DNA of 64,000 nucleotides from contig CACYHH010000005.1 of the NCBI GenBank assembly GCA_902774115.1, forward strand, positions 62,001 to 126,000, given 5' to 3'. Positions 1 through 64,000 of the stretch are shown piece by piece. The position numbers and the translations under genes were made by a program. A model generated the notes under the pieces. It made no database searches. It saw nothing but the letters and a program-made list of their open reading frames with translations, and was not told the DNA's origin. Positions within the stretch are counted from its first letter, which is position 1; the number at the start of each line of letters is the position of its first letter. The stretch comes from an uncultured Spirochaetales bacterium. Lineage in GTDB: Bacteria; UBP6; UBA1177.

Positions 1-2
1 TT

Positions 3-1535
3 TCGCAGGTTTGCGACGGCTTGGATTACGCTCACCGCAAAACGGACGAGAAGATGAATCCGCTCAATATCGTTCACCGCGATATTTCACCCCAGAATAT
101 GATCGTTTCTTACGAAGGTACGGTAAAACTCATCGACTTCGGAATCGCGAAAGCGAAGAGCAAATCGACTAAAACCCAGGTCGGAATGCTCAAAGGAAAG
201 TTCAGCTATATGTCTCCGGAACAGGTGAGCGGCCAGCCGATCGACAGACGAAGCGATATTTTCTCGCTCGGTGTCGTTTTCTTTGAAATGCTCACCGGAA
301 AACGCCTTTTCCTCGGCAAAAACGATGTCGAGACGCTTGAAAAAATCAGAAAGGCGGAAGTTCTTCCTCCCAGCGTTTTCAACAGCGCGGTGCCGCCGGA
401 ACTTGACAGGATCGTCCTTAAAGCGCTTGCAAAAGACAGGGAAGACCGTTATCAGTGGGCAAGCGAATTTTCCGAAGACCTCAAAAAGTTCAGCTATTCG
501 AGCGGAAAAAGTTTCTCCCGTCAGGATATGATGAACTTCATGAGCGAGTTCTTTGCCGACGAGCTTGAAGAAGAAACGGCGAAACTTGAAGAATACCACA
601 AAATCAAAAAGCCGGTCGATATGCCGCTCAGAGAGGCTGCACAGACGATCCGCAGCGATGCCCCGTCAAGAGAGGATGAAGGCTCGGCTATTCACACGAC
701 AAGCTCTTCTCCGAAAAAGCTGGTGCTTATTTTTGCAGCTGTTCTTATCGTTCTCGGTTTTGCTGTAGCACTGCTGTTTGTTTTGGGTGGAAGCAAGAAA
801 GACGCGGCTTCTCTCATCGTCGATTCGAACGAGAGGAAGACAATAGTCGTCGTTGATGAAAATACGATGTATCAGAAGCGGTGCGAAACTCCGTGCGTCA
901 TGGAAGGTCTTCTTGCAGGCCAGCACGAAATTTCGTTCTCAAAAGCCGGTTTTGTTGACGTGAAAGAGAGTGTTTTCCTGAGCAAAGGCGACAAACTTGA
1001 AAAATTCGTGAAAATGTACCGCATCGGCGAGCAGAAGACGATGATAACGGTCAAGTCCGATCCTGACGGAGCCGTTCTCTATATCAACGACAAAAAGGTC
1101 CAGGCAGCGACTCCGACCATCGTGAACGATATTCCGGTAGGACTTGATATCGTCGTCAGAGTTGAAAAACACGGCTACTTCCCTTACGAAGAGAACATCG
1201 GCAAAGTTCCGGCCAATATGAATAAGGAAGTCAGCGTAATACTTAAGCCGATGAAAAACGCGCCTGCCCAGTCAAAATCGAAAAAATCCGAGTCTTCCGC
1301 CAAATCGGCTGCTGCAGAATCGGGCGAGTCTGCATATCTCACGATCAACAGCATGCCGTGGGCTAATATCTACATCAACGGCAAACTGATAGGTGCGACT
1401 CCTATATCAAAGCACAAACTTCCTGCCGGAAGCTACAAGATCCAGTTCAAAAATCCGAAAGCTAAGATTGATAAAACTATTCCTGTCGAGCTGGAAGCCG
1501 GTGAAACCAAAAGGCTGATAGAAAAATTTGACTAA
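3..1535 (+). CDS. Ser/Thr protein kinase with PEGA repeats, 5' end cut by window
   Basis: This is the C-terminal part of a Hanks-type Ser/Thr kinase; the open frame runs to the window edge, so the ATP-binding lobe lies outside. Counting from the codon at 21, the catalytic loop HRDISPQN is at residues 19-26, DFG at 39-41 and SPEQ (the APE position) at 65-68. The kinase domain ends near residue 160. A hydrophobic segment at about 234-257 is a single transmembrane helix, followed by three PEGA-type repeats (about 263-335, 339-410, 438-504), each with an 'I.ING..' core. The kinase faces the cytoplasm and the PEGA repeats would be extracytoplasmic. HRDISPQN and QVCDGLDYAH are typical of myxobacterial kinases. 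It could supply phosphothreonine ligands for FHA proteins such as the one at 50028. Kinase identity is certain; the substrate is unknown. Confidence 0.93.
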   Translation, partial: SQVCDGLDYAHRKTDEKMNPLNIVHRDISPQNMIVSYEGTVKLIDFGIAKAKSKSTKTQVGMLKGKFSYMSPEQVSGQPIDRRSDIFSLGVVFFEMLTGKRLFLGKNDVETLEKIRKAEVLPPSVFNSAVPPELDRIVLKALAKDREDRYQWASEFSEDLKKFSYSSGKSFSRQDMMNFMSEFFADELEEETAKLEEYHKIKKPVDMPLREAAQTIRSDAPSREDEGSAIHTTSSSPKKLVLIFAAVLIVLGFAVALLFVLGGSKKDAASLIVDSNERKTIVVVDENTMYQKRCETPCVMEGLLAGQHEISFSKAGFVDVKESVFLSKGDKLEKFVKMYRIGEQKTMITVKSDPDGAVLYINDKKVQAATPTIVNDIPVGLDIVVRVEKHGYFPYEENIGKVPANMNKEVSVILKPMKNAPAQSKSKKSESSAKSAAAESGESAYLTINSMPWANIYINGKLIGATPISKHKLPAGSYKIQFKNPKAKIDKTIPVELEAGETKRLIEKFD

Positions 1536-1566
1536 ATTTCCGCTTTTTTCGCATAAGAGGTCCTAC

Positions 1567-2370
1567 ATGACTAAAAAATCATTATTGACACTTGTTTGGG
1601 CAATTTTTCTTGTTTTAATGTTTGCTGCCTGCGGAAGCGACAAAAAAGAGCCTGATAAACCCGATACAGGCGACACTGAAGCTGTCACGGACACAGATCC
1701 GACTGATACCGGTGACACTCCCACTGTTCCGGACGAAGAGCCGGCTGATACCGGAGATGCAGAAGTGATTCCTGACGAAGACAACACTGACACTGGGAAT
1801 GTCACGCGGGAAGGATGCACGATAAAATCGTCTTTCGGGTCACATTCCGCAAAAAGAGACTTGATGGAGAGTTGTGTCAAAGAAATTGCTAAAGCTGATT
1901 CCGCCACTTGTGACTGGAACTACAAAAATGAAGAAGTAACAGTTAAGCATATTGCATATTTGCAAAGACTTGTAATTACTTTCGGCAATGAATGCAAAGA
2001 TAAAAATGAGGATAAACTTGTTGAATGTCCTGACTTTATTCCGAAATCTTTGAAACTCGGAAACCTTTCAGGATGTGATGTTTACAGTGTGGTACCGAAT
2101 ACTGACTGCGAAACTCAGTGTGCAGATCTTTATTTTACTACGGATGACAAAGTTTTTCACACGGTCTATGTAGGTGCTGTAGGTGGTGAGATCGGAAACG
2201 AGGCTTTCATAAGATCATCTGATGCAATCAAAGGAGCATCGTTCATTTCAGAACTTAAGATCGGATCGAACAAAGCTACTTTCACATGGTCCGAAACGGC
2301 TGAAGACGGAAGCAAGATCGAGAAAAAAGTGTCTGCAGAGATGATAGTTGATGTTAATTCGCCAGAATAA
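1567..2370 (+). CDS. Putative lipoprotein with acidic TGDT linker
   Basis: This is a secreted lipoprotein of unknown function, about 267 residues. The N-terminus has KK, a hydrophobic stretch and the lipobox FAAC with Cys at residue 22. A low-complexity linker rich in Asp, Thr, Pro and Glu (repeats like DTGDT and DEEPADTGD) covers about residues 28-80. The C-terminal domain has several cysteines (for example CTIKSS, CVKEI, CDWNY, CETQC) that could form disulfides outside the cytoplasm. An upstream in-frame ATG at 1528 overlaps the kinase gene, but the ATG at 1567 follows an AAGAGG ribosome site by 6 bases and gives a standard signal peptide, so I chose it. It starts 31 bases after the kinase stop and may be cotranscribed. 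No family was recognised. Confidence 0.8.
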   Translation: MTKKSLLTLVWAIFLVLMFAACGSDKKEPDKPDTGDTEAVTDTDPTDTGDTPTVPDEEPADTGDAEVIPDEDNTDTGNVTREGCTIKSSFGSHSAKRDLMESCVKEIAKADSATCDWNYKNEEVTVKHIAYLQRLVITFGNECKDKNEDKLVECPDFIPKSLKLGNLSGCDVYSVVPNTDCETQCADLYFTTDDKVFHTVYVGAVGGEIGNEAFIRSSDAIKGASFISELKIGSNKATFTWSETAEDGSKIEKKVSAEMIVDVNSPE

Positions 2371-2397
2371 TAACTGCTTTTAAATTTTCCAAGTTTT

Positions 2398-3429
2398 TCA
2401 ATATACGAATTTATCGCGTCTGCCCTGAACCTGATAATGTTCTACAGCCGCGTTGTGCTCTTTGAGCGTCTTTGAAAAATAGTGATAGCCTTTTCCTGTC
2501 GCAACAAAATAGAGATACTTCGTGTCATCGGGGCGGAGAACGCTTTTTATTGCCCCTTCGCCCGGAAAACAGAGGGGAGTAGCAGGAAAACCGTAGCGGG
2601 TGTAAGTGTTCCACGGATGGTCTGTCATCAGATCTTTTTTGGTGATGTTTCCGTTGAATTTCGGCAGAAGACCGTAGATTACCGAAGGGTCTGTCTGCAT
2701 TTTCATTCCGATTTTCTGTCTGTTCAGGAAAACAGAGGCAATTTTGGGCTGTTCGTCTTTTGCGCCGGTCTCTTTTTCGACGATTGAAGCGAGTTTGATG
2801 AGATCGTAGACGTCCATTCCCGATTTTTCGATCTCTGTCTGATATTTTGCAAGAGTATTTTTCATCTGTTCCGCCATTTTTTTCATGACCGCTATGACGT
2901 CGCTTCCTCTCGGAAAACTGTATGTCGAAGGAAAAAGCAGACCTTCACAGCTTTTTTTGTTCTTCGCTCCGATCGATTCGAGAAAGTTTTTGTCATGGCA
3001 CACTTCAAGAAACTTGCCGCTTCCGTTCATCCAGTCAAGGTTTGCAAAAACCGCAGCGGTATCGTATTTGTTGTAGCCTTCTGGAACGGTGAAAGCGTAA
3101 AGTTTGACTTTGCCGCTCATGATTTTTTTCGCGGCTTCCTCGGGATTCATTTCTCCGGAAAATTCGAATTCGCCGGTTTTGAGCGATTTGCTGAAATCTT
3201 TCTCCTTGATCATCCACATGAACTGCTTTGCATCTGTGATGACCTTGGCTTCGGCAAGTTTTTTCGCGGCGCTGTTCCATGTATTACCTTTTTCGATGAC
3301 GACTGTCGTTTTGTCTGGAATTTCGATTTTCGTTGTTTTGAAAGCCTGATATCCGCTGTAGAGCGAATAACATTTGAAAAGCGCGACCGCAGCCGCTATT
3401 ATAAAAACTGTCAGGATTATTTTTTTCAT
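2398..3429 (-). CDS. mltG: Endolytic murein transglycosylase MltG (YceG-like)
   Basis: MltG is an inner-membrane lytic transglycosylase that cuts nascent glycan strands and sets their length. The protein has 343 residues, normal for the family. An N-terminal signal anchor lies at about 4-20. The family signature LASIVEKETG, with the catalytic Glu at residue 218, is followed by IASVFLNR and by MQTDPSVIYGL. The C-terminus has the usual substrate-site pattern ending in FSKTLKEHN. The ATG is preceded by AAGGGG and lies 2 bases after the der stop, so the two are cotranscribed. This is the last gene of the panC-folK-small unknown-der-mltG operon. Identification is firm; the pairing with der is unusual only in that mltG commonly sits with other partners. 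Confidence 0.95.
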   Translation of the reverse strand: MKKIILTVFIIAAAVALFKCYSLYSGYQAFKTTKIEIPDKTTVVIEKGNTWNSAAKKLAEAKVITDAKQFMWMIKEKDFSKSLKTGEFEFSGEMNPEEAAKKIMSGKVKLYAFTVPEGYNKYDTAAVFANLDWMNGSGKFLEVCHDKNFLESIGAKNKKSCEGLLFPSTYSFPRGSDVIAVMKKMAEQMKNTLAKYQTEIEKSGMDVYDLIKLASIVEKETGAKDEQPKIASVFLNRQKIGMKMQTDPSVIYGLLPKFNGNITKKDLMTDHPWNTYTRYGFPATPLCFPGEGAIKSVLRPDDTKYLYFVATGKGYHYFSKTLKEHNAAVEHYQVQGRRDKFVY

Positions 3430-3431
3430 GC

Positions 3432-4802
3432 TTACCCCTTTTTCGGTTTTTTAAAGCTGTGTCTGTAAACGATTTTCACCGGAACACCTTCATACGGAAA
3501 GGCTTCGTAAAATTTGTTGAGCAGGTATCTGTCGTAGGAAAAATGGATGTCGTTCGGCGCGCTGACTTTGATTACGACTGTCAGCGGCGAAGTCTGTTCC
3601 ATCGTGATCCCGTTGAAGTGGATCATCTTGTTTTTGCGGGTGAGAGGCGGCGGATTTTTTGAAAGAACTGAGGAAAGCCACTCTTCCAAAGTCTCGTCGT
3701 CAATCATTTTCCGGTAGTTTTCATGCACTGCAAGCACTTTTTCGAGCAGTTTCTGCACACGCATCCCCTGCATTGCCGAAATAGAAATTATCGGCGCGTA
3801 AGGGGCAAATTTTATTCTGTCGCGCAGATCCTGAACGATTTTTTCGTAAGTTCCCGTCTCTTTTTCGATGAGATCCCACTTGTTTATGACGATGATTATC
3901 CCTTTGCCTTTGTCGTGTGCAAGTCCTAAAATCCTGAGGTCCTGATCGGTTGCAAGTTCCTGCGCGTCCATCATGAAAATTACGATATCGGAGCGGTCAA
4001 CCGAATGGAAAGCGCGGACGATCGCCGCTTTTTCCATGAGCATTTCGATTTTTTTCTTCCTTCTGATTCCCGCAGTATCGATGAGTCGCAACGTTTTGCC
4101 CATATATTTCGCGGTCGAATCGATAGGATCCATCGTAGTTCCCGGAATCGGGCTGACCAGCATCTTTTCCTGTCCGATTATTTTATTTACGAGAGTCGAT
4201 TTCCCGACATTCGGACGGCCGAAAATAGCGATTTTTATCTCTTCCGGAGCGGGCGGCAGTTTTTCGTTTATCTCTTTTTCTGTCCAGAACTCTTTCGTCA
4301 CGTCGTCAAGCATGTCAAAAACGCCGTAACCCGTTTTTCCCGATACCGGATAGACCGTGTCTGCTCCTGTTTCGTAAAATTCGGCAGAAGCGATCTCTTT
4401 GTTTTCGGAGTCGATTTTCGAAACTGCAAGCCACGAACGGAGCCCTTTCACGCGGATCAGGTGATAAATTTCCTTGTCGCTTCCGGTAAGTCCGGCTTCG
4501 CCGTCGCAGAGCATTATCACGCCGTCGACTTCATCGAGAACCTCGTTGATCTGGTCGCGTATTCCTTTCGTTATCGCATCGGTTTCGTCCTCGTCGATGT
4601 GAAATCCGCCTGTATCGATGATCGTGAAAGGCTTGTCGTCGTAAATCAGATCCTGATAGTTGAGATCCCTCGTAACACCGGGCATATCATCGACGATCGC
4701 CGAATTTTTGTTCAGGATTTTATTGAAAAGGGTAGATTTCCCGACGTTCGGGCGGCCGATTATTGCAATCAGCGGCTTGACGTTGTTTATGATTCTGCTC
4801 AT
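3432..4802 (-). CDS. der: GTPase Der (EngA), ribosome assembly factor
   Basis: Der has two tandem GTPase domains and a KH-like C-terminal domain and acts in 50S ribosomal subunit assembly in the cytoplasm. Length 456 residues fits the family. Domain 1 shows GRPNVGKST (about 16-24), PGVTRD and DTGG; domain 2 shows GRPNVGKST (about 195), DTAGIRRKKK and NKWD. In domain 1 the G4 motif reads SKID where NKxD is usual, an Asn-to-Ser change at the guanine-specificity site. The C-terminal portion ends in a basic KKPKKG tail. The start codon overlaps the stop of the preceding small gene in an ATGA arrangement, indicating translational coupling. Identification is firm. Confidence 0.96.
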   Translation of the reverse strand: MSRIINNVKPLIAIIGRPNVGKSTLFNKILNKNSAIVDDMPGVTRDLNYQDLIYDDKPFTIIDTGGFHIDEDETDAITKGIRDQINEVLDEVDGVIMLCDGEAGLTGSDKEIYHLIRVKGLRSWLAVSKIDSENKEIASAEFYETGADTVYPVSGKTGYGVFDMLDDVTKEFWTEKEINEKLPPAPEEIKIAIFGRPNVGKSTLVNKIIGQEKMLVSPIPGTTMDPIDSTAKYMGKTLRLIDTAGIRRKKKIEMLMEKAAIVRAFHSVDRSDIVIFMMDAQELATDQDLRILGLAHDKGKGIIIVINKWDLIEKETGTYEKIVQDLRDRIKFAPYAPIISISAMQGMRVQKLLEKVLAVHENYRKMIDDETLEEWLSSVLSKNPPPLTRKNKMIHFNGITMEQTSPLTVVIKVSAPNDIHFSYDRYLLNKFYEAFPYEGVPVKIVYRHSFKKPKKG

Positions 4803-5104
4803 TGTTTTCTGCTCCGTTTTTTAGGCTTGAAAGAAATCGTTATTTCAAGGTTTGCGAGCGTTTCGGTAAGCAGTGCCGCCTTATCCGTCTTGTCGATCTG
4901 ATCTCTGATTTCCTTGCGGATCTGTTCCGAAACGGCGTTCGTTATCTCGTTTTTGAGCTTGCTCCCCTGTTCGAGAAGCTGATGCGATATTTCAGCCGCC
5001 AGCTGCTTCGTGAAGGTGAGATCGAAATTTTTGTTCACCGCATCGATGATTTCGTTCGAGAACGGCACCTTTTCTAAAAATTTGTCAACGATTTTCCCAG
5101 CCAT
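4799..5104 (-). CDS. Small conserved-looking protein of unknown function upstream of der
   Basis: This is a 101-residue protein with no recognised domain. It looks largely helical, with several heptad-like segments (LAAEISHQLLEQ, NAVSEQIRKEIRDQID), and has a basic tail KPKKRSRKQ. There is no signal peptide or membrane segment, so it is probably cytoplasmic and could bind nucleic acid or a partner through the tail; that is inference. It is a real gene: AAGGAG lies 7 bases upstream of the ATG, its first 20 bases overlap the end of folK, and its stop overlaps the der start (ATGA). The coupling to der suggests related expression, perhaps in ribosome biogenesis. Confidence 0.75.
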   Translation of the reverse strand: MAGKIVDKFLEKVPFSNEIIDAVNKNFDLTFTKQLAAEISHQLLEQGSKLKNEITNAVSEQIRKEIRDQIDKTDKAALLTETLANLEITISFKPKKRSRKQ

Positions 5105-5618
5105 AGTTTTCTCCTTCTATTTTGAAAGGACACAGTTTTTCTATTTTCTGCCCTGAGAAACGATCCTGCCCGGTTTCGAGAATGTGGTCGAGACGCGATT
5201 TTTCAGTGCCGAAACAACCTGCGCTTCCGATGATTTCAAGCGTCGGGAATATCACGAAAAGTCTTTTTTCCGCCTCTTTGTGCGGGATCGTGAGGTCGGG
5301 GGATTCAAAAGATCCTTTTTCCCAGAAAATGATGTCGAGATCGATGTTTCTCGGACCTTTTTCGATCGTTTTTACCCTTCCCATTTCGTGTTCTATCTCC
5401 TTGAGTTTTGTCAGGAGCTGCTGCGGTCCGTGCGGTGTTTCGACGATTAGTGACATATTGAGGAAATCGTTCTGGTAAAGATAGTCTACCGGCGAAGTCG
5501 CATAGACGCTGGACCAGTCTTCCGCAAAAATCGATTTTTCTTCGAGTTTGTCTATTGCCGTTTTCAGATTAGCCATCGGATCACCGGTATTTGAGCCCAA
5601 CGAAAGAAGATATTTCAT
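5085..5618 (-). CDS. folK: 6-hydroxymethyl-7,8-dihydropterin pyrophosphokinase
   Basis: FolK transfers pyrophosphate from ATP to 6-hydroxymethyl-7,8-dihydropterin in folate synthesis. Length is 177 residues. Family marks are the N-terminal LLSLGSNTGDP, SSVYATSPVDY, the strand FLNMSLIVET and the signature GPRNIDLDIIFW, which carries the catalytic Asp pair and Arg (normally GPRTIDLDIL). The ATG has only a weak ribosome site (AAGAAT), and the gene begins 12 bases after the panC stop, so it may depend on translation of panC. Pairing folK with panC is common because folate and pantothenate genes are often clustered. Identification is firm. Confidence 0.94.
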   Translation of the reverse strand: MKYLLSLGSNTGDPMANLKTAIDKLEEKSIFAEDWSSVYATSPVDYLYQNDFLNMSLIVETPHGPQQLLTKLKEIEHEMGRVKTIEKGPRNIDLDIIFWEKGSFESPDLTIPHKEAEKRLFVIFPTLEIIGSAGCFGTEKSRLDHILETGQDRFSGQKIEKLCPFKIEGENYGWENR

Positions 5619-5630
5619 TTGCAGATTCTT

Positions 5631-6491
5631 TTATTTCCCGATGTAAAGGTTGTCGATAAGCCTCGTCGTTCCCACATAAACTGCCGTAAAAATGCGTGAA
5701 TCGTCAGAAAGATTCCCGCTTCTTCTGAGGTCATTGGTGCTGCGGATCTCAAAATAGTCGATTTTTGATCCCGGAACGAGTTCCGTTATCATTTTTTTCG
5801 CCTCGTTTTCAAGAGTCTCTACCGGAACAGTCTCATTCTTTGCGTGCAAAGCATCGGCTTTTTCTTTAATGATATTCATGACTTTGTAAATATTGGGCGC
5901 GACTGCGAGCTCCGTCTCTGAAAGGTAGCGGTTTCTCGAACTTCTTGCAAGACCGCTCTCTTCCCGTACTGTCGGAACGCCGACGATTTCGAGCGGGAAG
6001 TGAAGGTCTGAAACCATTTTGCGTATGACCGTGAGCTGCTGATAGTCCTTTTCGCCGAAAAACGCGACATCAGGCTGTGCGATATTGAAAAGAATCGAAA
6101 CGATCTGCGCGACGCCGTTGAAGTGGATCGGTCTGCTTTTTCCGCAGAGGATCGAAGTAAGCTCCTTGTCGACATTCAGCGTGACGAGCGGTTTTTCTGT
6201 GCCGTAAATAGTCTGGTTCGTCGGCAGAAAGACGTAATCCGCACCCGCCTCTTCGCATTTTTTAAGATCTTCTTCGACGGTTCTCGGATACTTTTCGTAA
6301 TCTTCGTTCGGACCGAACTGAGTCGGGTTTACGAAAATCGAAACGATGGTCTGACTGCATTTTTCAACGCTTTTTCTGATGAGAGTGAGATGTCCTTCGT
6401 GGAGAGCACCCATAGTCGGAACGAGTCCCAAAGTCGATCCGCACTGTTTCCTTGCGTTTCTGACTTCGCTTATTTCACGTAAAACTTTCAT
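5631..6491 (-). CDS. panC: Pantothenate synthetase (pantoate-beta-alanine ligase)
   Basis: PanC condenses pantoate with beta-alanine using ATP, giving pantothenate for coenzyme A. Length 286 residues is standard. The nucleotidyl-transferase motif is VPTMGALHEGHLTLI with the HxGH histidines; FVNPTQFGPNEDY, FFGEKDYQQL and the ARSSRNRYL loop (usually SSRN) are also present. CGGAGTTC precedes the ATG. It is the first gene of the minus-strand operon, with a candidate promoter at 6526-6554. Identification is firm. Confidence 0.96.
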   Translation of the reverse strand: MKVLREISEVRNARKQCGSTLGLVPTMGALHEGHLTLIRKSVEKCSQTIVSIFVNPTQFGPNEDYEKYPRTVEEDLKKCEEAGADYVFLPTNQTIYGTEKPLVTLNVDKELTSILCGKSRPIHFNGVAQIVSILFNIAQPDVAFFGEKDYQQLTVIRKMVSDLHFPLEIVGVPTVREESGLARSSRNRYLSETELAVAPNIYKVMNIIKEKADALHAKNETVPVETLENEAKKMITELVPGSKIDYFEIRSTNDLRRSGNLSDDSRIFTAVYVGTTRLIDNLYIGK

Positions 6492-6525
6492 AATGAACTC
6501 CGATAGTTAATAAAAAAAACACGCA

Positions 6526-6554
6526 CTTATACCAAAAAGGAGCGCGGTTTTGAA
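6526..6554 (-). promoter_or_regulatory. Candidate sigma70 promoter of the panC operon
   Basis: On the minus strand TTCAAA and TATAAG are separated by exactly 17 bases, about 35 bases upstream of the panC ATG. The -35 matches the consensus at 4 of 6 positions and the -10 at 5 of 6. This is pattern matching only; no start site is known. Confidence 0.42.
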
Positions 6555-6558
6555 GTTT

Positions 6559-6586
6559 TTGTCGAAAATCGGGATATTCATATATC
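6559..6586 (+). promoter_or_regulatory. Weak candidate promoter for the O-acyltransferase operon
   Basis: TTGTCG and TATATC separated by 16 bases lie about 77 bases upstream of the ATG at 6663. The region 6492-6662 separates divergent operons, so a plus-strand promoter is expected here, but this match is weak. Confidence 0.3.
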
Positions 6587-6662
6587 AACTAAACTTTAAT
6601 TTTGCCGATTTTTTAGTAAACTACCGTGTTTTTTGTATTTTTTTATTAGTTCAGAGGTTTTC

Positions 6663-8057
6663 ATGGTTTTCAGCAGCCCGATATTTTTATTTGTTTTTCT
6701 TCCGTTGGTGTGGATTCTCCACGCTATGCTTCCCGAAAGATTCCGCAAGACGTTCCTGCTTTTTGCGAGTCTCCTGTTTTACATGTACAGCGAGGGGTTT
6801 TTTGTCGTTCTGATGCTTACGACGATAACGGTAGCATATATTACAATAAAATTGATACAGACCCATGAAAACGGCAAGACATTTTTTGCGGCTGCAGGTT
6901 CAGTTATTGCGATACTGATTCTTCTGATTTTCAAATACGCCAACTTTTTCACAAGTGAACTTTCTCTTGTTCTGGCAGGATTCGGCATCAATCTTGTTCC
7001 TACAAAGTTCCATCTGCCGCTCGGAGTGTCGTTCTTCACGTTTCAGGCGGTTTCCTGCATAATAGATTTTTACAGAAGGCACAAAGACAGGGAAGTCACT
7101 TTTATCGATACGGCGCTTTACATTTCGTTCTTTCCGCAGCTTGTCGCCGGCCCCATCGTCCGCTACGACAACTTTATCCCGCAGCTTAAATACAGAGCTG
7201 TCCACTATGCAGCGTTTCTTTACGGTTTGAAGCGTTTTATCTACGGTCTGGCCAAAAAAGTGCTGATTTCCAATACAGTTGCGCCTGTGGTCGACAAAAT
7301 TTTCTCGATGGAATCATCTGCGATGGGAACTTCTGTCGCATGGCTGGCTTATCTTCTTTTCGGAATCCAGCTTTATTTCGATTTTTCGGGCTATTCGGAC
7401 ATGGCTATCGGTCTCGCGAGAATGTTCGGTGTGAGAATTCCTGAAAACTTTCTTTATCCTTTCGCCGCGACATCCATGGGAAATATGTGGCACAGGTGGC
7501 ATATTTCGCTTTCGACATGGTTCAGGGATTACCTTTACATTCCTCTCGGAGGCAACAGAAAAGGGGAGTTCAGGACGATAATCAATGTCTGGATCGTTTT
7601 TCTTGTATGCGGGCTCTGGCACGGCGCGGTGTGGCATTTTGTCCTTTTCGGCGCTCTTTGCGCGTTTTTTCTTACTATCGAGAGGATCTTCAAAAAGAGA
7701 TGTTCTTACCGCAACAAAGTGCTTGCACACCTTTATATGCTGATTTTTGCATTCCCCGCTTTCTTTTTGTCGGTGCGGGCGAATTCAGTCGGTCAGTTTT
7801 TTGAAATAGTAAGGGAAATGTTTGTTCCGGCGTCATCTTCAGTTGAACTTTCCAGGCTTTTCGATGCAAAATCTGTTGTTGCGCTTTGTGCGGGACTTAT
7901 ATTCGGTTTCCCGGTTTACGGACTGATTACGGCTAAATTCGGAAAATCCAGGGTTTTCCAATGTCTGGAGGCTGTTTTCCTTATTGCGCTCTTTGCTGCG
8001 GCGCTTTCCAGCAATACGATGGTATTTTCCGATCCTTTCATCTATTTCAGGTTTTAA
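6663..8057 (+). CDS. MBOAT-family membrane O-acyltransferase (AlgI/DltB-like)
   Basis: This polytopic membrane protein (464 residues from this start) belongs to the MBOAT family that passes acetyl groups from the cytoplasm to extracytoplasmic polysaccharide. It shows many hydrophobic segments and the AlgI-type signatures QLVAGPIVRY, FDFSGYSDMAIG, NMWHRWHISLSTWFRDYLY and CGLWHGAVWHF; the histidine of the last block is the presumed catalytic residue. An in-frame TTG at 6633 exists, but AGAGG at 6653-6657 before ATG 6663 favours the later start. Two SGNH-type proteins follow in the same operon, as in alginate-type O-acetylation clusters (AlgI with AlgJ/AlgX). The acceptor glycan is unknown, because no polysaccharide synthesis genes adjoin it. 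Confidence 0.9.
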   Translation: MVFSSPIFLFVFLPLVWILHAMLPERFRKTFLLFASLLFYMYSEGFFVVLMLTTITVAYITIKLIQTHENGKTFFAAAGSVIAILILLIFKYANFFTSELSLVLAGFGINLVPTKFHLPLGVSFFTFQAVSCIIDFYRRHKDREVTFIDTALYISFFPQLVAGPIVRYDNFIPQLKYRAVHYAAFLYGLKRFIYGLAKKVLISNTVAPVVDKIFSMESSAMGTSVAWLAYLLFGIQLYFDFSGYSDMAIGLARMFGVRIPENFLYPFAATSMGNMWHRWHISLSTWFRDYLYIPLGGNRKGEFRTIINVWIVFLVCGLWHGAVWHFVLFGALCAFFLTIERIFKKRCSYRNKVLAHLYMLIFAFPAFFLSVRANSVGQFFEIVREMFVPASSSVELSRLFDAKSVVALCAGLIFGFPVYGLITAKFGKSRVFQCLEAVFLIALFAAALSSNTMVFSDPFIYFRF

Positions 8058-8063
8058 TGCTGA

Positions 8064-9266
8064 ATGAAAATGCCGAAAAGAATTGACATGGTAAATTCCG
8101 CGGGCAGGTTCGCAGCCGCTGTTTTATGTGTCGCGGCCTATTTCCTGTTTTCGGAAACAGTTCTCAATCTGACGGTTTTCAGGGGTGCCAAAACTGATTT
8201 CGACTACTACGGAAACCTCGTTTTTTCAAAAGAGGAAGCTGAAAGTGCCGATAAGTTCAAACGTGACATTATAAGTTTGGGTGATGAGCGGCAGACAAGT
8301 ATCCCCGGGACGATAGTTTTCAAGTACAAACCAGCAGTGAGGGAGAGTTTTACCCTCAATTCAGACGGATTCAGAAACAAGGAGTTTGTGGAAAAAGAGA
8401 AAGACGAGTTCAGAATAGCGGTTTTAGGTGATTCCAAAGTGTTCGGTTTTGTCGTTCAGGATAAAGATACTATTTCTTCAATCGCACAGAGGAAACTGCG
8501 TGAACATTTTCACAGGAACATCACTGTCCTGAATATGGGAGTTGAGGGGCATGATATCCAGAGAGCTGTTGCGACAGCTGAATTTTATCTGGAAAAAATC
8601 AAACCGGACATGTTGGTTTTCTATTCGTGGATAATAGATATTCAGGGCGCTTTCGATTTCGGAAACATAGACTGGCCGCCTTTCAAAGGGGACGAAAAGC
8701 TCATTCCCGGAATTGAAGGGAAGGAGGAGGACAGAACCGTTTACGACAAAGTAAGGCTTCTGAACACTTTGAGACATACTCATATCAGCGATACCGGAAA
8801 GCTGGTCGAACAGATGACAGCTCAGGAACTGCCGGAACTTCCGATACCGCCGCAGAAAATTGATTTTGCTGAAAAATTTCCTGAGACATATCTTGGCAGA
8901 ATGAGTGATGCAACGGCTTTTTTTGACAAAAAAGGAGTCCCTTCACTTTTTATTCTGCCGGCCTTAATCCATACCAAGCGGCCGTGGAGTGACAATGAAA
9001 AGTTTTTTCTTTATAAGAATGAAATGTATTCCAACGGGATAAATCTTTTTACCAAAAAATGTGTCGATGGAGTCAAAAAGGCCTTGAAAACGGGAAAATA
9101 CGGAACGAATATTGTCGATCAGAGTGAGATATTCCGGGGGGAACGGGACACTGTTTTTTTTGACGGGATACACTATACACCTAAATTCATGCGGATAGCG
9201 GCTGATCGCATTGCTGATGAATTGATCAAAAATTTGGAAAAAGGAGGATATTTTGAGGAGAAGTAA
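8064..9266 (+). CDS. SGNH/AlgJ-like membrane-anchored acetyltransferase or esterase, copy 1
   Basis: This is a 400-residue protein with one N-terminal transmembrane helix (about 16-34) and an extracytoplasmic SGNH-hydrolase-like domain. The nucleophile block is VLGDSKVFGF and the Asp/His block is DGIHYTPKF, the two conserved ends of the SGNH/AlgJ fold. In AlgJ/AlgX-type proteins such domains accept acetyl groups from an MBOAT partner and transfer them to polysaccharide, which matches the gene directly upstream. It begins 6 bases after the MBOAT stop and overlaps the next paralogue by 14 bases. Hydrolase activity cannot be excluded from sequence. Confidence 0.82.
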   Translation: MKMPKRIDMVNSAGRFAAAVLCVAAYFLFSETVLNLTVFRGAKTDFDYYGNLVFSKEEAESADKFKRDIISLGDERQTSIPGTIVFKYKPAVRESFTLNSDGFRNKEFVEKEKDEFRIAVLGDSKVFGFVVQDKDTISSIAQRKLREHFHRNITVLNMGVEGHDIQRAVATAEFYLEKIKPDMLVFYSWIIDIQGAFDFGNIDWPPFKGDEKLIPGIEGKEEDRTVYDKVRLLNTLRHTHISDTGKLVEQMTAQELPELPIPPQKIDFAEKFPETYLGRMSDATAFFDKKGVPSLFILPALIHTKRPWSDNEKFFLYKNEMYSNGINLFTKKCVDGVKKALKTGKYGTNIVDQSEIFRGERDTVFFDGIHYTPKFMRIAADRIADELIKNLEKGGYFEEK

Positions 9267-10440
9267 ACGCATAGATAAGATCAGATCTGTCAAAAGTGTT
9301 TTCCTGGCACTTTTTCTGATCGCCCTCCTGTTTGCAGTTTCAGAACTGATACTTAGGGAATTCTCTTCTTTCGGCGACACGCTCAATAATGTGGAATACT
9401 ATGCGAGTATCGCTTTTACAGAAGAGGAACGCCAAACGGCGATCAAGGCGAGAGAAGATTTCGCTTCGATCGGAGAGAGACTTGTCGGAGTTCCGGGAAC
9501 TGTGATATTCCACTATAAAAAAGTGAGGACTGACAGTTTCAACTTCAATTCGTTCGGTTTCCGCGGAGAGGAGCCGCAGAAAAAAGAGGAAAATGAATAC
9601 CGTATCGGCGTTGTCGGCGATTCGAGGATCCTCGGTATCCTTTTTGTAGAGGAAAACACGATCCCTTTCGTAATGCAGAAGAGGCTGCAGGAGGAATTCC
9701 CCGATAAAAAGATAACTGTGTTCAATATGGGGATAGAGGGTTATGATCTCAAGCGCGCTGCGCCTTTTGCAGAGCTTAACGCTGAAAAGCTGGAACTTGA
9801 CATGTCTGTGTTCTATTCGACCATAGTCGACATAAACAACAGTTTTCTGAGAGGAAACGATGACTATAAGCCGTTCAAGCCTAATGAAAGTGTGGGAGAG
9901 GTCATGATAGAAAACATTGAAGGCAACAGAAGAAGGCCGCTCTTTCAGCGCAGTGCTGTCATGAAAGTCATCACTGAGACGTTTTATAACGATTCGATCC
10001 AAAAGTCGGGATCTTTTGAAAAAGACGCCGACTTTGTCCCTCTTATTCCTGAATTTGAAGCGAGAGCTGACGATTTGCTTTTCAAGTTCAAGTCACTGGC
10101 GAAAAAAACATCTGACAACCTGGGGGAAAAAGGGATAAAAAGCGTGTTCTTCACACCTCCGTTGCTACAAATGAAAGATCCTCTGAGCCCTGCTGAGTAC
10201 AAGATCCTGTACAGGAACGAGGTGGCTCTTCCGGGATTGAACAGTTATTTCCTGCATTTCGAGAAGGGGATATCTGAAGGTGAAGATCCGGTATTTTTTA
10301 AGCAGTCATATCTTTTTAAGGGTTATTCGGAGACGATGTTTTACGACGGCATCCACTATATTCCCAAGTCTGCAAAGCTCGTCGGAAACAACATGGCTGA
10401 AAGAGTTATTCCGCTTATTAAGGAGTCTTTCAAGAAATAA
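9253..10440 (+). CDS. SGNH/AlgJ-like membrane-anchored acetyltransferase or esterase, copy 2
   Basis: This 395-residue protein is a diverged tandem paralogue of the gene just upstream. It shares the MxRSKRID-type N-terminus, one N-terminal membrane helix (about 17-35), the nucleophile block VVGDSRILGI and the terminal block DGIHYIPKSA. Both also share the central 'FNMGIEGYD.KRA' and 'D.SVFYST.VDI' blocks. The start is an unusual TTG at 9253: AAGGAGGA at 9241-9248 sits immediately upstream, and the frame has no suitable ATG. The start lies 14 bases inside the preceding gene, so translation is likely coupled. The two copies may acetylate different positions or substrates; that is inference. Confidence 0.82.
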   Translation: MRRSKRIDKIRSVKSVFLALFLIALLFAVSELILREFSSFGDTLNNVEYYASIAFTEEERQTAIKAREDFASIGERLVGVPGTVIFHYKKVRTDSFNFNSFGFRGEEPQKKEENEYRIGVVGDSRILGILFVEENTIPFVMQKRLQEEFPDKKITVFNMGIEGYDLKRAAPFAELNAEKLELDMSVFYSTIVDINNSFLRGNDDYKPFKPNESVGEVMIENIEGNRRRPLFQRSAVMKVITETFYNDSIQKSGSFEKDADFVPLIPEFEARADDLLFKFKSLAKKTSDNLGEKGIKSVFFTPPLLQMKDPLSPAEYKILYRNEVALPGLNSYFLHFEKGISEGEDPVFFKQSYLFKGYSETMFYDGIHYIPKSAKLVGNNMAERVIPLIKESFKK

Positions 10441-10443
10441 CGG

Positions 10444-11580
10444 CTAAATCTCTTCGCCGTTTTTCTTTGCAAAAATGTTGATCAGAGTTCCTGTAGGGCA
10501 GAAAAAACGGCACCACGGACGGTTTACAAAAAGTGAAATTATGAGAAAAACAGCGGCAATTATTAGTGAAGGAAGTGCTGAGGTTTCAAATTTGAACGCG
10601 CTGAAAGGTTCGAAAACAGTTAAATCGGTGAACAATCCTGAAACCATCGCTGCATAAATCAAAACCAGAAGAATGGTCTTGAAAACCGTAACTCCTTTCA
10701 TGAATTTCGGCGGAAAACTCTTTTTCGGAAGCGGGATTTTTCCCGGAAGTTCCTGCATTGCTCCGAACGGGCAGAGGAAAGTGCAGTAAAAATTCCTGCC
10801 GGAAACTATCGGAAGAATCAGCGCACAGCACAGTATTACTGCCGGAACAAGGGCGATATTTCCGGTTGTGAGCCAGTTTTTGAAAGATTCGAATGAAAGT
10901 GCAGAACCGCCGATAAAACCAAGGATTACTGCAAGTATGATAAGGTGAAGAATCCTGAATTTTGCTGTTTCCTGCGGAAAGAAAAATGCAAAAAGAGAGT
11001 AGGCAAGAATGAGAAAAACCGCGATTTTAAGCCAGAGCGGAGTTGAATCCTGTTGATTCGCAGCGATTTTCATACCGCTGTATTTCGACAGGTTTAAGGC
11101 GACCATCGATTTTATCGCAGTCGTTGACATCGTGGCTCCGCTTACCGTATCGACATCTGCTTTTGCCGCTTCTTCGACGCTTAGTCCGTTCCATTTCTTG
11201 AAAAAACCTTCGTCTCTCACACGCTCGATAAAACCGTATGATTCGTAGTTTTCGCCGAGTTCGATCCCGGCGATTTTTCCGTCAGGCAAAATGCCGACAA
11301 CTACCCGCAAAGAGCCGCCGAAACCGCCGATCGAGCTTTCATCCGGCTCGGTGTAAAGCACTCTTCCGATATTTTCGGAATTTTTGTCGAAAACGTCGTA
11401 AAAACATTCTTTCCCGATTTTTTTAAAACTTTCTGCTTCCGCAAAAATCTTTTTGGCAGGTTCGGTATCAAGACTGCAGCTGTCTTCGCTTTGTCTGACG
11501 GGCTCTTTCATAATGAAAAACGCCGCGGCAAAAGCTGCTGCGACAATTAAGATCCTGAAAATACGGAAAAATTTTTTCAT
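10444..11580 (-). CDS. Membrane protein with FMN-binding and NosR/NapH-like Fe-S domains
   Basis: This 378-residue inner-membrane protein probably moves electrons across the membrane. After an N-terminal helix (about 8-24), a periplasmic FMN-binding domain covers about 40-170, with the covalent-flavin motif SGATMSTTA (147-155, Thr attachment site as in RnfG and NosR). About five membrane helices follow. Two cysteine motifs, CTFLCP (266-271) and CRFFCP (357-362), match the CxxxCP motifs of NosR and NapH; no complete soluble ferredoxin cluster follows. No nitrous-oxide or nitrate reductase genes are nearby, so the partner is unknown. GGGGG lies upstream of the ATG. It converges with the SGNH operon, leaving 3 bases between stops. 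Confidence 0.8.
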   Translation of the reverse strand: MKKFFRIFRILIVAAAFAAAFFIMKEPVRQSEDSCSLDTEPAKKIFAEAESFKKIGKECFYDVFDKNSENIGRVLYTEPDESSIGGFGGSLRVVVGILPDGKIAGIELGENYESYGFIERVRDEGFFKKWNGLSVEEAAKADVDTVSGATMSTTAIKSMVALNLSKYSGMKIAANQQDSTPLWLKIAVFLILAYSLFAFFFPQETAKFRILHLIILAVILGFIGGSALSFESFKNWLTTGNIALVPAVILCCALILPIVSGRNFYCTFLCPFGAMQELPGKIPLPKKSFPPKFMKGVTVFKTILLVLIYAAMVSGLFTDLTVFEPFSAFKFETSALPSLIIAAVFLIISLFVNRPWCRFFCPTGTLINIFAKKNGEEI

Positions 11581-11610
11581 TGTGAACCCCCGTATGAAGA
11601 AATAGCAAAT

Positions 11611-12135
11611 CTAGCGCACACAGCGGACATTGTGGTAGCTCGAGTAGGATTCCTCCTCTTCATGTCTCACTTCTCCGCTGCTGAAATCGACCAACCATAC
11701 TAAGGTAGTTGCAATACATCCGCTAATATGTTCAAAATTGGAGGAAGACCAAAGAACGACTTTGTCGTCATCGCCGAGTTTGCTGTAATAACCGCCGTTG
11801 TTTTCTTTCTTTTCGCAAAGACATTGGCCAGCAGAATAATAGAAACAATCCGGATCTTTAAGACAATCCGGATCATGCACACCACAGATCCCACCTGTCT
11901 GAGTTTCCGGGCAGTTTTGAATAAGCGTCCTGAGTTCGTTTATGTTCGGCAGATGCCAGTCTGCGTGTCCGCATTCATTCAAATTTTCACAATAATTATA
12001 AGCCTCCCCACTCCCCATCATCCTCAACGGTCTTGACGACCACATATTGCCGTCAATCGTGGGGCAGTCTTCGCTCTCACTTCCACCGCATCCAATGAAG
12101 ATGAAAAGTGCTAAGACTACAAAAAACTTCGTCAT
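11611..12135 (-). CDS. DUF1566 (Lcl-type) lipoprotein
   Basis: This is a 174-residue lipoprotein with a lipobox ending IGCG (Cys at 16) directly followed by a DUF1566/Lcl C-terminal-like domain. Diagnostic elements are AYNYCENLN, WHLPNINELRTLI, a cysteine-rich insertion (CGVHDPDC, CFYYSAGQCLC), VLWSSSNFE and the terminal NVRCVR. The family is lectin-like in fold and found on bacterial surfaces, but its role here is unknown. The cysteines probably pair in the periplasm or outside. AAGGAGGG precedes the ATG. A sister protein with the same arrangement lies at 16664-17539, and others at 54166 and 55532. Confidence 0.82.
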   Translation of the reverse strand: MTKFFVVLALFIFIGCGGSESEDCPTIDGNMWSSRPLRMMGSGEAYNYCENLNECGHADWHLPNINELRTLIQNCPETQTGGICGVHDPDCLKDPDCFYYSAGQCLCEKKENNGGYYSKLGDDDKVVLWSSSNFEHISGCIATTLVWLVDFSSGEVRHEEEESYSSYHNVRCVR

Positions 12136-12157
12136 TTTTCCCTCCTTGGTTTCAAAT

Positions 12158-13216
12158 TTAATCGTCGGTCTTGACTACGCCTTCGCCGTAGATGGTTTTG
12201 AAATCGTTTTTCATCGAAATAATCGTGTAGCCTTTTTCTTCCCACTTGGCTTTGCGCTTGTTTGTTTCGGTCATGTCAGCGTGGTCGCGCTCGGTATCGT
12301 CCGCGATCAGCATGAAAGCCATTGCCTTGTATTTGTTGTTTGTGACGGTGTATTCGTGCATGCTCACGTCTCCGCTGCTGTTGCCGAATGAAAGTACCGG
12401 CTGCTTGCCGATCTCCTGAGCGATATTGAAGACTTTGTTCATTTTGAGGTTTTTGAGCCAGAGTTCGCCACTTCTGACGAGTTTGTCTTTTCCGCCGGCA
12501 TTGAACTGATAATCAAGTCCGTCCTTGCCTGCCTGATTGCTTGCAACAAGCCTAACATCCATGCCGATGACCTGATTTTCAGGGATATCGAGTGCTTCGC
12601 AGGCGAGAGCGCGGCAGAGCATTCTGTCGGAACCGCTCACGATATAGGTGGTGAAACCGTTATTCTGCAAGTATTTCACGACTTCGATCATCGGTTTGTA
12701 AATTGAATTTGCGTAGGTAAGTCCTTTAAAACCACGCGCCTCACGCTTTAAAAACGTTTTGACGTAGGCGATGAACTCGTCCGGAGTCAAACCTTCGAAC
12801 GCCTTTGCCTGGGCTTTTCCGTGCACGAGGTCAAAGTGGTCAACGGCAGGAGTTTTGTATTCTTTGCCCGATTCCCTGATAAGATTTGCAACTTCCTTGA
12901 GTTCGTCGCTTGCGATATCTTTGTATGCCGGATCATCCAGACAGCGGTATTCGAGCAGCAGATACTCGATGTATTCAGGAAAAAGCTCGCCACACAGCGT
13001 TCCGTCCATGTCAAAAACTGCGATCCTGTCTTCGACCGGAATGAAATTTTCCGATTTTTCGTCCGTCACGGCTGCGACATAGTTTTGAAGCGCGCTGATC
13101 GATTCGCATTCGTTCCACAGCTCGAACGGATTCTTTGACTGTTCCGTTGTTTTTTCACCGCATCCAGAGAAAATGAAGATCGAAAAAATGATAAAAATAA
13201 AGCAGATTTTTTTCAT
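12158..13216 (-). CDS. HAD-superfamily phosphatase lipoprotein
   Basis: This is a 352-residue lipoprotein (lipobox FSGC, Cys 19) with a haloacid-dehalogenase phosphatase fold. Motif I is FDMDGT (68-73), with the nucleophile and acid Asp both present. Motif II is in YIVSGSD, and motif III/IV is SFGNSSGDVSM. The 'AVFDMDGT ... VSGS ... GNSSGD' pattern is like phosphoserine-phosphatase-type HADs that carry a helical cap (about 80-180). Membrane anchoring outside the cytoplasm suggests scavenging phosphate from organic phosphates; the substrate is not known. It is 22 bases upstream of the DUF1566 lipoprotein gene and is probably cotranscribed with it. Confidence 0.85.
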   Translation of the reverse strand: MKKICFIFIIFSIFIFSGCGEKTTEQSKNPFELWNECESISALQNYVAAVTDEKSENFIPVEDRIAVFDMDGTLCGELFPEYIEYLLLEYRCLDDPAYKDIASDELKEVANLIRESGKEYKTPAVDHFDLVHGKAQAKAFEGLTPDEFIAYVKTFLKREARGFKGLTYANSIYKPMIEVVKYLQNNGFTTYIVSGSDRMLCRALACEALDIPENQVIGMDVRLVASNQAGKDGLDYQFNAGGKDKLVRSGELWLKNLKMNKVFNIAQEIGKQPVLSFGNSSGDVSMHEYTVTNNKYKAMAFMLIADDTERDHADMTETNKRKAKWEEKGYTIISMKNDFKTIYGEGVVKTDD

Positions 13217-13258
13217 TTTGACCTCATTTTACATTCTGCATTTTCAAAAAAAACGGAA

Positions 13259-14269
13259 TCAATATTCTTGGCAATAATAAATGTCGTAAAAAACCCAATC
13301 ATTTGTAAAATAAGTTCCCTCAGGACATTCGCATTTACCTGTTTCTTTGTTCATTTCGGCTCCGCTCCATTGACAACTGACTGTGCACAGATCTTCCTGT
13401 GAACGGGCATAATCCGGATCATCAGGAGCGCGGTCCCGGTTGATATATGCGAGAAGATCTTCTTCTTTGGAGCTAACCTCGGCATCAATTCCCACTTTTA
13501 TCGTTTCATGTGCCTCAAATGTTCCTTTTTTTCCAGGGCAAAGTTGGACACTTCCTCTTTTTATTTCAGAAAGCATATTTTTGTTTATTGCAATGAGGCA
13601 TCTTTTTTTCCATGCATTTTCAGAATCATACTTTTCGTAGTAATCTATATGGTAAACAACAATATTCGGTGCTGATTCCACAGTTATTCTTCCGTTCTCA
13701 TCTTTTTTACCTGAAGAAATCTGATCATTTGTAATTCGAGCACCTACAACTAAAGTAGTAGTTATTCCACCACCGTCAATTCCCTTAAAGAGACGTGTGT
13801 TAACATTCAAGCCTTCTATATCTCTATTTGCTTCAGACATATCGTAGACTGTATCAGATTCAAAACTGTAATCCGAGTTCTCAAGATACAAGCTTGCTGT
13901 TGTGTCGCGAGTTCCGTTAACATCGTTGTTTAAGACAAAAATACTCTTGAGTGTGAAATATTCACTGAAACCGGAAACAGTATAAGACTCGTCGATTTCG
14001 CAGTCTTCGGTAACATCTTCTATATCCTGATCGTCAGAATCTGTGGATGTTTCTTTGTCATGATCATTGGTCGGTTCTGTCTCGATATCGTTGTCCAATT
14101 CTTCCGTGCCGGTCGAATCTGCGTCAAATGTGCTTTCATCTTCGTTTTCGTCAATCACAATATTCGTTGAATCGGGGTTTTCATCTTTTTCAGAGTTTTT
14201 TGAGTTTTCACCACATGCGGCAAAAATGAAAATTGCAAAAAACAATAAAAATAAAGAAATTTTTCTCAT
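13259..14269 (-). CDS. Putative lipoprotein with Asp/Ser/Thr-rich linker
   Basis: This 336-residue lipoprotein starts at the ATG that gives a standard signal peptide (lipobox FAAC, Cys 19); an in-frame start 42 bases earlier would overlap the HEPN gene and place 14 extra residues before it. Residues about 22-95 are low-complexity acidic (DNDIETEPTNDHDKE). The remaining domain is not recognised; it ends with a cysteine-rich C-terminus (CTVSCQWSGAEMN, CECPEGTYF, YYCQEY). Codon use is visibly more AT-rich than in neighbouring housekeeping genes, which may mean recent acquisition. Function unknown. Confidence 0.75.
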   Translation of the reverse strand: MRKISLFLLFFAIFIFAACGENSKNSEKDENPDSTNIVIDENEDESTFDADSTGTEELDNDIETEPTNDHDKETSTDSDDQDIEDVTEDCEIDESYTVSGFSEYFTLKSIFVLNNDVNGTRDTTASLYLENSDYSFESDTVYDMSEANRDIEGLNVNTRLFKGIDGGGITTTLVVGARITNDQISSGKKDENGRITVESAPNIVVYHIDYYEKYDSENAWKKRCLIAINKNMLSEIKRGSVQLCPGKKGTFEAHETIKVGIDAEVSSKEEDLLAYINRDRAPDDPDYARSQEDLCTVSCQWSGAEMNKETGKCECPEGTYFTNDWVFYDIYYCQEY

Positions 14270-14280
14270 TAAGGTTTTTC

Positions 14281-14685
14281 CTAAATAATCGAAACAATAC
14301 TTTTTGCCCAATCGACAAATTCCTTAGCCATATCTATCGCTTTTACTGCATGGCGTTCTTCAAGAAACAGTTCGTTGGGATAACGCATCGAAACAGCGTA
14401 AGGAGTCAGAATATCTGCATAATTGTAATATTTTTCATCGATTTTGACGGTGTCTTTTATCTGATTCAACAGAAGAAAAAGATCATGCTTTTTGGGGATT
14501 CCGCCCTGACTGCCGTTCAGCACAATCAATGCTTTGACAGCTTTTTCGGCCGCCTGCTGGCAGTGAAAGCACACGATTTCAAGCGGTTTCGGGTTATATG
14601 TCGCCAAAAAATGAGTCGCAACTCCTAAATCCGCTTCCGCAAAGGAAAGCCATTCTTTCGCGTCGTTTAAATTTTCGTTAGCCAT
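14281..14685 (-). CDS. HEPN-domain protein of an MNT/HEPN pair
   Basis: This 134-residue HEPN protein is all-helical. It shows the family blocks WLSFAEADL, CFHCQQAAEKAVKALIV and KKHDLFLLL, then a helical C-terminus with YAVSMRYPNEL. The classical RxxxxH RNase motif of toxic HEPN proteins is not obvious, so nuclease activity is doubtful. Its start overlaps the end of the MNT gene by 8 bases. MNT/HEPN pairs act as toxin-antitoxin modules in which the nucleotidyltransferase modifies the HEPN protein, and some have other roles. Family assignment is good; toxicity is inference. Confidence 0.85.
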   Translation of the reverse strand: MANENLNDAKEWLSFAEADLGVATHFLATYNPKPLEIVCFHCQQAAEKAVKALIVLNGSQGGIPKKHDLFLLLNQIKDTVKIDEKYYNYADILTPYAVSMRYPNELFLEERHAVKAIDMAKEFVDWAKSIVSII

Positions 14686-14989
14686 ACAGCAGCACTCCTT
14701 TGTTCATAACTTCGTTTTCAATTCCCATTCTGTTTTTACGGCTTTCAAATCGGCTCTCCGTGCAGATGACAATGTCCACTGCGCGGCTTCGCACCGAACG
14801 GATTGACTTGTAAGCTTCAGCCGTCAAATCGGCAAGATTCTGTGAACCGTCCTTGACAATGATATAAAAATCGAAGTCGCTGTCTTCGGTCGCCGTTCCG
14901 TCCGCAAATGAACCGAAGAGATATATTTTCAACGGTGTCAGCTCGTTCACAAGTTTCTCTTTTATGAGATTGATTTCATTTTCAGGCAT
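14678..14989 (-). CDS. MNT-type minimal nucleotidyltransferase
   Basis: This 103-residue protein has the minimal nucleotidyltransferase core: GSFADGTATEDSDFDFYII, with the GS motif and two catalytic Asp residues (DxD), and a third acidic position in VDIVI. Length fits solitary MNT proteins. In MNT/HEPN pairs it would transfer an AMP group to its HEPN partner and so neutralise it. GGAGG precedes the ATG. It is the first gene of the pair, 8 bases overlapping the HEPN gene. A palindrome lies in its leader at 15008-15029. Confidence 0.87.
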   Translation of the reverse strand: MPENEINLIKEKLVNELTPLKIYLFGSFADGTATEDSDFDFYIIVKDGSQNLADLTAEAYKSIRSVRSRAVDIVICTESRFESRKNRMGIENEVMNKGVLLYG

Positions 14990-15007
14990 TTCTGAACCTC
15001 CGTAAAT

Positions 15008-15029
15008 GAGACGTATCAGGTTACGTCTC
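15008..15029. repeat. Perfect 8-bp palindrome with 6-base loop upstream of MNT/HEPN
   Basis: GAGACGTA (15008-15015) and TACGTCTC (15022-15029) are perfect inverted repeats around TCAGGT. The element lies between the MNT ATG and a minus-strand TATAAT at 15047-15052, so it would form a hairpin in the 5' leader. It resembles the GTAGAGACG...CGTCTCTAC palindromes dispersed in many bacterial genomes, a resemblance from memory. It could equally be an operator for autoregulation. Confidence 0.55.
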
Positions 15030-15078
15030 TACAAGAAAACCTTTGTATTATATTCAATTATTCGGAAATTGCGAGAGA

Positions 15079-16590
15079 TTACGAACTTTTCTTATTTTCC
15101 CTGTTGAATGCGACAACTATGCCGCGAAGCAGATCGGAATGGTATTTTGAAAGGGAATCTTTCTGGAATCGCCACGACCAGTTCTGAGGCCCTGTCGTTC
15201 CTGGAACGTTGAAACGGCAGTCTCCGCCCCAGCCGAGAACATCCTGAAGCGGGAAAAGTGCTTTTTCGGCAATAGACGACATCGCAAGTCTTATCATTTT
15301 CCAGTGGATATCGTCACCGTTGCTTCCCAGATAGTGGGTCACAAACGATTTCGCGCCGTCGGGAAGAGACCAGAACCAGCCGACAGTCGTGTCATTGTCG
15401 TGCGTTCCGGTGTAGCAGACACAGTTCGTATTTGTATAGTTGTGCGGCAGAAATTCGTGGTCAGTTCCTTCGTAAAAGGCGAACTGAAGCACTTTCATTC
15501 CTGCAAATCCGCAGTTTTCACGGAGTTTGACTACATCGGCATCGATATCGCCCAAGTCTTCCGCGACTATCGGGATCTTTCCTGCTTTTTTGAAGAGAGT
15601 TTCAAAAAGTTTTTCGCGCGGACCTTTTTCCCAGTGACCGTTTTTCGCCGTTGTTTCGCTTGCCGGAACCGACCAGTATGCGCTGAAACCGCGGAAATGA
15701 TCGAGACGGAGAATATCGTAAAGTTTCAGATTATGCAGAAAGCGGTCGATCCACCACGAAAAATCTTCTTTTTCAAGGATCTTCCAGTCGTAGAGCGGGT
15801 TTCCCCAGAGCTGCCCGTCGGCGCTGAAATAATCTGGCGGAACGCCTGCGACTTCTGACATGACGCCGTCATTCATCTTGAAGATATGCTGGTTCGCCCA
15901 GACATCGGCGCTGTCGAAAGAAAGGAAAATCGGAATATCGCCCATGATTTCGATATCTTTTTCGTTTGCGTAGTTTTTGAGTTTTTTCCACTGCGAAAAG
16001 AAGATCCACTGCGCGAAAAAGTGGCGGAAAAGCTCTTTCTCATGCTCTTTTTCAAACTCTTTCAAAGCTTTTTCATCGTGGTTTCTGAATTCTTGAGGCC
16101 AGAACTTCCACGATTTTCCTTCAAAATTTTTTGTGAGAACTCTGAAAAGCGCGAAATCCCGCAGCCATGAGGTGTTTTCTTCGACAAAAACTGAAAAATC
16201 GGGATAATTTTCGCGGACTTTGTAAAAATTTTCAGCCGCTTCATCCAGAGATTTCGATTTAAAGTCAATGACTTTCGGATAATCGACTCTAAAGTTGTCA
16301 AAATTTGGCATTTCGACCGGTTTTTCAGCAAAACTCTTCTCGAAAAGTTCGTCGATATCAATCAGTATTTCGTTCCCGGCAAACGCGCTGAACGAATTAT
16401 ACGGACATCCGTCTGCACCTGTCGGAGTGAGCGGCAGGATCTGCCAGATCCTTATTCCCGATTCAGCCATGAAATCGACAAAATCATATGCCGGCTTGCC
16501 GAAACAGCCGATGCCGTAGCGGCCGGGAAGTGAAGTTGGATGAAGGATTATTCCCGCCTTTCTCGGATTTATTTTCGTTTTTTCAGTCAT
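15079..16590 (-). CDS. malQ: 4-alpha-glucanotransferase (amylomaltase, GH77)
   Basis: MalQ disproportionates maltodextrins, moving alpha-1,4-glucan chains between acceptors in cytoplasmic glycogen or maltose metabolism. From this start it has 503 residues, a normal length. GH77 marks include GIILHPTSLPGRYGIG at the N-terminus, IRIWQILPLTPTG, GDIPIFLSFDSADVW, LRLDHFRGF (nucleophile Asp), IVAEDLGD (acid/base Glu) and YTGTHDNDTT. A longer frame reaches 16689 but overlaps the next gene; GTGGAGG sits 6 bases before this ATG. It stands alone with no other glycogen gene in the window. Identification is firm. Confidence 0.95.
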   Translation of the reverse strand: MTEKTKINPRKAGIILHPTSLPGRYGIGCFGKPAYDFVDFMAESGIRIWQILPLTPTGADGCPYNSFSAFAGNEILIDIDELFEKSFAEKPVEMPNFDNFRVDYPKVIDFKSKSLDEAAENFYKVRENYPDFSVFVEENTSWLRDFALFRVLTKNFEGKSWKFWPQEFRNHDEKALKEFEKEHEKELFRHFFAQWIFFSQWKKLKNYANEKDIEIMGDIPIFLSFDSADVWANQHIFKMNDGVMSEVAGVPPDYFSADGQLWGNPLYDWKILEKEDFSWWIDRFLHNLKLYDILRLDHFRGFSAYWSVPASETTAKNGHWEKGPREKLFETLFKKAGKIPIVAEDLGDIDADVVKLRENCGFAGMKVLQFAFYEGTDHEFLPHNYTNTNCVCYTGTHDNDTTVGWFWSLPDGAKSFVTHYLGSNGDDIHWKMIRLAMSSIAEKALFPLQDVLGWGGDCRFNVPGTTGPQNWSWRFQKDSLSKYHSDLLRGIVVAFNRENKKSS

Positions 16591-16620
16591 TTTTTTCCTC
16601 CACAAAACAAAACCAGCAGG

Positions 16621-16649
16621 ATTATAATGTGGAGATTTTCTAAAAAAAG
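16621..16649 (-). promoter_or_regulatory. Candidate -10 region upstream of malQ
   Basis: On the minus strand a perfect TATAAT occurs at 16621-16626, about 31 bases upstream of the malQ ATG. The -35 region at 17 bases spacing is a T-run with no good consensus match. Only the -10 box is supported. Confidence 0.33.
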
Positions 16650-16663
16650 AAAAATAAGACTCT

Positions 16664-17539
16664 TCACTCCTTTTTAGTCTCGAAAACAAAAGTTTTAACG
16701 AACGGAAAGGCTTTTCCTCTTTTAGTGGGAGGAAATTTGATTTTCTCTACTTCTGCGGCAATACACTTTGCAACATTTGTGCTGTTCAAAGTACTTTTCC
16801 CTATCATCGCAGAGCCAATCACAGAACCTGTTTTTGAAACAACGAATTCTATATCGATTCTTCCAGCAAGATTGGGGTTTTTCTCAAGTTCCATTTCATA
16901 ACATTTTCTGATTTTTGAAAAATTTCTGCTGATACCATCTTCCACCAAAGCAACCTCATCCGGCATCATAACAATAGCTTTTCCTCCGCCTAAATACACT
17001 CTGTTATCAGCTTTTTCAGCTGTTCTCACGCATCTCGCATATAACTTGCCGCTTTTGCCGAGATTACCGATCATACCGCTGTAATAAACAGCCCCCCAGA
17101 CACTGTTGGTATCATTTGAAAGCACGGATGAAGACCATAGTCCAACATAATCAGGATCACCAAATACACTATAAAATCCATTGTTTTTCATTCTCTCGCA
17201 GTTGCACGAACCATTAGGATTTTTGCAATCTGACGAAAGGCAGCTGCTTTTTTCGCTCACTTTGCATTCGCCGCCGAACTTGGTTTTGGAACAGTTGACT
17301 ATACTTTCTCTGAGCTCGTCAATATTCGGAAGTCTCCAGTCCTTGAAACCGCCGTCAGATACATTTTTGCAATAATCCAAAGCTCCTTTCCAATCCAATT
17401 TTTCTTGGGAAATATTTGACCACTGCAAATGTGTCGCATTGTTTTCCTCCGGCTTTCCATCCGTTTTGTCAGCCTCTGCAAAAAGCACAGCCGTAAAAAA
17501 CACCACAGTTAAAAGAATGAGAAACAAATATTTTTTCAT
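16664..17539 (-). CDS. Secreted DUF1566 protein fused to AgmX/PglI-type C-terminal tail
   Basis: This 291-residue protein has a cleavable signal peptide (about 1-22, ending VLFA-EA) rather than a lipobox. Residues about 35-180 are a DUF1566 domain: LDYCKNVSDGGFKDWRLPNIDELRESI, a cysteine-rich insertion (CKVSEKSSC, CKNPNGSCNC), VGLWSSSV and LYARCVR. Residues about 205-291 match the AgmX/PglI C-terminal tail: IRKCYEMELEKNPNLAG, IDIEFVVSKTGSVIG, STLNSTNVAKCI and KIKFPPTKRGKAFP, with two cysteines in the expected places. That tail is known from myxobacterial gliding and TonB-like proteins. The fusion is not one I know. GAGGTG precedes the ATG. Confidence 0.8.
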   Translation of the reverse strand: MKKYLFLILLTVVFFTAVLFAEADKTDGKPEENNATHLQWSNISQEKLDWKGALDYCKNVSDGGFKDWRLPNIDELRESIVNCSKTKFGGECKVSEKSSCLSSDCKNPNGSCNCERMKNNGFYSVFGDPDYVGLWSSSVLSNDTNSVWGAVYYSGMIGNLGKSGKLYARCVRTAEKADNRVYLGGGKAIVMMPDEVALVEDGISRNFSKIRKCYEMELEKNPNLAGRIDIEFVVSKTGSVIGSAMIGKSTLNSTNVAKCIAAEVEKIKFPPTKRGKAFPFVKTFVFETKKE

Positions 17540-17602
17540 AGGACACCTCGTCAGATATTATTCTTTAAACATCACTTTCAAAAGACAGAAACTTTGACTT
17601 TC

Positions 17603-18541
17603 TCACAATTTCTTCCAGCAGCGTTTTTTAAGGAAATTTTTAATAATTTCAATGTTTTCGCCCTCGTAAAAAGCAACAAGGAGTTTTTTGAATTCCGGCA
17701 CTTCCTTTTCCGGGATGACAAGCAGTCCGAGCCCGTGAGAAATGATGTAATGATTTGCAAAAATCACGGATGCGCGTTTGTTGCCGTCGGTAAAAATCTG
17801 TGTTTTCATGCAATAGATGCAAAGTTCAACAGCAATATCAATTTCATCCTGCTTTGAAGCAAGTATTTCGGCAATCCGCTCTTTCACAACTGATTCTACA
17901 GGTATCGGCGGAATGTAGGAGCTGCCGCCTATAGTCACCGGAATCCCGCGGATACGACCAGCATCAAAGAAAAAACCTTCATTCACAAGGCGCGCGATAT
18001 GACAGAGCAGATAATAATCCGTTTTGCTCTGGATGACATTGCGGTCGAGAATAAACTCCCATGCGTGCTTCAAATTAAGAATTTTCTGCACATCTGTCGC
18101 CGTCATGCCTGAAACTTTGCCGTTTTCAATGATTTCTTCTGTTTGCGGAAATGATGTCGCGACTCCTTCAAGAACTGCCTGATCGTAAATGTTGGCTTTC
18201 ATATTCACACGGGCGAAATCAAGGTTTTTCTGCACTGAAAGCGGGAGCTCGTTATCTTCGTATCCGAGTTCGGCAAGCTTTTTATCGATGTGACGCATCT
18301 GTTTTTTGAGCTCTCGGGCTTCTTTTGTATTCCGCAGAAGAAGCTGAAAAAGCTCGTCGGAATAAGCTCCGACATAAGTCGATGTAATCCTGCTGCCGAC
18401 ACGCTTCCGCACATATATATAGCTTCCGCTTGACGACTTTTTAATTTCGGGTGTTCCGTCGTAAGGCAGAAGATTCAACCGTGCCTGACATTCTCCTTTT
18501 TGCTGCAGCAGAATCCTTATTTCATCCAAAGTTTCACTCAT
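17603..18541 (-). CDS. Fic-family protein with altered catalytic motif
   Basis: This 312-residue protein has a helical N-terminal region (about 1-110) and a Fic domain (about 150-285). Fic enzymes usually move AMP from ATP onto hydroxyl groups of target proteins through HPFxxGNGRxxR. Here the motif reads TQIFTDGNKRAS (247-258): the P-loop DGNKR is kept, but the catalytic His is Gln248. Fic proteins with Q in this place exist as a clade, and their activity is uncertain. An inhibitory-helix-like stretch AVLEGVAT (122-129) retains the Glu-Gly but not the usual Ser/Thr. AAGGAG precedes the ATG. A palindrome-bracketed promoter lies directly upstream. Confidence 0.85.
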   Translation of the reverse strand: MSETLDEIRILLQQKGECQARLNLLPYDGTPEIKKSSSGSYIYVRKRVGSRITSTYVGAYSDELFQLLLRNTKEARELKKQMRHIDKKLAELGYEDNELPLSVQKNLDFARVNMKANIYDQAVLEGVATSFPQTEEIIENGKVSGMTATDVQKILNLKHAWEFILDRNVIQSKTDYYLLCHIARLVNEGFFFDAGRIRGIPVTIGGSSYIPPIPVESVVKERIAEILASKQDEIDIAVELCIYCMKTQIFTDGNKRASVIFANHYIISHGLGLLVIPEKEVPEFKKLLVAFYEGENIEIIKNFLKKRCWKKL

Positions 18542-18551
18542 CGCGCTCTCC

Positions 18552-18597
18552 TTTTAGGGAACATTTTGCAGTTTTTATATCAAAAAGTTCCCTAAAA
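18552..18597. repeat. Perfect 11-bp inverted repeat bracketing the fic promoter
   Basis: TTTTAGGGAAC (18552-18562) and GTTCCCTAAAA (18587-18597) are perfect reverse complements, 24 bases apart. On the minus strand one arm lies in the promoter spacer and the other overlaps the fic ribosome site, an arrangement expected of a two-site operator or a leader hairpin. Confidence 0.7.
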
Positions 18598-18602
18598 AGC
18601 AA
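18574..18602 (-). promoter_or_regulatory. Candidate promoter of the fic gene
   Basis: On the minus strand TTGCTT (18597-18602) and TATAAA (18574-18579) are separated by exactly 17 bases. Predicted initiation is about 27 bases before the fic ATG. The inverted repeat arms flank the -10 box. Confidence 0.6.
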
Positions 18603-18639
18603 TTTTTCTATTTAACTTGGGGATATTTATTTTTCACAG

Positions 18640-19146
18640 TTAAATGCAGTTGAGAAGGCCTTTCTTTTCGATGATGTCCTTCTGAACCGTCGAGAATTTT
18701 TTGAAGTGACCGGCAACTTTGCCGTTATCAAGGATCTCTCCCGATTCGATGTCGAAATCGAGAGTTTTGCCCGTTTCAAGCGCATCATCGGCAATGTCGA
18801 GGATCTCTATCATCGGGAAACCGGTGTTGATGATGTTTCTTTTGTAGATCGCGCCGAAAGATTTTGCTGCAACTCCCTGTAAATTCAGGGAAATAAAGCA
18901 GTCAACTGCCTGCTGGCGGCTGCTGCCGGCTCCGAAGTTTTCACCTGCGACAACGATCATTCCGGGTTTTACTTTTTTTGAAAAATCCTTGTAGCCTTCA
19001 AGGTTGTCGAGCGCGTACTGTCCCATCAGGTTGATGTCGACGATCGAAAGATACTTGTTGTGGAAAATCATATCGGTGTCGATATCGTTGATAAGTTTTC
19101 CTTCACCATCCTTCAAAACAAAAATTTCAGCCGTAATTTTTTTCAT
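18640..19146 (-). CDS. leuD: 3-isopropylmalate dehydratase small subunit-like (aconitase swivel domain)
   Basis: This 168-residue protein is the small swivel domain of the aconitase superfamily, of the short LeuD/homoaconitase type. Marks are the N-terminal DIDTDMIFHNKYL, the substrate-loop GENFGAGSSRQQAVDC and GVAAKSFGAIYKRNIINTGFPMIEI. With a LeuC-type Fe-S large subunit it would isomerise isopropylmalate in leucine synthesis, but no large-subunit gene is in the window; a related hydro-lyase (homoaconitate or dimethylmalate type) is possible. AGGAGG lies before the ATG. It appears monocistronic. Superfamily is certain, exact substrate is not. Confidence 0.8.
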   Translation of the reverse strand: MKKITAEIFVLKDGEGKLINDIDTDMIFHNKYLSIVDINLMGQYALDNLEGYKDFSKKVKPGMIVVAGENFGAGSSRQQAVDCFISLNLQGVAAKSFGAIYKRNIINTGFPMIEILDIADDALETGKTLDFDIESGEILDNGKVAGHFKKFSTVQKDIIEKKGLLNCI

Positions 19147-19180
19147 TTTATCCTCCTGAAAACCTCTAATCTCTCTCCTG

Positions 19181-19220
19181 ACCTCACCCTTTTATTCCCT
19201 CTCCATTGTGGCGAGGGAAC
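19181..19220. repeat. CCTCACCC/GGCGAGGG interspersed palindrome, copy A
   Basis: The element reads ACCTCACCC, a short spacer, then a stem TTCCCTC-T-CC and GG-C-GAGGGAA around ATTGT. It lies in the divergent intergenic region between the leuD-like gene and cysS. Other copies are at 20821, 43793 and 63105. Confidence 0.72.
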
Positions 19221-19322
19221 GATTCGAGATATAGACGGGTCAAAAACCGCGGAATTATAATGGAACGGAGTTTTAAAAAAAGTTTTTAGTAATTTTCGTA
19301 ATATCTGTGATCCAAAGTTTTT

Positions 19323-19350
19323 TTGAACAAAAATATGTTTTGCGTATAAT
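19323..19350 (+). promoter_or_regulatory. Candidate promoter of cysS
   Basis: TTGAAC (19323-19328), a 16-base spacer and a perfect TATAAT (19345-19350). Initiation near 19357 would leave a leader of about 28 bases before the ATG at 19385 and rules out the further upstream in-frame codon at 19307 as the start. Confidence 0.62.
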
Positions 19351-19384
19351 ATTCCGCTTTTTAGGAACTTTGATGGAGATAAAA

Positions 19385-20818
19385 ATGCTTAGGATTTACA
19401 ATTCAATGAGTGAGAAAAAAGAGGATTTCGTTCCTTTGAACGGCAAAAACGTCGGCCTTTACGCCTGCGGAATGACTGTTTACGACAAACCGCACATCGG
19501 ACACGCAAGGAAGGAAGTCGCGATAGACCTCATCGTAAATTATCTTAAATATTCAGGATATTCAGTAACTTACGTCAGAAATTTCACCGATATCGATGAC
19601 AAGATAATTGCCCGCGCAAACGAAAGAGGGATCGACTTCCGCGCTTTGACTGAAGAAAATATCGAGGCTTTCTATAAAGCTATGGACGCTCTGGGACTTG
19701 CTCGTCCCGATGTCGAACCCAAGGCTACGATGCATATTCCCGAAATAATCTCGATGGTCCAGAAACTTGTTGACAAAGGTTTCGCATATCCGACATCCGA
19801 CGGCAGCGTCTATTTTGCAGTCGAAAAGTTCAAAGGCTACGGCAAACTGAGCGGCAGAAAGCTTGACGAAATGATAAGCGGAACCCGTTTCGACGTCGAA
19901 GAAAGCAAACAGAATCCGCTTGATTTTGCTCTCTGGAAAGCATCGAAGCCGGGTGAACCGAAGTGGGAAAGCCCGTGGGGCGAAGGAAGACCGGGCTGGC
20001 ACATCGAATGCAGCGCGATGAGCACGAAATATCTCGGCGAATCTTTCGATATCCACGCAGGCGGCAGAGACCTCATCTTCCCGCATCACGAAAACGAGAT
20101 CGCTCAGGCTGAATGCGCGACCGGCAAGCCTTTCGCAAAATACTGGGTACATAACGGTTTCCTTACCGTTGAAGGCGAAAAGATGAGCAAATCGCTCCAC
20201 AACTTCATCACGGTAGAGGACGCCCTCAAGCAGTATCACGCCGAAGTCCTGCGCTACTTCATGCTTTCGACGCACTACCGCACGCCGATCGACTTCTCGA
20301 TGGCGAATTTGAAAGATACCGAAAAGAAGATCTGCTACTTCTACAACACTCTGAAAACTTTGAACCAGTTCGCGGCAAAAGCTGCAAAACCGGTCAGAAA
20401 CGAAAAAGCAGCTGAATTTATTAACGAATTTAAAGAAGCTATGGATGACGACTTCAACAGCGCAAGAGTCGTCGCGGCGCTTTTCAACCTCTTCAAACAC
20501 TTGAACGAAGTCCTTGTTTCCAAAAAGACAAGACCGACTCCCGATGAATGCGCAGGCTTTGCGGAAGCAATCAAAGAAGTCGGCGGAGTTATGGGAGTCC
20601 TTCTCAGAGATCCTGATGAAATCACAAATGAAATCAAAGAGATACAGATAGTCCGCTACGGCATTTCGAAAGATGAAATCGAGGAAATCATAAACAAAAG
20701 AAAGGCTTACCGCGCCGAGAAAAATTTCGAAATGGCCGACAAAATGCGCGAAGAGCTTCTTGAAAAAGGAATTTCAATCCAGGATACTCCGAACGGAACC
20801 GAGTGGAGTTTCAACTGA
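19385..20818 (+). CDS. cysS: Cysteinyl-tRNA synthetase
   Basis: CysS charges tRNA-Cys in the cytoplasm. The protein is 477 residues from this start. Class I marks are PHIGHAR (HIGH) and GEKMSKS (KMSKS). Zinc ligands are visible in YACGMTVYD, HIECSAMS and HHENEIAQAE. The C-terminal anticodon-binding helical region includes KNFEMADKMREELL. A longer frame begins upstream, but GGAG at 19376-19379 and the predicted promoter support the ATG at 19385, which gives the family-typical MLRIYNS start. Identification is firm. Confidence 0.96.
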   Translation: MLRIYNSMSEKKEDFVPLNGKNVGLYACGMTVYDKPHIGHARKEVAIDLIVNYLKYSGYSVTYVRNFTDIDDKIIARANERGIDFRALTEENIEAFYKAMDALGLARPDVEPKATMHIPEIISMVQKLVDKGFAYPTSDGSVYFAVEKFKGYGKLSGRKLDEMISGTRFDVEESKQNPLDFALWKASKPGEPKWESPWGEGRPGWHIECSAMSTKYLGESFDIHAGGRDLIFPHHENEIAQAECATGKPFAKYWVHNGFLTVEGEKMSKSLHNFITVEDALKQYHAEVLRYFMLSTHYRTPIDFSMANLKDTEKKICYFYNTLKTLNQFAAKAAKPVRNEKAAEFINEFKEAMDDDFNSARVVAALFNLFKHLNEVLVSKKTRPTPDECAGFAEAIKEVGGVMGVLLRDPDEITNEIKEIQIVRYGISKDEIEEIINKRKAYRAEKNFEMADKMREELLEKGISIQDTPNGTEWSFN

Positions 20819-20820
20819 TT

Positions 20821-20860
20821 GACCTCACCCTTGGCCCCTCTCCAGTGTGGCGAGGGGGAA
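20821..20860. repeat. CCTCACCC/GGCGAGGG interspersed palindrome, copy B
   Basis: GACCTCACCC, then CCCCTCTCC and GGCGAGGGGG around AGTGT form a stem. A second half-copy, GGCGAGGGG, follows at about 20865-20873. It begins right after the cysS stop codon and could double as a transcription terminator stem. Confidence 0.75.
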
Positions 20861-20988
20861 TTACGGCGAGGGGAAAATTGGTAAAAAAATATTTTTTGAT
20901 TTTGAGTCAGAAAAATCGAAGGTAAGTGGAACTAAATAAACGTGAGAGTTTTTTGCAGTTTGAGTAACTTTTTTTGATGGAGATCAAA

Positions 20989-22419
20989 ATGAAGAAATTC
21001 ATGATTCTTTTCACGGTTTTGGCAATGTTCTTCCTTGTTTCGTGCAGCAACACGAGCGAAAAAAAGGAAACGGTTGACACCGGTGACACCCAGACCGATC
21101 CGACTGACACTGGCGATACGGGTGATACCGATACCGCAGAACCCACAAATCCGACCGATCCAACAGATTCTACGGAACCAACAGATCCGACAGAACCGAC
21201 TGATCCGGAAGAAGGCGGAAAGTGGGAAGCTAAGTACAAAAAGGCTGACGAGTACGCTGAAAAAGTTTCCGAAGATGTCGTTAATGCAAACAACGACCTC
21301 GGAATGAAGATATTCAGCAGGCTTGCGGCTGGTGAAGCAGGCAAAAACATGATGATCTCCCCGCTTTCGATCTCGATCGCGATGGCGATGGTCACAAACG
21401 GCGCAACGGATGAAAACCTTGATGAAATGAAAGAAGTCCTCGGTTTCGGTGAAATGGAACTTCCCGATGTCAACGAGCAGTTCTCGCAGCTTATTGCAAG
21501 CCTGGTGGAAGCCGACAAGGATCTGGTGCTTGAAATCGCGGACTCTGTCTGGATGGATGACGTTTTTGCACCTGATGTAAAGCAGGATTTTGTTGATGTT
21601 CTCACTGAATTTTATGACGCGGCGTTTTTTACCGAAGATTTTCAGGATGAAGCGACTGTCGGCAAGATCAATTCATGGGTTTCCGAAAAAACGCATGAAA
21701 AAATCGATAAAGTCATCGATGAGATAGGCCCGAACACGATCATGTACCTCATCAACGCGGTCTATTTCAAGGCTGCGTGGACGACTTCTTTCAATAAAGA
21801 GAGCACTTATGAAGGAACTTTCATGCTTTCAGACGGAAGTGAAGGCAAAGCGGACTACATGGGATTTTCCTACGATCAGGAAGTTCCTGATTTTTACAGC
21901 TATTCGTCAGACTGGGGCGATGAAAACGGCTATTCCGTTGTCAGACTTCCCTACGGACGCGGCGTTTTCGCTTTTTACGGCATAGTTCCGACTTATGACA
22001 ATAAATCAAATATCGACGATTTTATCGCAAAAATCGCTGAAAACGGCTTCGATTCATATATTTCGCAGCTTGAAGAACGCTCATTTCCGGTTCAGCTCCC
22101 GAAATACAAGTTCGCTTACGAAAAATCGCTTGTCGATGTTTTCAAAAGTCTCGGCATGGAAAAGGCTTTTGCCGAAGGTGCTCTTATGAATATTGCAGAA
22201 GAACCGCACGCTCCTTTCATTTCGGACATTTACCACAAGACATTTGTCGAAGTTAACGAAGAAGGAACTGAAGCTGCGGCAGTTACAGTGGTTGAAGTCG
22301 GCGAAAACGCGATGCCGAGCGGATTTTACGCAAACCGTCCGTTTGTATTTGTGATCCGCGATGACAGAACGGGATCAATTCTTTTCATCGGAAAAGTAGA
22401 AAATCCAAAAGCTGAATAA
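20989..22419 (+). CDS. Serpin-family protease inhibitor lipoprotein
   Basis: This 476-residue lipoprotein (lipobox LVSC, Cys 19) has a Thr/Asp/Pro-rich linker (about 25-75: DTGDT, then TEPTDPTEP) and a serpin domain of about 390 residues. Serpin marks are MMISPLSISIAMAMV, IADSVWMDD, INAVYFKAAW and the C-terminal FYANRPFVFVIRDDRTGSI. The reactive-loop hinge EEGTEAAAVT follows the small-residue consensus of inhibitory serpins, so suicide trapping of a serine or cysteine protease is expected. The P1 residue cannot be fixed; the loop runs to about VGENAMPSG. It would be anchored on the membrane, outside the cytoplasm. Start chosen at the third in-frame ATG, after GGAG in GATGGAGATCAAAATG. Confidence 0.92.
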   Translation: MKKFMILFTVLAMFFLVSCSNTSEKKETVDTGDTQTDPTDTGDTGDTDTAEPTNPTDPTDSTEPTDPTEPTDPEEGGKWEAKYKKADEYAEKVSEDVVNANNDLGMKIFSRLAAGEAGKNMMISPLSISIAMAMVTNGATDENLDEMKEVLGFGEMELPDVNEQFSQLIASLVEADKDLVLEIADSVWMDDVFAPDVKQDFVDVLTEFYDAAFFTEDFQDEATVGKINSWVSEKTHEKIDKVIDEIGPNTIMYLINAVYFKAAWTTSFNKESTYEGTFMLSDGSEGKADYMGFSYDQEVPDFYSYSSDWGDENGYSVVRLPYGRGVFAFYGIVPTYDNKSNIDDFIAKIAENGFDSYISQLEERSFPVQLPKYKFAYEKSLVDVFKSLGMEKAFAEGALMNIAEEPHAPFISDIYHKTFVEVNEEGTEAAAVTVVEVGENAMPSGFYANRPFVFVIRDDRTGSILFIGKVENPKAE

Positions 22420-22435
22420 TCTTTTTTATTGAGTT

Positions 22436-22510
22436 GTATTGCGCGCCGTGTTCGCGCCTTCACCGTTACGTCGTCACGTCGTTTCGTCGTCACGACGACA
22501 TGGCGCAAGA
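22436..22510. repeat. GC-bounded short-repeat element between convergent genes
   Basis: Between the serpin and the convergent lipoprotein, TTGCGC and GCGCAA form the outer arms of an inverted repeat. Inside are repeats of CGTCGTCACGTCG type, including the hairpin TCGTCG-TCA-CGACGA. A similarly built element with different words is at 24889-24972. Confidence 0.5.
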
Positions 22511-22516
22511 TAGTAA

Positions 22517-23278
22517 TTAAATATTGATTGTCGTATTCTGAATGACAAGGCAGCTGCCGCCTTCAACGGGTTCTGATTTGAATCTGTCACTTTCCGAATC
22601 GTATTCTCTTGTAACCTGAATGAGTTTTATATTTTCAAGTGTGACGTTCAGAGAGCCTGAATCGTAAGAGAACGAGTTTACCGTCATTGTTCCGCTCTCG
22701 GGGTAGTAGTATTTTCCTGCGCCTTCGAAGTAGCCTTCGTTGTCATAAACGATGTCTTCGTAGACAATGATGCACTGAGCGCATGAGCTGTAGGAAACAT
22801 TGTAGCCTTCGGTAAGGTCATAGACACCGGTCGCGGTTTCGCTGTAAATCTCGAAATCTATCTCGTCCATAGTTGCGCTGCCTGTTCCCGGTTGATAACT
22901 GCCGGAATAGTATGCGTAGCTGTCCATCAATCCGTCTGTTTTCATCTGACCGATGGTAATAACAGGGCAGTCGCCGGGGTCGATATTCGTCGGCTCGGTA
23001 GGCTCAGTGGGTTCAGTAGGCTCTGTAGGCTCAGTTGGTTCGGTTGGTTCTGTCGGATCAGTAGGCTCTGTGGGATTTGTCGGTTCTGTTGGATCGGTAT
23101 TATCAGTATCAGGTATTTCGGAATCCGTTATATCATTATCCGAAGTGTTTTCTGTGTCGGCGTTTGTGTCGGTATCGCCGGTATCGGCTGCGGTATCGTC
23201 TTTGTCATCGTCACTGCCGCACGCAGCAAAGAAAAGAAGCGAAAAAATCAAAACTGCAATAAGTGAAAATCTTTTCAT
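22517..23278 (-). CDS. Lipoprotein with TEP-repeat stalk
   Basis: This 253-residue lipoprotein (lipobox FAAC, Cys 20) has an acidic region (about 22-62) and a stalk of tandem TEP/TDP tripeptides (about 63-98) encoded by a degenerate 9-base repeat at about 22983-23090. A C-terminal domain of about 155 residues starts at PVITIGQMKTDG and is rich in Tyr, Ser and Gly (SYAYYSGSYQPGTGSATMDEI), with a cysteine pair SSCAQC; it looks beta-rich. Function is unknown. AGGAGG precedes the ATG. The stalk would hold the domain away from the membrane. Confidence 0.78.
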   Translation of the reverse strand: MKRFSLIAVLIFSLLFFAACGSDDDKDDTAADTGDTDTNADTENTSDNDITDSEIPDTDNTDPTEPTNPTEPTDPTEPTEPTEPTEPTEPTEPTEPTNIDPGDCPVITIGQMKTDGLMDSYAYYSGSYQPGTGSATMDEIDFEIYSETATGVYDLTEGYNVSYSSCAQCIIVYEDIVYDNEGYFEGAGKYYYPESGTMTVNSFSYDSGSLNVTLENIKLIQVTREYDSESDRFKSEPVEGGSCLVIQNTTINI

Positions 23279-23292
23279 GAAATCCTCCTTAA

Positions 23293-23320
23293 GTAAAAAA
23301 AAGACCCTCCGAAGAGGGCC
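23293..23320 (-). terminator. Intrinsic terminator after the ferredoxin gene
   Basis: On the minus strand GGCCCTC and GAGGGTC form a 7-bp stem (one G-U pair) closed by a TTCG tetraloop, followed by a run of T. It lies 22 bases after the ferredoxin stop and before the start of the next minus-strand gene. Confidence 0.85.
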
Positions 23321-23342
23321 TAAAAAAATGAGCTTTTCGGAA

Positions 23343-23507
23343 TTAAGCCTTAATAGCTTCTACCGGACAGCCGTCTTCACATGCGCCGCAGTCAACGCAA
23401 GCGTCTGTTACTTCGTAGCCGCCGTCTTTTTCGATGATAGCTTCTACCGGGCAGGTTCCAGCGCAAGCGCCGCATTTTACGCAAACATCTTGATTAATCT
23501 TGTGCAT
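23343..23507 (-). CDS. Small 2[4Fe-4S] ferredoxin
   Basis: This is a 54-residue clostridial-type ferredoxin. It has two CxxCxxCxxxCP motifs: CVKCGACAGTCP (9-20) and CVDCGACEDGCP (37-48), in two near-identical halves each ending PVEAI. All eight cluster ligands are present, so it should carry two [4Fe-4S] clusters and serve as a low-potential electron carrier in the cytoplasm. GAGGAG lies about 7 bases before the ATG. The gene is a single unit with its own terminator at 23293-23320. Identification is firm despite the short length. Confidence 0.96.
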   Translation of the reverse strand: MHKINQDVCVKCGACAGTCPVEAIIEKDGGYEVTDACVDCGACEDGCPVEAIKA

Positions 23508-23588
23508 TTTTTTCTCCTCGTACCGTGTTAATAAACGCTAAAAAGCCCTTATTTTTAGTTTGTGAACGGGTTTTTGTCAAGGAAAAAC

Positions 23589-24128
23589 TCAGTGTATCCT
23601 GATTTCTCTGATCCGCTGAAGAAAGTTTTCTATCTGCGTCGATTCGCTGACTCCGGTTTTGCACCATATCGCGAAGTGTTCGCAGTTGTTTGTCGCGATG
23701 TTGTAATTCCTTTCTCCGAGGCGGCTTTCGGCGCGCTGAACCGTCTCTTCCGGAGAATAAATGTGATAGTTGCTGTTTCCGAGCAGGGCGATGAGAAGTT
23801 TGGAAACGTTTATTCCGAACGGGGTTATGATGTCGAATATTTTTACCTGATTTTTCCTGATGAATTTGTCGAAATCGATGACGAAAAGGTATTCCGAATC
23901 TTCTTTAAACGCTTTCAGAGTCGTTCTGTGAATGACGATGTTCGTGCCGAAATCGCCCGACGGATCGGCATAGTGGATCATCCCACCGTTTCCTGTGTAG
24001 ATTCCGTAGTGGTCGTAGAGACCGCGCATTCTGTGGACTCCGACAACGTCTCCGAACCGGATTTCGTTGTCTTTTACTACTCTTTTGATACCGTTTACGT
24101 TTTCGCGGTGCGGGACTAAATCTGTCAT
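23589..24128 (-). CDS. LRAT-like / NlpC-P60-superfamily acyltransferase-type protein
   Basis: This 179-residue protein matches the LRAT-domain family (permuted NlpC/P60 papain-like fold). The catalytic triad pattern is complete: HYGIYTGNGGMIHY gives His40 and His52, and NNCEHFAIWCKTG gives nucleophile Cys149. GD at 26-27 begins the domain. LRAT enzymes transfer acyl chains from phospholipids to small acceptors or hydrolyse them; bacterial members are of unknown substrate. There is no signal peptide; a moderately hydrophobic segment lies at about 98-117. Start chosen at the ATG after AGGAGG, 18 bases inside a longer frame. Confidence 0.85.
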   Translation of the reverse strand: MTDLVPHRENVNGIKRVVKDNEIRFGDVVGVHRMRGLYDHYGIYTGNGGMIHYADPSGDFGTNIVIHRTTLKAFKEDSEYLFVIDFDKFIRKNQVKIFDIITPFGINVSKLLIALLGNSNYHIYSPEETVQRAESRLGERNYNIATNNCEHFAIWCKTGVSESTQIENFLQRIREIRIH

Positions 24129-24187
24129 TTTTCCTCCTGAAAGCACGCTATTTTATAGGTTCATAATCAGAAAAATCAATATGAAAA

Positions 24188-24216
24188 TTGACATTCCGGC
24201 AAAATAACAATAAGCC
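24188..24216 (+). promoter_or_regulatory. Weak candidate promoter of the rubrerythrin gene
   Basis: A perfect TTGACA at 24188-24193 is present, but at 17 bases spacing the -10 reads TAAGCC, a poor match. It is the best plus-strand signal in the divergent region 24129-24288. Confidence 0.3.
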
Positions 24217-24288
24217 TTTCAAGTATGCGGTTTTGTCAGAAAATTGTTTCTGGCAGATCTTTTGGTTTGAAATTAAGAGGAGGAAGTT

Positions 24289-24882
24289 ATGACAAAAAGA
24301 TTCGTCTGCAAGGTTTGCGGTTATGTTTATGAAGGTGAAAGCGCTCCGGAAAAATGCCCGGTATGCAAAGCTCCGTCAACAATGTTCGAAGAAATCAAGG
24401 ACGAGCTCAAACTCGCCGCTGAGCACGAGTTCGGTGTTTACGAAAAGACTGTAAAAGACAATGCTAATGTTTCAGAAGAAGACAAAAAATTCATCCTTGA
24501 GCAGCTCAAGGCAAATTTCACCGGCGAGTGCTCCGAAGTCGGAATGTATCTCTGCATGGCAAGAATCGCTCACAGGGAAGGTTATCCGGAAATCGGTCTC
24601 TACTGGGAAAAGGCTGCTTTCGAAGAAGCTGAGCACGCTGCAAAATTCGCTGAACTTCTCGGCGAGACTCTTGAGCCGAACATGAAAAATTCGACCAAGG
24701 CAAACCTTAAATGGCGTGTTGACTGCGAATTCGGTGCAACGGCAGGCAAAGTCGAGCTTGCAACACGCGCAAAACAGAACGGTCTTGACGCAATCCACGA
24801 CACAGTTCACGAGATGGCTCGCGACGAAGCACGTCACGGCAAAGCTCTCAAAGGACTTCTTGAAAGATACTTCGGGAAATAG
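24289..24882 (+). CDS. Rubrerythrin with N-terminal rubredoxin domain (reverse type)
   Basis: This 197-residue protein detoxifies hydrogen peroxide in anaerobes. A rubredoxin domain comes first: [10 protein letters not shown] and CPVCKAPS give the four Cys ligands of one iron (about 6-35). A ferritin-like four-helix domain follows, with the diiron ligands in [19 protein letters not shown] and DEARHGKAL (ExxH motifs). The rubredoxin-first order is the 'reverse' rubrerythrin type known from anaerobes such as clostridia, acting as NADH-linked peroxidase. AAGAGGAGGAAG provides the ribosome site. It appears monocistronic, ending against a convergent gene. Confidence 0.93.
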
Positions 24883-24888
24883 TCTTTA

Positions 24889-24972
24889 GCGCCGAAAATC
24901 CTGTCGAAATTTCGAAATGTCGAAACATCGAAATATCGACGGCGCAAATTATCGCGACGATGTTACGGCGCA
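24889..24972. repeat. TCGAAA short-repeat element between convergent genes
   Basis: GCGCCG at 24890 and CGGCGC copies near 24940 and 24970 bound a run of TCGAAAT-type words (TCGAAATTTCGAAATGTCG, then more). It fills the gap between convergent rubrerythrin and carboxypeptidase genes, as a similar element does at 22436. Confidence 0.5.
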
Positions 24973-26724
24973 TTACAACCAATTCTTGACATCATTGAAA
25001 AGTTTTTCAGGCTGATTCACCGGAACGCTGTGCGAACTTTCGGGGTAGAAGGGGAATGTAACAAGAACCGACTGACCGTCTGAGAAGTTGACGGTAAATG
25101 AGTTTTCTTCGGTATCAACGCCTGAAACTCCGTCGAAACATTTGAGCGATTCGGGAATTCCTTTCGAGTAGATAATGATATCCTCTTCCGCCTGCGTGAT
25201 GAAAGTTTTTACAGACCTGATGTTTTCAAGGAACATTTCGCCGTTCACGGTATCGTAATGGTCGATCGCCGCGCCGGAAAATGTAAAATTGATTTCGTAG
25301 CTTAAACTGACGAAGTATTCGTCATAAGTCGGCAGTTCACCGAAAACACTTTCAAAATTTCCGGTTGAAAGCGGTTTTGCGTTTCTCTGTTCCATACGTG
25401 ATTTCGCTATGATTTTTTCAATTTCAGGAAGATTTTCAAAAGCCGGATTCAGCACCGGATTCCTTAAATTTCTGTTCGCTGAACTGTATCTGAACGCTCC
25501 GCCGCGGTTTTCAGCGTAAAGTCCGTTGATTTTTTTAGGGTCGTTCAGGATAAATTCGCCGAACATCGGCATCTGAAGCATTTTTGCCGTTCCGACATCG
25601 GTGTAGTCAAAAAGCCAGTTTAACGGTCTGCGGTAAGAGTAATAATCGCGTCCCGCTCTCTGAACATAGTAGAGCGCGTTGTTGTGTTTCGAGCAGTTAT
25701 GGCTGCTGCATTTGCTGAACGTAACGCCTGTTTCCTCTTCAATGATGTAGAGAGGACTGCCGTCTGCTTCAAGGAGTTCTCCTTCAGCATCGAACTGTTC
25801 CTGACCTGCAACGAGCGGCTGGATCAGGATTTGTCTGCCGAACTGTTTCGCGACGGCATCTTTTGAAGGCATTCCCTCAATCGACGGGTCAATTTCCCTG
25901 AAGTGCGCCGCAATCTCGTCAAACAGCGTTTTATCGTAGAAAACTCTGTTGTTTTCGGCATAATCAGCAACGTTGAGCAGAATATTGAGGATCGCCGTGG
26001 ACCTTGTTCCGCCGTAACTTTCCCCGGCAAGTACGACCGGATTCGCTTTAAGGGCAGGGTGGCTTCCCATGAAACGGAGGATAACGCGGATAAAGTCTGC
26101 CGCGTCGGCGAAAACATTGAAATTCGATGCCGAAAAATAGCCGCTTCTGGCAAAATCATCGGTCGGATCGTCAACGATTCCGTAAGAAAATCCGGTCTGC
26201 CGCGCGTCAACGTAAAGCAGATTTCCTAATTGTGTCCAGCTTGACTCGTTTTCGGCAAAACCGTCCTCGGAAAAAGCCTGGTCTCCCGTTCTTTTCGCCG
26301 TGTTGTAAAGGAAAACGATCGCCGATGCAGAGCCCGGTCCGCCGTTGTAAAAAACAAAAAGCGGTTTTTCTTCCGGATTTTCGTCGGCAGGCTGGAAATT
26401 ATACCACATCATGGCTTTGCCGGTTGTGTTCTGGTCATATTTTTTCAGCATATAATCAACACTTTCGAGAGCGATGAAGCCTGATTCGTAGTTTAAACCT
26501 TCTGCAATGACGATATCGTGGTCCGGTTCTGTATCGCCGCTGTCGTTATCGGGATTGCCGCTCTCTTCGTCGGCTGTTTCCGTATCGTCGTCTGTATAGT
26601 TCTGATCGTTGTCTTCAGACCACGGATCGCTGTCGGAATCGGTAACCGGGCCGGTTTTTGAAGAGTTGCTGCACGAAACAGAGAAGAAAATAATAATTGT
26701 CAGAAAAAAGAGGATTTTTTTCAT
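24973..26724 (-). CDS. Serine carboxypeptidase (peptidase S10) lipoprotein
   Basis: This 583-residue lipoprotein (lipobox SVSC, Cys 18) has an acidic linker (about 24-70) and a peptidase S10 alpha/beta-hydrolase domain. Family marks are FYNGGPGSAS (oxyanion loop), VDARQTGFSYG, and GESYGG with nucleophile Ser236; the C-terminal SHSVPVNQP holds the catalytic His. It would trim C-terminal residues of peptides outside the cytoplasm. S10 enzymes are less common in bacteria than in fungi and plants. Start chosen at the second ATG, after GGAG in ATGGAGATCAAAATG. It starts 12 bases after the DHH gene stop, so is probably cotranscribed. Confidence 0.92.
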   Translation of the reverse strand: MKKILFFLTIIIFFSVSCSNSSKTGPVTDSDSDPWSEDNDQNYTDDDTETADEESGNPDNDSGDTEPDHDIVIAEGLNYESGFIALESVDYMLKKYDQNTTGKAMMWYNFQPADENPEEKPLFVFYNGGPGSASAIVFLYNTAKRTGDQAFSEDGFAENESSWTQLGNLLYVDARQTGFSYGIVDDPTDDFARSGYFSASNFNVFADAADFIRVILRFMGSHPALKANPVVLAGESYGGTRSTAILNILLNVADYAENNRVFYDKTLFDEIAAHFREIDPSIEGMPSKDAVAKQFGRQILIQPLVAGQEQFDAEGELLEADGSPLYIIEEETGVTFSKCSSHNCSKHNNALYYVQRAGRDYYSYRRPLNWLFDYTDVGTAKMLQMPMFGEFILNDPKKINGLYAENRGGAFRYSSANRNLRNPVLNPAFENLPEIEKIIAKSRMEQRNAKPLSTGNFESVFGELPTYDEYFVSLSYEINFTFSGAAIDHYDTVNGEMFLENIRSVKTFITQAEEDIIIYSKGIPESLKCFDGVSGVDTEENSFTVNFSDGQSVLVTFPFYPESSHSVPVNQPEKLFNDVKNWL

Positions 26725-26736
26725 TTTGATCTCCAT

Positions 26737-27702
26737 TTATAGTTTGACTCTGCCGTTTGCAATCGCAACCCCTGTCCGGAAAATGTTTTCCTGATCGAAG
26801 TCTTTTGCGTTCGGTATTCTGCCGCCTGCCATATCAAGGTGACCGCCGCCGGAGCCGACTCCTTCAAGAAGTTTCTGTACAGCGGTGTTTGCCGGAATTT
26901 CGGGGATCTTGCTGCGGACGCAGAATGAAATTCCTTCAACTGACTGTGCCGAAAGAACGGCGAATTTTATCTCTTCAGCTGAAAGGATGTAGTCTGCAAG
27001 AATTGCCAGAAGGTCTTTGTTGCAGCCGTCTGGAAAGTGGCAGTATGCGAAGTTTCCTTTGACGCGGAGTTTTTCGAGAAGATATCTGTATTGCCTGAAA
27101 TCGTCGAGTTTTATCGAGTTTTTTACGAGCGAATTGACTAAATTGACATCGCTCACATTGTAAAGCATCGCAACGGTTTCGATGTCGAGCGGGCTCGCAT
27201 TCCGCGTGAACTGGTGCGTATCGAAGACTATTCCTGTGTGAAGCGCGGTCGCGACTTCTCTGCCCGGTTCGAGCATAAGTTCGGCAAAGTACGAAAAAAT
27301 GATGCTGGCGCACGCACCGTAGTCGCTTCTGATGTCGCAGAATTCAAGGTCTTCGTGTTCTATTCCGGGATGGTGGTCGATTACGGCTGCTACATTTCCC
27401 TTCAGAGCGGTGACGTTTTTATTCTTTTTGTTTGCATCGACGATGACGATCGTGTCTTCGTCGTTGAGTTCATATTTGTAGTGCGGAAGTATCGGTATAT
27501 TCAGCTTGTCGATCATCTTCTGGAGCGAATCCCGCAGAATGTCGCCGTGAAATATTATGTTTGACTCTATTTTGAAGTTTTTCAGGAGATACTGCAGCGC
27601 AAACGCCGAAGCGACCGCATCGTGATCGGGATAGTTGTGTGTCTGAATGAATATCCGCTTTTTGTTTTTAAGAGTTTTGATCAGTTTTTTTATTTTCTGC
27701 AT
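26737..27702 (-). CDS. DHH-family phosphoesterase (NrnA-like)
   Basis: This 321-residue protein has an N-terminal DHH domain and C-terminal DHHA1 domain. Metal-binding motifs are THNYPDHDAVAS, VDAN, VIDHHPG and HTGIVFDTHQF; the DHHA1 substrate loop is GSGGGHLDMAGG. NrnA-type enzymes hydrolyse nanoRNA or pAp in the cytoplasm; single-strand nuclease or cyclic-dinucleotide phosphodiesterase activity is also possible in this family. There is no membrane segment, so it is not a GdpP type. Its ATG lies 35 bases inside the end of the mechanosensitive-channel gene and has only a weak ribosome site, suggesting coupling. Confidence 0.88.
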   Translation of the reverse strand: MQKIKKLIKTLKNKKRIFIQTHNYPDHDAVASAFALQYLLKNFKIESNIIFHGDILRDSLQKMIDKLNIPILPHYKYELNDEDTIVIVDANKKNKNVTALKGNVAAVIDHHPGIEHEDLEFCDIRSDYGACASIIFSYFAELMLEPGREVATALHTGIVFDTHQFTRNASPLDIETVAMLYNVSDVNLVNSLVKNSIKLDDFRQYRYLLEKLRVKGNFAYCHFPDGCNKDLLAILADYILSAEEIKFAVLSAQSVEGISFCVRSKIPEIPANTAVQKLLEGVGSGGGHLDMAGGRIPNAKDFDQENIFRTGVAIANGRVKL

Positions 27703-28954
27703 TTAATTTACCGCCGAGTTTTTCCGCAACAATCTGAATGTCATGCCAGCCAGGCTGCTGGTAAAGTCTGAGACCGAAAAATACCGCCGTCGAGATGAGG
27801 TGGTCGAAAATATCGGATTGAACGGCTTCGTAGTCCGCCCATTCCGTCGCTTTGGTGAAAGCGTAAATCTGAAGAGGAAGTCCGTGTTCCGTCTGAGGCA
27901 TCTGACGAACCAGAAGCGTAAGGTCATGTCTCAGCAGATCGTTGTGCAGAAGATACTGTTTCGCATATTCGCGGAAAGTTCCGATATTGGTGAGCCTTCG
28001 CATATTTACGGGTGCCGAGACGTCTGCATTTGCGTTCCACTGCTCGATTTCAGCTTTTTTCGCCTTGATATAACCGGCTATAAGGTCGATTTTGCCGAGT
28101 TTTTCTATTTCTTCGTCTGTCAGTCTGCGGACAGATGAAACATCGAAAAGCATGTTTCTGCTGATTCTTCTGCCGCCTGATTCGACCATACCGCGCCAGT
28201 TGATGAAACTCTCTTCCATGAATTTATGGGTCGGTATGTTGGCGATCGTTTTATCCCAGTTCTGGATTTTTACAGTGTGGAGCGCGATATCGATAACTTC
28301 GCCGTCCGCGTTGTTCTGCGGCATTACGATCCAGTCGCCTTTTCTTATCGAATTGTTCGCCGCGATCTGAAGCCCGGCGACAAAACCGAGGATCGTGTCT
28401 CTGAAAATGAGCAGGAGAACTGCCGTCATCGCGCCGAAACCGCTCAGCAGCAGAGCAGGGGATTTGTCGAGAAGAATCGAGATCATCGCGATGAAACCGA
28501 CGCAGTAGATAAGAATGAGGATTATCTGCATCAGTCCCTTGAGCGGTCTGTCCTTCGAAATTTCAAAGGTGTCGTAGATTTCGAGCATCGCTTTGTTTGC
28601 GGCGCGCAGAATGTCCATGATAACGATGATTATGATGCAGAAAGAGAGCTTTTTAAGCCAGTGACCGCCGCGCTCGAACGAAAATGCAGACCAGTAGAAA
28701 ACGAGAGCCGGGACCATGTTCACGAATTTTGAAAAGACGCCGTGATTGAAAAATACGTCATCCCACTTTGTTTTTGTCCGTGTTACTGCGAATTTTATGA
28801 TGACATCAACGATTTTTCTTGCAGCGAACGTGAGGAGCATCGCGATCAGTGAGACGATAATAAAATTGAAAAGGGCGTGCAGCAGTGAGTGAGCTGCAAA
28901 AAAAACGGAAAAAATATCGGGAGTAACGATTTCAAAAAGTGTTTTCATTTTCAC
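27668..28954 (-). CDS. MscS-family mechanosensitive channel (YbdG-like)
   Basis: This 428-residue inner-membrane protein has about five hydrophobic helices (about 30-200) and a cytoplasmic MscS domain. The pore-lining helix and following motif read SGFGAMTAVLLLIFRDTILG, then RKGDWI, and a beta domain with VKIQNWDKTIANIPTHKF. Its length and the 'SFINWRGMVESGGRRI' block match the YbdG-type group rather than small MscS. It would release solutes on osmotic downshock. GGAGGTG precedes the ATG. It is the first gene of a three-gene minus-strand unit with the DHH phosphoesterase and carboxypeptidase. Confidence 0.9.
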   Translation of the reverse strand: MKMKTLFEIVTPDIFSVFFAAHSLLHALFNFIIVSLIAMLLTFAARKIVDVIIKFAVTRTKTKWDDVFFNHGVFSKFVNMVPALVFYWSAFSFERGGHWLKKLSFCIIIIVIMDILRAANKAMLEIYDTFEISKDRPLKGLMQIILILIYCVGFIAMISILLDKSPALLLSGFGAMTAVLLLIFRDTILGFVAGLQIAANNSIRKGDWIVMPQNNADGEVIDIALHTVKIQNWDKTIANIPTHKFMEESFINWRGMVESGGRRISRNMLFDVSSVRRLTDEEIEKLGKIDLIAGYIKAKKAEIEQWNANADVSAPVNMRRLTNIGTFREYAKQYLLHNDLLRHDLTLLVRQMPQTEHGLPLQIYAFTKATEWADYEAVQSDIFDHLISTAVFFGLRLYQQPGWHDIQIVAEKLGGKLNAENKKTDQNS

Positions 28955-29014
28955 CTCCGGATCAAAAACGGCGGATTATAACGATTTTTTCTGGAATTGA
29001 AATTAAAGAAAAAA

Positions 29015-30130
29015 TTACGGTTCGGTCGGATCTGAAGGGTCGCTTGGATCAGTCGGGTCACTTGGATCAGTCGGATCTACAGTCGGATCAGTCGGATCTA
29101 TGGTTGGTTCCGTTGGCTCGGTTGTCGGATCGTTTCCGAACGGAAATTCATCACATGCGTCGCCGATACCGTCGCCGTCGCTGTCACGCTGGGATCCGTT
29201 GAAAATATCAATGCAGTTGTCTTTGCAGTCAAGAACTCCGTCACCGTCGGTATCGGTTTCGGGAACTCCGCAGCCGCAGATGCCCTTGTCTGTTGTTTTT
29301 GTTTCGTCGTCAGGACATTCATCGCAGACATCGCCCCTGCCGTCACCGTCGGAATCTTCCTGACCGGCATTTGCGTGGTTCGGACAGTTGTCATCGTTGT
29401 TTAAAACTTTGTCGCCGTCGATATCCGGGTCACATGCGTCGCCGACACCGTCCTCGTCCATATCCGGCTGTTTTGATGAGAAGAAATTTCCTTCTTTCGG
29501 ATTATAGATATCGACGCAGTTGTCTTCGATGTTGCTGACTCCGTCGCCGTCTATATCTTCGTCGCAGATGTCGCCGGTCCCGTCGTTGTCAAGATCTACC
29601 TGATTCTTATTTACGTCAAGCGGACAGTTGTCAACGCAGTCAAGTATCGTGTCACCGTCTTTATCACCTTCATCGGCGGTTCCGCAGCCGCATATTCCGG
29701 GAGCCGTTTTTGCCGGATCCAATGGGCATCCGTCCTCGCTGTCAAGAACTCCGTCGCCGTCGCTGTCTGCGTTCGGATCATTGTCGTTTATCGGTGCGTC
29801 TTCATCGGTTTCCGGTCTCTCTTCATCTCTTCCCGGACGCCAGCTGTCATCATCCGGTCTTTCGTCGGGATCGTCTTCTTCTCCGTTCCAGCCGTCGCCG
29901 CCGCTGCCGCCGTCATTGTCGTTTGAAGGTCTTTCGCTGTCGTCGTCTCTTCCGGGTCTTTCTTCGTCGGTCTTTTCGTTATCGGAATCGTCCGATACTT
30001 CATCGGAATCATCTTCCTGCGAATTTACGTCCACATTCTCGAAACTTCCGGAACTTACGAGCTTCGTTGTTTCCAGACATCCGAAAAAGAAAAATGGAAG
30101 AAAAATTGCGAAAATCACTGTTTTTTTCAT
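29015..30130 (-). CDS. Thrombospondin type 3-repeat calcium-binding lipoprotein
   Basis: This 371-residue lipoprotein (lipobox FFGC, Cys 18) has an acidic, Arg-containing linker (about 35-120, EERPGRDDDSERP) and about seven thrombospondin type 3 repeats (about 120-330) of the DxDGDGVxDxxDxCP type that bind calcium, with paired cysteines (CGCG, CPDDE). The C-terminus is a proline-rich tail of TDP/SDP repeats with no following domain. That order (repeats then tail) differs from neighbours, where the stalk precedes the domain. It may be a surface or matrix protein. GAGG precedes the ATG. The function is unknown. Confidence 0.85.
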   Translation of the reverse strand: MKKTVIFAIFLPFFFFGCLETTKLVSSGSFENVDVNSQEDDSDEVSDDSDNEKTDEERPGRDDDSERPSNDNDGGSGGDGWNGEEDDPDERPDDDSWRPGRDEERPETDEDAPINDNDPNADSDGDGVLDSEDGCPLDPAKTAPGICGCGTADEGDKDGDTILDCVDNCPLDVNKNQVDLDNDGTGDICDEDIDGDGVSNIEDNCVDIYNPKEGNFFSSKQPDMDEDGVGDACDPDIDGDKVLNNDDNCPNHANAGQEDSDGDGRGDVCDECPDDETKTTDKGICGCGVPETDTDGDGVLDCKDNCIDIFNGSQRDSDGDGIGDACDEFPFGNDPTTEPTEPTIDPTDPTVDPTDPSDPTDPSDPSDPTEP

Positions 30131-30220
30131 CTCGAAACCTCAATAAAAGTCAAAAAAACGAAAAATTTTAATGATTTCTGAATAAAAGGCAAGTAAAGAA
30201 TGATATGTTTTTTGCCAATC

Positions 30221-30249
30221 TTGACGGAAAGCGCTTTGAGTTGTAATAA
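30221..30249 (+). promoter_or_regulatory. Candidate promoter of the tricorn-like protease gene
   Basis: TTGACG (30221-30226), a 17-base spacer and TAATAA (30244-30249), about 40 bases upstream of the ATG at 30289. Five of six and four of six consensus matches respectively. Confidence 0.6.
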
Positions 30250-30288
30250 TGCGGCGGAGAGGGAATAAAAAGGTTATTCGGAGGTCTT

Positions 30289-33200
30289 ATGAAAAGGTTT
30301 TTTGCTTTAATTTCACTTGTTTTTTTATTTGTTTCATGTCAGCAGCTCGACAATTTTCTGGGGATCGAGACAAAAAAGAATGTCGAAAAACCCGTTAACA
30401 AAATCGTCAGTGTAGAAACGGCTGCCGATGCAGCTGCAGTTCAGGAAAACGGGAATCTGCTTAACTGGATGCGCTATCCCGCGATTTCTCCCGACGGAAG
30501 CGAGATCGCTTTCGCGTTCATGGGCGACATCTACATCGTTCCGGCAAAAGGCGGTTTTGCCCGTGCTCTGACTTCGGCTCCTTCCTACGAATCGAGGCCG
30601 GTCTGGGCGAACAGCGGAAAAACTCTTGCTTTTGCAAGCAGCCGCTTCGGAAACCTCGATATTTTCACGATTTCAAGAAACGGCGGAAACGCGAAAAGGC
30701 TCACTTTCCATTCGGCGAACGACAATCCGATGGCTTTTTCGCCCGACGATTCGCTTGTTTATTTCAATTCGCCGAGAACAGGCACAAAGGAAAGCTCGCT
30801 TTTCCCGTCAAGAAGTCTGCCGCAGCTTTACTCGGTTCCGGCCGAGGGCGGTGCCGAAAAACTCGAAATACCGTTTCCTGTCATCGATTTAAACATCAGC
30901 GCTGACGGCTCGAAATTCATCTATCACGACAAAAAAGGATACGAGAGCGACTGGCGCAAACACCATGTTTCGAGCAATGCAAGAGACCTTTGGGAATACG
31001 ATACGAAAGTCAAAAAGTTCGACAAACTCACCGATTTTGCCGGTGAAGACAGAAACCCTGTTTTCGGCGAAAACGGCGATATCTACTATCTGAGCGAGGA
31101 GAGCGGCTCTTTCAACGTCTGGAAACGCTCGGCGGCAGGCGCGAAAACGCAGCTTACAAAATTTGACACCAATCCTGTCAGATTTCTTTCAAGAAGCAAA
31201 AACGGAACTTTATGCTTTTCGTACGACGGAAAAATCTACACGATGAAAGAGGGTGAGGAACCTGCAAAACTTGAAGTTTTTTCGACTGTCGAAATGAAAG
31301 GGAACGAAGTCCGCTCGATGCTTTCCGCAGCTGACGAAGTTGCTCCGAATTCCGACGGAAGCGAGGCTGCATTAGTGCTTCGCGGCGAAATTTATGTCGT
31401 AAACACCGAAACAGGTACGACAAAAAGGATCACCGACACTCCGAACGAGGAAAGATGGGTCAGTTTCCATCCCGAAAACAGAAAACTGCTTTACTCTTCA
31501 TTCCGCGGCGGCGTCTGGAAAATTTACGAGACGACTCTCGATGACGAAAACGAACCTTACTTCTCATCTTCGACAAAAATCAGCGAGAAAGAAGTGATTT
31601 CCGGCGATTTCAACGCATTCCAGGCTTACTATTCGCCCGACGGAAAGAAAATCGCTTACCTCAAAAACAGAACCGAACTCGTTGTTTTCGATACCGAGAA
31701 AAATACTCATACGACTGTTATGGCAGGTGATAAAAATGTTTCCTACATCGACGGCGACCAGTGGTATTCGTGGTCTCCCGACAGCACGCGCCTTGCAGTT
31801 GTCTTCAACGACAGAGAACGCTGGAGCGGCGAAATCGGCATAGTCGAGGCAAAAGGCGGCGAACTTATAAACATCACGAACTCCGGAACTTTCGACGCTC
31901 TGCCGAAGTGGAGCGGAAACGGCGAATTCATCTCGTGGATAGGCGGAAAGGAGCTTTTCCTTTTCTTCCTCAACAAAAAAGGTTTCGACAATTTCCAGAA
32001 AACAAAAGAGGAAATCGATATAGAGAAAAAAGCCGAGGCTAACAAGAAAGCGGCTGCGGCCAAGAATGTTCCTTCGACACAGCAGACTCCGGCAGCGGCA
32101 AAGCCTGAAGAGAAAAAAGAACCTGCTGCTTTCGACACAGCCGAAATCGAAGACAGGATCGTCAAAGTTTCCCTCAATCCGGCAAATTATGTCGAAAATG
32201 CCGTTTCAAAGGACGGCGAAACGCTTTACTACATGAGCTATGAGCCTGCCGAAATCAGAATCGTCGCTCTTAATCTGCGCGAAAAAAGCGAAAAACAGCT
32301 TTCATCGATCCCGCATCCGAGAAACCTTGCTTTCTGGGATGATCCTCATTTTTCAATTGTTCCTGACAAAGCGGGAGCATCGCTTTTCATCCTTGCTTTG
32401 AGAAAAGCTAACAAACTTGCTCTTGCCGACGGAAAAATGAAGCCGGTAGCCCCGAATGCCGAATTTTCGGTGAACAAAAATGCGGAATATGCATACCTTT
32501 TCGAATATGTCTGGAAAACGATGAACGACAAGTTCTACGACACCGGCCTTCACGGCGTCGACTGGGCGAAATACAAGGATGAATACGCGAAATTTATCCC
32601 GTTCATCAACAACAACTACGATTTCAGCGAACTTTTGTCAGAAATGCTTGGCGAGCTCAACGTTTCCCACACAGGAAGCGGTTATATGCCCTATATGCCT
32701 ATGGGCGATTCTTCGGGAAGGCTCGGAATTTTCTACTCCTTCGACAAAAACGGCGTGAAAATCGACGAAATCATGAAAGGTGGTCCGCTCGACAAGGCTG
32801 AAAGCAAGATCAAAGCAGGGGCTGTGATCGAAAAAATCAACGGTCTTGCCGTAACTGCGGAAAGTTTCGACAAACTTTTGAACCGCACTGCCGACACGAA
32901 AGTAAGACTTTCTCTCTGGAATCCTGCAACATCGGAACGCTGGGATGAAGTTGTGAAACCGATCGGCTACAGAGCTGAATTCGAGCTTCTCTACAACAGA
33001 TGGGTTAAGATTAACCGCGAAAGAGTCGAAAAACTTTCTGAAGGAAAATTCGGCTATGTCCACATCAGAGGCATGGACGGCGAAAGTTTCAAGACGATTT
33101 TTGACGAAATCATGGGCAGATACAGCAACGCTGAAGGAATCGTCATCGACACGCGCTTCAACGGCGGAGGATGGCTTCATGACGAGCTTTCCGTTCTTTT

Positions 33201-33597
33201 CGGCGGCAAAAAATACACGCAGTACAGCCACCGCGGAGTCAAAAATTTCGGAGGTGATCCTCAGGACCGCTGGACGAAAAAGACGGTTCTTCTCGTCAAC
33301 GAAGGCAACTACAGCGACGCCCACATGTTCCCGTATGCTTACCGCGAACTCAAACTCGGAAAAATCGTCGGAATGCCGGTCGCGGGAACTGCTACGGCGG
33401 TATGGTGGCCGCTTCTTCTTGATGAATCGCTCTACTTCGGAATCCCGCAGATCGGAATTATCGGAAACGACGGAAAATATCTCGAAAACAACGAACTTGT
33501 TCCCGATTTTGTAGTGCCGCTTCTTCCGAACAACATCATCGAAGGGCGCGATCCGCAGGTCGAAAAGGCGGTTCAGGTTCTTCTTGAGGAGAAATAG
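30289..33597 (+). CDS. Tricorn-like S41 protease lipoprotein
   Basis: This 1102-residue lipoprotein (lipobox FVSC, Cys 17) has the tricorn-core arrangement: WD40/TolB-like beta-propeller blades (about 55-580, with repeated SPDG motifs such as ISPDGSEIAF and YSPDGKKIAY), a low-complexity Ala/Lys/Pro linker (about 585-610), a tricorn C1-type helical domain, a PDZ domain (about 800-885) and an S41 catalytic domain to the end. NEGNYSDAHMFPY carries the presumed nucleophile Ser, and VIDTRFNGGGWLHD is the S41 oxyanion/substrate block. It would degrade peptides outside the cytoplasm. GGAGG precedes the ATG. The next gene starts directly at its stop codon. Confidence 0.92.
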   Translation: MKRFFALISLVFLFVSCQQLDNFLGIETKKNVEKPVNKIVSVETAADAAAVQENGNLLNWMRYPAISPDGSEIAFAFMGDIYIVPAKGGFARALTSAPSYESRPVWANSGKTLAFASSRFGNLDIFTISRNGGNAKRLTFHSANDNPMAFSPDDSLVYFNSPRTGTKESSLFPSRSLPQLYSVPAEGGAEKLEIPFPVIDLNISADGSKFIYHDKKGYESDWRKHHVSSNARDLWEYDTKVKKFDKLTDFAGEDRNPVFGENGDIYYLSEESGSFNVWKRSAAGAKTQLTKFDTNPVRFLSRSKNGTLCFSYDGKIYTMKEGEEPAKLEVFSTVEMKGNEVRSMLSAADEVAPNSDGSEAALVLRGEIYVVNTETGTTKRITDTPNEERWVSFHPENRKLLYSSFRGGVWKIYETTLDDENEPYFSSSTKISEKEVISGDFNAFQAYYSPDGKKIAYLKNRTELVVFDTEKNTHTTVMAGDKNVSYIDGDQWYSWSPDSTRLAVVFNDRERWSGEIGIVEAKGGELINITNSGTFDALPKWSGNGEFISWIGGKELFLFFLNKKGFDNFQKTKEEIDIEKKAEANKKAAAAKNVPSTQQTPAAAKPEEKKEPAAFDTAEIEDRIVKVSLNPANYVENAVSKDGETLYYMSYEPAEIRIVALNLREKSEKQLSSIPHPRNLAFWDDPHFSIVPDKAGASLFILALRKANKLALADGKMKPVAPNAEFSVNKNAEYAYLFEYVWKTMNDKFYDTGLHGVDWAKYKDEYAKFIPFINNNYDFSELLSEMLGELNVSHTGSGYMPYMPMGDSSGRLGIFYSFDKNGVKIDEIMKGGPLDKAESKIKAGAVIEKINGLAVTAESFDKLLNRTADTKVRLSLWNPATSERWDEVVKPIGYRAEFELLYNRWVKINRERVEKLSEGKFGYVHIRGMDGESFKTIFDEIMGRYSNAEGIVIDTRFNGGGWLHDELSVLFGGKKYTQYSHRGVKNFGGDPQDRWTKKTVLLVNEGNYSDAHMFPYAYRELKLGKIVGMPVAGTATAVWWPLLLDESLYFGIPQIGIIGNDGKYLENNELVPDFVVPLLPNNIIEGRDPQVEKAVQVLLEEK

Positions 33598-34734
33598 ATG
33601 GATTTTGAAAGACTGAAACAACTCAGAAAAACTCTGCACGAGTCGCCGGAACCGTCGTTCAACGAGTTCAAAACGGCTGAAATCATTCTCGGTTTTTTTA
33701 ACGAAGTCGCGAAAGGATCGCCTCTTTTCACGGTCAAGCGTCCGTTTCTCACTTCGATAGTTATCGACTATCACAACGGCGGAGACGCTCCGTACAAACT
33801 TTTCCGCGCCGATATGGACGCGATCCGTGTGGATGAAAGCCCTGATCATGAAATTATTTCGAAAAATCCGGGAGTCATGCATGCATGCGGCCACGACATC
33901 CACATGACCGTTCTCTGCGGGATTTTAGCGGAAGTAGCTGAAAAACTGCCTGAAAAAAATATTCTTTTTGTCTTCCAGCCGGGAGAAGAAGGGGCAGGCG
34001 GAGCGAGAAAGATGATCGAAAGCGGCGTTTTTGACAGCTACGATATCGAAGCTGCTCATGCAATACATGTGAACGACGATTTTCTTGTCGGCGAAATCGC
34101 CTCTAACGACAACATTCTTTTTGCAATTCCCCGCGAAGTCGATGTCGTTTTCGAAGGCAAAACAGCACACGCGGCATTTCCTGAACGCGGTCACGACGCT
34201 CTTGCTGCAGCGGCGGAATTTCTCACGGTTGTAGAGCACAATATCCGCAAAACCATAAATCCGACTGAAACTTTCCATGCCCACTTCGGCAAACTCGTTT
34301 CGGGAACGGCGAGAAACGTCGTTTCGGGATATTCCAAAATCGAAGGAACTTTGCGTTCGTTCACTTCGGAAATGATGAGCTTGGGCACGAAAATAGTCGA
34401 AGATACCGCGAAAAGATGCGCCGAAACATACGGCTGCAGCGCAAAACTCACGATTTTAGGCGAATACATCGAAGTCCGCAACACGCCTGAACTTTTTGCA
34501 AAACTTAAAGTTGCCGCGGAAAAGCACGGAATAAAGTGCATTTATAAAAAAGGCGACCTGGTAGGCGAGGATTTCGGCTATTTCTCGAAAAAATGGAGCG
34601 GGATCATGTTCTGGGTGGGATGCCGCAGAAATCCCAATGCTGAGCCTGTTTCACTTCATTCAAACCTTTTCTTCCCCGATTTCGGAGCAGTCAAGGCAGC
34701 TCTCAAAGTCATGCTGGAAATGCTGGAAAATTAG
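33598..34734 (+). CDS. M20-family amidohydrolase (hippurate hydrolase-like)
   Basis: This 378-residue cytoplasmic metallohydrolase belongs to the M20D/amidohydrolase group that cleaves N-acyl amino acids. Metal ligands are visible: MHACGHDIHMT (Cys and His), EEGAGGARKMI (Glu), AIHV (His) and the C-terminal HSNLFFPDF (His). Length is typical. The ATG directly follows the TAG of the tricorn-like gene, with GAGG within that gene's end, so the two form an operon: extracytoplasmic peptide breakdown followed by intracellular amide cleavage. The substrate is not determined. Confidence 0.9.
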   Translation: MDFERLKQLRKTLHESPEPSFNEFKTAEIILGFFNEVAKGSPLFTVKRPFLTSIVIDYHNGGDAPYKLFRADMDAIRVDESPDHEIISKNPGVMHACGHDIHMTVLCGILAEVAEKLPEKNILFVFQPGEEGAGGARKMIESGVFDSYDIEAAHAIHVNDDFLVGEIASNDNILFAIPREVDVVFEGKTAHAAFPERGHDALAAAAEFLTVVEHNIRKTINPTETFHAHFGKLVSGTARNVVSGYSKIEGTLRSFTSEMMSLGTKIVEDTAKRCAETYGCSAKLTILGEYIEVRNTPELFAKLKVAAEKHGIKCIYKKGDLVGEDFGYFSKKWSGIMFWVGCRRNPNAEPVSLHSNLFFPDFGAVKAALKVMLEMLEN

Positions 34735-35523
34735 CTATTCCGAAAAAATTACAGCTCCTAAAATTTCGTCTTTCTCTTTTTCGATTGCATAGAAATAGTG
34801 TTTGAACTGCGGATTTATGAGGTTGTATAGATGTGAAGGGCTTGAAACGAGCATTTTCCAAGCCTCGGTCTCGTTTTTTGCCGCGAAAAGGTTTTCGCCG
34901 AGAATCTGTTTGCGGATTCCGGTGTGACGGATGCTTCCATCTTTTGACGAATAGTGTTTCAGACCTTCGTTTTTTACTTTTTCAAGCGATGAAAGCGCCG
35001 TTTCCTTCAAAGAGGGATCTTTTGCAATTGGTTTTATTTTGAATGATTTTCTTAATAAATTCAGTGAATTGTCAAAGTTTTCCGAAAAGTTTGGCAGTTT
35101 TGTGTCCTTGAATTTTCTGCTCCAGAGAATTTCTGGACCGCCTGTGCCTGTTCCCGTGATCTGAAGGCGCACGATGTTAAGCGCGTTTTCTTCAAGATGA
35201 AGCTCTTTTTTCGTAATTTGGACTTTGTGGACAGTTTTGTCAGTCTGAATGTAAAGAAAATATGATATGTAGTCGTTATCCGGATTTATGGTAAGATGCA
35301 CGGATTTATCGGTGATTTTCGTCTCGGCTGAAAAAGATCCGTGCCTTTTGACGGAATATTTTCTGCCGTTATGCTCAATGCAAAGATTGTCAACGCTTGC
35401 TTTACATTCCGCACTTTCTGAAATTTCTGCGTTTTTATAGAAAAATCCTGCATTTTCCGCTTTTTCAAGAATTGAATCCTTCTCAAAAAGATAAGAAAAG
35501 AGAAACAACCAAAAAAAAGACAT
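34735..35523 (-). CDS. CAP-domain (SCP/PR-1-like) protein
   Basis: This 262-residue protein has a short hydrophobic N-terminus (about 1-13) that may be a signal anchor. The C-terminal third matches a divergent CAP domain: GIRKQILGENLFAAKNETEAW, then MLVSSPSHLYNLINPQF, which are the 'GEN...AW..SP.H..N..' blocks. The usual tetrad of two His and two Glu is only partly clear. The N-terminal two-thirds are unrecognised and beta-rich. CAP proteins are secreted and of diverse function. The ATG lacks a good ribosome site. It ends directly against the convergent M20 gene. Confidence 0.72.
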   Translation of the reverse strand: MSFFWLFLFSYLFEKDSILEKAENAGFFYKNAEISESAECKASVDNLCIEHNGRKYSVKRHGSFSAETKITDKSVHLTINPDNDYISYFLYIQTDKTVHKVQITKKELHLEENALNIVRLQITGTGTGGPEILWSRKFKDTKLPNFSENFDNSLNLLRKSFKIKPIAKDPSLKETALSSLEKVKNEGLKHYSSKDGSIRHTGIRKQILGENLFAAKNETEAWKMLVSSPSHLYNLINPQFKHYFYAIEKEKDEILGAVIFSE

Positions 35524-35556
35524 TCAAAATCCAAAAAATGTTGAAAATATAAAAGA

Positions 35557-35644
35557 TGGTGCAGAAGGGGGGACTCGAACCCCCACACCAACAATAGGCA
35601 TAAGATCCTTAGTCTTACGTGTCTACCAATTCCACCACTCCTGC
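35557..35644 (-). tRNA. tRNA-Leu, anticodon AAG, CCA encoded
   Basis: On the minus strand a full class II tRNA folds. Acceptor GCAGGAG pairs with CTTCTGC; the D-arm contains TGGTAGACAC; the anticodon stem TAAGA/TCTTA encloses the loop CTAAGGA, giving anticodon AAG; a long variable arm and a T-arm GGGGG-TTCGAGT-CCCCC follow; discriminator A and CCA are encoded. Identity Leu is consistent with the long variable arm. A34 is rare in bacterial tRNA-Leu. It lies downstream of secG, a frequent neighbourhood. Confidence 0.95.
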
Positions 35645-35706
35645 ACCGGATGGAAAAAACTCAAATAAAAAGGAACAATCGGCTTCTGCCGAAGCTGCCA
35701 GCTGAG

Positions 35707-36105
35707 TTATTCAGCCGGAGCTTCTTTCTGCTCTTCAGCAGGTTTCTGTTCTTCGACAGGAGCTTCTTTCTGCTCGTTTTTCTGCTCAGCAGCTTCCGGT
35801 TTCTTTTCTTCCGCGGGCTGTGCCGCAACCGGAGCCGGAGTTGTTTTCTCAGCCTGCTGCTCGATTTTTACAACCGATTTGTCACTACTTGAAATGTAGG
35901 ACATCCAGACTGAGTTGAGCATGAAAAGGATCGCAAGAACGGAAGTGATCTTCGTCAAAATATTTCCAGCACCTCTTGCACCGAAAACGGAACTGCTCGA
36001 GCCGCCGAAAATAGCTCCCATTCCTTTTTTACCTTCCTGAAGAAGGATTATTACGACAAGCAGTATGCAGATAACTATCTGAACGACTGCAAAAGCCTCA
36101 AACAT
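35707..36105 (-). CDS. secG: Preprotein translocase subunit SecG
   Basis: SecG is the small helper subunit of the SecYEG channel in the inner membrane. The protein is 132 residues from this start. Two transmembrane helices (about 2-20 and 52-70) flank the conserved cytoplasmic loop ILLQEGKKGMGAIFGGSSSSVFGARG. A Pro/Glu/Lys-rich tail (about 80-132, PVEEQKPAEEQK) follows, longer than in standard SecG and common in some Deltaproteobacteria. A start 15 bases earlier exists, but GAGG is placed for this ATG. tRNA-Leu follows downstream on the same strand. Confidence 0.93.
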   Translation of the reverse strand: MFEAFAVVQIVICILLVVIILLQEGKKGMGAIFGGSSSSVFGARGAGNILTKITSVLAILFMLNSVWMSYISSSDKSVVKIEQQAEKTTPAPVAAQPAEEKKPEAAEQKNEQKEAPVEEQKPAEEQKEAPAE

Positions 36106-36279
36106 TGCGAACCTCGTCAATCAAAAAAACGTCAGCGGCGGGATTTATAGTCAGGAAAAATTCAAAGTCAACTTTTTTTTCGTTTTTCGGTGAAAATTTT
36201 TTTGCATCTGAAATATTGCCTGAAAATCAATATCTTATAAAATAATGCGCTTTTTGTTTTTTCGCTTTTTTGGGTTTAA

Positions 36280-36894
36280 ATGAAGTTTTTCAGGATTTTT
36301 TTCATAGTTTTGGTCGATATTTTGTTGATTTCGGGTTGTTCCAGGGAGGGAAACATGCTTAGCGGAAAGAAAGTTTTGATGATTATTGCCCATGAAAATT
36401 TCAGAGACGAGGAGCTTAACGTTCCGTTCAAACAGTTTTTAGGCGAAGGGATCGATGTCACGGTCGCAAGTACCGAAAAGGGCGAGGCAAAAGGAATGTT
36501 CGGCTCGACTTTCAATGTCCAGTATTCGGTTGACGAAGTGAACGAAGCCGATTTTGACGGTGTCGTTTTTGTCGGCGGAATGGGAACTCCGTCGGTCAGA
36601 GCAAACGAAAGGGCAGTCGAGATCGCGAAAAATTCTGCTCACCACAAAGTTCTTTCTGCGATCTGCTGGGCTCCGACGATCCTTGCAAAAGCCGGTGTCA
36701 TTAAAGGTAAAAAAGTTACCGTCTGGCTGGGCGACGATCCTGAATACGGTATGAAAACGAGCAAAGTCATGGAAAACGCCGGTGCGGTTTTCGTAAATAA
36801 AGAGGTCGTCACTGACGGAAATCTTATCACCGGCAACGGTCCGAACGCAGCCGAAAAATTTGCAGACGCAGTTATGGAAAAACTTTCTGAGTAG
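36280..36894 (+). CDS. DJ-1/PfpI-family protein (start ambiguous)
   Basis: This 204-residue protein belongs to the DJ-1/PfpI class of glutamine-amidotransferase-like proteins. The domain starts at KKVLMIIAHENFRDEEL, with the conserved Glu; the nucleophile elbow is AICWAPTILAKAG (Cys), and VVFVGGMGTP is the preceding strand. Family members are glyoxalases, deglycase-like proteins or chaperones. The first 25 residues look like a lipoprotein signal (LISGC), but with an Asp in the hydrophobic core. An alternative ATG at 36355 follows AGGGAGG by 5 bases and would give a 179-residue cytoplasmic protein, so the start is open. Confidence 0.85.
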   Translation: MKFFRIFFIVLVDILLISGCSREGNMLSGKKVLMIIAHENFRDEELNVPFKQFLGEGIDVTVASTEKGEAKGMFGSTFNVQYSVDEVNEADFDGVVFVGGMGTPSVRANERAVEIAKNSAHHKVLSAICWAPTILAKAGVIKGKKVTVWLGDDPEYGMKTSKVMENAGAVFVNKEVVTDGNLITGNGPNAAEKFADAVMEKLSE

Positions 36895-36901
36895 GTGAGT
36901 T

Positions 36902-37213
36902 ATGCAGCATTATTTTGTTTTTTTGAGTTTCGAAGTCCTTTCTTCCATGGGTTACGACAGGGATTTCATTCACGGCGAGCTTGAAGAACTCGGACTGTAC
37001 GCGCAGATCAGGCTCGGAAACACTCTTCAGCCGCTTCCCGAAGGAACTTTCATCGGCGAATACAAGTTCGAGGACAAGGAAGAGCTTAAAAACACGATCT
37101 ACACCGAAGTTTCGGAACTTTTCAACAAGCACGGGGTGCAGGCGCGTCTTTTCATCGCCGTTTCCGAGAAAGCTACGATCGGTGTTGAGGATATAACAGC
37201 CAGAAAATCTTGA
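36902..37213 (+). CDS. Small protein of unknown function
   Basis: This 103-residue protein was not recognised. It appears to be a compact alpha/beta domain: a first strand YFVFLSF, a helix around DRDFIHGELEELG, a strand GTFIGEYKF, a helix DKEELKNTIYTEVSELFNKHG and a last strand RLFIAVSE. No signal, membrane segment or catalytic motif is visible. AGGTGAG precedes the ATG, and it lies 7 bases after the DJ-1 gene and 10 before hemW, so it belongs to that operon. Confidence 0.78.
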   Translation: MQHYFVFLSFEVLSSMGYDRDFIHGELEELGLYAQIRLGNTLQPLPEGTFIGEYKFEDKEELKNTIYTEVSELFNKHGVQARLFIAVSEKATIGVEDITARKS

Positions 37214-37223
37214 CGGTCGCAAA

Positions 37224-38345
37224 TTGAACAACTTTTCAGGAATTTATTTTCATATCCCTTTCTGCCCTAAAAAATGTTTGTACTGTGATTTTTTCAGCGT
37301 GACGAAGTTCTCCGAGTCTGCTTCGGAAAACTACGGAAAAGTCCTCCTGAACGAGCTTGAATCAAGGCTTGACGAGCTTTCCGGCACAAAAATCGTCTCG
37401 GTTTATTTCGGCGGCGGAAGCCCTTCCGTGATGAGTGAAAAATTCTACCGAAATTTTGCCGGATTTGCCGAAAAATCGGATATAAATCTCGCGGAGTGCG
37501 AAGTTACGGTCGAAATCAACCCCGCCGACATCGGAGAATCGTGGATAAAAAATCTGAAAAACTGCGGAGTGAACAGGATAAGCCTCGGTGTTCAGGCGTT
37601 TGACGACACAGCTCTTGCTGAAACGGGACGCAGGACAACTGTTGCCGACATGCAGAAAAACATCCCTCTTTTTGCAAAATATTTTGACAATATCTCATGC
37701 GACTTTATTTACGGACTTGGTAAAAATCGTAAAATAAATCAAGAACTTACTAAAGTTTTTGAACTTGCTCCTTTTAAGCACCTTTCGGCTTACAGCTACT
37801 CAAGACCTTCGCGGAAAAATGCGCCGCAGCTTCTCGATGAAGATGAAACTCTGCTTCAGGAAAAGGAAATCCGTGATTTTCTGCAAAAAAAAGGATTTTC
37901 ACGCTACGAAATCAGCAACTATTCGCTTAAAGGCTTCGAATCGCGCCACAATATGCTCTACTGGACTTACGGTTCCTGGCTCGGGATCGGCGCCGGAGCG
38001 GCTTCCTTCATCAGAAAAACAGGCGTTTCTTCGCGTTATGCCGACGATATCGATGCTTTTATCGAAGGCGACGGACTAAGCTCGGTTGAACTCACTTTGA
38101 GAGAGAAAATAGAAGAATTCCTGCTTATGGGCCTGCGTGTGAAAATCGGAATAAATACCAAAGATTTCAAAGAGTTGTTCGGCAAGAACTTTTTTGAGCT
38201 CGTCTCTGAAAAAGTTGTTTCAGACCTTGTTTCCGACGGTTTTCTTGATTTTGATGGAGCGACCGGCATTTTGAAGTGCACGGAAAAGGGAAGTGAGTTC
38301 CTCAACGCTGTTCTAATTAAACTTTTTGACGGGATAAAATGCTGA
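37224..38345 (+). CDS. hemW: HemW-like radical SAM protein
   Basis: This 373-residue protein is a radical SAM enzyme of the HemW (formerly oxygen-independent coproporphyrinogen oxidase-like) group, which binds haem and may be a haem chaperone. The cluster motif is CPKKCLYC (Cys14, 18, 21) within IYFHIPFCPKKCLYCDF. YFGGGSPSVM is the SAM-binding glycine block, and SLGVQAFDD and RYEISNYS are HemW marks. The C-terminal HemN-type domain follows. The start is TTG at 37224 with a weak ribosome site; no ATG fits. The HemW group is well separated from true HemN by its short N-terminus. Confidence 0.9.
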   Translation: MNNFSGIYFHIPFCPKKCLYCDFFSVTKFSESASENYGKVLLNELESRLDELSGTKIVSVYFGGGSPSVMSEKFYRNFAGFAEKSDINLAECEVTVEINPADIGESWIKNLKNCGVNRISLGVQAFDDTALAETGRRTTVADMQKNIPLFAKYFDNISCDFIYGLGKNRKINQELTKVFELAPFKHLSAYSYSRPSRKNAPQLLDEDETLLQEKEIRDFLQKKGFSRYEISNYSLKGFESRHNMLYWTYGSWLGIGAGAASFIRKTGVSSRYADDIDAFIEGDGLSSVELTLREKIEEFLLMGLRVKIGINTKDFKELFGKNFFELVSEKVVSDLVSDGFLDFDGATGILKCTEKGSEFLNAVLIKLFDGIKC

Positions 38346-38346
38346 A

Positions 38347-38964
38347 ATGATAGGCGAAATCGACAAAATTTATAAAGAGCAGGGTTTTCTTGTCATAGGT
38401 GCGGACGAAGCGGGCAGGGGACCATTGTGCGGTCCTGTCGTGACGGCGGCGGTATCGCTTTTCAGCGAAATTCCGGGGGTGAACGATTCCAAAAAACTCT
38501 CCGAAAAAAAGCGGTTGGAACTCGTTCCGCATATAATTCACAACAGTTTCTGGGCCGTTTATTCGGTTCTTCCGGCAGTCATCGACGAAATGAACATCCT
38601 TCATGCCTCGCTTTACGGAATGAGCCTGTGTGTCAAAAGAATAATGCGGAAAACTGAACGAAACTGCATGGTTATGATCGACGGGAACAAAAAAACCGGG
38701 CAGTTCGAAAACGAAATTGCAGTTGTAAAAGGCGATGCCAAAAGCATAAATATCGCTGCGGCATCGATTCTTGCGAAGACATACCGCGACCGCATTATGG
38801 ACAAATGGGACAAAATTTATCCCGAATACCACCTTTCGTCGCACAAAGGCTATCCGACGGCTGAACATTACGAAATTCTGAGAAAAATCGGACCTTGCGA
38901 AATTTACAGGAAAAGTTTCAGGCTTGTGAAGGAAGAAGAACCCGAACAGATGAGTCTGTTTTGA
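38347..38964 (+). CDS. rnhB: Ribonuclease HII
   Basis: RNase HII removes ribonucleotides and RNA primers from DNA in the cytoplasm. Length 205 residues fits. The signature is IGADEAGRGPLCGPVVTAAV with catalytic Asp20 and Glu21; MIDGNKK holds a further acidic residue, and VKGDAKSINIAAASILAK is the family's second block. Ending YRKSFRLV is typical. It starts one base after the hemW stop, so translation is coupled. Identification is firm. Confidence 0.95.
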   Translation: MIGEIDKIYKEQGFLVIGADEAGRGPLCGPVVTAAVSLFSEIPGVNDSKKLSEKKRLELVPHIIHNSFWAVYSVLPAVIDEMNILHASLYGMSLCVKRIMRKTERNCMVMIDGNKKTGQFENEIAVVKGDAKSINIAAASILAKTYRDRIMDKWDKIYPEYHLSSHKGYPTAEHYEILRKIGPCEIYRKSFRLVKEEEPEQMSLF

Positions 38965-38981
38965 TACTATCGGAGTGAAGC

Positions 38982-40445
38982 ATGAAAAAACTCTTTTTTA
39001 TTTCTTTTTTGCTGATTTGTCTGACGGTTTCGGCTGAAGATACCGTTTTCGTGCAGTTGAAAGACGAAGCACGCAGGTTTTTGAAAAGTGATTTTGCTGA
39101 TTGCGGGATAAAATATTTTTATAAGATAAAACGGACGAATTTTTACGCGGTACACTCTGATTCAAAAGAAATTTCTCTGGATTGCTTTTCGAAATCGCCG
39201 CTTGTGAAAAAAGCGTTTCCTGATAAAAAAATAAATATTGAATACAAAAGCAGCGATCCTTTTTTTGCAAACCAGTGGCATCTTCTTAATACCGGTCAGC
39301 GCGGGATTGCCGGAAATGATGCAAAAGTTTCGGCGGCATGGGATTATCTTGAAAGTCTCGGACTCGGTGCCGGAACCGGAGTCAAAATCGGTATAATCGA
39401 CGACGCTTTCGATCTGCATCACCCCGATATGGCGGGAAAATATCTGAAAGGGCTCGATATAGTTGACGGGGACGATTATCCGTACTCCGACGGGAACGAG
39501 CCTCACGGAACCTGCGTGACCGGTGTTATCGCTGCGGTGAAGGACAACGGTCTCGGTGTCGCCGGGGCGTGCCCGGAATGCAAAATCGTTCCGGTCCGTT
39601 CTGGTGATATGCTCGGTGAAGGCGAAAACATGGCGAATGCCTTCAATTTTGTTCTGGATCAGGGAGTTCAGATAATTTCAAACAGCTGGGGACCGGCGGA
39701 TAACGGCGGCGGCGAGGATATGCCCGAAGTTATTAAGGAAATCGTGAAATATGCCCGTGAAAAAGAGAGAAACGGTCTCGGTGTCGTCATATTTTTCGCA
39801 GCGGGAAACGGAAACGAGGATATCAGCGCGGAAGAGAGTTTTGACGGATACGCCGCAAACGAAGACGTTATCGCGGTCGGTGCGCTGAATGCCTGCGGAC
39901 AGAGGTCGAACTACAGCGATTTCGGCAGGGATCTCGATATTATGGCGCCTTCTTCAGATGTTGACGGCGATTATGTGTGGAATCCGTTCGCGTTCGACAT
40001 GATAAAAGACGGAATCTGGACGATAGACGCTCGGAGCTGGTACGGCTATTCGCAGAGTGACTACACCGGCACTTTCGGCGGAACAAGCAGTGCTGCACCT
40101 CTTGCAGCCGCAGTTGCAGGGCTTCTGATTTCGGCTTATCCCGGGCTCAGCCGCGACGAACTTTACGAAATAATAACTGAAACTGCCGACAAAGTTTCGC
40201 CTGTTGATGCAGACTACGACGAAAACGGCTTCAGCGAAAAGTACGGCTACGGCAGGATAAACGCTCTTGCCGCGCTTGAAATGCTTTGCGAAAGGCACGA
40301 ATGCACAGGCGGGCTTCCCGAAATCAAAGAAGAGACCTACGAACCGGAAGATCTTGAAATGGGAAGTGATATTGACGAATTTCCCGATGATTCGATGCTT
40401 CCTGTGAAAACCACCGAAAAAGGGTGTTCTGTGATTATTCTGTGA
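38982..40445 (+). CDS. Secreted subtilisin-family serine protease (S8)
   Basis: This 487-residue secreted protease has a signal peptide (about 1-18, ending TVSA-ED) and an inhibitor-like propeptide (about 20-90). The S8 catalytic triad is complete: IGIIDDAFDLHHPDM (Asp140), HGTCVTGVIAA (His175) and GGTSSAAPLAAA (Ser369), with the oxyanion Asn in AAGNGN. A short acidic tail follows (ETYEPEDLEMGSDIDEF), ending KGCSVIIL. An 11-base tandem duplication at the end of the gene sets this tail. GGAG precedes the ATG. It converges with the FAD oxidoreductase pair, with stop codons adjacent. Confidence 0.93.
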   Translation: MKKLFFISFLLICLTVSAEDTVFVQLKDEARRFLKSDFADCGIKYFYKIKRTNFYAVHSDSKEISLDCFSKSPLVKKAFPDKKINIEYKSSDPFFANQWHLLNTGQRGIAGNDAKVSAAWDYLESLGLGAGTGVKIGIIDDAFDLHHPDMAGKYLKGLDIVDGDDYPYSDGNEPHGTCVTGVIAAVKDNGLGVAGACPECKIVPVRSGDMLGEGENMANAFNFVLDQGVQIISNSWGPADNGGGEDMPEVIKEIVKYAREKERNGLGVVIFFAAGNGNEDISAEESFDGYAANEDVIAVGALNACGQRSNYSDFGRDLDIMAPSSDVDGDYVWNPFAFDMIKDGIWTIDARSWYGYSQSDYTGTFGGTSSAAPLAAAVAGLLISAYPGLSRDELYEIITETADKVSPVDADYDENGFSEKYGYGRINALAALEMLCERHECTGGLPEIKEETYEPEDLEMGSDIDEFPDDSMLPVKTTEKGCSVIIL

Positions 40446-40450
40446 TTATT
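40429..40450. repeat. 11-bp tandem duplication spanning two stop codons
   Basis: CTGTGATTATT occurs twice in a row (40429-40439, 40440-40450). The second copy contains the stop codons of both convergent genes, the subtilase (40443-40445) and the FAD oxidoreductase (40446-40448). Confidence 0.8.
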
Positions 40451-41594
40451 TCAGCATCTCGTCGCCGGAGAAATCGCGGTAAAGAGTGAGCTGGTCAAGG
40501 ATGAAGTCGTATTCGTGCGAATTGTCGACGATGATTTCTGACAAAATCTTGCCGAGACCGCTGCCGATCATATATCCCTGTCCGCACATACCGGTCGCAA
40601 GGAACATGTTTTCGACTTCTTTCGTTCTGCCGACGATCGGGAAACCGTCCGGAGTCATCGGGTAAAGGCCGCGCCACGTACGTCTGATGCGGATATTGCG
40701 GAGTCTCGGGTAGAGTGAAAGCATTCTTCCGACGACCTGCGGCATGAAGTTGCTCGTGTTGTCGATATCGGTTCCTTTGATCGAAGGTTTCGGTGTGATG
40801 CAGAAAACGAACTGACCTTCGTAGTTCTGGTAGAAGTAGTAGTTGAGCGAGATCGCGTCGGGTCTGATGTCAACAACCATCGGACGGAGGAAATATTCGA
40901 CCGGCTCGGTGATTCCGCCTTCGTGGCAGTCCGGATAAACGGGAATGTCCACTCCGCACATTTCACCGATCTCGCGGCTGTATGGACCTGCAGCGTTGAT
41001 GATGAGGTCGGCGCAGTAGGTATCCTTGTCGGTTTTGACTGAAACGATTTTTCCCCCTTTGACTTCCATTGAAACGACTTTTTCGTGGAAGTTGAACTCA
41101 GCTCCGCACTCTCTTGCGAGTTTGTAGAAAGCGCCTGTCGTCTTGAGCGGGGAAGCGCTTCCGTCGTTCGGCGAGAATGTTCCGCCTCTAAGTCCTTCGG
41201 GGCGTATTCCGGGAACTCTTTCCTTGATTTCGTCAGCCGAGACCCAGTCGATATTAAGTCCCATGCTCTTCTGGAGCTTGAGGAGCTCTTTCAAATTTTT
41301 CTCGGTCTGTTCTTCGAAGATCGGGTAGATGTATCCGCCTTCGACCCAGTCGACATCGATTCCGTGATTTTCTTTCATGTGGCTGATTTCATTGATGGAA
41401 ACAGCACAGATCTTGATTTTCGCGGGATCGCTGAATGTTGCTCTGAGTCCGCCGATAGCAGCTCTGTTCTGGCCTCTTCCGGTGGATGCGTTCATTTCGA
41501 TGACACAGACTTTTTTTCCTTTTTTGGCAAGGTTGTATGCAAGCGGTGTTCCGATGCTGCCTGCGCCGATTATGAGAATATCGTAACTTTTCAT
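40446..41594 (-). CDS. FAD-dependent amine/imino-acid oxidoreductase, small (DAO) subunit
   Basis: This 382-residue flavoprotein of the D-amino-acid-oxidase fold has an N-terminal ADP-binding motif ILIIGAGSIGTPLAYNLAKKG and the conserved INAAGPYSREI block; the C-terminal RRTWRGLYPMTPDGFPIVG binds FAD. It resembles the beta subunit of heterotetrameric sarcosine oxidase, L-proline dehydrogenase or hydrogen-cyanide synthase HcnC. Its ATG lies directly after the stop of the large subunit gene, so the two are coupled. In the complex it would oxidise an N-substituted or cyclic amino acid, passing electrons to the large subunit. The substrate is not identifiable. Confidence 0.88.
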   Translation of the reverse strand: MKSYDILIIGAGSIGTPLAYNLAKKGKKVCVIEMNASTGRGQNRAAIGGLRATFSDPAKIKICAVSINEISHMKENHGIDVDWVEGGYIYPIFEEQTEKNLKELLKLQKSMGLNIDWVSADEIKERVPGIRPEGLRGGTFSPNDGSASPLKTTGAFYKLARECGAEFNFHEKVVSMEVKGGKIVSVKTDKDTYCADLIINAAGPYSREIGEMCGVDIPVYPDCHEGGITEPVEYFLRPMVVDIRPDAISLNYYFYQNYEGQFVFCITPKPSIKGTDIDNTSNFMPQVVGRMLSLYPRLRNIRIRRTWRGLYPMTPDGFPIVGRTKEVENMFLATGMCGQGYMIGSGLGKILSEIIVDNSHEYDFILDQLTLYRDFSGDEMLK

Positions 41595-43664
41595 CTAATT
41601 TTCCTCCTCGTTTACAATTGCGTACATTGGAGTTTCGACAGTCAGCGGTCTCTTCCTTCCGGGAGTTACTTCTTTCCAGTCTACGCCCGCCATCCTGAAG
41701 ATCATCGGCATGAGAACGCTGCATGTCTTGCTGCCGCAAGCGCCCATTCCGACCCTTATCTGCTTGAGCTGGTTGACGTCTCTGACTTTGTTCTCCCTGA
41801 TGAAATCGACTATCTGTTTTACCGAGACTCTCTCGCAGCGGCAGACTATGCTGTTTTCGGGAGCATAGGTGAAATCAGGCTTCGGGAGCGGCTTCGTGAT
41901 CTCTTCGCTCTGGTATCTGATACCTGCGATATCAGCGACATTTGCAGCAGAAACGCTGAGAGTGATGAGAGTCGTTTTGTACTTTTTGTTGTAAGCGGTC
42001 TTGATGACTGTTCCTTCTTCTATGAATTTTCCGTCGATATCGGTAAGCGGCAGTTTGTCGCCCTCTTTGAAATCGCAGTTGAATTCATACGGAAGAACGA
42101 TCTCTGCCTTCGTGTCGTCGACTTTCTTTGCAAGTGCGATCGCAAGACCCGGACATGCAGCTACGCACATTCCGCAGCCTATGCATTCGCCGTCAAAGTA
42201 AGGTGTATCCATGATCGTTCCGGTTTCGCCTTTGAGTTTGATCGCCTTTTTAGCGCAGACTGTGGTGCACGGGTTGCACGGGATCTCCTGAAGACAGGAG
42301 AATTTCGGCTGGAATTTCGCCGTGATGACCGGTTTTTCCGGCTCTTTCGTGTTTCCCGGTCTAGATTTGAGGACAGCAGCCTTTTTGAGCCAGCTTTCAT
42401 CGATCGCCGCATCTGTCTTTCCGAGAGCAGCAGCCATCTTTCTGCCGGTGATCTTCCCGCCGAACATAGCCGATGAAGCCTCAGCGATCTCATCGCAGTC
42501 TCCGGTCTTCATAACGTTGAATTTATACTGATCTGCAAGGGTGAAAAGCTCGTCCGCGGAGCTCAGACCTACTGCGACAAGCAGTGTGTCGACTTCGTAG
42601 GTTCTTGCCGTTTCAAGGATCGGGTTCCACTTTTCGTCAACTTCTGCAACCGTGACTCTTTCGACTTTGCCGTCGCCTTCAGCCGAAATGACCGTCGTGC
42701 TGAGGTATATCGGAACGCCCATTCTTCTGATCTTGTCTGCATGGACTTTATATCCGTTGATCTTAGGAGCGATCTCGACTATTGCAGCGACTTCGATCCC
42801 TGCCTGGAGAGCGTGGTAAGCGCCGATGAGACCGACGTTTCCGCTTCCGATGATGAGGATCTTCTTAGCCGCTTTTACGAGATCGCGGTTGACAAGCGTC
42901 TGGAAAGCGCCTGCGCCGTAAACGCCGGGAAGGTCATTGCCTTTGAAGAGAACTGACTTTTCCCTTGCGCCGCTCGAAAGGATGAGCCCTTTGAAATCGA
43001 CTGTGACATAGTTTTTATTTTTGACGAAAAGACCGGCTTTTTTGTCTTTGAAAACGCCGATAACGCTTGTTTCGGTGTATATTTTTACGTTTTTGAAGCT
43101 TCTGACTTTTTCTTCGAGGATGTGTGCGATGTCTACGCCGCGTGTTCCTGCGAAGCAGTCTTCCTCGCTTCCGAAGAATTTGTGGGTCTGGAGCAGCAGT
43201 TTGCCGCCGAGGCGTGCCTTGTCGTCAACCAGAATAACGCTGAAACCGAGCCGGGCAAGTTCGATCGTAGCATTGAGGCCGCTCGGACCGCCGCCGACAA
43301 CGAGAACATCGCAGCTTTCGTTGCGTCTTTCGGTGTGTTCTACCGGTCTGTCGTCTTCCGCAAGTTTCGGAACGCCGTTAAGGGTTTCGATCTTCATTCC
43401 TGCTTTGAGCGGAGTGATGCACGATTTCTGCGGAAGCCCGTCGATGATCACCGTGCACTGGCTGCACTGGCCGTTCGCGCAGAAGATACCCTGCGGAGCC
43501 TTGCCGTTTCTGTGGAGCGAAAACTGTCTGACACCGTTTGCGAAAAGAGCCGAACTTACCGCCTCTCCTTCGTAACCTGTCATTTTTCTGCCGTCGAAAG
43601 TAAATTCGACTTCTTTCTGGCCCTGAGGAATTTCAAGGACAGGATGTTTTTCAATTCTTGTCAT
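41595..43664 (-). CDS. FAD/Fe-S amine oxidoreductase, large subunit with three Fe-S modules
   Basis: This 689-residue protein resembles the alpha subunit of sarcosine oxidase-like, proline dehydrogenase or HcnAB-type complexes. A plant-type 2Fe-2S domain comes first (CANGQCSQCTVIIDG, about 60-80), then a two-dinucleotide-binding flavoprotein core (VLVVGGGPSGLNATIE, ILIIGSGNVGLIGAYHA), then a ferredoxin-like 4Fe-4S region (CNPCTTVCAKKA and CIGCGMCVAACPG, about 470-520), then a BFD-like 2Fe-2S domain (CRCERVS and MGACGSKTCS). This chain of clusters could carry electrons from amine oxidation to a quinone or ferredoxin. AGGTGG precedes the ATG. It abuts the DAO subunit gene. Confidence 0.88.
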   Translation of the reverse strand: MTRIEKHPVLEIPQGQKEVEFTFDGRKMTGYEGEAVSSALFANGVRQFSLHRNGKAPQGIFCANGQCSQCTVIIDGLPQKSCITPLKAGMKIETLNGVPKLAEDDRPVEHTERRNESCDVLVVGGGPSGLNATIELARLGFSVILVDDKARLGGKLLLQTHKFFGSEEDCFAGTRGVDIAHILEEKVRSFKNVKIYTETSVIGVFKDKKAGLFVKNKNYVTVDFKGLILSSGAREKSVLFKGNDLPGVYGAGAFQTLVNRDLVKAAKKILIIGSGNVGLIGAYHALQAGIEVAAIVEIAPKINGYKVHADKIRRMGVPIYLSTTVISAEGDGKVERVTVAEVDEKWNPILETARTYEVDTLLVAVGLSSADELFTLADQYKFNVMKTGDCDEIAEASSAMFGGKITGRKMAAALGKTDAAIDESWLKKAAVLKSRPGNTKEPEKPVITAKFQPKFSCLQEIPCNPCTTVCAKKAIKLKGETGTIMDTPYFDGECIGCGMCVAACPGLAIALAKKVDDTKAEIVLPYEFNCDFKEGDKLPLTDIDGKFIEEGTVIKTAYNKKYKTTLITLSVSAANVADIAGIRYQSEEITKPLPKPDFTYAPENSIVCRCERVSVKQIVDFIRENKVRDVNQLKQIRVGMGACGSKTCSVLMPMIFRMAGVDWKEVTPGRKRPLTVETPMYAIVNEEEN

Positions 43665-43792
43665 AATTCCACCTATTCCATAATTAAAGAAACAAATTCA
43701 GTGCGGGCAAGATAATTCTGCGGCTTTTAAAGTCAATAAAATTTAATCCTTGTTTTTCCGCAGTTTTTCTTTAAAATATCAGACTTCCCTTG

Positions 43793-43830
43793 TTCCCGTC
43801 TCCACGATGGAGAGGGGCTGGAGGTGAGGT
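43793..43830. repeat. CCTCACCC/GGCGAGGG interspersed palindrome, copy C (inverted)
   Basis: On the minus strand the element reads ACCTCACC, then CCCCTCTCC and GGAGACGGG around ATCGT. It lies in the leader of the glycosyltransferase gene, ending 5 bases before its ribosome site. Confidence 0.72.
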
Positions 43831-43845
43831 CTTTGGAGGTTGAAA

Positions 43846-44568
43846 ATGAGCAAAGTTGCTGTTTGTATCCCAACGTACAACGAAAAAGAGAATATTGCGG
43901 CTATAATAAAGGCTGTACACGGTGAGCTTCCCGAAGCGGATATACTGATCGTAGACGACAATTCGCCTGACGGAACGGCGGAAATCGTGCGGAATCTGAT
44001 GAAAGAAAACAGTTTTGTTATCCTGAAAGTACGTCAGAGCAAGGAAGGTCTCGGCGCGGCGTATCTTGACGGGTTTGGCACCCTCATTGACAAAGGTTAC
44101 GAAAAGATAATACAAATGGATGCCGACTTTTCGCATAAACCAGAATATCTTCCCGAAATGGTGAAGAAGTCGGATGAAGGCTACACAGTTGTTGTCGGTT
44201 CCCGCTATGTCAAGGGTGGAGGAACTGCAAACTGGGGTCTTGGCCGCCGCATTATTTCAAGGGGAGGCAGCTTTTATGCAAGCACGATTTTAGGGCTCGG
44301 AGTGAACGACGTAACCGCAGGATTCAAGTGCTGGGATGCAAAACTTCTCAAAAAAGTGATTTCTACTCCGCTTGTCCTTTCGGGCTTCGGATTCCAGATC
44401 GAAATGGCTTTCAGAACGAAGATAAGCGGCGGAAAAGTGTTCGAACTGCCGATAGTTTTTCCCGACAGGACCGAAGGAACGAGCAAAATGAGCGGCAAAA
44501 TCTTCAAGGAGGCTCTCTTCGGAGTCTGGAAACTCAGATTTATGGGCAGAAAAATATTGGAGAAATAG
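43846..44568 (+). CDS. Glycosyltransferase family 2 (polyprenol-phosphate sugar synthase-like)
   Basis: This 240-residue GT2 enzyme resembles dolichol/polyprenol-phosphate mannose synthase. Motifs are VCIPTYNEKENI, ILIVDDNSPDGTAEI, MDADFSHKPEYLP (DxD) and VVGSRYVKGGG; the C-terminus IVFPDRTEGTSKMSGKIF is a group mark. There are no C-terminal membrane helices, so this is the short, soluble form acting at the inner face of the membrane, transferring a sugar from a nucleotide to a polyprenyl phosphate. The ATG follows GGAGGT by 5 bases; a TTG 6 bases upstream is less likely. It runs directly into dapH. Confidence 0.9.
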   Translation: MSKVAVCIPTYNEKENIAAIIKAVHGELPEADILIVDDNSPDGTAEIVRNLMKENSFVILKVRQSKEGLGAAYLDGFGTLIDKGYEKIIQMDADFSHKPEYLPEMVKKSDEGYTVVVGSRYVKGGGTANWGLGRRIISRGGSFYASTILGLGVNDVTAGFKCWDAKLLKKVISTPLVLSGFGFQIEMAFRTKISGGKVFELPIVFPDRTEGTSKMSGKIFKEALFGVWKLRFMGRKILEK

Positions 44569-45267
44569 ATGGACGCATACGAAATCATAAAACTCATCAG
44601 CGAATCGAAAAAAAAGACGCCGGTGCGCGCGCTTTTCAAGGGAAATATCGAAAAATGCGACTTTTCGGTTCTGGCGGAAACTTACAAAGGCCTTGATTTC
44701 ATCGAGGTTTACGACGAGTTCGACAAGATCCGCGATTTCGCGGCTGCCCATCCGGAAGTAACGATGACCCGCTTTGAAAACGACCGCAGAAACTCGGCGA
44801 TCCCGCTTGCAGACCTTACAAAGATCAATGCGCGGATCGAGCCGGGAGCAGTCATCCGCGAAATGACCGAGATCGGTGACAAATGCGTCATAATGATGGG
44901 CGCGGTGATCAATATCGGCGCGGTGATCGGCGAAGGAACTATGATCGACATGAACGCTGTCATCGGCGGACGTGCGACAGTCGGCAGAAACTGCCACATC
45001 GGCGCAGGAACAGTCCTTGCAGGCGTCATCGAGCCTCCGAGCGCAACTCCCGTTAAAATCTGCGACGGAGTCATGATCGGCGCGAACGCAGTTGTTCTTG
45101 AAGGTGTCACGGTAGGCGAGAATTCAGTCGTCGCGGCAGGTTCGGTCGTAACGAAAGATGTGCCTCCCCGCTGCGTGGTCGCAGGAGTCCCCGCAAAGAT
45201 AATCAAACAGGTCGATGACACCACGAAATCAAAAACCGAACTCGTCGAAGCGCTGCGTAATCTTTAA
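44569..45267 (+). CDS. dapH: Tetrahydrodipicolinate N-acetyltransferase
   Basis: DapH acetylates tetrahydrodipicolinate with acetyl-CoA in the acetylated branch of lysine and diaminopimelate synthesis. Length is 232 residues. After an alpha/beta N-terminal region, the left-handed beta-helix hexapeptide repeats are plain ([74 protein letters not shown]), ending [14 protein letters not shown]. This is the YkuQ/DapH type rather than the succinyl DapD. The ATG follows the GT2 stop at once with GGAG in that gene's end. Confidence 0.94.
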
Positions 45268-47048
45268 TTTTCTTCCGGTTCCCTGAAAACTATCGACTGT
45301 TCCAGTGCTTCGAAGTAGTCGTCGGTCGAGAGATGGCTGGTCTCGTTCATTATGCTCAGGATCCTGTAAAGGCTTTTGTACCAGTTTTCTGTCACGTTTT
45401 TCGAGAGGAACATGTAGTGGTATTTCGCGGGGCCGGGAATCACCGAAGCGAGGTAGGCCGATTCAAGCGGCGTGAGCTGATACGGCTGTTTTCCGAAGTA
45501 ATAGTAAGCCGCCTGCGAAATGCCGAAGATGCCGGGTGCCCATTCAATTATGTTGAAATAAATTTCAAGAAGGCGCTCTTTTGAAAGGGCTGCGTCGAGT
45601 TCTATGGCAAGAAGAACTTCGCGGAATTTGCGCAGAAGGGTTTTGTCGCGGTTCAAAAAAAGGTTTTTTGCAAGCTGCTGAGTGATAGTCGAGCCGCCGC
45701 GCATCCTGTGGGTCTTGATGTTGTCCTTCACGGCGGCGTCAAGTTCCTGGAAATCGACTCCTTTGTGGACGAAAAATCCGGCGTCTTCCGAAACGACGAC
45801 CGCCCAGATTAAGTGGTCGGGAATAAGCGCCATCGGAGTGAAGTAAGGGTTGCGCTCGCCGACGAAAATTTTTCTCGTGCTGCCGTCTTCGTTTGTCCAG
45901 ATGTATTCAAAAGGCAGTTTGAGGTAATCCATGCGTTCTGAAAGCTGTTTCGGTTCGATAAGGTTGCCGATGATAGAAAAAACGGGCGGTTCGTCGCCTT
46001 CCTGCGAGTATTCTGCAAAAAGTTCGAGCGTTCCGCCGAAAAGGTAGCCTTCAAACGCTTCGTCGTGGATCAAAGTTTCAAGTTTGTTAAGATTTGCCGA
46101 TTCTGTTTTTATCGAAAATTCTTTTGATGTTTTGCTGTAACTTCCAGAAAATACCGCATTGATGCCGCCGAGAGAAAGTTCTGCCTCTTTTGTTTCGGCA
46201 GATTTTTCGTCTTTGTCGAAAGCTACGTCACCTTTGAAGCGGAAAAGCGGCAGTGTGAAGGGCTGGGAATCGATCAGCGGATGGAAAAAGGTCAGGTCGT
46301 GGATCGTCATGTCGTTTTTCAGGAGAAATTTTCCTTTTTCTTCCGAAATTTCAGAAAAAGAGCTGATTTTTCCGGCTGAAACGTCAAAAGAGGTTTTGTT
46401 TTTTATGATTTCGTGAAAATCATTCAAATCAATTCCGTCAAGCCGCACCGAAGCGCTTTTATCTTTAAGCGAAAAGCGGATCTCTGCGGTTCCGCCGTTT
46501 GCTTCGCCGAGCTCTTTGAAAAGCGCCTTGCCGCCTGAGCGGGAAAGGTCAAGGTTCGTTGAAAAACTCTGCGTAACGCTGCCGAAAACAAAGTCGGTAT
46601 CCGATTTGAATTCTATTGAAAAATCGGGAACACCGCGGTTTTCATTTGTCTCTTTTTCCAGCTTTTCGTCCTTGTTCAAAAGAATCGGTGCTTTAAGCGC
46701 TTTGTCCGCATGAATCCTTGAGTTTATGCAGGTTGTCTTCAACTTTTTTTTGTCTGAAAAAAGCATTTTGCGGAGATTTCCGAGAGAGCATTTTTCCAAC
46801 ACGGCGAGTTCGTTTCCGCCATGCGAAAATACCGCTTTTTTTACAAATATCCGCGGTGGAAAGAATGAGACGTCAAGACCGGAAATTTCGGTGTCGATGC
46901 CGTATTTAGCCTTTATCAGAGCGGTTGCCTTTGATGAAAACCCGTCGATTTTCCCTTTTGATACTTTTTCAAGCGCAAATATGGCAACTGCCGCCGAAAC
47001 GAGCAGAAAAATGACCGCCGCAGTGATTTTTTTTAGTTTTGTGCTCAT
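45264..47048 (-). CDS. GT51 peptidoglycan glycosyltransferase with AsmA-like N-terminal region
   Basis: This 594-residue membrane protein has one N-terminal helix (about 9-27), a long beta-rich AsmA-like region (about 30-370: [25 protein letters not shown], lists of SLG.L segments) and a GT51 lipid II-polymerising domain (about 390-560). GT51 marks are [15 protein letters not shown] (catalytic Glu), [41 protein letters not shown] and [10 protein letters not shown]. It has no transpeptidase domain, so it is monofunctional like MtgA but with a large outer domain. The start overlaps the pepF stop in ATGA. It ends inside the convergent dapH stop. Confidence 0.86.
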
Positions 47049-48811
47049 AAATCGAGGAATTTCGAGATATCTTCTTTGATGAGTTCGAGAGAGTTTTTCC
47101 AGAAATTTATGTCGTTCAGATCAACGTCAACTATTTTTGCGACGTCGGTTACGCTGCGTTTGCCAGTTTCCGAAAGGAGAAATTCATACTTTTCGGTAAA
47201 GCTGCAGCCGGTTTCGGTATATTTTGCGTAAAGTCCTTTTGCGAAAAGAAGCCCGAACGCGTAGGGGAAGTTGTAAAAGTTCCAGTCAGGGTTGTAATAG
47301 TGCGGTTTGATGAGCCAGAGATAGGGGTGAAGAACTTTTTCGTCAAGTCCGTCACCGTAAGCTTCGGTCTGCGCCTTCGTCATTTCTTCACAGAGCTGTT
47401 CAGGCGAAAGCGGAGCTGTTTCACGTGCTTTGAAAAGCGCCGTCTCGAAAAGGTATCTGCTGTAAATATCGACTATGACTTGTCCTGCGGAGGAAATTTC
47501 GGATTCAAGAATGGCGAGTTTTGTCTCTTTGTCAGCCTCTTTGAGTGCTGCCTGGTTGATTATCGTTTCACAGAAAATCGAAGCTGTCTCTGCAAGCGGG
47601 GAAGGGTATCTGGTGTTTAAAATCACATTTTGAGAAAGGCAGTGACCGTGGAATGCGTGACCGAGTTCGTGAGCTATAGTCGTAACATCGTTGTATGAGC
47701 CGCCGAAGTTGGCAAGGATCCTGCTCTGCGAAATCGAAAAAAGGTTTTCGCAGAAGGCACCGCCCACTTTTCCGGGTCTGATTTCGGAATCGATCCAGTT
47801 GCTTTCGAAAGCGTTTTTTGCGAAATCTCCGAGTTTGCTGCTGAAAGTGGAAAATTTTTCGATTATGAATTTTGCAGCTTCTTCGTATGTGAAATTTGAC
47901 TGAGCTTTTGTAGTTACCGGCGCGAAAAGGTCATAAAACGGCAGAGATCCGCTCAAACCGAGCATTTTCGCTTTCTTTTTGTAGTAGGCTCTGAAACAGG
48001 GGAGATATTCCCTTATCGCCGAAAACATCGTGTCGATGATGCTTTTTTCCATCCTGTTTTTTGTCAGAACCATCTCGAGTACGGAAGAGTAACCGCGCGT
48101 TCTCGCCAGAATGATCGATTCTCCTTTTATCGCGTTGATGCAGGCCGCAACGGCTTTTTCGACTTTTCTGTAGGCTCTGATTTCCGATTCATAGGCCTTT
48201 TTTCTCACATCTGCATCTTCGGAATATGCAAGTGCGCGGATTTTGGAGATAGGTTTTATTTCGTTTCTCCCGTCCACTGTTGAAAATTTTCCGGTAAGCG
48301 AGCTGATTAGGACGTTGTGGAGATTCATCCATGACGAAGAGCCGACAAGTTTAAGGTTGGAAATTATCTGTTCCGTCTGGTCGTCGAGAATGTGACGCCC
48401 TTTCGTGATGAGTTCTTCAAAGTGGAAAATGCACTCTTCGAGGTCGGTTCCGCGCAGAGTTTCCGGATCGAATCCGCTTGCGGCGAGCCATTTTATGAAT
48501 TTGACGTCGGCAAGGGAAGTCCTGTTCTGCTTTACCGTAACCGATTCAATGTATGAATTTGCTTCGGTATTGTTGGTGTCGGCGCAGAAAGAAAGGTTTG
48601 CAAAGCAGAGAAGTTTTTCAGTCAATGCAGCGATCTCTGATTTTAAAGCAACGTATTTTTTCAGTATTTCAGGTGCGTTGCCGCTTTTTGAAAGGGTATT
48701 TGCAAATTTTTCGTATTCTTCATTTTTTAAATCGAGTTTCCTGCAGTCGCCTGTAAATTCCGGTGAATCAAAACCTGTATAAAGAGCGCCAAGATTCCAG
48801 CGGTTATCCAT
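47045..48811 (-). CDS. pepF: Oligoendopeptidase F (M3B)
   Basis: PepF is a zinc metallopeptidase cutting short peptides in the cytoplasm. Length is 588 residues. The zinc motif is TIAHELGHAFHG (HELGH, about residue 380), with the family block GAFCENL before it and a downstream Glu in ETASIFCETII as third ligand. The N-terminal region is helical. GGAGAGA precedes the ATG. It overlaps the GT51 gene start in ATGA, so the two are translationally coupled, although a functional link is not obvious. Confidence 0.93.
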   Translation of the reverse strand: MDNRWNLGALYTGFDSPEFTGDCRKLDLKNEEYEKFANTLSKSGNAPEILKKYVALKSEIAALTEKLLCFANLSFCADTNNTEANSYIESVTVKQNRTSLADVKFIKWLAASGFDPETLRGTDLEECIFHFEELITKGRHILDDQTEQIISNLKLVGSSSWMNLHNVLISSLTGKFSTVDGRNEIKPISKIRALAYSEDADVRKKAYESEIRAYRKVEKAVAACINAIKGESIILARTRGYSSVLEMVLTKNRMEKSIIDTMFSAIREYLPCFRAYYKKKAKMLGLSGSLPFYDLFAPVTTKAQSNFTYEEAAKFIIEKFSTFSSKLGDFAKNAFESNWIDSEIRPGKVGGAFCENLFSISQSRILANFGGSYNDVTTIAHELGHAFHGHCLSQNVILNTRYPSPLAETASIFCETIINQAALKEADKETKLAILESEISSAGQVIVDIYSRYLFETALFKARETAPLSPEQLCEEMTKAQTEAYGDGLDEKVLHPYLWLIKPHYYNPDWNFYNFPYAFGLLFAKGLYAKYTETGCSFTEKYEFLLSETGKRSVTDVAKIVDVDLNDINFWKNSLELIKEDISKFLDL

Positions 48812-48889
48812 AATTTTCTCTCTCCGTTAAAAATGAAAGCAAAAAAGCGAACGATTATACAAGCCGGTAAAAATAAGGCAAATTTCATT

Positions 48890-48917
48890 TTGCAAAAAAA
48901 ATCATCTGTGCTATAAA
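48890..48917 (+). promoter_or_regulatory. Candidate promoter of the FHA/ankyrin/ParA-like operon
   Basis: TTGCAA (48890-48895), a 16-base spacer and TATAAA (48912-48917) lie about 23 bases before the first ATG at 48940. Confidence 0.5.
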
Positions 48918-48939
48918 GCCGGGACTTGTTGGGGGCGGC

Positions 48940-50010
48940 ATGATCATTCCTTTTTCTGAATTAAAACTTTATATTGCGGATTTTGAAGGAAAATATATTT
49001 CGTCTTTTGTCAACGATCTGGCGAACGATTGCGGTCTAAGCCGCGGTCTTGTGCTTGCCGAAGCGGGCAACAGGACGCTTTATGTGCTCATTTCAGACGG
49101 TCGTGCGGTCATTTCAAAAGTTCTGGCTTTTTCAGGCGAAGAAGACTTGGTGACCGATGTTCCGGTTTCTGAGATTCTTGCCGAAAAATCGGTGGATCTT
49201 TATCTTTTCAGCATAGAAAATGACATTGTTTTTACGTGGCTGACCGATTTTTTCACCTATCCGGTCTCGCTTTACGCACCGGGTCGTTTCGTAGATGTTA
49301 TGAAACTCGTTTCGTCGTTTGCGGAAAACAAGGAAAACGCGCTTCTCTGCCTGAAACACGGATCGGTGATGAATGTCGTTTCTTTTGAAAAAGGGAATTT
49401 TAAAGGGTTCGCCTATTTCGATCCGGATGCAAAACGCTATGTTTTTGAGAAAAATGCGGTGAAATTCGGCTCGTATTTAGGTTCGATCGATGTTTCCGGA
49501 CCGGCAGTCCTATGCAAAAAGGTTTCGGAAAAAATTTTAGCTTCATCTTTTTTCAGCAGTGGTCTTGATTTTCTTGAAAATGATCCGCTTCAGACTGAAT
49601 CTGAACTCTATTTCGGCTGTTTCGATCTTGTTTTCGGTGCTTTTGCAAAAGTGATGCCTGTAGAAAAACTGCAACAACTTTCTGAAAAACTTTTTTCATA
49701 TCTTCGCAGCAGGTATCCTGATTTTTATTCAAAACTTTCGTTTTCGGCTGAAACTTCAGCGGTAAACTGGGAAACTATGCTTGACGCAAGAGGATCTGTC
49801 GCCGCCGAATACCGCTTTGGCGAGTATCACAGGTATTTTGACGAGATACTTTGTCTGCTGCTCAAGACTTCCGCATCCCTGCTTTCTCCTGAAAAAAAGC
49901 GGCAGCTTGCCCTTGATATCGGCGAAAAAATCCGCAGATTCGAGGAAGAAAACAGGGATTTTTCAGGAATGTTTGACAGATTCGATAAATTGTTGAAAAT
50001 TCTGCGGTAA
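48940..50010 (+). CDS. Unknown protein heading the FHA/ankyrin/ParA-like operon
   Basis: This 356-residue protein was not recognised. It has no signal peptide or membrane helix and should be cytoplasmic. The N-terminal half looks alpha/beta (LKLYIADFEGKYISSFVNDL, TLYVLISDGRAVISKVLAF, ALLCLKHGSVMNVVSFEKG), and the C-terminal half is helical (EKLQQLSEKLFSYLRSRYP, EKKRQLALDIGEKIRRF). It carries no obvious catalytic or nucleotide motif. It begins a same-strand run of five genes with gaps of 17 bases or fewer, so it probably works with the FHA, ankyrin and ATPase proteins downstream. GGGGGCGGC lies before the ATG. Confidence 0.78.
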   Translation: MIIPFSELKLYIADFEGKYISSFVNDLANDCGLSRGLVLAEAGNRTLYVLISDGRAVISKVLAFSGEEDLVTDVPVSEILAEKSVDLYLFSIENDIVFTWLTDFFTYPVSLYAPGRFVDVMKLVSSFAENKENALLCLKHGSVMNVVSFEKGNFKGFAYFDPDAKRYVFEKNAVKFGSYLGSIDVSGPAVLCKKVSEKILASSFFSSGLDFLENDPLQTESELYFGCFDLVFGAFAKVMPVEKLQQLSEKLFSYLRSRYPDFYSKLSFSAETSAVNWETMLDARGSVAAEYRFGEYHRYFDEILCLLLKTSASLLSPEKKRQLALDIGEKIRRFEEENRDFSGMFDRFDKLLKILR

Positions 50011-50027
50011 CGTTTTTTGAGGTTGGA

Positions 50028-50915
50028 ATGGCTCTGCTGAAACTCATAGTCGAAAACGACAGAAACGAACTTAATATTTTTGAATTCAACGGCAATCTCA
50101 TCACAGTCGGGAGAAGTCCGAAAAACGATCTTGTCCTCGATGAAAGAAATGTGTCGAGATACCACTTTCAGCTTGAGGTTGTGGACGGTCGTATCATCAT
50201 CTGTGACCGCGGAAGCTACAACCACACTTTTGTTGACGAGCGCGAACTGGTTGACGAAAAGCTCGAAATTTTTGTCGGAAACGTCATCACTGTCGGCGAT
50301 TACAACATTTATCTCGAACAGGACGAAGAAGCGCTTCTCAAGACAGTACAGCCTCTGGTGGAATCTGACGGTAAAAAAATCGCTGCCGACAACCTGCTTC
50401 TTGCAAAGAACGGTTATCTCGGCGGAAAGATTTTCCCGCTTGCAGGCCGCGAAACAGTCATCGGAACCCACGCGAGCGCCGATGTCTACCTTTCGGCCGA
50501 CAATATTCCGCCGATCCACTCGAAAATCGTTTTCGACGGCAATATATACCTTCTGGTAAAAGGCGACTACAACGCCGGTTATCCGCTTATCGTGAACGAT
50601 ACGGTGGTCAATTCGGTCGATATGAGGAACGGCGACGAGATCAGAGTCGGCGATTTTATCTTCGAATTTGTCGAAAAAGGCGAGGAGTACGACCCGCAGC
50701 CTTATCAGCTCGAAGCTGAAAAATCGAGAAAGGAAAAACTCAGAAAAGATATAAAAGGGAAGAAAATAAAAAGCATCAACGACGAGGAGCAGGATGAAAA
50801 AACCGAAATCACCCGTGTAAACAAATCGGGAACGGGCAAAAAAATCGTCGTTATCCTGCTTGCTCTTATAGTTGCTGCGGCTGCCGCCGGCGCGGTATTC
50901 TTTTTTGTTCTTTAA
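50028..50915 (+). CDS. Double-FHA membrane protein
   Basis: This 295-residue protein has two forkhead-associated domains and a C-terminal helix. FHA1 (about 1-100) has the full phosphothreonine-binding pattern: VGRSPKNDLVLDERNVSRYH and SYNHTFVDERELV. FHA2 (about 120-225) is degenerate: IGTHASADVYLS replaces the GR..., although IPPIHSKI retains S-H. A Lys/Glu linker and a C-terminal transmembrane helix (about 271-294, IVVILLALIVAAAAAGAVFFF) make it a tail-anchored inner-membrane protein with FHA domains in the cytoplasm. It would recruit kinase-phosphorylated partners to the membrane. GAGGTTGG precedes the ATG. Confidence 0.9.
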   Translation: MALLKLIVENDRNELNIFEFNGNLITVGRSPKNDLVLDERNVSRYHFQLEVVDGRIIICDRGSYNHTFVDERELVDEKLEIFVGNVITVGDYNIYLEQDEEALLKTVQPLVESDGKKIAADNLLLAKNGYLGGKIFPLAGRETVIGTHASADVYLSADNIPPIHSKIVFDGNIYLLVKGDYNAGYPLIVNDTVVNSVDMRNGDEIRVGDFIFEFVEKGEEYDPQPYQLEAEKSRKEKLRKDIKGKKIKSINDEEQDEKTEITRVNKSGTGKKIVVILLALIVAAAAAGAVFFFVL

Positions 50916-51652
50916 TGCGCCTTAAAGAAGTTTTGCAAATGAAATCACCGGTTTTATTCATTTTTTTTATCATTTTTCTTTTGTTTTCATGCTCGACCGA
51001 CAACGCTTCTCTGCTTAAAAAAGCGGGTTATGAAGCTGACGGTACCGGACTTTTGGAAGCTGTCCGGAACGATGATGAAAAAGCTCTCGATATTTTCCTG
51101 AAAATGCCGGAACTTCTTAATTTCGCCGATAAATCCGGAAAAAACGCGGTCATGCTTGCCTCGGCTAAAAAAGACTGCACGATGCTGAAAAAGCTTGCTG
51201 CTGCCGGAGCAAACCTCAAAATTATGGATAATTCCGAAAAAACTCCGCTTCACTATGCCGCGGCAGGAAACTCTCTTGAATGCGCGAAGTTCCTGCTCGA
51301 AAACGGTGCCGACGCCAATATTGCGGATAACTTCGGGCGCGATGCCGCAAACACTCTCTCAAGTCTTGTAAAAGAAGAAAATGTTGAATTATTCAAAATG
51401 CTTATAGAAAAATCGACCGATATCGAAAGGCGCGACAAAGATAAAAAAACGCTTTTTATAATTGCGGCTGAAAAAGGTTTTGCGGATTATGCAAAACTTC
51501 TCATGTCATTGAATGTTTCGCCTCTTTCGAAGGATTTCAGCGGAAAAACGGCGCTTGACTATGCGGCGGAATCGCTCGAAGCCGGGCGTCTTGAAAGCGG
51601 AACATTTGAAGAAATCGAATCCTACACTCAGAAAGTAAAGGAAAAACTGTAA
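50915..51652 (+). CDS. Ankyrin-repeat lipoprotein
   Basis: This 245-residue protein has a signal peptide with lipobox LFSC (Cys 26) and about five ankyrin repeats (about 40-225), clearest in KTPLHYAAAGNSLECAKFLL and ENGADANIADNFGRDA. Ankyrin folds bind partner proteins. The first ATG shares a base with the stop of the FHA gene (TAATG), which favours coupling; an alternative ATG at 50939 gives a shorter, well formed signal peptide. It is on the other side of the membrane from the FHA domains, so any contact would be by the tail helix or other parts. Confidence 0.85.
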   Translation: MRLKEVLQMKSPVLFIFFIIFLLFSCSTDNASLLKKAGYEADGTGLLEAVRNDDEKALDIFLKMPELLNFADKSGKNAVMLASAKKDCTMLKKLAAAGANLKIMDNSEKTPLHYAAAGNSLECAKFLLENGADANIADNFGRDAANTLSSLVKEENVELFKMLIEKSTDIERRDKDKKTLFIIAAEKGFADYAKLLMSLNVSPLSKDFSGKTALDYAAESLEAGRLESGTFEEIESYTQKVKEKL

Positions 51653-51667
51653 TACGAGGTGAACTGA

Positions 51668-53293
51668 ATGGTAAAGCTGATTGCGGCATTTTCTCCGAAA
51701 GGCGGGGCGGGAACTTCGATGATAATCGCAAATCTTTCGATTTACCTTGCCCAGAAAGGAAAAAAAGTCCTCCTTATAGATGCGGCTCCCAACGGCGGAA
51801 CGCTTCATTCCTATCTCAACCTTCCGACGATAGCTGTTTCAGATGAAGTCGCAGAGCATTTTTCAGTGTTGCCGCTTATTTCGACCGATTACCAGAATCT
51901 TAGTTTTTTCAGCAACTTGCAGCATCAGGATTCGAAAATCAGCGAACTTCTTACGCGCTGGCAGGGTGAGATGGGGCAGGTTCAGTTCGATTTCGTTTTC
52001 ATCGACATGGGTTCGGTAATAAATCACGATCTTATGGATGTCATCGGAATTGCCGATTATTCGCTCATGTTCCTTTCGCCGGACTTCATTTCGTTTGAAA
52101 AAAGCAACTATTTTTTCCGGGAACTTTTCAATTACAGGCTTCGTAACATCGAACTCAAATACGATATCCAGCTTGAAACGCAGAATATAAGACGTGCTAA
52201 AAACGATTATCTTTTCACTTCGCGGAACCTGCTTGTCCTGCTTTCTCAGGCGATCCCGAAAACTGCCAATCAGATTGCAAACGTGGTGAACGGCCTGAAA
52301 ATAGGTGTTGTTTACAACGGCGTGCGGAACTCTGCGGACAAGGAACTTGTGCAGCCTTACCGTTTTCTGATCAGCAACAGTCTTGGTATCGAAACCGATT
52401 CGATAGCGGAAATAGCCTATTCGGATCTGGTACCGACTTCTGTCGCTACGATGAAGCCGGTCGTAACTTTGGAGAAAAACGCCGAGTTTGTAGATGCTCT
52501 CGACAAATTCGCAAGCACGCTTTCCGCAAATCTTTTTCAGCAGAGTTCGATCAAGAAAAAACTTAAAGTTACGCCGTTCAACTACTATGAATGGTTCGGT
52601 CTTGACCGCGGCTGCTCGACTTTCGACATCAACAACCAGTATGAAAAGCTGAAAAAACTTTATGTCGGCGACAATCCTATGCTGCGCGATATTTACAGCG
52701 ACAGCGATCTTTTCTTGCTGAATTCTCTCATTGATACGATCTTCAAAGAGCTCAACGATTCGGAAATAAGGCGTGAATACGACATGGATATAAACAGTCA
52801 CCTTCAGTCGCTCGAAACTTCATTTCCCGATATTTTCATGATCGGCGAAGTCATCAAAAAATATAACCGCGTAAAGAAACGGGAAGTTCTTGTCAAAAAA
52901 GACGTCTTCGGGCGCAGTGCCGAAAAGAGGGTTGCCGTTTCTTCCAGCAGCGATTTTGTAGATGCTAACGAAATATTCAATAAATACCGTGACTTGTCGG
53001 TGACGGGCGATCTCTTGAGAAAGATCCGCGAGGAAGTTGGGATATCGTACGAACTCATCATTTCGCGCACCAAAATATCAAAGATGGTTCTTGATGCGAT
53101 AGAAAACGATAAATATGCCCAGCTTCCGGCAGACCTTTATGTCAAGAATTTCGTTCAGCAGTACTGCAAGACTCTTAAACTGAATGCCGCGAATACAGAG
53201 GCGATAGTTTCCGGATATCTGAGATCCAAAAACGGTCCGGTCGTTTCGGAGAACGTTCCTTCCGATACGGAAAATCAAGAGGTCAAAGCATGA
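51668..53293 (+). CDS. TadZ/ParA-like atypical ATPase fused to J-like and RodZ-like HTH domains
   Basis: This 541-residue cytoplasmic protein has three parts. Residues 1-285 are a ParA/MinD fold: SPKGGAGTSMIIANLSIYLA keeps the signature Lys of the deviant Walker A motif but has Thr in place of the usual P-loop Lys (KGGxGTS rather than KGGxGKT), as in TadZ/CpaE proteins; VFIDMGS (about 110-116) is Walker B-like. Residues about 305-375 (NYYEWFGLDRG, EIRREYD) resemble a DnaJ J-domain without the HPD motif. Residues about 447-520 match the RodZ-type HTH_25 domain (LRKIREEVGISYELIISRT, LDAIEND). The order of these domains is one I do not know. GAGGTGA precedes the ATG. Confidence 0.82.
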   Translation: MVKLIAAFSPKGGAGTSMIIANLSIYLAQKGKKVLLIDAAPNGGTLHSYLNLPTIAVSDEVAEHFSVLPLISTDYQNLSFFSNLQHQDSKISELLTRWQGEMGQVQFDFVFIDMGSVINHDLMDVIGIADYSLMFLSPDFISFEKSNYFFRELFNYRLRNIELKYDIQLETQNIRRAKNDYLFTSRNLLVLLSQAIPKTANQIANVVNGLKIGVVYNGVRNSADKELVQPYRFLISNSLGIETDSIAEIAYSDLVPTSVATMKPVVTLEKNAEFVDALDKFASTLSANLFQQSSIKKKLKVTPFNYYEWFGLDRGCSTFDINNQYEKLKKLYVGDNPMLRDIYSDSDLFLLNSLIDTIFKELNDSEIRREYDMDINSHLQSLETSFPDIFMIGEVIKKYNRVKKREVLVKKDVFGRSAEKRVAVSSSSDFVDANEIFNKYRDLSVTGDLLRKIREEVGISYELIISRTKISKMVLDAIENDKYAQLPADLYVKNFVQQYCKTLKLNAANTEAIVSGYLRSKNGPVVSENVPSDTENQEVKA

Positions 53294-54165
53294 ATCCCTA
53301 TATTTTCAAGCCGGCATTCGATTTCTTCGGATTTCCTTATCCCGGCGCATACATGACGATTCTCTTTTTTTCGTTTTTCATGACGCTCCCGATAATGATT
53401 TTTGCTTCGAAACAGTTCAATATGAGCTTTAGGAAAATGTGTTTTCTTCCGCTTGTCATTGTTCCTTCAGCCCTTTTTTTTTCCAAAGTTTTTCACATCC
53501 TGTTCGAAGATATGAGACAGGTTTACATGGATGGTTTGAGGGAAAACGGCATAAGTTATCTTTGGACTATGTTCAACCCCTTTGCTCCGGGGCACGTTTT
53601 TTACGGCGGACTTTTCGGAGGCTTTTTGGCGGGAGCGCTCGGCACTCTTGCTGTTTATCCTCATGACCGGACCGCGTTCCTTAAAACTGCCGACGCTGCT
53701 TCGATCTGTGTGGCAAACGGGCTCTGGCTCACAAGAATCGGCTGCTTTCTTGAGGGCTGCTGTTTCGGAAGACCGTCTCAGCTTTTCGGAATACGTTTTC
53801 CGCAGGGTTCTAAGACGATGTTCATGCTTTACACGCTTGATCCGGAACATACAAACCTTTTTACTGACACTCAGCCGATAATTCCTACACAGCTGATCCA
53901 TTCTTTCAGCAACTTTGTGATATTGGCAGTCCTTTTAAAACTCGCTTTGTCGAAAAACCCCAAAAATCCCGGTTATATTTCGGCAATTTTTCTTCTTTCA
54001 TATTCTGTAACCCGCTTTTTGATCGAATTTCTGCGTTTCGACCCGAGAGGAAGTTTTTTAATGTTTTCCACAAGTCAGTGGATCTCGATTATTCTTTTTA
54101 TCGGCGGTTGGAAACTTTTTCAGAAAACAAAGACAGCGAAAAATACTAAGAAAAAAGTCAGGTAA
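53290..54165 (+). CDS. lgt: Prolipoprotein diacylglyceryl transferase
   Basis: Lgt adds a diacylglyceryl group from phosphatidylglycerol to the lipobox Cys of prolipoproteins in the inner membrane. This 291-residue protein has about seven hydrophobic segments and the Lgt pattern: YGGLFGGFLAGALG (the H-GG region reads FYGGLFGG), then LTRIGCFLEGCCFGRPS, which corresponds to the family's RIGNF.NGE block, and FLIEFLRFDPRG near the end. It departs from the E. coli form in several positions. Its start overlaps the ATPase gene stop in ATGA. A window with so many lipoproteins makes the assignment sensible. Confidence 0.85.
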   Translation: MNPYIFKPAFDFFGFPYPGAYMTILFFSFFMTLPIMIFASKQFNMSFRKMCFLPLVIVPSALFFSKVFHILFEDMRQVYMDGLRENGISYLWTMFNPFAPGHVFYGGLFGGFLAGALGTLAVYPHDRTAFLKTADAASICVANGLWLTRIGCFLEGCCFGRPSQLFGIRFPQGSKTMFMLYTLDPEHTNLFTDTQPIIPTQLIHSFSNFVILAVLLKLALSKNPKNPGYISAIFLLSYSVTRFLIEFLRFDPRGSFLMFSTSQWISIILFIGGWKLFQKTKTAKNTKKKVR

Positions 54166-55521
54166 CTATTTGACGCAGATAACTTTGTGAGTTTCTTTTG
54201 CTTTGTCAGCATAACTAATCCCACCAGAGTAAGTGTGTATGCGCCAAGCTTGTTTGATGTTCATCGGATTCGTCGAAGATGACCAGAAGTAGGCTGATCC
54301 TATTCCAGGAAAATCCGAAGCCGGTGACAATTTTGAATAGTTAATGACGGTTGCGAGTTCGTTTATGCTGGGCAATCTCCAGTTTTTTCTTCCGGCATAA
54401 TTCAGCGTTTCACAGTAGTTCAGTGCTGACTGCCATGTATGTAAACTGTTGTCGCTGATCGTCCAGATAAGATTATTTGTTTCATCACTAACAATCTTTT
54501 GGGATGTTGTCTGATCTATTATTGCTTCAAATTCTGAATCCTCAAGTTCGTTTCCGCTGACACATTTCGGGTAGAAAAATTTGTTGTTAGCCTCATCTGT
54601 TATAAGTGCTGTTCCGAAATCAATAACCCAAAAATTTCCATTGTTTGCTTTAGATGCTGTTTCAGTCCAGAATTTTTTGAGAGATGTTGAAGGAATAGTG
54701 AAGTATTTCTGGTTAATTGTCGGAGTCTGACTGAGATCAACAAGTGTTTCAAGTTCTTTCAGAGTTGGAAGTCTCCAAGTTTTTCCTTCCAGTTGTAGAT
54801 TGTTGCAGTAATTTACAGCTTCCTGATGCGAACAGGTTTTTCCTGAGTTTCCGCTGCAGCCTTCAAATTGTTCCGGAGTGTCTTTTTGCCAAACAAGAGA
54901 AGTAATGTTGTCAATTACGGTTTCGCTTGAAGTTGTCGTTGTGTAACTTTTTTTGAGGCAGTATTTTTCCATAGCATACTGTGCATCCTGACCGAAAAAG
55001 TCTTCATTTTTAGAGTTCGGGCATTCTATGTCCTCAAAAAGATTATAGCATTTGGTGAGTCCTGTGCAGATGACTACAGGATCATCCTTGCCTGGAAATG
55101 GGTCATCGTCATTCTCGCCTGGAGTACTGTCTTTGTCGTTCACTTCTTCATCCGGAATATCTTCATTATCTTTGTCTGGCATATCTGAGTCTTCATCATC
55201 TGGATTGTTGTGATTGTCACCGTCAGGTCTATTGTGATCGCTGTCATCAACAATATCTGTATTGTCTGGATTTTCGTTGTCTGATTCAGAGTCTGTATCG
55301 TCCTGAGTTTTGTCAGCATCAGTTTCGGTATCAGAATCGTCAGGATTGGTATCCTCATCTGTAGCGGGAACATGGTTGTCCTTATCTTCTTCTTCAGAAT
55401 CTTTGTCAACGGCGTCGTAATCGTCCCAATCATCGTATTTGCTGCCTTTGCCGCCGCAGCTTATACAGAAAACGAGTGCCGCAAGAAGAAGGAAAAAAGA
55501 GAAAGTTTTTTCTAATTTCAT
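54166..55521 (-). CDS. DUF1566 lipoprotein with acidic stalk, two DUF1566 units
   Basis: This 451-residue lipoprotein (lipobox CISC, Cys 22) has a long Asp/Asn/Glu-rich stalk (about 25-150: DNENPDNTDIVDDSDHN). Two DUF1566 units follow: the first (about 190-325) has QEAVNYCNNLQ, WRLPTLKELETLVDL and FWTETAS; the second (about 345-451) has QSALNYCETLNYAGRKNWRLP, SINELATVIN and FWSSST, ending VICVK. It is preceded by a CTGLTKCYNLFEDIECPN block. A start 21 bases earlier exists but GAATAGGAGA favours this ATG. It lies 10 bases after the giant cysteine-rich gene and is cotranscribed with it. Confidence 0.83.
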   Translation of the reverse strand: MKLEKTFSFFLLLAALVFCISCGGKGSKYDDWDDYDAVDKDSEEEDKDNHVPATDEDTNPDDSDTETDADKTQDDTDSESDNENPDNTDIVDDSDHNRPDGDNHNNPDDEDSDMPDKDNEDIPDEEVNDKDSTPGENDDDPFPGKDDPVVICTGLTKCYNLFEDIECPNSKNEDFFGQDAQYAMEKYCLKKSYTTTTSSETVIDNITSLVWQKDTPEQFEGCSGNSGKTCSHQEAVNYCNNLQLEGKTWRLPTLKELETLVDLSQTPTINQKYFTIPSTSLKKFWTETASKANNGNFWVIDFGTALITDEANNKFFYPKCVSGNELEDSEFEAIIDQTTSQKIVSDETNNLIWTISDNSLHTWQSALNYCETLNYAGRKNWRLPSINELATVINYSKLSPASDFPGIGSAYFWSSSTNPMNIKQAWRIHTYSGGISYADKAKETHKVICVK

Positions 55522-55531
55522 GGTAAATCTC

Positions 55532-58500
55532 CTATTCAACACAAATTACATAATTGCTGTTTGTCTTAGAATCAACGATAATGCTTCCCGAAGAGAAGTC
55601 AACGACATAAGCCTGAGTCGGATCAGTGCTCAATGTCGTTGAAGTCCATGCCGTGCGGGTAAATCCAGGAATCAGCGAGCCGCCTTTTGTATTTATAAGA
55701 CGGACAAGTTCGTTAGTTGTCGGGAGTCTCATTTTGTTGATGCCGTTAAAGTTGACCTGTTCGCAGATTTTTAAAGCATTCTTCCATGTGTCGTTCTGCA
55801 TTGTTTCTCCGAAATACCAGAAAGAGAATTTCAATTGAGAGTTCATAATTACTGCGAAATCGAATGTCGCAACAAAAAACCGATTCTGTTTTATGCACTG
55901 CATTACGGAGCAGGTTTCTTCATCGGAACGTACGCATTTTATCTGAGCCGTACCAGTTGACGGTGCCGCTGTACCATCAACAGTTGAGAATACAATTCCC
56001 TCGAGGGTCCAGTAACTGCCGTGAGTGTTCTCAAATCCAGAATAAATGTGCGGAGTCGAAGCGTAATCCATAATTGTCGTAAATTCAGCAACAGTTGGCA
56101 GTCTCCAATCGTCATAACCGCCTGTAGTGCTGTTTTCGCAATAATCTATAGCTTCATCAAGAGTGCATGAATTATCATCCAGACAGCCGCTGTAGCTCGA
56201 TGGTGTTTCTTTCTGCCATACAAGTTGAGAAAGAGTTTCCGTGATGACTGTCGGATTTCCGGCGTCAAGTGTGAAAGAGTGTTCCAAATGCGTGAAGTTA
56301 GGTTCCTGACCGAAGAATGCTTCTCCGCTGGACGGACACGGTATGATTGAATCATTGTCATAACAGTTTGTCTGCATTGTTTCAAAGAAGTCCGGTTCGT
56401 ATGAATCAGCATTGTCGCATACACCCTCTATAATAGGCGTGCAGTCGAGGTCACAGGTGTTGATGAATCCGCTTCCTTTGAACTGAGGTATCAGCGAACA
56501 CGGTATCGGCGTTTCCATAGTGCCTGGTTCGCAGATTTCGTCCTTGCCGATTTCTCCGTCGCCGCAGCTTGAGTAGCCGGAGCATGTTCGGTTGCAATTA
56601 TCGTGATATCCGTTGTTTTCTCTGCCATGATCGCATGTTTCTTCTTCTTCGCCTTCAGCGAATGTGGCTATCTGACAGCAGTTTTTAGTTGTTTCTTCGT
56701 TACATAGGGGCAGTGTGCCGCAGTTTTCCTCAGATGCTTTCTGGGTTTTGCCATCGCCGCATTCCCCGGCTTCCCGGAATCCGTCGCAGTGTTTGTTGCA
56801 GTGGTTATATTTTCCGTTCAGGTTATCGCCTTCGTCGCATATCTCGTAAGCGCCTGTGACAACATGACATTCACCTTCAGCACCGGTACAGTCTGAACGC
56901 TGGAGTATTCCGTCTCCGCATCTTTCAGAGCTTGGACCGCTACAATTACTATTGCAATGACCGTAAGTCCCATTGATTCCTTCGTATTCGTCACATGATT
57001 CGTTCATTCCTTCAACCTCTGCGCAGTTCGCACCGTAACCGAGGCAATTTTCGCGCTGAATGATTCCGTCACCGCAGAAGAGAGTCTGACCGGTGCATGT
57101 ACTGTTGCAGTGGTGTGGGGTTCCGTTGAGGTCATCGCCATCGTCGCATATTTCGTCAACGCCTGTGACAACCTGGCATTCCCTTTCAGCACCAGTGCAG
57201 TCTGAACGCTGGAGTATTCCGTCTCCGCATCTCCATGTAACAGTTCCCGAACAATTGCTGTTGCATTTTCCGTATTTTCCGTTGACTCCTTCGCCGTCGT
57301 CGCACGCTTCCTCTCCGGGATCGGTAATACCGTCACCGCAGTAATGCGGAGTTCCAGGCAGGAGTATACACGATGCCGAACATACAAAGCATTCAGTTTT
57401 GTTATGAATGTATGCACAGTCGCCGCTGCCGTTTGATGTTCCGTTGTCGCACTGTTCATGAGCATTTGCGGTGTTTATACATGCAGGATCACCGGCGGCA
57501 CATTCTTCAGATTGGATGATGTTGTCACCGCAGTAAGCCGCTAATCCTGAGCAGTCATCGTTGCAGTTCGGAGAGTTTATATTCTCAACGGGATATTGTC
57601 CATTAAACGCGCCGCTGTCGCAGAATTCGCTGCCGTTCAGGAATCCGTCGCCGCATTTACTGATCGAGGAGCATGTTTTGTTGCAATGATTGTAGGTCCC
57701 GTTAATTTCGTCGCCTTCGTCACATTCTTCATCCATTCCCGGAGCTTCGAAACAGTTTTCGTATCCTGCACAGTCGGTGCGCTGGATTTTGCCGTCTCCG
57801 CATCTTGGCATGTAGGCAGAACATTCGAGGTTGCATGTTTCGCCTGCTCCTCCGTCATCGCATATTTCGCTGTTTTCCGTATCAGTTATACCGTCGCCGC
57901 AATATGAAGTTTCTCCTTCGGCGAGTTTGCATGAAAGAGTGCAGACCAGACAGTTTGTTTTACCGTAATCGCATTTTGTATTTCCGTTATTTCCGCCGAA
58001 GTCACACTCTTCGTCACCGTTGAGATTGCTGTCACCGCAGGACCCGTAGGTTCTAATGCAGTCATCTGAACAATAAGCTCCGATGCCTTCGCCTTCTCCT
58101 ACGCTTGGAAGAGCATTGTCGCAGAGTTCGTTTTCCTGAATTTTTCCGTCACCGCAATATCCTGTTATCGTTTTGCAATCGGAAGAGCAGTAGTCTCCGT
58201 CGTCGTTATTTCCGTCGTCACACGTCTCCTCATTTATTTGAATGATTCCGTCGCCGCAGGATCCGCCTATTGATTTACAATCGGCAGAACAGTAGGTTCC
58301 TATACCTTCACCTTCCCCAACACTGGGAGCAGCTTTGTCACAAAGTTCGTTGTTCTGAACTTTTCCGTCGCCGCAGGATCCTGTTATCGTCATGCAGTCG
58401 GCAGAGCAGTAGTCTCCGTCATTGTTGTTTCTGTCGTCGCATACCTCACCGTTAGCACTGTCAATTATACCATCTCCGCAGTATGAAACTGTTGATGCAT

Positions 58501-60922
58501 CGCGGAGTTGGCATCCTGTGTTGCAGACTTTGCAACCCGTTTGACCATATTCACATGCCGTTTTACCGTTGTTTTCGCCTTCATCGCAACCTTCACCTTC
58601 ATCTCCCTGAACTTTTCCATCGCCGCAGTAGCCGCCTTCGCCATGTCCGTTGCAGTTTTCGTTGCATGAACCAGGAGCGTAGAAAGTGTAGTGTCCGTTG
58701 TTAATTCCATCGTCGCACTCTTCTCCGTTGTCAGTATCAGTGGTTCCGTCTCCACAGTGGTTTCCGATACCGGAACAGTCGGTTTTGCATTTTCCGTATT
58801 GTCCGTTTACTCCATCGCCATCATCGCAGATTTCGCTGCCGTTTATTTCACCGTCGCCGCAGCGTTCGCCCTGACCGTAGCAGCCTTCCAGACAGTGACC
58901 GTAGGTTCCGTTAAGTTCGCCGTCGTCACATGTTTCGCTACCGTTGATTTTTCCGTCGCCGCACCATGTCGCGTTCCCGTCTTCAAGCTTGCACGAGTCG
59001 GAACATATCTTACAATTTTTCTGACCGTAAGGACATTTCGTGTTGCCGTTATTGTCGCCGGCATCGCATTCTTCCTCTTCGAATCCGTCAATAAATTCCA
59101 CTATTTCACAGCAGTTTTCAGTTGTTCCTTCCTCACAGAGAGGTAATGTTCCGCAGTTTTCGGCGGAAGATTTTTGGGTTTTCCCGTCACCGCAATGTGC
59201 AGATGTTCCTGAGCATTCATTATTGCATTTATCATATTTTCCGTTATCTATTCCGTCGTCACACTTTTCACCGTATTCAGATTCTGTCTGTCCGTCGCCG
59301 CAGTAATGAGGTTTCCCTGCTTTGAATTTGCATAAATCTGTACAAACATCACAGTTCTTTTCACCGTAAGCACAGTTTGTTAAGCCGTTAGCGGTGCCTA
59401 AATCACAATCTTCATTGGTTTGCTTGGTTCCGTCACCACATGTTCCGATTATTTTCTTGCAGTCTCCAGAGCATGAAGAACCGATACCTTCGCCATTGCC
59501 GACATCTGGAAGGGCATTGTCGCAGATTTCGTTATTCTGTTTGATTCCGTCACCACACTCGCCGAGTTTGGTTTTACAGTCATAAGAACAATATGAGCCT
59601 ATTCCATCTCCGAAAGTTGCTTTGTCGCATGCTTCGCCGTCAAGAAGGCTGACAATGCCGTCTCCGCAGTATCTCGGATTTCCTGTATATTTTTTGCATC
59701 CTGCAGAACACAGTTCGCAGCCCAAGGCCGAATTGTATGGACATTCCTCGTTTCCGTTGGCGCTGCCTCGATCGCACTCTTCATTAGTTTGCTGAATACC
59801 GTCTCCGCAATAACCTGCAATCTCGGTACAGTTATCCGAACAATAAGGTCCTATTCCGTCGCCGAAGTTTGCCTTGTCGCATTTTTCACCGGCATCAGTG
59901 CGTAAAATACCGTCTCCGCAGTAGCCGCGAGAAGTTTTGCAGTCTGCCGAGCAGTAATCGTTCTCCTCGTTGTTTCCGTCATCGCACGCCTCGTTGCTTT
60001 GCCTGATTCCGTCTCCGCAGTAAGGTCCTTTGCCGGAACAGTCGAATTTGCAGTATCCGTAGAAGCCGTTGTGGTCTCCGTCATCGCACTCTTCGTTTGG
60101 TTGAAGTTCGCTGTCACCGCAACCACCAATTATTTCAAGACAGTTAATGCTGCAATAGTAGGGTCCTATTCCTGCACCTCCGCCTTGTCCAGGCGCTGCG
60201 TTATCACAGGCTTCGTTTGACTGTTTTATTCCGTCGCCGCAAAATCCTACCAGCTCGGTACATTCTTCGTTGCAGTATGGATTTTCGACAGGATCACATT
60301 CTTCGTTCCACTGTTCTATTCCGTCACCGCAGAATCCTATTACGGTCTTACAATCTGCCGAACAGTAGTCTCCGTCGAGATTGTTTCCGTCGTCGCACGC
60401 TTCACCGTTGTCAATAATTTCGTCTCCGCATTTTGCTAAAGTGCAGTTCGGACGACATGTTATTTCATAAGTTCCCGGATTAGTATTATTATTTATTCCT
60501 TCATCGCACTGTTCACCGGGATCAAGTATTCCGTTTCCGCATTCCGGAATATAGACAGGTTCATCGTGGTCGCTGTCTTCGTCCGGAGTTGTATCGGTGT
60601 CGTCGGGAATATCTGCGTCTGAATCATTTTTCCCAGTATCAGAATCGTCAGTCGGTTCGGTATCTGAAATGTCTTCGTCATTTTCCTGATTTTCGTCCGG
60701 ATCATTAATCGAGTCTTCATCTCCAGCAGGTTCGCTGCACACTTTGTTTATGCAGAAAAGACCCTCTTTACAGTCTTCGTTTTTTTTGCACGGATCGCCG
60801 ATGTTTCCTTTTTCAGTTGTAGGATCGTCATCCGGATACTCGTAAATAGTTTTGTCTTTGTCGTGACACGAGGAAATGACAAGAACAAAAAGCAAGCAAA
60901 TCAAAATCTTGAAAATTTTCAT
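55532..60922 (-). CDS. Giant lipoprotein of Myxococcus-type cysteine-rich repeats with C-terminal DUF1566
   Basis: This 1796-residue lipoprotein (lipobox VISSC, Cys 19) has a small cysteine domain (CKKNEDCKEGLFCINKVC, about 42-60), an acidic stalk (about 65-130), and then an array of more than 25 cysteine-rich repeats (about 130-1500) of the kind CGDGI.Q.NEECDDGNN..GDYCS.DC. These match the Myxococcus cysteine-rich repeat/DUF4215 family. Each unit has six or so cysteines and is likely disulfide-bonded and rigid, so the array would form a long rod on the cell surface. The last 290 residues (about 1507-1796) are two DUF1566 units ending SNYVICVE. AGGAG precedes the ATG. Confidence 0.9.
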   Translation of the reverse strand: MKIFKILICLLFVLVISSCHDKDKTIYEYPDDDPTTEKGNIGDPCKKNEDCKEGLFCINKVCSEPAGDEDSINDPDENQENDEDISDTEPTDDSDTGKNDSDADIPDDTDTTPDEDSDHDEPVYIPECGNGILDPGEQCDEGINNNTNPGTYEITCRPNCTLAKCGDEIIDNGEACDDGNNLDGDYCSADCKTVIGFCGDGIEQWNEECDPVENPYCNEECTELVGFCGDGIKQSNEACDNAAPGQGGGAGIGPYYCSINCLEIIGGCGDSELQPNEECDDGDHNGFYGYCKFDCSGKGPYCGDGIRQSNEACDDGNNEENDYCSADCKTSRGYCGDGILRTDAGEKCDKANFGDGIGPYCSDNCTEIAGYCGDGIQQTNEECDRGSANGNEECPYNSALGCELCSAGCKKYTGNPRYCGDGIVSLLDGEACDKATFGDGIGSYCSYDCKTKLGECGDGIKQNNEICDNALPDVGNGEGIGSSCSGDCKKIIGTCGDGTKQTNEDCDLGTANGLTNCAYGEKNCDVCTDLCKFKAGKPHYCGDGQTESEYGEKCDDGIDNGKYDKCNNECSGTSAHCGDGKTQKSSAENCGTLPLCEEGTTENCCEIVEFIDGFEEEECDAGDNNGNTKCPYGQKNCKICSDSCKLEDGNATWCGDGKINGSETCDDGELNGTYGHCLEGCYGQGERCGDGEINGSEICDDGDGVNGQYGKCKTDCSGIGNHCGDGTTDTDNGEECDDGINNGHYTFYAPGSCNENCNGHGEGGYCGDGKVQGDEGEGCDEGENNGKTACEYGQTGCKVCNTGCQLRDASTVSYCGDGIIDSANGEVCDDRNNNDGDYCSADCMTITGSCGDGKVQNNELCDKAAPSVGEGEGIGTYCSADCKSIGGSCGDGIIQINEETCDDGNNDDGDYCSSDCKTITGYCGDGKIQENELCDNALPSVGEGEGIGAYCSDDCIRTYGSCGDSNLNGDEECDFGGNNGNTKCDYGKTNCLVCTLSCKLAEGETSYCGDGITDTENSEICDDGGAGETCNLECSAYMPRCGDGKIQRTDCAGYENCFEAPGMDEECDEGDEINGTYNHCNKTCSSISKCGDGFLNGSEFCDSGAFNGQYPVENINSPNCNDDCSGLAAYCGDNIIQSEECAAGDPACINTANAHEQCDNGTSNGSGDCAYIHNKTECFVCSASCILLPGTPHYCGDGITDPGEEACDDGEGVNGKYGKCNSNCSGTVTWRCGDGILQRSDCTGAERECQVVTGVDEICDDGDDLNGTPHHCNSTCTGQTLFCGDGIIQRENCLGYGANCAEVEGMNESCDEYEGINGTYGHCNSNCSGPSSERCGDGILQRSDCTGAEGECHVVTGAYEICDEGDNLNGKYNHCNKHCDGFREAGECGDGKTQKASEENCGTLPLCNEETTKNCCQIATFAEGEEEETCDHGRENNGYHDNCNRTCSGYSSCGDGEIGKDEICEPGTMETPIPCSLIPQFKGSGFINTCDLDCTPIIEGVCDNADSYEPDFFETMQTNCYDNDSIIPCPSSGEAFFGQEPNFTHLEHSFTLDAGNPTVITETLSQLVWQKETPSSYSGCLDDNSCTLDEAIDYCENSTTGGYDDWRLPTVAEFTTIMDYASTPHIYSGFENTHGSYWTLEGIVFSTVDGTAAPSTGTAQIKCVRSDEETCSVMQCIKQNRFFVATFDFAVIMNSQLKFSFWYFGETMQNDTWKNALKICEQVNFNGINKMRLPTTNELVRLINTKGGSLIPGFTRTAWTSTTLSTDPTQAYVVDFSSGSIIVDSKTNSNYVICVE

Positions 60923-61080
60923 TGGAAACTCCTATAAAAACAACTTAATTTTTAAAAAAACCAATAGATTTTATTCAACCGGAGAAAAAAATCCAGTTTT
61001 TTGGCAGTTCCGGTCATCTTGACGCCGCCGCCAAGAACGACAAAACTTGCCAAAAGAAAACAGATTTTTAAAATGCTGCC

Positions 61081-63696
61081 ATGTTTGGTCGTTTTTTGCT
61101 TGTTACAATTCTCTTTTTGTTCCCGTTCGGGATTTTTTGCGAAAATATAACTTTTTCCGATTTTTCCCATTTCTCTTCGCATTCGTGGAGCGCGCTTTCA
61201 GGGCTTCCGCACAACAATGTTTCATCTTTTTACCGCGATGAAAGCGGTCTGCTGTGGGTCGGAACGGTCGAAGGACTGGTGAGGATCGATTCAAAGTCTT
61301 CGAAAATTTTCAACACGAGTACTGATTCTGCAATTTTCAGCAATAAAATCAATGATCTGTCAGGTTGCAACGGGAAGGTCTTCCTTGCTACTCCGATGGG
61401 AATTTCGGAAATCGGCGGAGCGGGAGTAAAAATCTCGAAAGTTGCCGGAATTCATGCCGTTTCTGATATCGAAGCTCTTGCAGACTGCACTCTTTTTGCT
61501 ACTAACGGCAAAGAAATAATGATGATTAAATCAAATAAAATCAGTAAGTTGAGCGAAATATCCGCTTTGCCGGAAAGTGCGGTTTCAACTCTTTTCTCTG
61601 ACGGTTCGACGCTTTATGCAGGTTTTGAAAACGGCGAAGTCAGAACTTTCGGCGAAAACGGTTTTTCCGAAAATCTGTGTGCCGGAAATTCCTCTGCCGT
61701 AACTGCCGGAAAGGCGAAAGAGGGGATGGTTTTTGTAGGAAATTCAGAGGGAAATCTCTTTGAAATAAAAAACGGAAAATGTGTTAAATTTGTAAAGGCT
61801 GAATCACGTAAGACTATAACTTCATTGGATTTTCAAGGCGATACTGTCACTTTTGTCTCCGAAGGTTCGCTTTTCTTTGCGGAAAGCGGCGTTTTGAAGC
61901 CGTGCGGCAGTTTCTGCGCCGATGCAGGTTCTCTTTCCCGGGTTGTGCTTGACAACGATTTTGTCTGGCTTTCGGGAAGTCGAGGGATCACTCTTTTCTA
62001 TCCCGGAAAATTCGTAACTTTGGGGCGTGAATCGGGGCTTTTTTCAGAAAAAGTCTATGCGCTTATGGAAGATGATTCCGGCAGAGTATGGACGGGAACA
62101 CGCGGCGGCGGACTTTTTGTTTATGAAAACGGAAAGTTCAAATATGTTAAGGACAGAAAAGGGGATATAGGACGTTTCGTCGGCGGATTATTCCAGAATG
62201 ACGACGGCAGCATCCTCGTCGGAACGATTTCCGGCATAGTTTCGTTCATGCCTGAAAAACCTAATGTTTTCAAGAAGATGAAAAACGACAAGAATACTTT
62301 GATGAATGCTGTCGGCGTTATTTTCCGTGACAGAAAATCCCGTCTCTGGGCAGGAGGCAGCGGCGGAGCAATCTATCTTGACACCAGAAACGGCTGGCAT
62401 CTTCTCCGTAAATTCGGTGACGAATCAGATTTTGTTTCGGCAATAGAACAGGATAACGCCGGGAATCTCTGGTTCGCTGCTTCGAAAGGGGTGTGGCAGC
62501 TTGATAAAAATGATGAATTCCATGAAATAAATCAAGGTGTTGCCGGGAATGTTCCGGTCAGTCTCTTTATCGATGAAAACGATGTCGTTTTTGTGGGATC
62601 GATGCACAGCGGTCTGACACTGATTTTCCCCGACCTTAAATCTGCTCATCTTGATTCGCGCAAAGGGCTTTGCAGCGATACGATTCTGGGAATAACAGCC
62701 GATGAAAGCGGAAATCTCTGGTTTTCCAGCACTAACGGTATTTTTTCTATTCCTAAAAACGAGGTGATAGAAGCTGCGGAAAGCGGAAACGGCTCTGTTT
62801 CATGCACTCCTTTCGATGCGACAGACGGAATCCGCCGCCCCGAATCGACAGGCGGTGTCCAGCCTTCTGTTTTGAAGCGCAGAAACGGCGATCTGTGGTT
62901 CCCGACCCTCGAAGGAGTTGCGGTTTTAAAGAAAAACGGAAGAAAATCTGCGAAATTTGATTCGGTTGTGCCTGAAGAAAGTTCAGCTATTATTGTGAAA
63001 AATGAAGAAAAATCAAATTATTCAGTAATTTTTGTGATTTTAGCGGGTTTGGTCGCGGTTTTTGCGGTTTTTGCGGTGAGAAGACCGCGGATCCCTCAGC
63101 CTCAGACCTCACCCCGACCCTCTTCAGAGTGGCGAGGGGAGAATACTGTGTCCACGGAACCAGATTCCGTTGCAGAAAGCGAAAATGATGATAACATGCC
63201 TGATTTACAGGAAAATTCCGTAGAGTCCGAATGCGATGAAACCGAAGAAACTGAAGAACCGGCTGCTTCTGAAGACATTTTCGATCCTGCGGTCGATGAG
63301 GCCGGAGAAAAGCAGAAATATGAAGGTTATCAGCTTGACGATGAGATCGCAGCGGCTTACGCTAAAGAGGCGCGAGATTTGATGGATAGGGAAAAACTTT
63401 ACAGAAATCCGGATCTTACGCTTCCGATGTTAGCGAAGAAACTGAAACTTTCGGCAAATACGCTTTCCCAGGTTCTGAACGGCTACTGCGGCCAGACTTT
63501 CTATAATTTTGTCAATTCCTACCGCTTGGAAGAGGTTGCATCAATGATGCATGACCCGAAATTCGATGACAAAAGCGTTTTGGAACTTCTCCTCGAAGCA
63601 GGATTCAAATCGAAGAGCACTTTCAACCCGGTTTTCAAGAAATGGACCGGAAAAACTCCGAGCGAGTACCGGAAGGAAATTCAGGAAAAAAGATAA
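61081..63696 (+). CDS. Membrane-bound regulator: periplasmic propeller fused to AraC-type HTH
   Basis: This 871-residue protein has a signal peptide (about 1-20), a long periplasmic region of two-component-regulator-propeller type repeats (about 30-620; WVGTVEGLVRI, VWTGTRGGGLFVYE, LWFSSTNGIFSI), one transmembrane helix (about 646-665) and a cytoplasmic tail ending in an AraC-type DNA-binding domain (about 763-871: LSANTLSQVLNGYCGQTFYNF, then EAGFKSKSTFNPVFKKWTGKTPSEYR). It lacks a kinase or receiver, so it would bind DNA directly from the membrane. A REP-like element is translated in its linker (63105-63140). The ligand may be a glycan or peptide; that is inference. Confidence 0.88.
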   Translation: MFGRFLLVTILFLFPFGIFCENITFSDFSHFSSHSWSALSGLPHNNVSSFYRDESGLLWVGTVEGLVRIDSKSSKIFNTSTDSAIFSNKINDLSGCNGKVFLATPMGISEIGGAGVKISKVAGIHAVSDIEALADCTLFATNGKEIMMIKSNKISKLSEISALPESAVSTLFSDGSTLYAGFENGEVRTFGENGFSENLCAGNSSAVTAGKAKEGMVFVGNSEGNLFEIKNGKCVKFVKAESRKTITSLDFQGDTVTFVSEGSLFFAESGVLKPCGSFCADAGSLSRVVLDNDFVWLSGSRGITLFYPGKFVTLGRESGLFSEKVYALMEDDSGRVWTGTRGGGLFVYENGKFKYVKDRKGDIGRFVGGLFQNDDGSILVGTISGIVSFMPEKPNVFKKMKNDKNTLMNAVGVIFRDRKSRLWAGGSGGAIYLDTRNGWHLLRKFGDESDFVSAIEQDNAGNLWFAASKGVWQLDKNDEFHEINQGVAGNVPVSLFIDENDVVFVGSMHSGLTLIFPDLKSAHLDSRKGLCSDTILGITADESGNLWFSSTNGIFSIPKNEVIEAAESGNGSVSCTPFDATDGIRRPESTGGVQPSVLKRRNGDLWFPTLEGVAVLKKNGRKSAKFDSVVPEESSAIIVKNEEKSNYSVIFVILAGLVAVFAVFAVRRPRIPQPQTSPRPSSEWRGENTVSTEPDSVAESENDDNMPDLQENSVESECDETEETEEPAASEDIFDPAVDEAGEKQKYEGYQLDDEIAAAYAKEARDLMDREKLYRNPDLTLPMLAKKLKLSANTLSQVLNGYCGQTFYNFVNSYRLEEVASMMHDPKFDDKSVLELLLEAGFKSKSTFNPVFKKWTGKTPSEYRKEIQEKR
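63105..63140. repeat. CCTCACCC/GGCGAGGG interspersed palindrome, copy D, inside a coding region
   Basis: GACCTCACCCC, then CCCTCTTC and GGCGAGGG around AGAGT. It lies in frame in the gene at 61081 and encodes QTSPRPSSEWRGE (about residues 675-687), between the transmembrane helix and the AraC domain. Confidence 0.75.
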
Positions 63697-63771
63697 AATC
63701 AACAAAAAAAGCATAAAAAGCGACAAAAAAATATGCTTTAAAAGCTAAAAAAATAAAAATCACTTAAATTC

Positions 63772-63800
63772 TTGATTTTATTTCAAAAACATGGTACGAA
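63772..63800 (+). promoter_or_regulatory. Candidate promoter before a terminator-like hairpin
   Basis: TTGATT (63772-63777), a 17-base spacer and TACGAA (63795-63800). The terminator-like hairpin begins only 6 bases downstream, so either the promoter is fortuitous or it feeds an attenuated leader. Confidence 0.25.
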
Positions 63801-63805
63801 TTTAC

Positions 63806-63833
63806 ACAGCCGTACTTTTTCGGCTGTTTTTTT
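63806..63833 (+). terminator. Intrinsic terminator
   Basis: ACAGCCG and CGGCTGT form a 7-bp stem around TACTTTTT, followed by six or more T. It lies about 110 bases after the regulator gene at 61081 and before the pilin-like gene. Confidence 0.78.
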
Positions 63834-63913
63834 GATGTTCTTTTCTACACAGGCGGACGAAATTTATTTGTATATTTAATAAAAATTCGTGTTGATATTT
63901 GACGGAGGCTGAC

Positions 63914-64000
63914 GTGAGAAAGACAAACGGTTTTTCATTGATTGAGTTGATTGTGGCGATGGCGATTTTGACGATAATCGCGACTGTCGCTGTTCCCAAG
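63914..64000 (+). CDS. Type IV pilin-like protein, 3' end cut by window
   Basis: The first 29 residues of a prepilin are visible. GFSLIELIVAMAILTIIA is the prepilin peptidase and N-methylation motif: cleavage after Gly6, then Phe, with Glu at mature position 5. The leader is VRKTNG. The start is GTG at 63914, with GGAGG at 63904-63908. The hydrophobic helix continues to the window edge. It could be a major pilin, minor pilin or type II secretion pseudopilin, which cannot be told apart from this part. Confidence 0.88.
   Translation, partial: MRKTNGFSLIELIVAMAILTIIATVAVPK

Follow-up and report, generated by a model that had tools for sequence, protein, structure and literature searches.

Genes A, B and D of the locus described here share one vertical history with the gene of a Ser/Thr kinase, K, and D encodes a polypeptide in which a MinD/FlhG-like domain (residues 1 to about 290), a J-like domain (about 305-372) and a RodZ-type HTH_25 domain (449-508) follow one another. 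Judged from sequence, there is about an even chance that D serves as a phospho-regulated MreB adaptor in place of RodZ, wired through the kinase and the FHA protein B. A, B and D would then be what remains at the locus of an order-wide envelope-signalling operon whose kinase now lies on another contig, and the C-terminal HTH of D would bind MreB.

The window, a stretch of 64,000 nucleotides of contig CACYHH010000005.1, comes from a bacterium of the candidate phylum UBP6, one of a group of uncultured rumen bacteria, and not from the Myxococcota. The five genes all lie on the + strand, namely A (48940..50010), B (50028..50915), C (50939..51652, with an alternative start at 50915), D (51668..53293) and E (53290..54165), and their positions and tight packing were as the original prediction had described them. 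A and B are separated by 17 bases, B and C by a TAATG overlap or by 23 bases depending on the start of C, and C and D by 15 bases, while D and E overlap by ATGA. The candidate promoter that had been claimed was not recovered by the promoter scan, which was uninformative and gave fewer sites than shuffled sequences and none on the + strand upstream of A. The order A-B-C-D-E was repeated in the genus members L031-L034 (48-99% identity), and B-C-D-E was present in the members G001 and G008, from which A was missing; because the gene order recurs in these genomes, the cluster is not a chance arrangement. The five-gene set as named was confined to the genus of the window.

What is conserved and vertically inherited throughout the order is a cluster of A, B, mtnA, a large TPR/transglutaminase lipoprotein, D, the Ser/Thr kinase, often hsp33, and nadK. 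Sister genera and families carried the A-B-mtnA-TPR lipoprotein-D-kinase-nadK operon, with identities of 23-75%. A, B and D stayed together across three families (23-60% identity) and the metabolic neighbours came and went. The trees of A, B, D and kinase K were congruent (r 0.74-0.98). It had been anticipated that a chance cluster would rarely be adjacent outside close strains or would give discordant trees, and A, B and D showed neither feature. In 8 genomes of sister genera and families, the gene of the transmembrane kinase (kinase-TM-PEGA) immediately follows D within one operon. In the window's genus, a kinase-hsp33-nadK group lies on another contig, and its kinase is the orthologue (67% identity). 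The kinase gene at the start of the window, which had been brought forward in the context of the cluster, was rejected as the cluster's kinase, with 36% identity versus the 67% of the true orthologue. The kinase link of the cluster is thus supported, and since the kinase belongs to the same operon in relatives, kinase control of the cell-shape machinery is suggested.

This linkage is not strictly needed, because in the window's genus the kinase gene lies apart from the cluster and two members lack A. Some of the neighbours are passengers, since mtnA, hsp33 and nadK are metabolic or stress genes. The nature of these genes and of lgt as unrelated enzymes or chaperones, together with the detached kinase and the loss of A in some members, would also fit a locus that is no system at all, in which A-E would be housekeeping or unrelated genes that share a transcript and whose adjacency has no functional meaning. 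Such an absence of any system is improbable, however, in view of the retention of A-B-D across the three families at the identities given above and of the fact that the halves of D were fused repeatedly.

Two of the five genes lie outside the conserved core. C encodes an ankyrin lipoprotein (Ank 3.4e-25, lipobox LFSC), and in this the original prediction was right, but the gene is found in the genus only and was rejected as a core member of the system. It occupies the place of the TPR/transglutaminase lipoprotein of sister genera, which it replaced in the window's genus. The periplasmic lipoprotein, whether TPR or ankyrin, would act as the outer partner of the machinery. E encodes an LGT-family membrane protein (Pfam LGT 1.9e-32). 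It is one of 7 members of that family in the genome, and outside the genus this locus lacks it. Against TIGR00544 it scored 95.9, below the cut-off of 118.9, and a far better LGT match was located at G000:C14. E, which had been taken for the enzyme that lipidates proteins, is a non-canonical paralogue that came in within the genus, and it was rejected as a member of the system.

The RodZ-like HTH that had been predicted on D was confirmed by Pfam (HTH_25, PF13413, 6e-17) and by profile matches to the RodZ structures 3fym from S. aureus (4.3e-9), 4gqm from Chlamydia (CT009, 3.2e-6) and 2wus from T. maritima (7.1e-6), and the matches include the RodZ structure from the MreB complex. The domain is encoded at 53012..53191 on the + strand. 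MreB is ordinarily connected to the membrane by RodZ. Residues F60 and Y64 of E. coli RodZ and Y66 and F70 of Chlamydia RodZ are needed for MreB binding (PMC4047632). The counterparts of these MreB-contact aromatic residues in D, Y491 and F495, were invariant in the aligned members. In the order genomes that hold D, it was the only full RodZ-type HTH_25 and MreB was present in all; the other family of the phylum (f4) had no D and possessed an ordinary RodZ with HTH and TM. Unlike RodZ, D has neither a transmembrane helix nor a periplasmic part, its HTH is located C-terminally behind the J-like domain, and this HTH has a MinD-like ATPase domain as its fusion or pairing partner.

In other proteins HTH_25 is able to bind DNA, and the two contact aromatics occur commonly within the family. 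Certain ParA-like ATPases control transcription factors, an example being FleN, which acts on FleQ. The HTH might accordingly be read as that of a DNA-binding transcription regulator, with D as a phospho-controlled regulator of envelope genes, and the generic nature of the HTH fold and the FleQ-FleN complexes among the fold matches of D are consistent with this. We consider it very improbable, given that the late Y..F helix marks an HTH_25 as RodZ-type, that D has no separate effector domain, that D is clustered with membrane-anchored proteins, and that its occurrence is complementary to that of RodZ.

The N-terminal domain of D (CbiA/ParA 9.7e-11) was nearest to FleN/FlhG and MinD, and not to TadZ as had been thought (FleN 7e-31 versus TadZ 3fkq 3.1e-6). 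D and TadZ/CpaE both belong to the ParA/MinD superfamily, but the ATPase domain of D starts at residue 1-5 and no receiver-like domain precedes it, and D was rejected as a TadZ. Neither in the window nor at the sister loci did the identified neighbours include Tad/Flp pilus genes. Like FlhG/FleN and MinD, to which its fold and sequence correspond, the domain carries the signature lysine K11 and the Walker A' and B aspartates D38 and D113, all invariant. Different from them, and by the ParA/MinD Walker motif definitions (PMC9178275), the catalytic P-loop lysine was replaced by T16, KGGxGTS being invariant throughout the order (in D, KGGAGTS from K11 to S17, encoded at 51698..51718, + strand); D also has the additional J-like and RodZ-like domains, and no flagellar or min genes were recognised beside it. 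The homologues of other phyla contain KGG[VIT]GK[ST], with the full Walker motif kept. BcsQ, one of the best fold matches of D, likewise has a MinD-like domain without the catalytic lysine (RGGVGTT; PMC9178275), but no cellulose synthase genes were present at the D locus, and the partners and extra domains of D are different.

Because this lysine is lost, it is doubtful that D is the positioning-type ATPase of the original prediction; of the kinase-controlled machine proposed there, the kinase part was strengthened by the adjacency of K and D, the intact FHA1 site of B and the shared history, whereas the positioning part was weakened. The domain would bind ATP and, having lost the catalytic lysine as BcsQ has, its main role would probably be that of a nucleotide-gated scaffold, for dimerisation or membrane recruitment, and not that of a fast-cycling ATPase. 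The helix of residues 272-290 ahead of the J-like domain, examined as a candidate for a MinD-type membrane-targeting amphipathic helix, had a hydrophobic moment of 0.42. The full-length model of D was moderately confident (pLDDT 66).

The J-like domain (52580..52783, + strand), which had been overlooked, was recognised by PF00226 (E 0.0095 in D and 1.5e-10 in an orthologue of another phylum), by alignment and by the match between the profile of the UBP6 members and Hsp40 6rzy (E 5.2e-5), and the middle of D is accordingly predicted to have a J fold. The HPD motif was absent in every UBP6 and other-phylum member examined, and the domain may be a protein-binding connector without Hsp70 function.

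Fused forms of D occurred in two of the order's clades and in one genome of another phylum, and other clades had D split; it is therefore very probable that the halves function jointly. The complementarity comparison covered 23 genomes of a second phylum, apparently Myxococcota, and 28 relatives. All 19 second-phylum genomes with a full-length ATPase encoded an adjoining J/HTH_25 protein, and 3 of the 4 checked genomes without it had a stand-alone HTH_25 protein. The separate J/HTH proteins end shortly after the HTH, with no TM beyond it. Several other phyla have members of the ATPase family with no accompanying J/HTH, and D had no match in the plasmid collection.

Alternatively, D might belong with its split homologues to an ordinary orphan ParA/MinD positioning system for motility, secretion or chromosome cargo, in which J/HTH would be the cargo adaptor, the HTH would bind DNA or a protein other than MreB, and the kinase and FHA protein would only modulate. 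The genes of ParA/MinD ATPase partners frequently lie close by, and many of these partner proteins carry positive charge at the N-terminus (PMC10241942), as do the split UBP6 J/HTH proteins, which start with MKKTK.. or MKKAK..; the nearness to FleN/FlhG and MinD and the full Walker motif of other-phylum homologues point the same way. Such a system is nevertheless rather unlikely, as the catalytic lysine is lost in the order, the HTH matches RodZ structures first, and D has the sole full RodZ-type HTH, complementary to the TM-type RodZ.

With D as an MreB adaptor, a wider proposal can be put forward tentatively, at somewhat less than even likelihood on the sequence comparisons: an unnamed adaptor class, in which a MinD/FlhG domain is fused or paired with a J-like domain lacking HPD and with a RodZ-type HTH, may take the place of anchored RodZ both in UBP6 and across much of the second phylum (taken as Myxococcota), and in UBP6 may be wired to a Ser/Thr kinase via the tail-anchored FHA reader, so that phosphorylation would set MreB-based growth or polarity. 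Neither a MinD-J-RodZ protein nor a RodZ wired to FHA and kinase was found described in the open-access papers searched. If true, a lineage-wide RodZ replacement without a membrane anchor would unite two spatial systems, the MreB elongasome and Min-type patterning, within a single polypeptide, and its FHA-kinase neighbours would offer direct control of the MreB machinery. MreB, polarity and Ser/Thr kinases are under study in Myxococcus xanthus, for which no paper found in the open-access search described the ATPase-J/HTH pair, and the prediction would be testable there if the second phylum is Myxococcota.

B, a tail-anchored FHA protein (FHA Pfam 1.3e-20), was conserved across the order at 51-99% identity. 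The double phosphothreonine reader of the original prediction held for FHA1 (about 5-98), which keeps the phosphothreonine-site residues R29, S43, H46 and N65, but not for FHA2 (about 128-216), which is degenerate and lacks the Arg of the site. A conserved E257-x-T259 motif lies ahead of the C-terminal TM (273-291). B resembles GarA/OdhI in the FHA domain with an intact site, the conserved Thr motif outside it and the presumed Ser/Thr kinase partner; it differs in the tail anchor, the second, degenerate FHA domain and the C-terminal location of the Thr motif, and metabolic targets are not expected. In the proposed mechanism, the kinase would sense the envelope via its periplasmic PEGA domain and phosphorylate threonines, probably including those of B's TE[IV]T motif beside the membrane anchor, and FHA1 would read phosphothreonine at the membrane and thereby attach or release D, possibly together with A.

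A is a soluble protein of 356 residues. It had no sequence match in Pfam, NCBIfam or PDB, and Foldseek against PDB gave no convincing fold match (TM-scores about 0.1). DUF4388/PATAN was rejected, the likeness being weak (best hhalign probability 29%). The AF2 model of A (pLDDT 88.3, pTM 0.82) showed two alpha-beta-beta-beta units and a helical C-terminus, and the profile search found A in 20 of 25 genomes of the order and in 0 of 361 others, which makes it an order-restricted protein.

Our analysis established the anatomy, conservation and key residues of the cluster. The five same-strand genes of the original prediction were all present: A (an uncharacterized protein, window 48940-50010), B (FHA protein, 50028-50915), C (ankyrin lipoprotein, from 50915 or 50939 to 51652), D (51668-53293), which consists of an ATPase part (D1) and a part with a J-like domain and a RodZ-type HTH (D2), and E (LGT family, 53290-54165), all on the + strand. 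The gap was 17 bases between A and B and 15 bases between C and D, D and E overlapped at ATGA, and the B-C junction was TAATG or 23 bases depending on the C start chosen. The host, assumed earlier to belong to Myxococcota, was placed in the candidate phylum UBP6, with near relatives including "bacterium UBP6_UBA1177" and several ruminant MAGs. One Lgt is usually enough per genome, and the seven LGT-family matches in this 2.5-Mb genome were far above that.

The nearest solved structures of D1, searched with the A4 alignment profile, were FleN/FlhG (7e-31) and MinD (8e-22); TadZ (3fkq), to which the ATPase had originally been likened, reached only 3.1e-6. The motif of ParA/MinD-type ATPases is given as KGGXXK[S/T] (PMC9178275). 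Walker A was KGGxGTS in every order member, with the signature lysine kept and the catalytic lysine gone, and KGG[VIT]GK[ST] in the homologues from other phyla. BcsQ (RGGVGTT) is likewise a family member without the catalytic lysine (PMC9178275), and when the D model was compared with known folds, BcsQ ranked with the best matches. D1 is probably a nucleotide-binding scaffold and not a fast ATPase.

In D2, the HPD motif of the J-like domain was absent from all members, which makes stimulation of Hsp70 unlikely. The HTH profile matched RodZ of S. aureus, Chlamydia and T. maritima. MreB binding by RodZ requires two aromatic residues, F60 and Y64 in E. coli and Y66 and F70 in Chlamydia (PMC4047632), and D contained equivalents of both, Y491 and F495, which were invariant across the order. 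This HTH was the only full-length HTH_25 match in the order genomes holding D, and MreB was found in 28 of 28 genomes searched. The other family of the phylum (f4) was without A and full-length D1 and contained a 162-168-residue protein with HTH and TM, the ordinary RodZ layout. In a second phylum with large genomes, taken to be Myxococcota on the basis of genome size and gene content, HTH_25 adjoined or was fused to the full-length ATPase in all 19 genomes having that ATPase, being the only full HTH_25 in 13 of them. Four genomes lacking the full ATPase were also checked: a stand-alone HTH_25 protein was encoded in three and no HTH_25 protein in the fourth. The pair there was usually flanked by genes for an HNH endonuclease and the pseudouridine synthase RluD (loci L045 and L119-L138), an arrangement for which no description was found in the open-access literature, itself of partial coverage. 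In other phyla the J/HTH partner lay beside the ATPase at 7 of 20 loci and the ATPase also occurred without it; the pairing is thus frequent without being universal. At one locus of another family (L207 in G336, 2345-4086), the D1 homologue was directly followed by a Ser/Thr kinase gene, with no J/HTH gene on the short contig.

The order A-B-C-D-E was retained at 48-99% identity in the genus members mapped in full, and G001 and G008 of the genus had B-C-D-E without A. D was not found in 5 of the 15 genomes of the genus, and four of these 5 were less than 85% complete; many genomes were MAGs, in which gene absences may reflect gaps. At the same locus in sister genera and families the order was A, B, mtnA, Y, D, K, (hsp33) and nadK. 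Here K denotes a Ser/Thr kinase, and Y a lipoprotein of 1000-1200 residues that combines TPR with transglutaminase-like domains. The complete A-to-K stretch was seen in eight genomes (G015, G016-G021 and G023), with Y truncated to 223 residues in G015. In the window's genome, K-hsp33-nadK was relocated as one block (G000:C2:290867 onward), with K 67% identical. These differences, together with the layout of the divergent genus member G010 (A-B-mtnA-ankyrin lipoprotein, then the contig end), show that Y was replaced by the ankyrin lipoprotein in the window's genus, where mtnA was lost, the K block moved and the LGT-family gene was gained. The kinase at the window start was rejected as the cluster kinase, being a different kinase with 36% identity, versus 67% for the K orthologue. 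In G003 (L091, 8138-9521), the cluster kinase gene was split over two frames by a frameshift or an assembly error.

Independent histories, originally regarded as the sign of a chance cluster, were not found among the trees of A, B, D1, D2, K and nadK, which were congruent with pairwise distance correlations of 0.74-0.98. This congruence shows common vertical descent and alone is no proof of interaction. The fusion pattern of D was stronger evidence: D was a single gene in the window's genus, G015 and family f3, two genes in G016-G019, and again a single gene in G392 of another phylum. Such independent fusions of neighbours point to D1 and D2 being a physical pair. A RodZ-MinD link within one protein is also plausible, since RodZ is known to touch a Min system through MinJ in B. 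subtilis (PMC5778138).

FHA1 of B retained R29, S43, H46 and N65, while FHA2 was without the arginine, and a conserved E-x-T (E257, T259) lay just N-terminal of the C-terminal TM helix. K consisted of kinase, TM and PEGA. By analogy with the FHA switch proteins GarA/OdhI, K would phosphorylate the E-x-T motif of B or K itself, and FHA1 would bind the phosphorylated product. For the D system we infer MreB binding, membrane recruitment and phospho-control.

A was confined to the order (20 of 25 order genomes and 0 of 361 others). Its AF2 model was confident, with two alpha-beta-beta-beta units followed by helices, and gave no fold match; the nearest hint was DUF4388/PATAN, which does not establish its identity. 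FHA and DUF4388 (PATAN) domains joined in one frame recurred in the phylum, as at G000:C4:136011-136829, and may bear on the nature of A.

Beside the cluster, window 54166-60922 (- strand) contained two lipoprotein-like genes whose products carry Lcl_C (DUF1566) domains; one product is 1796 residues long and has numerous DUF4215 repeats, which are Cys-rich. The pair adjoined the cluster in much of the genus at just 36-46% identity, and is thus fast-evolving. On the other side, window 45264-47048 (- strand) encoded a peptidoglycan transglycosylase (PF00912 at residues 398-554), whose N-terminal ~400 residues matched no Pfam model, and was adjoined by a gene that by eye is an M3-type peptidase (47045-48811). 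Farther away, window 14281-14989 (- strand) resembled, by eye, a HEPN/MNT toxin-antitoxin type gene pair.
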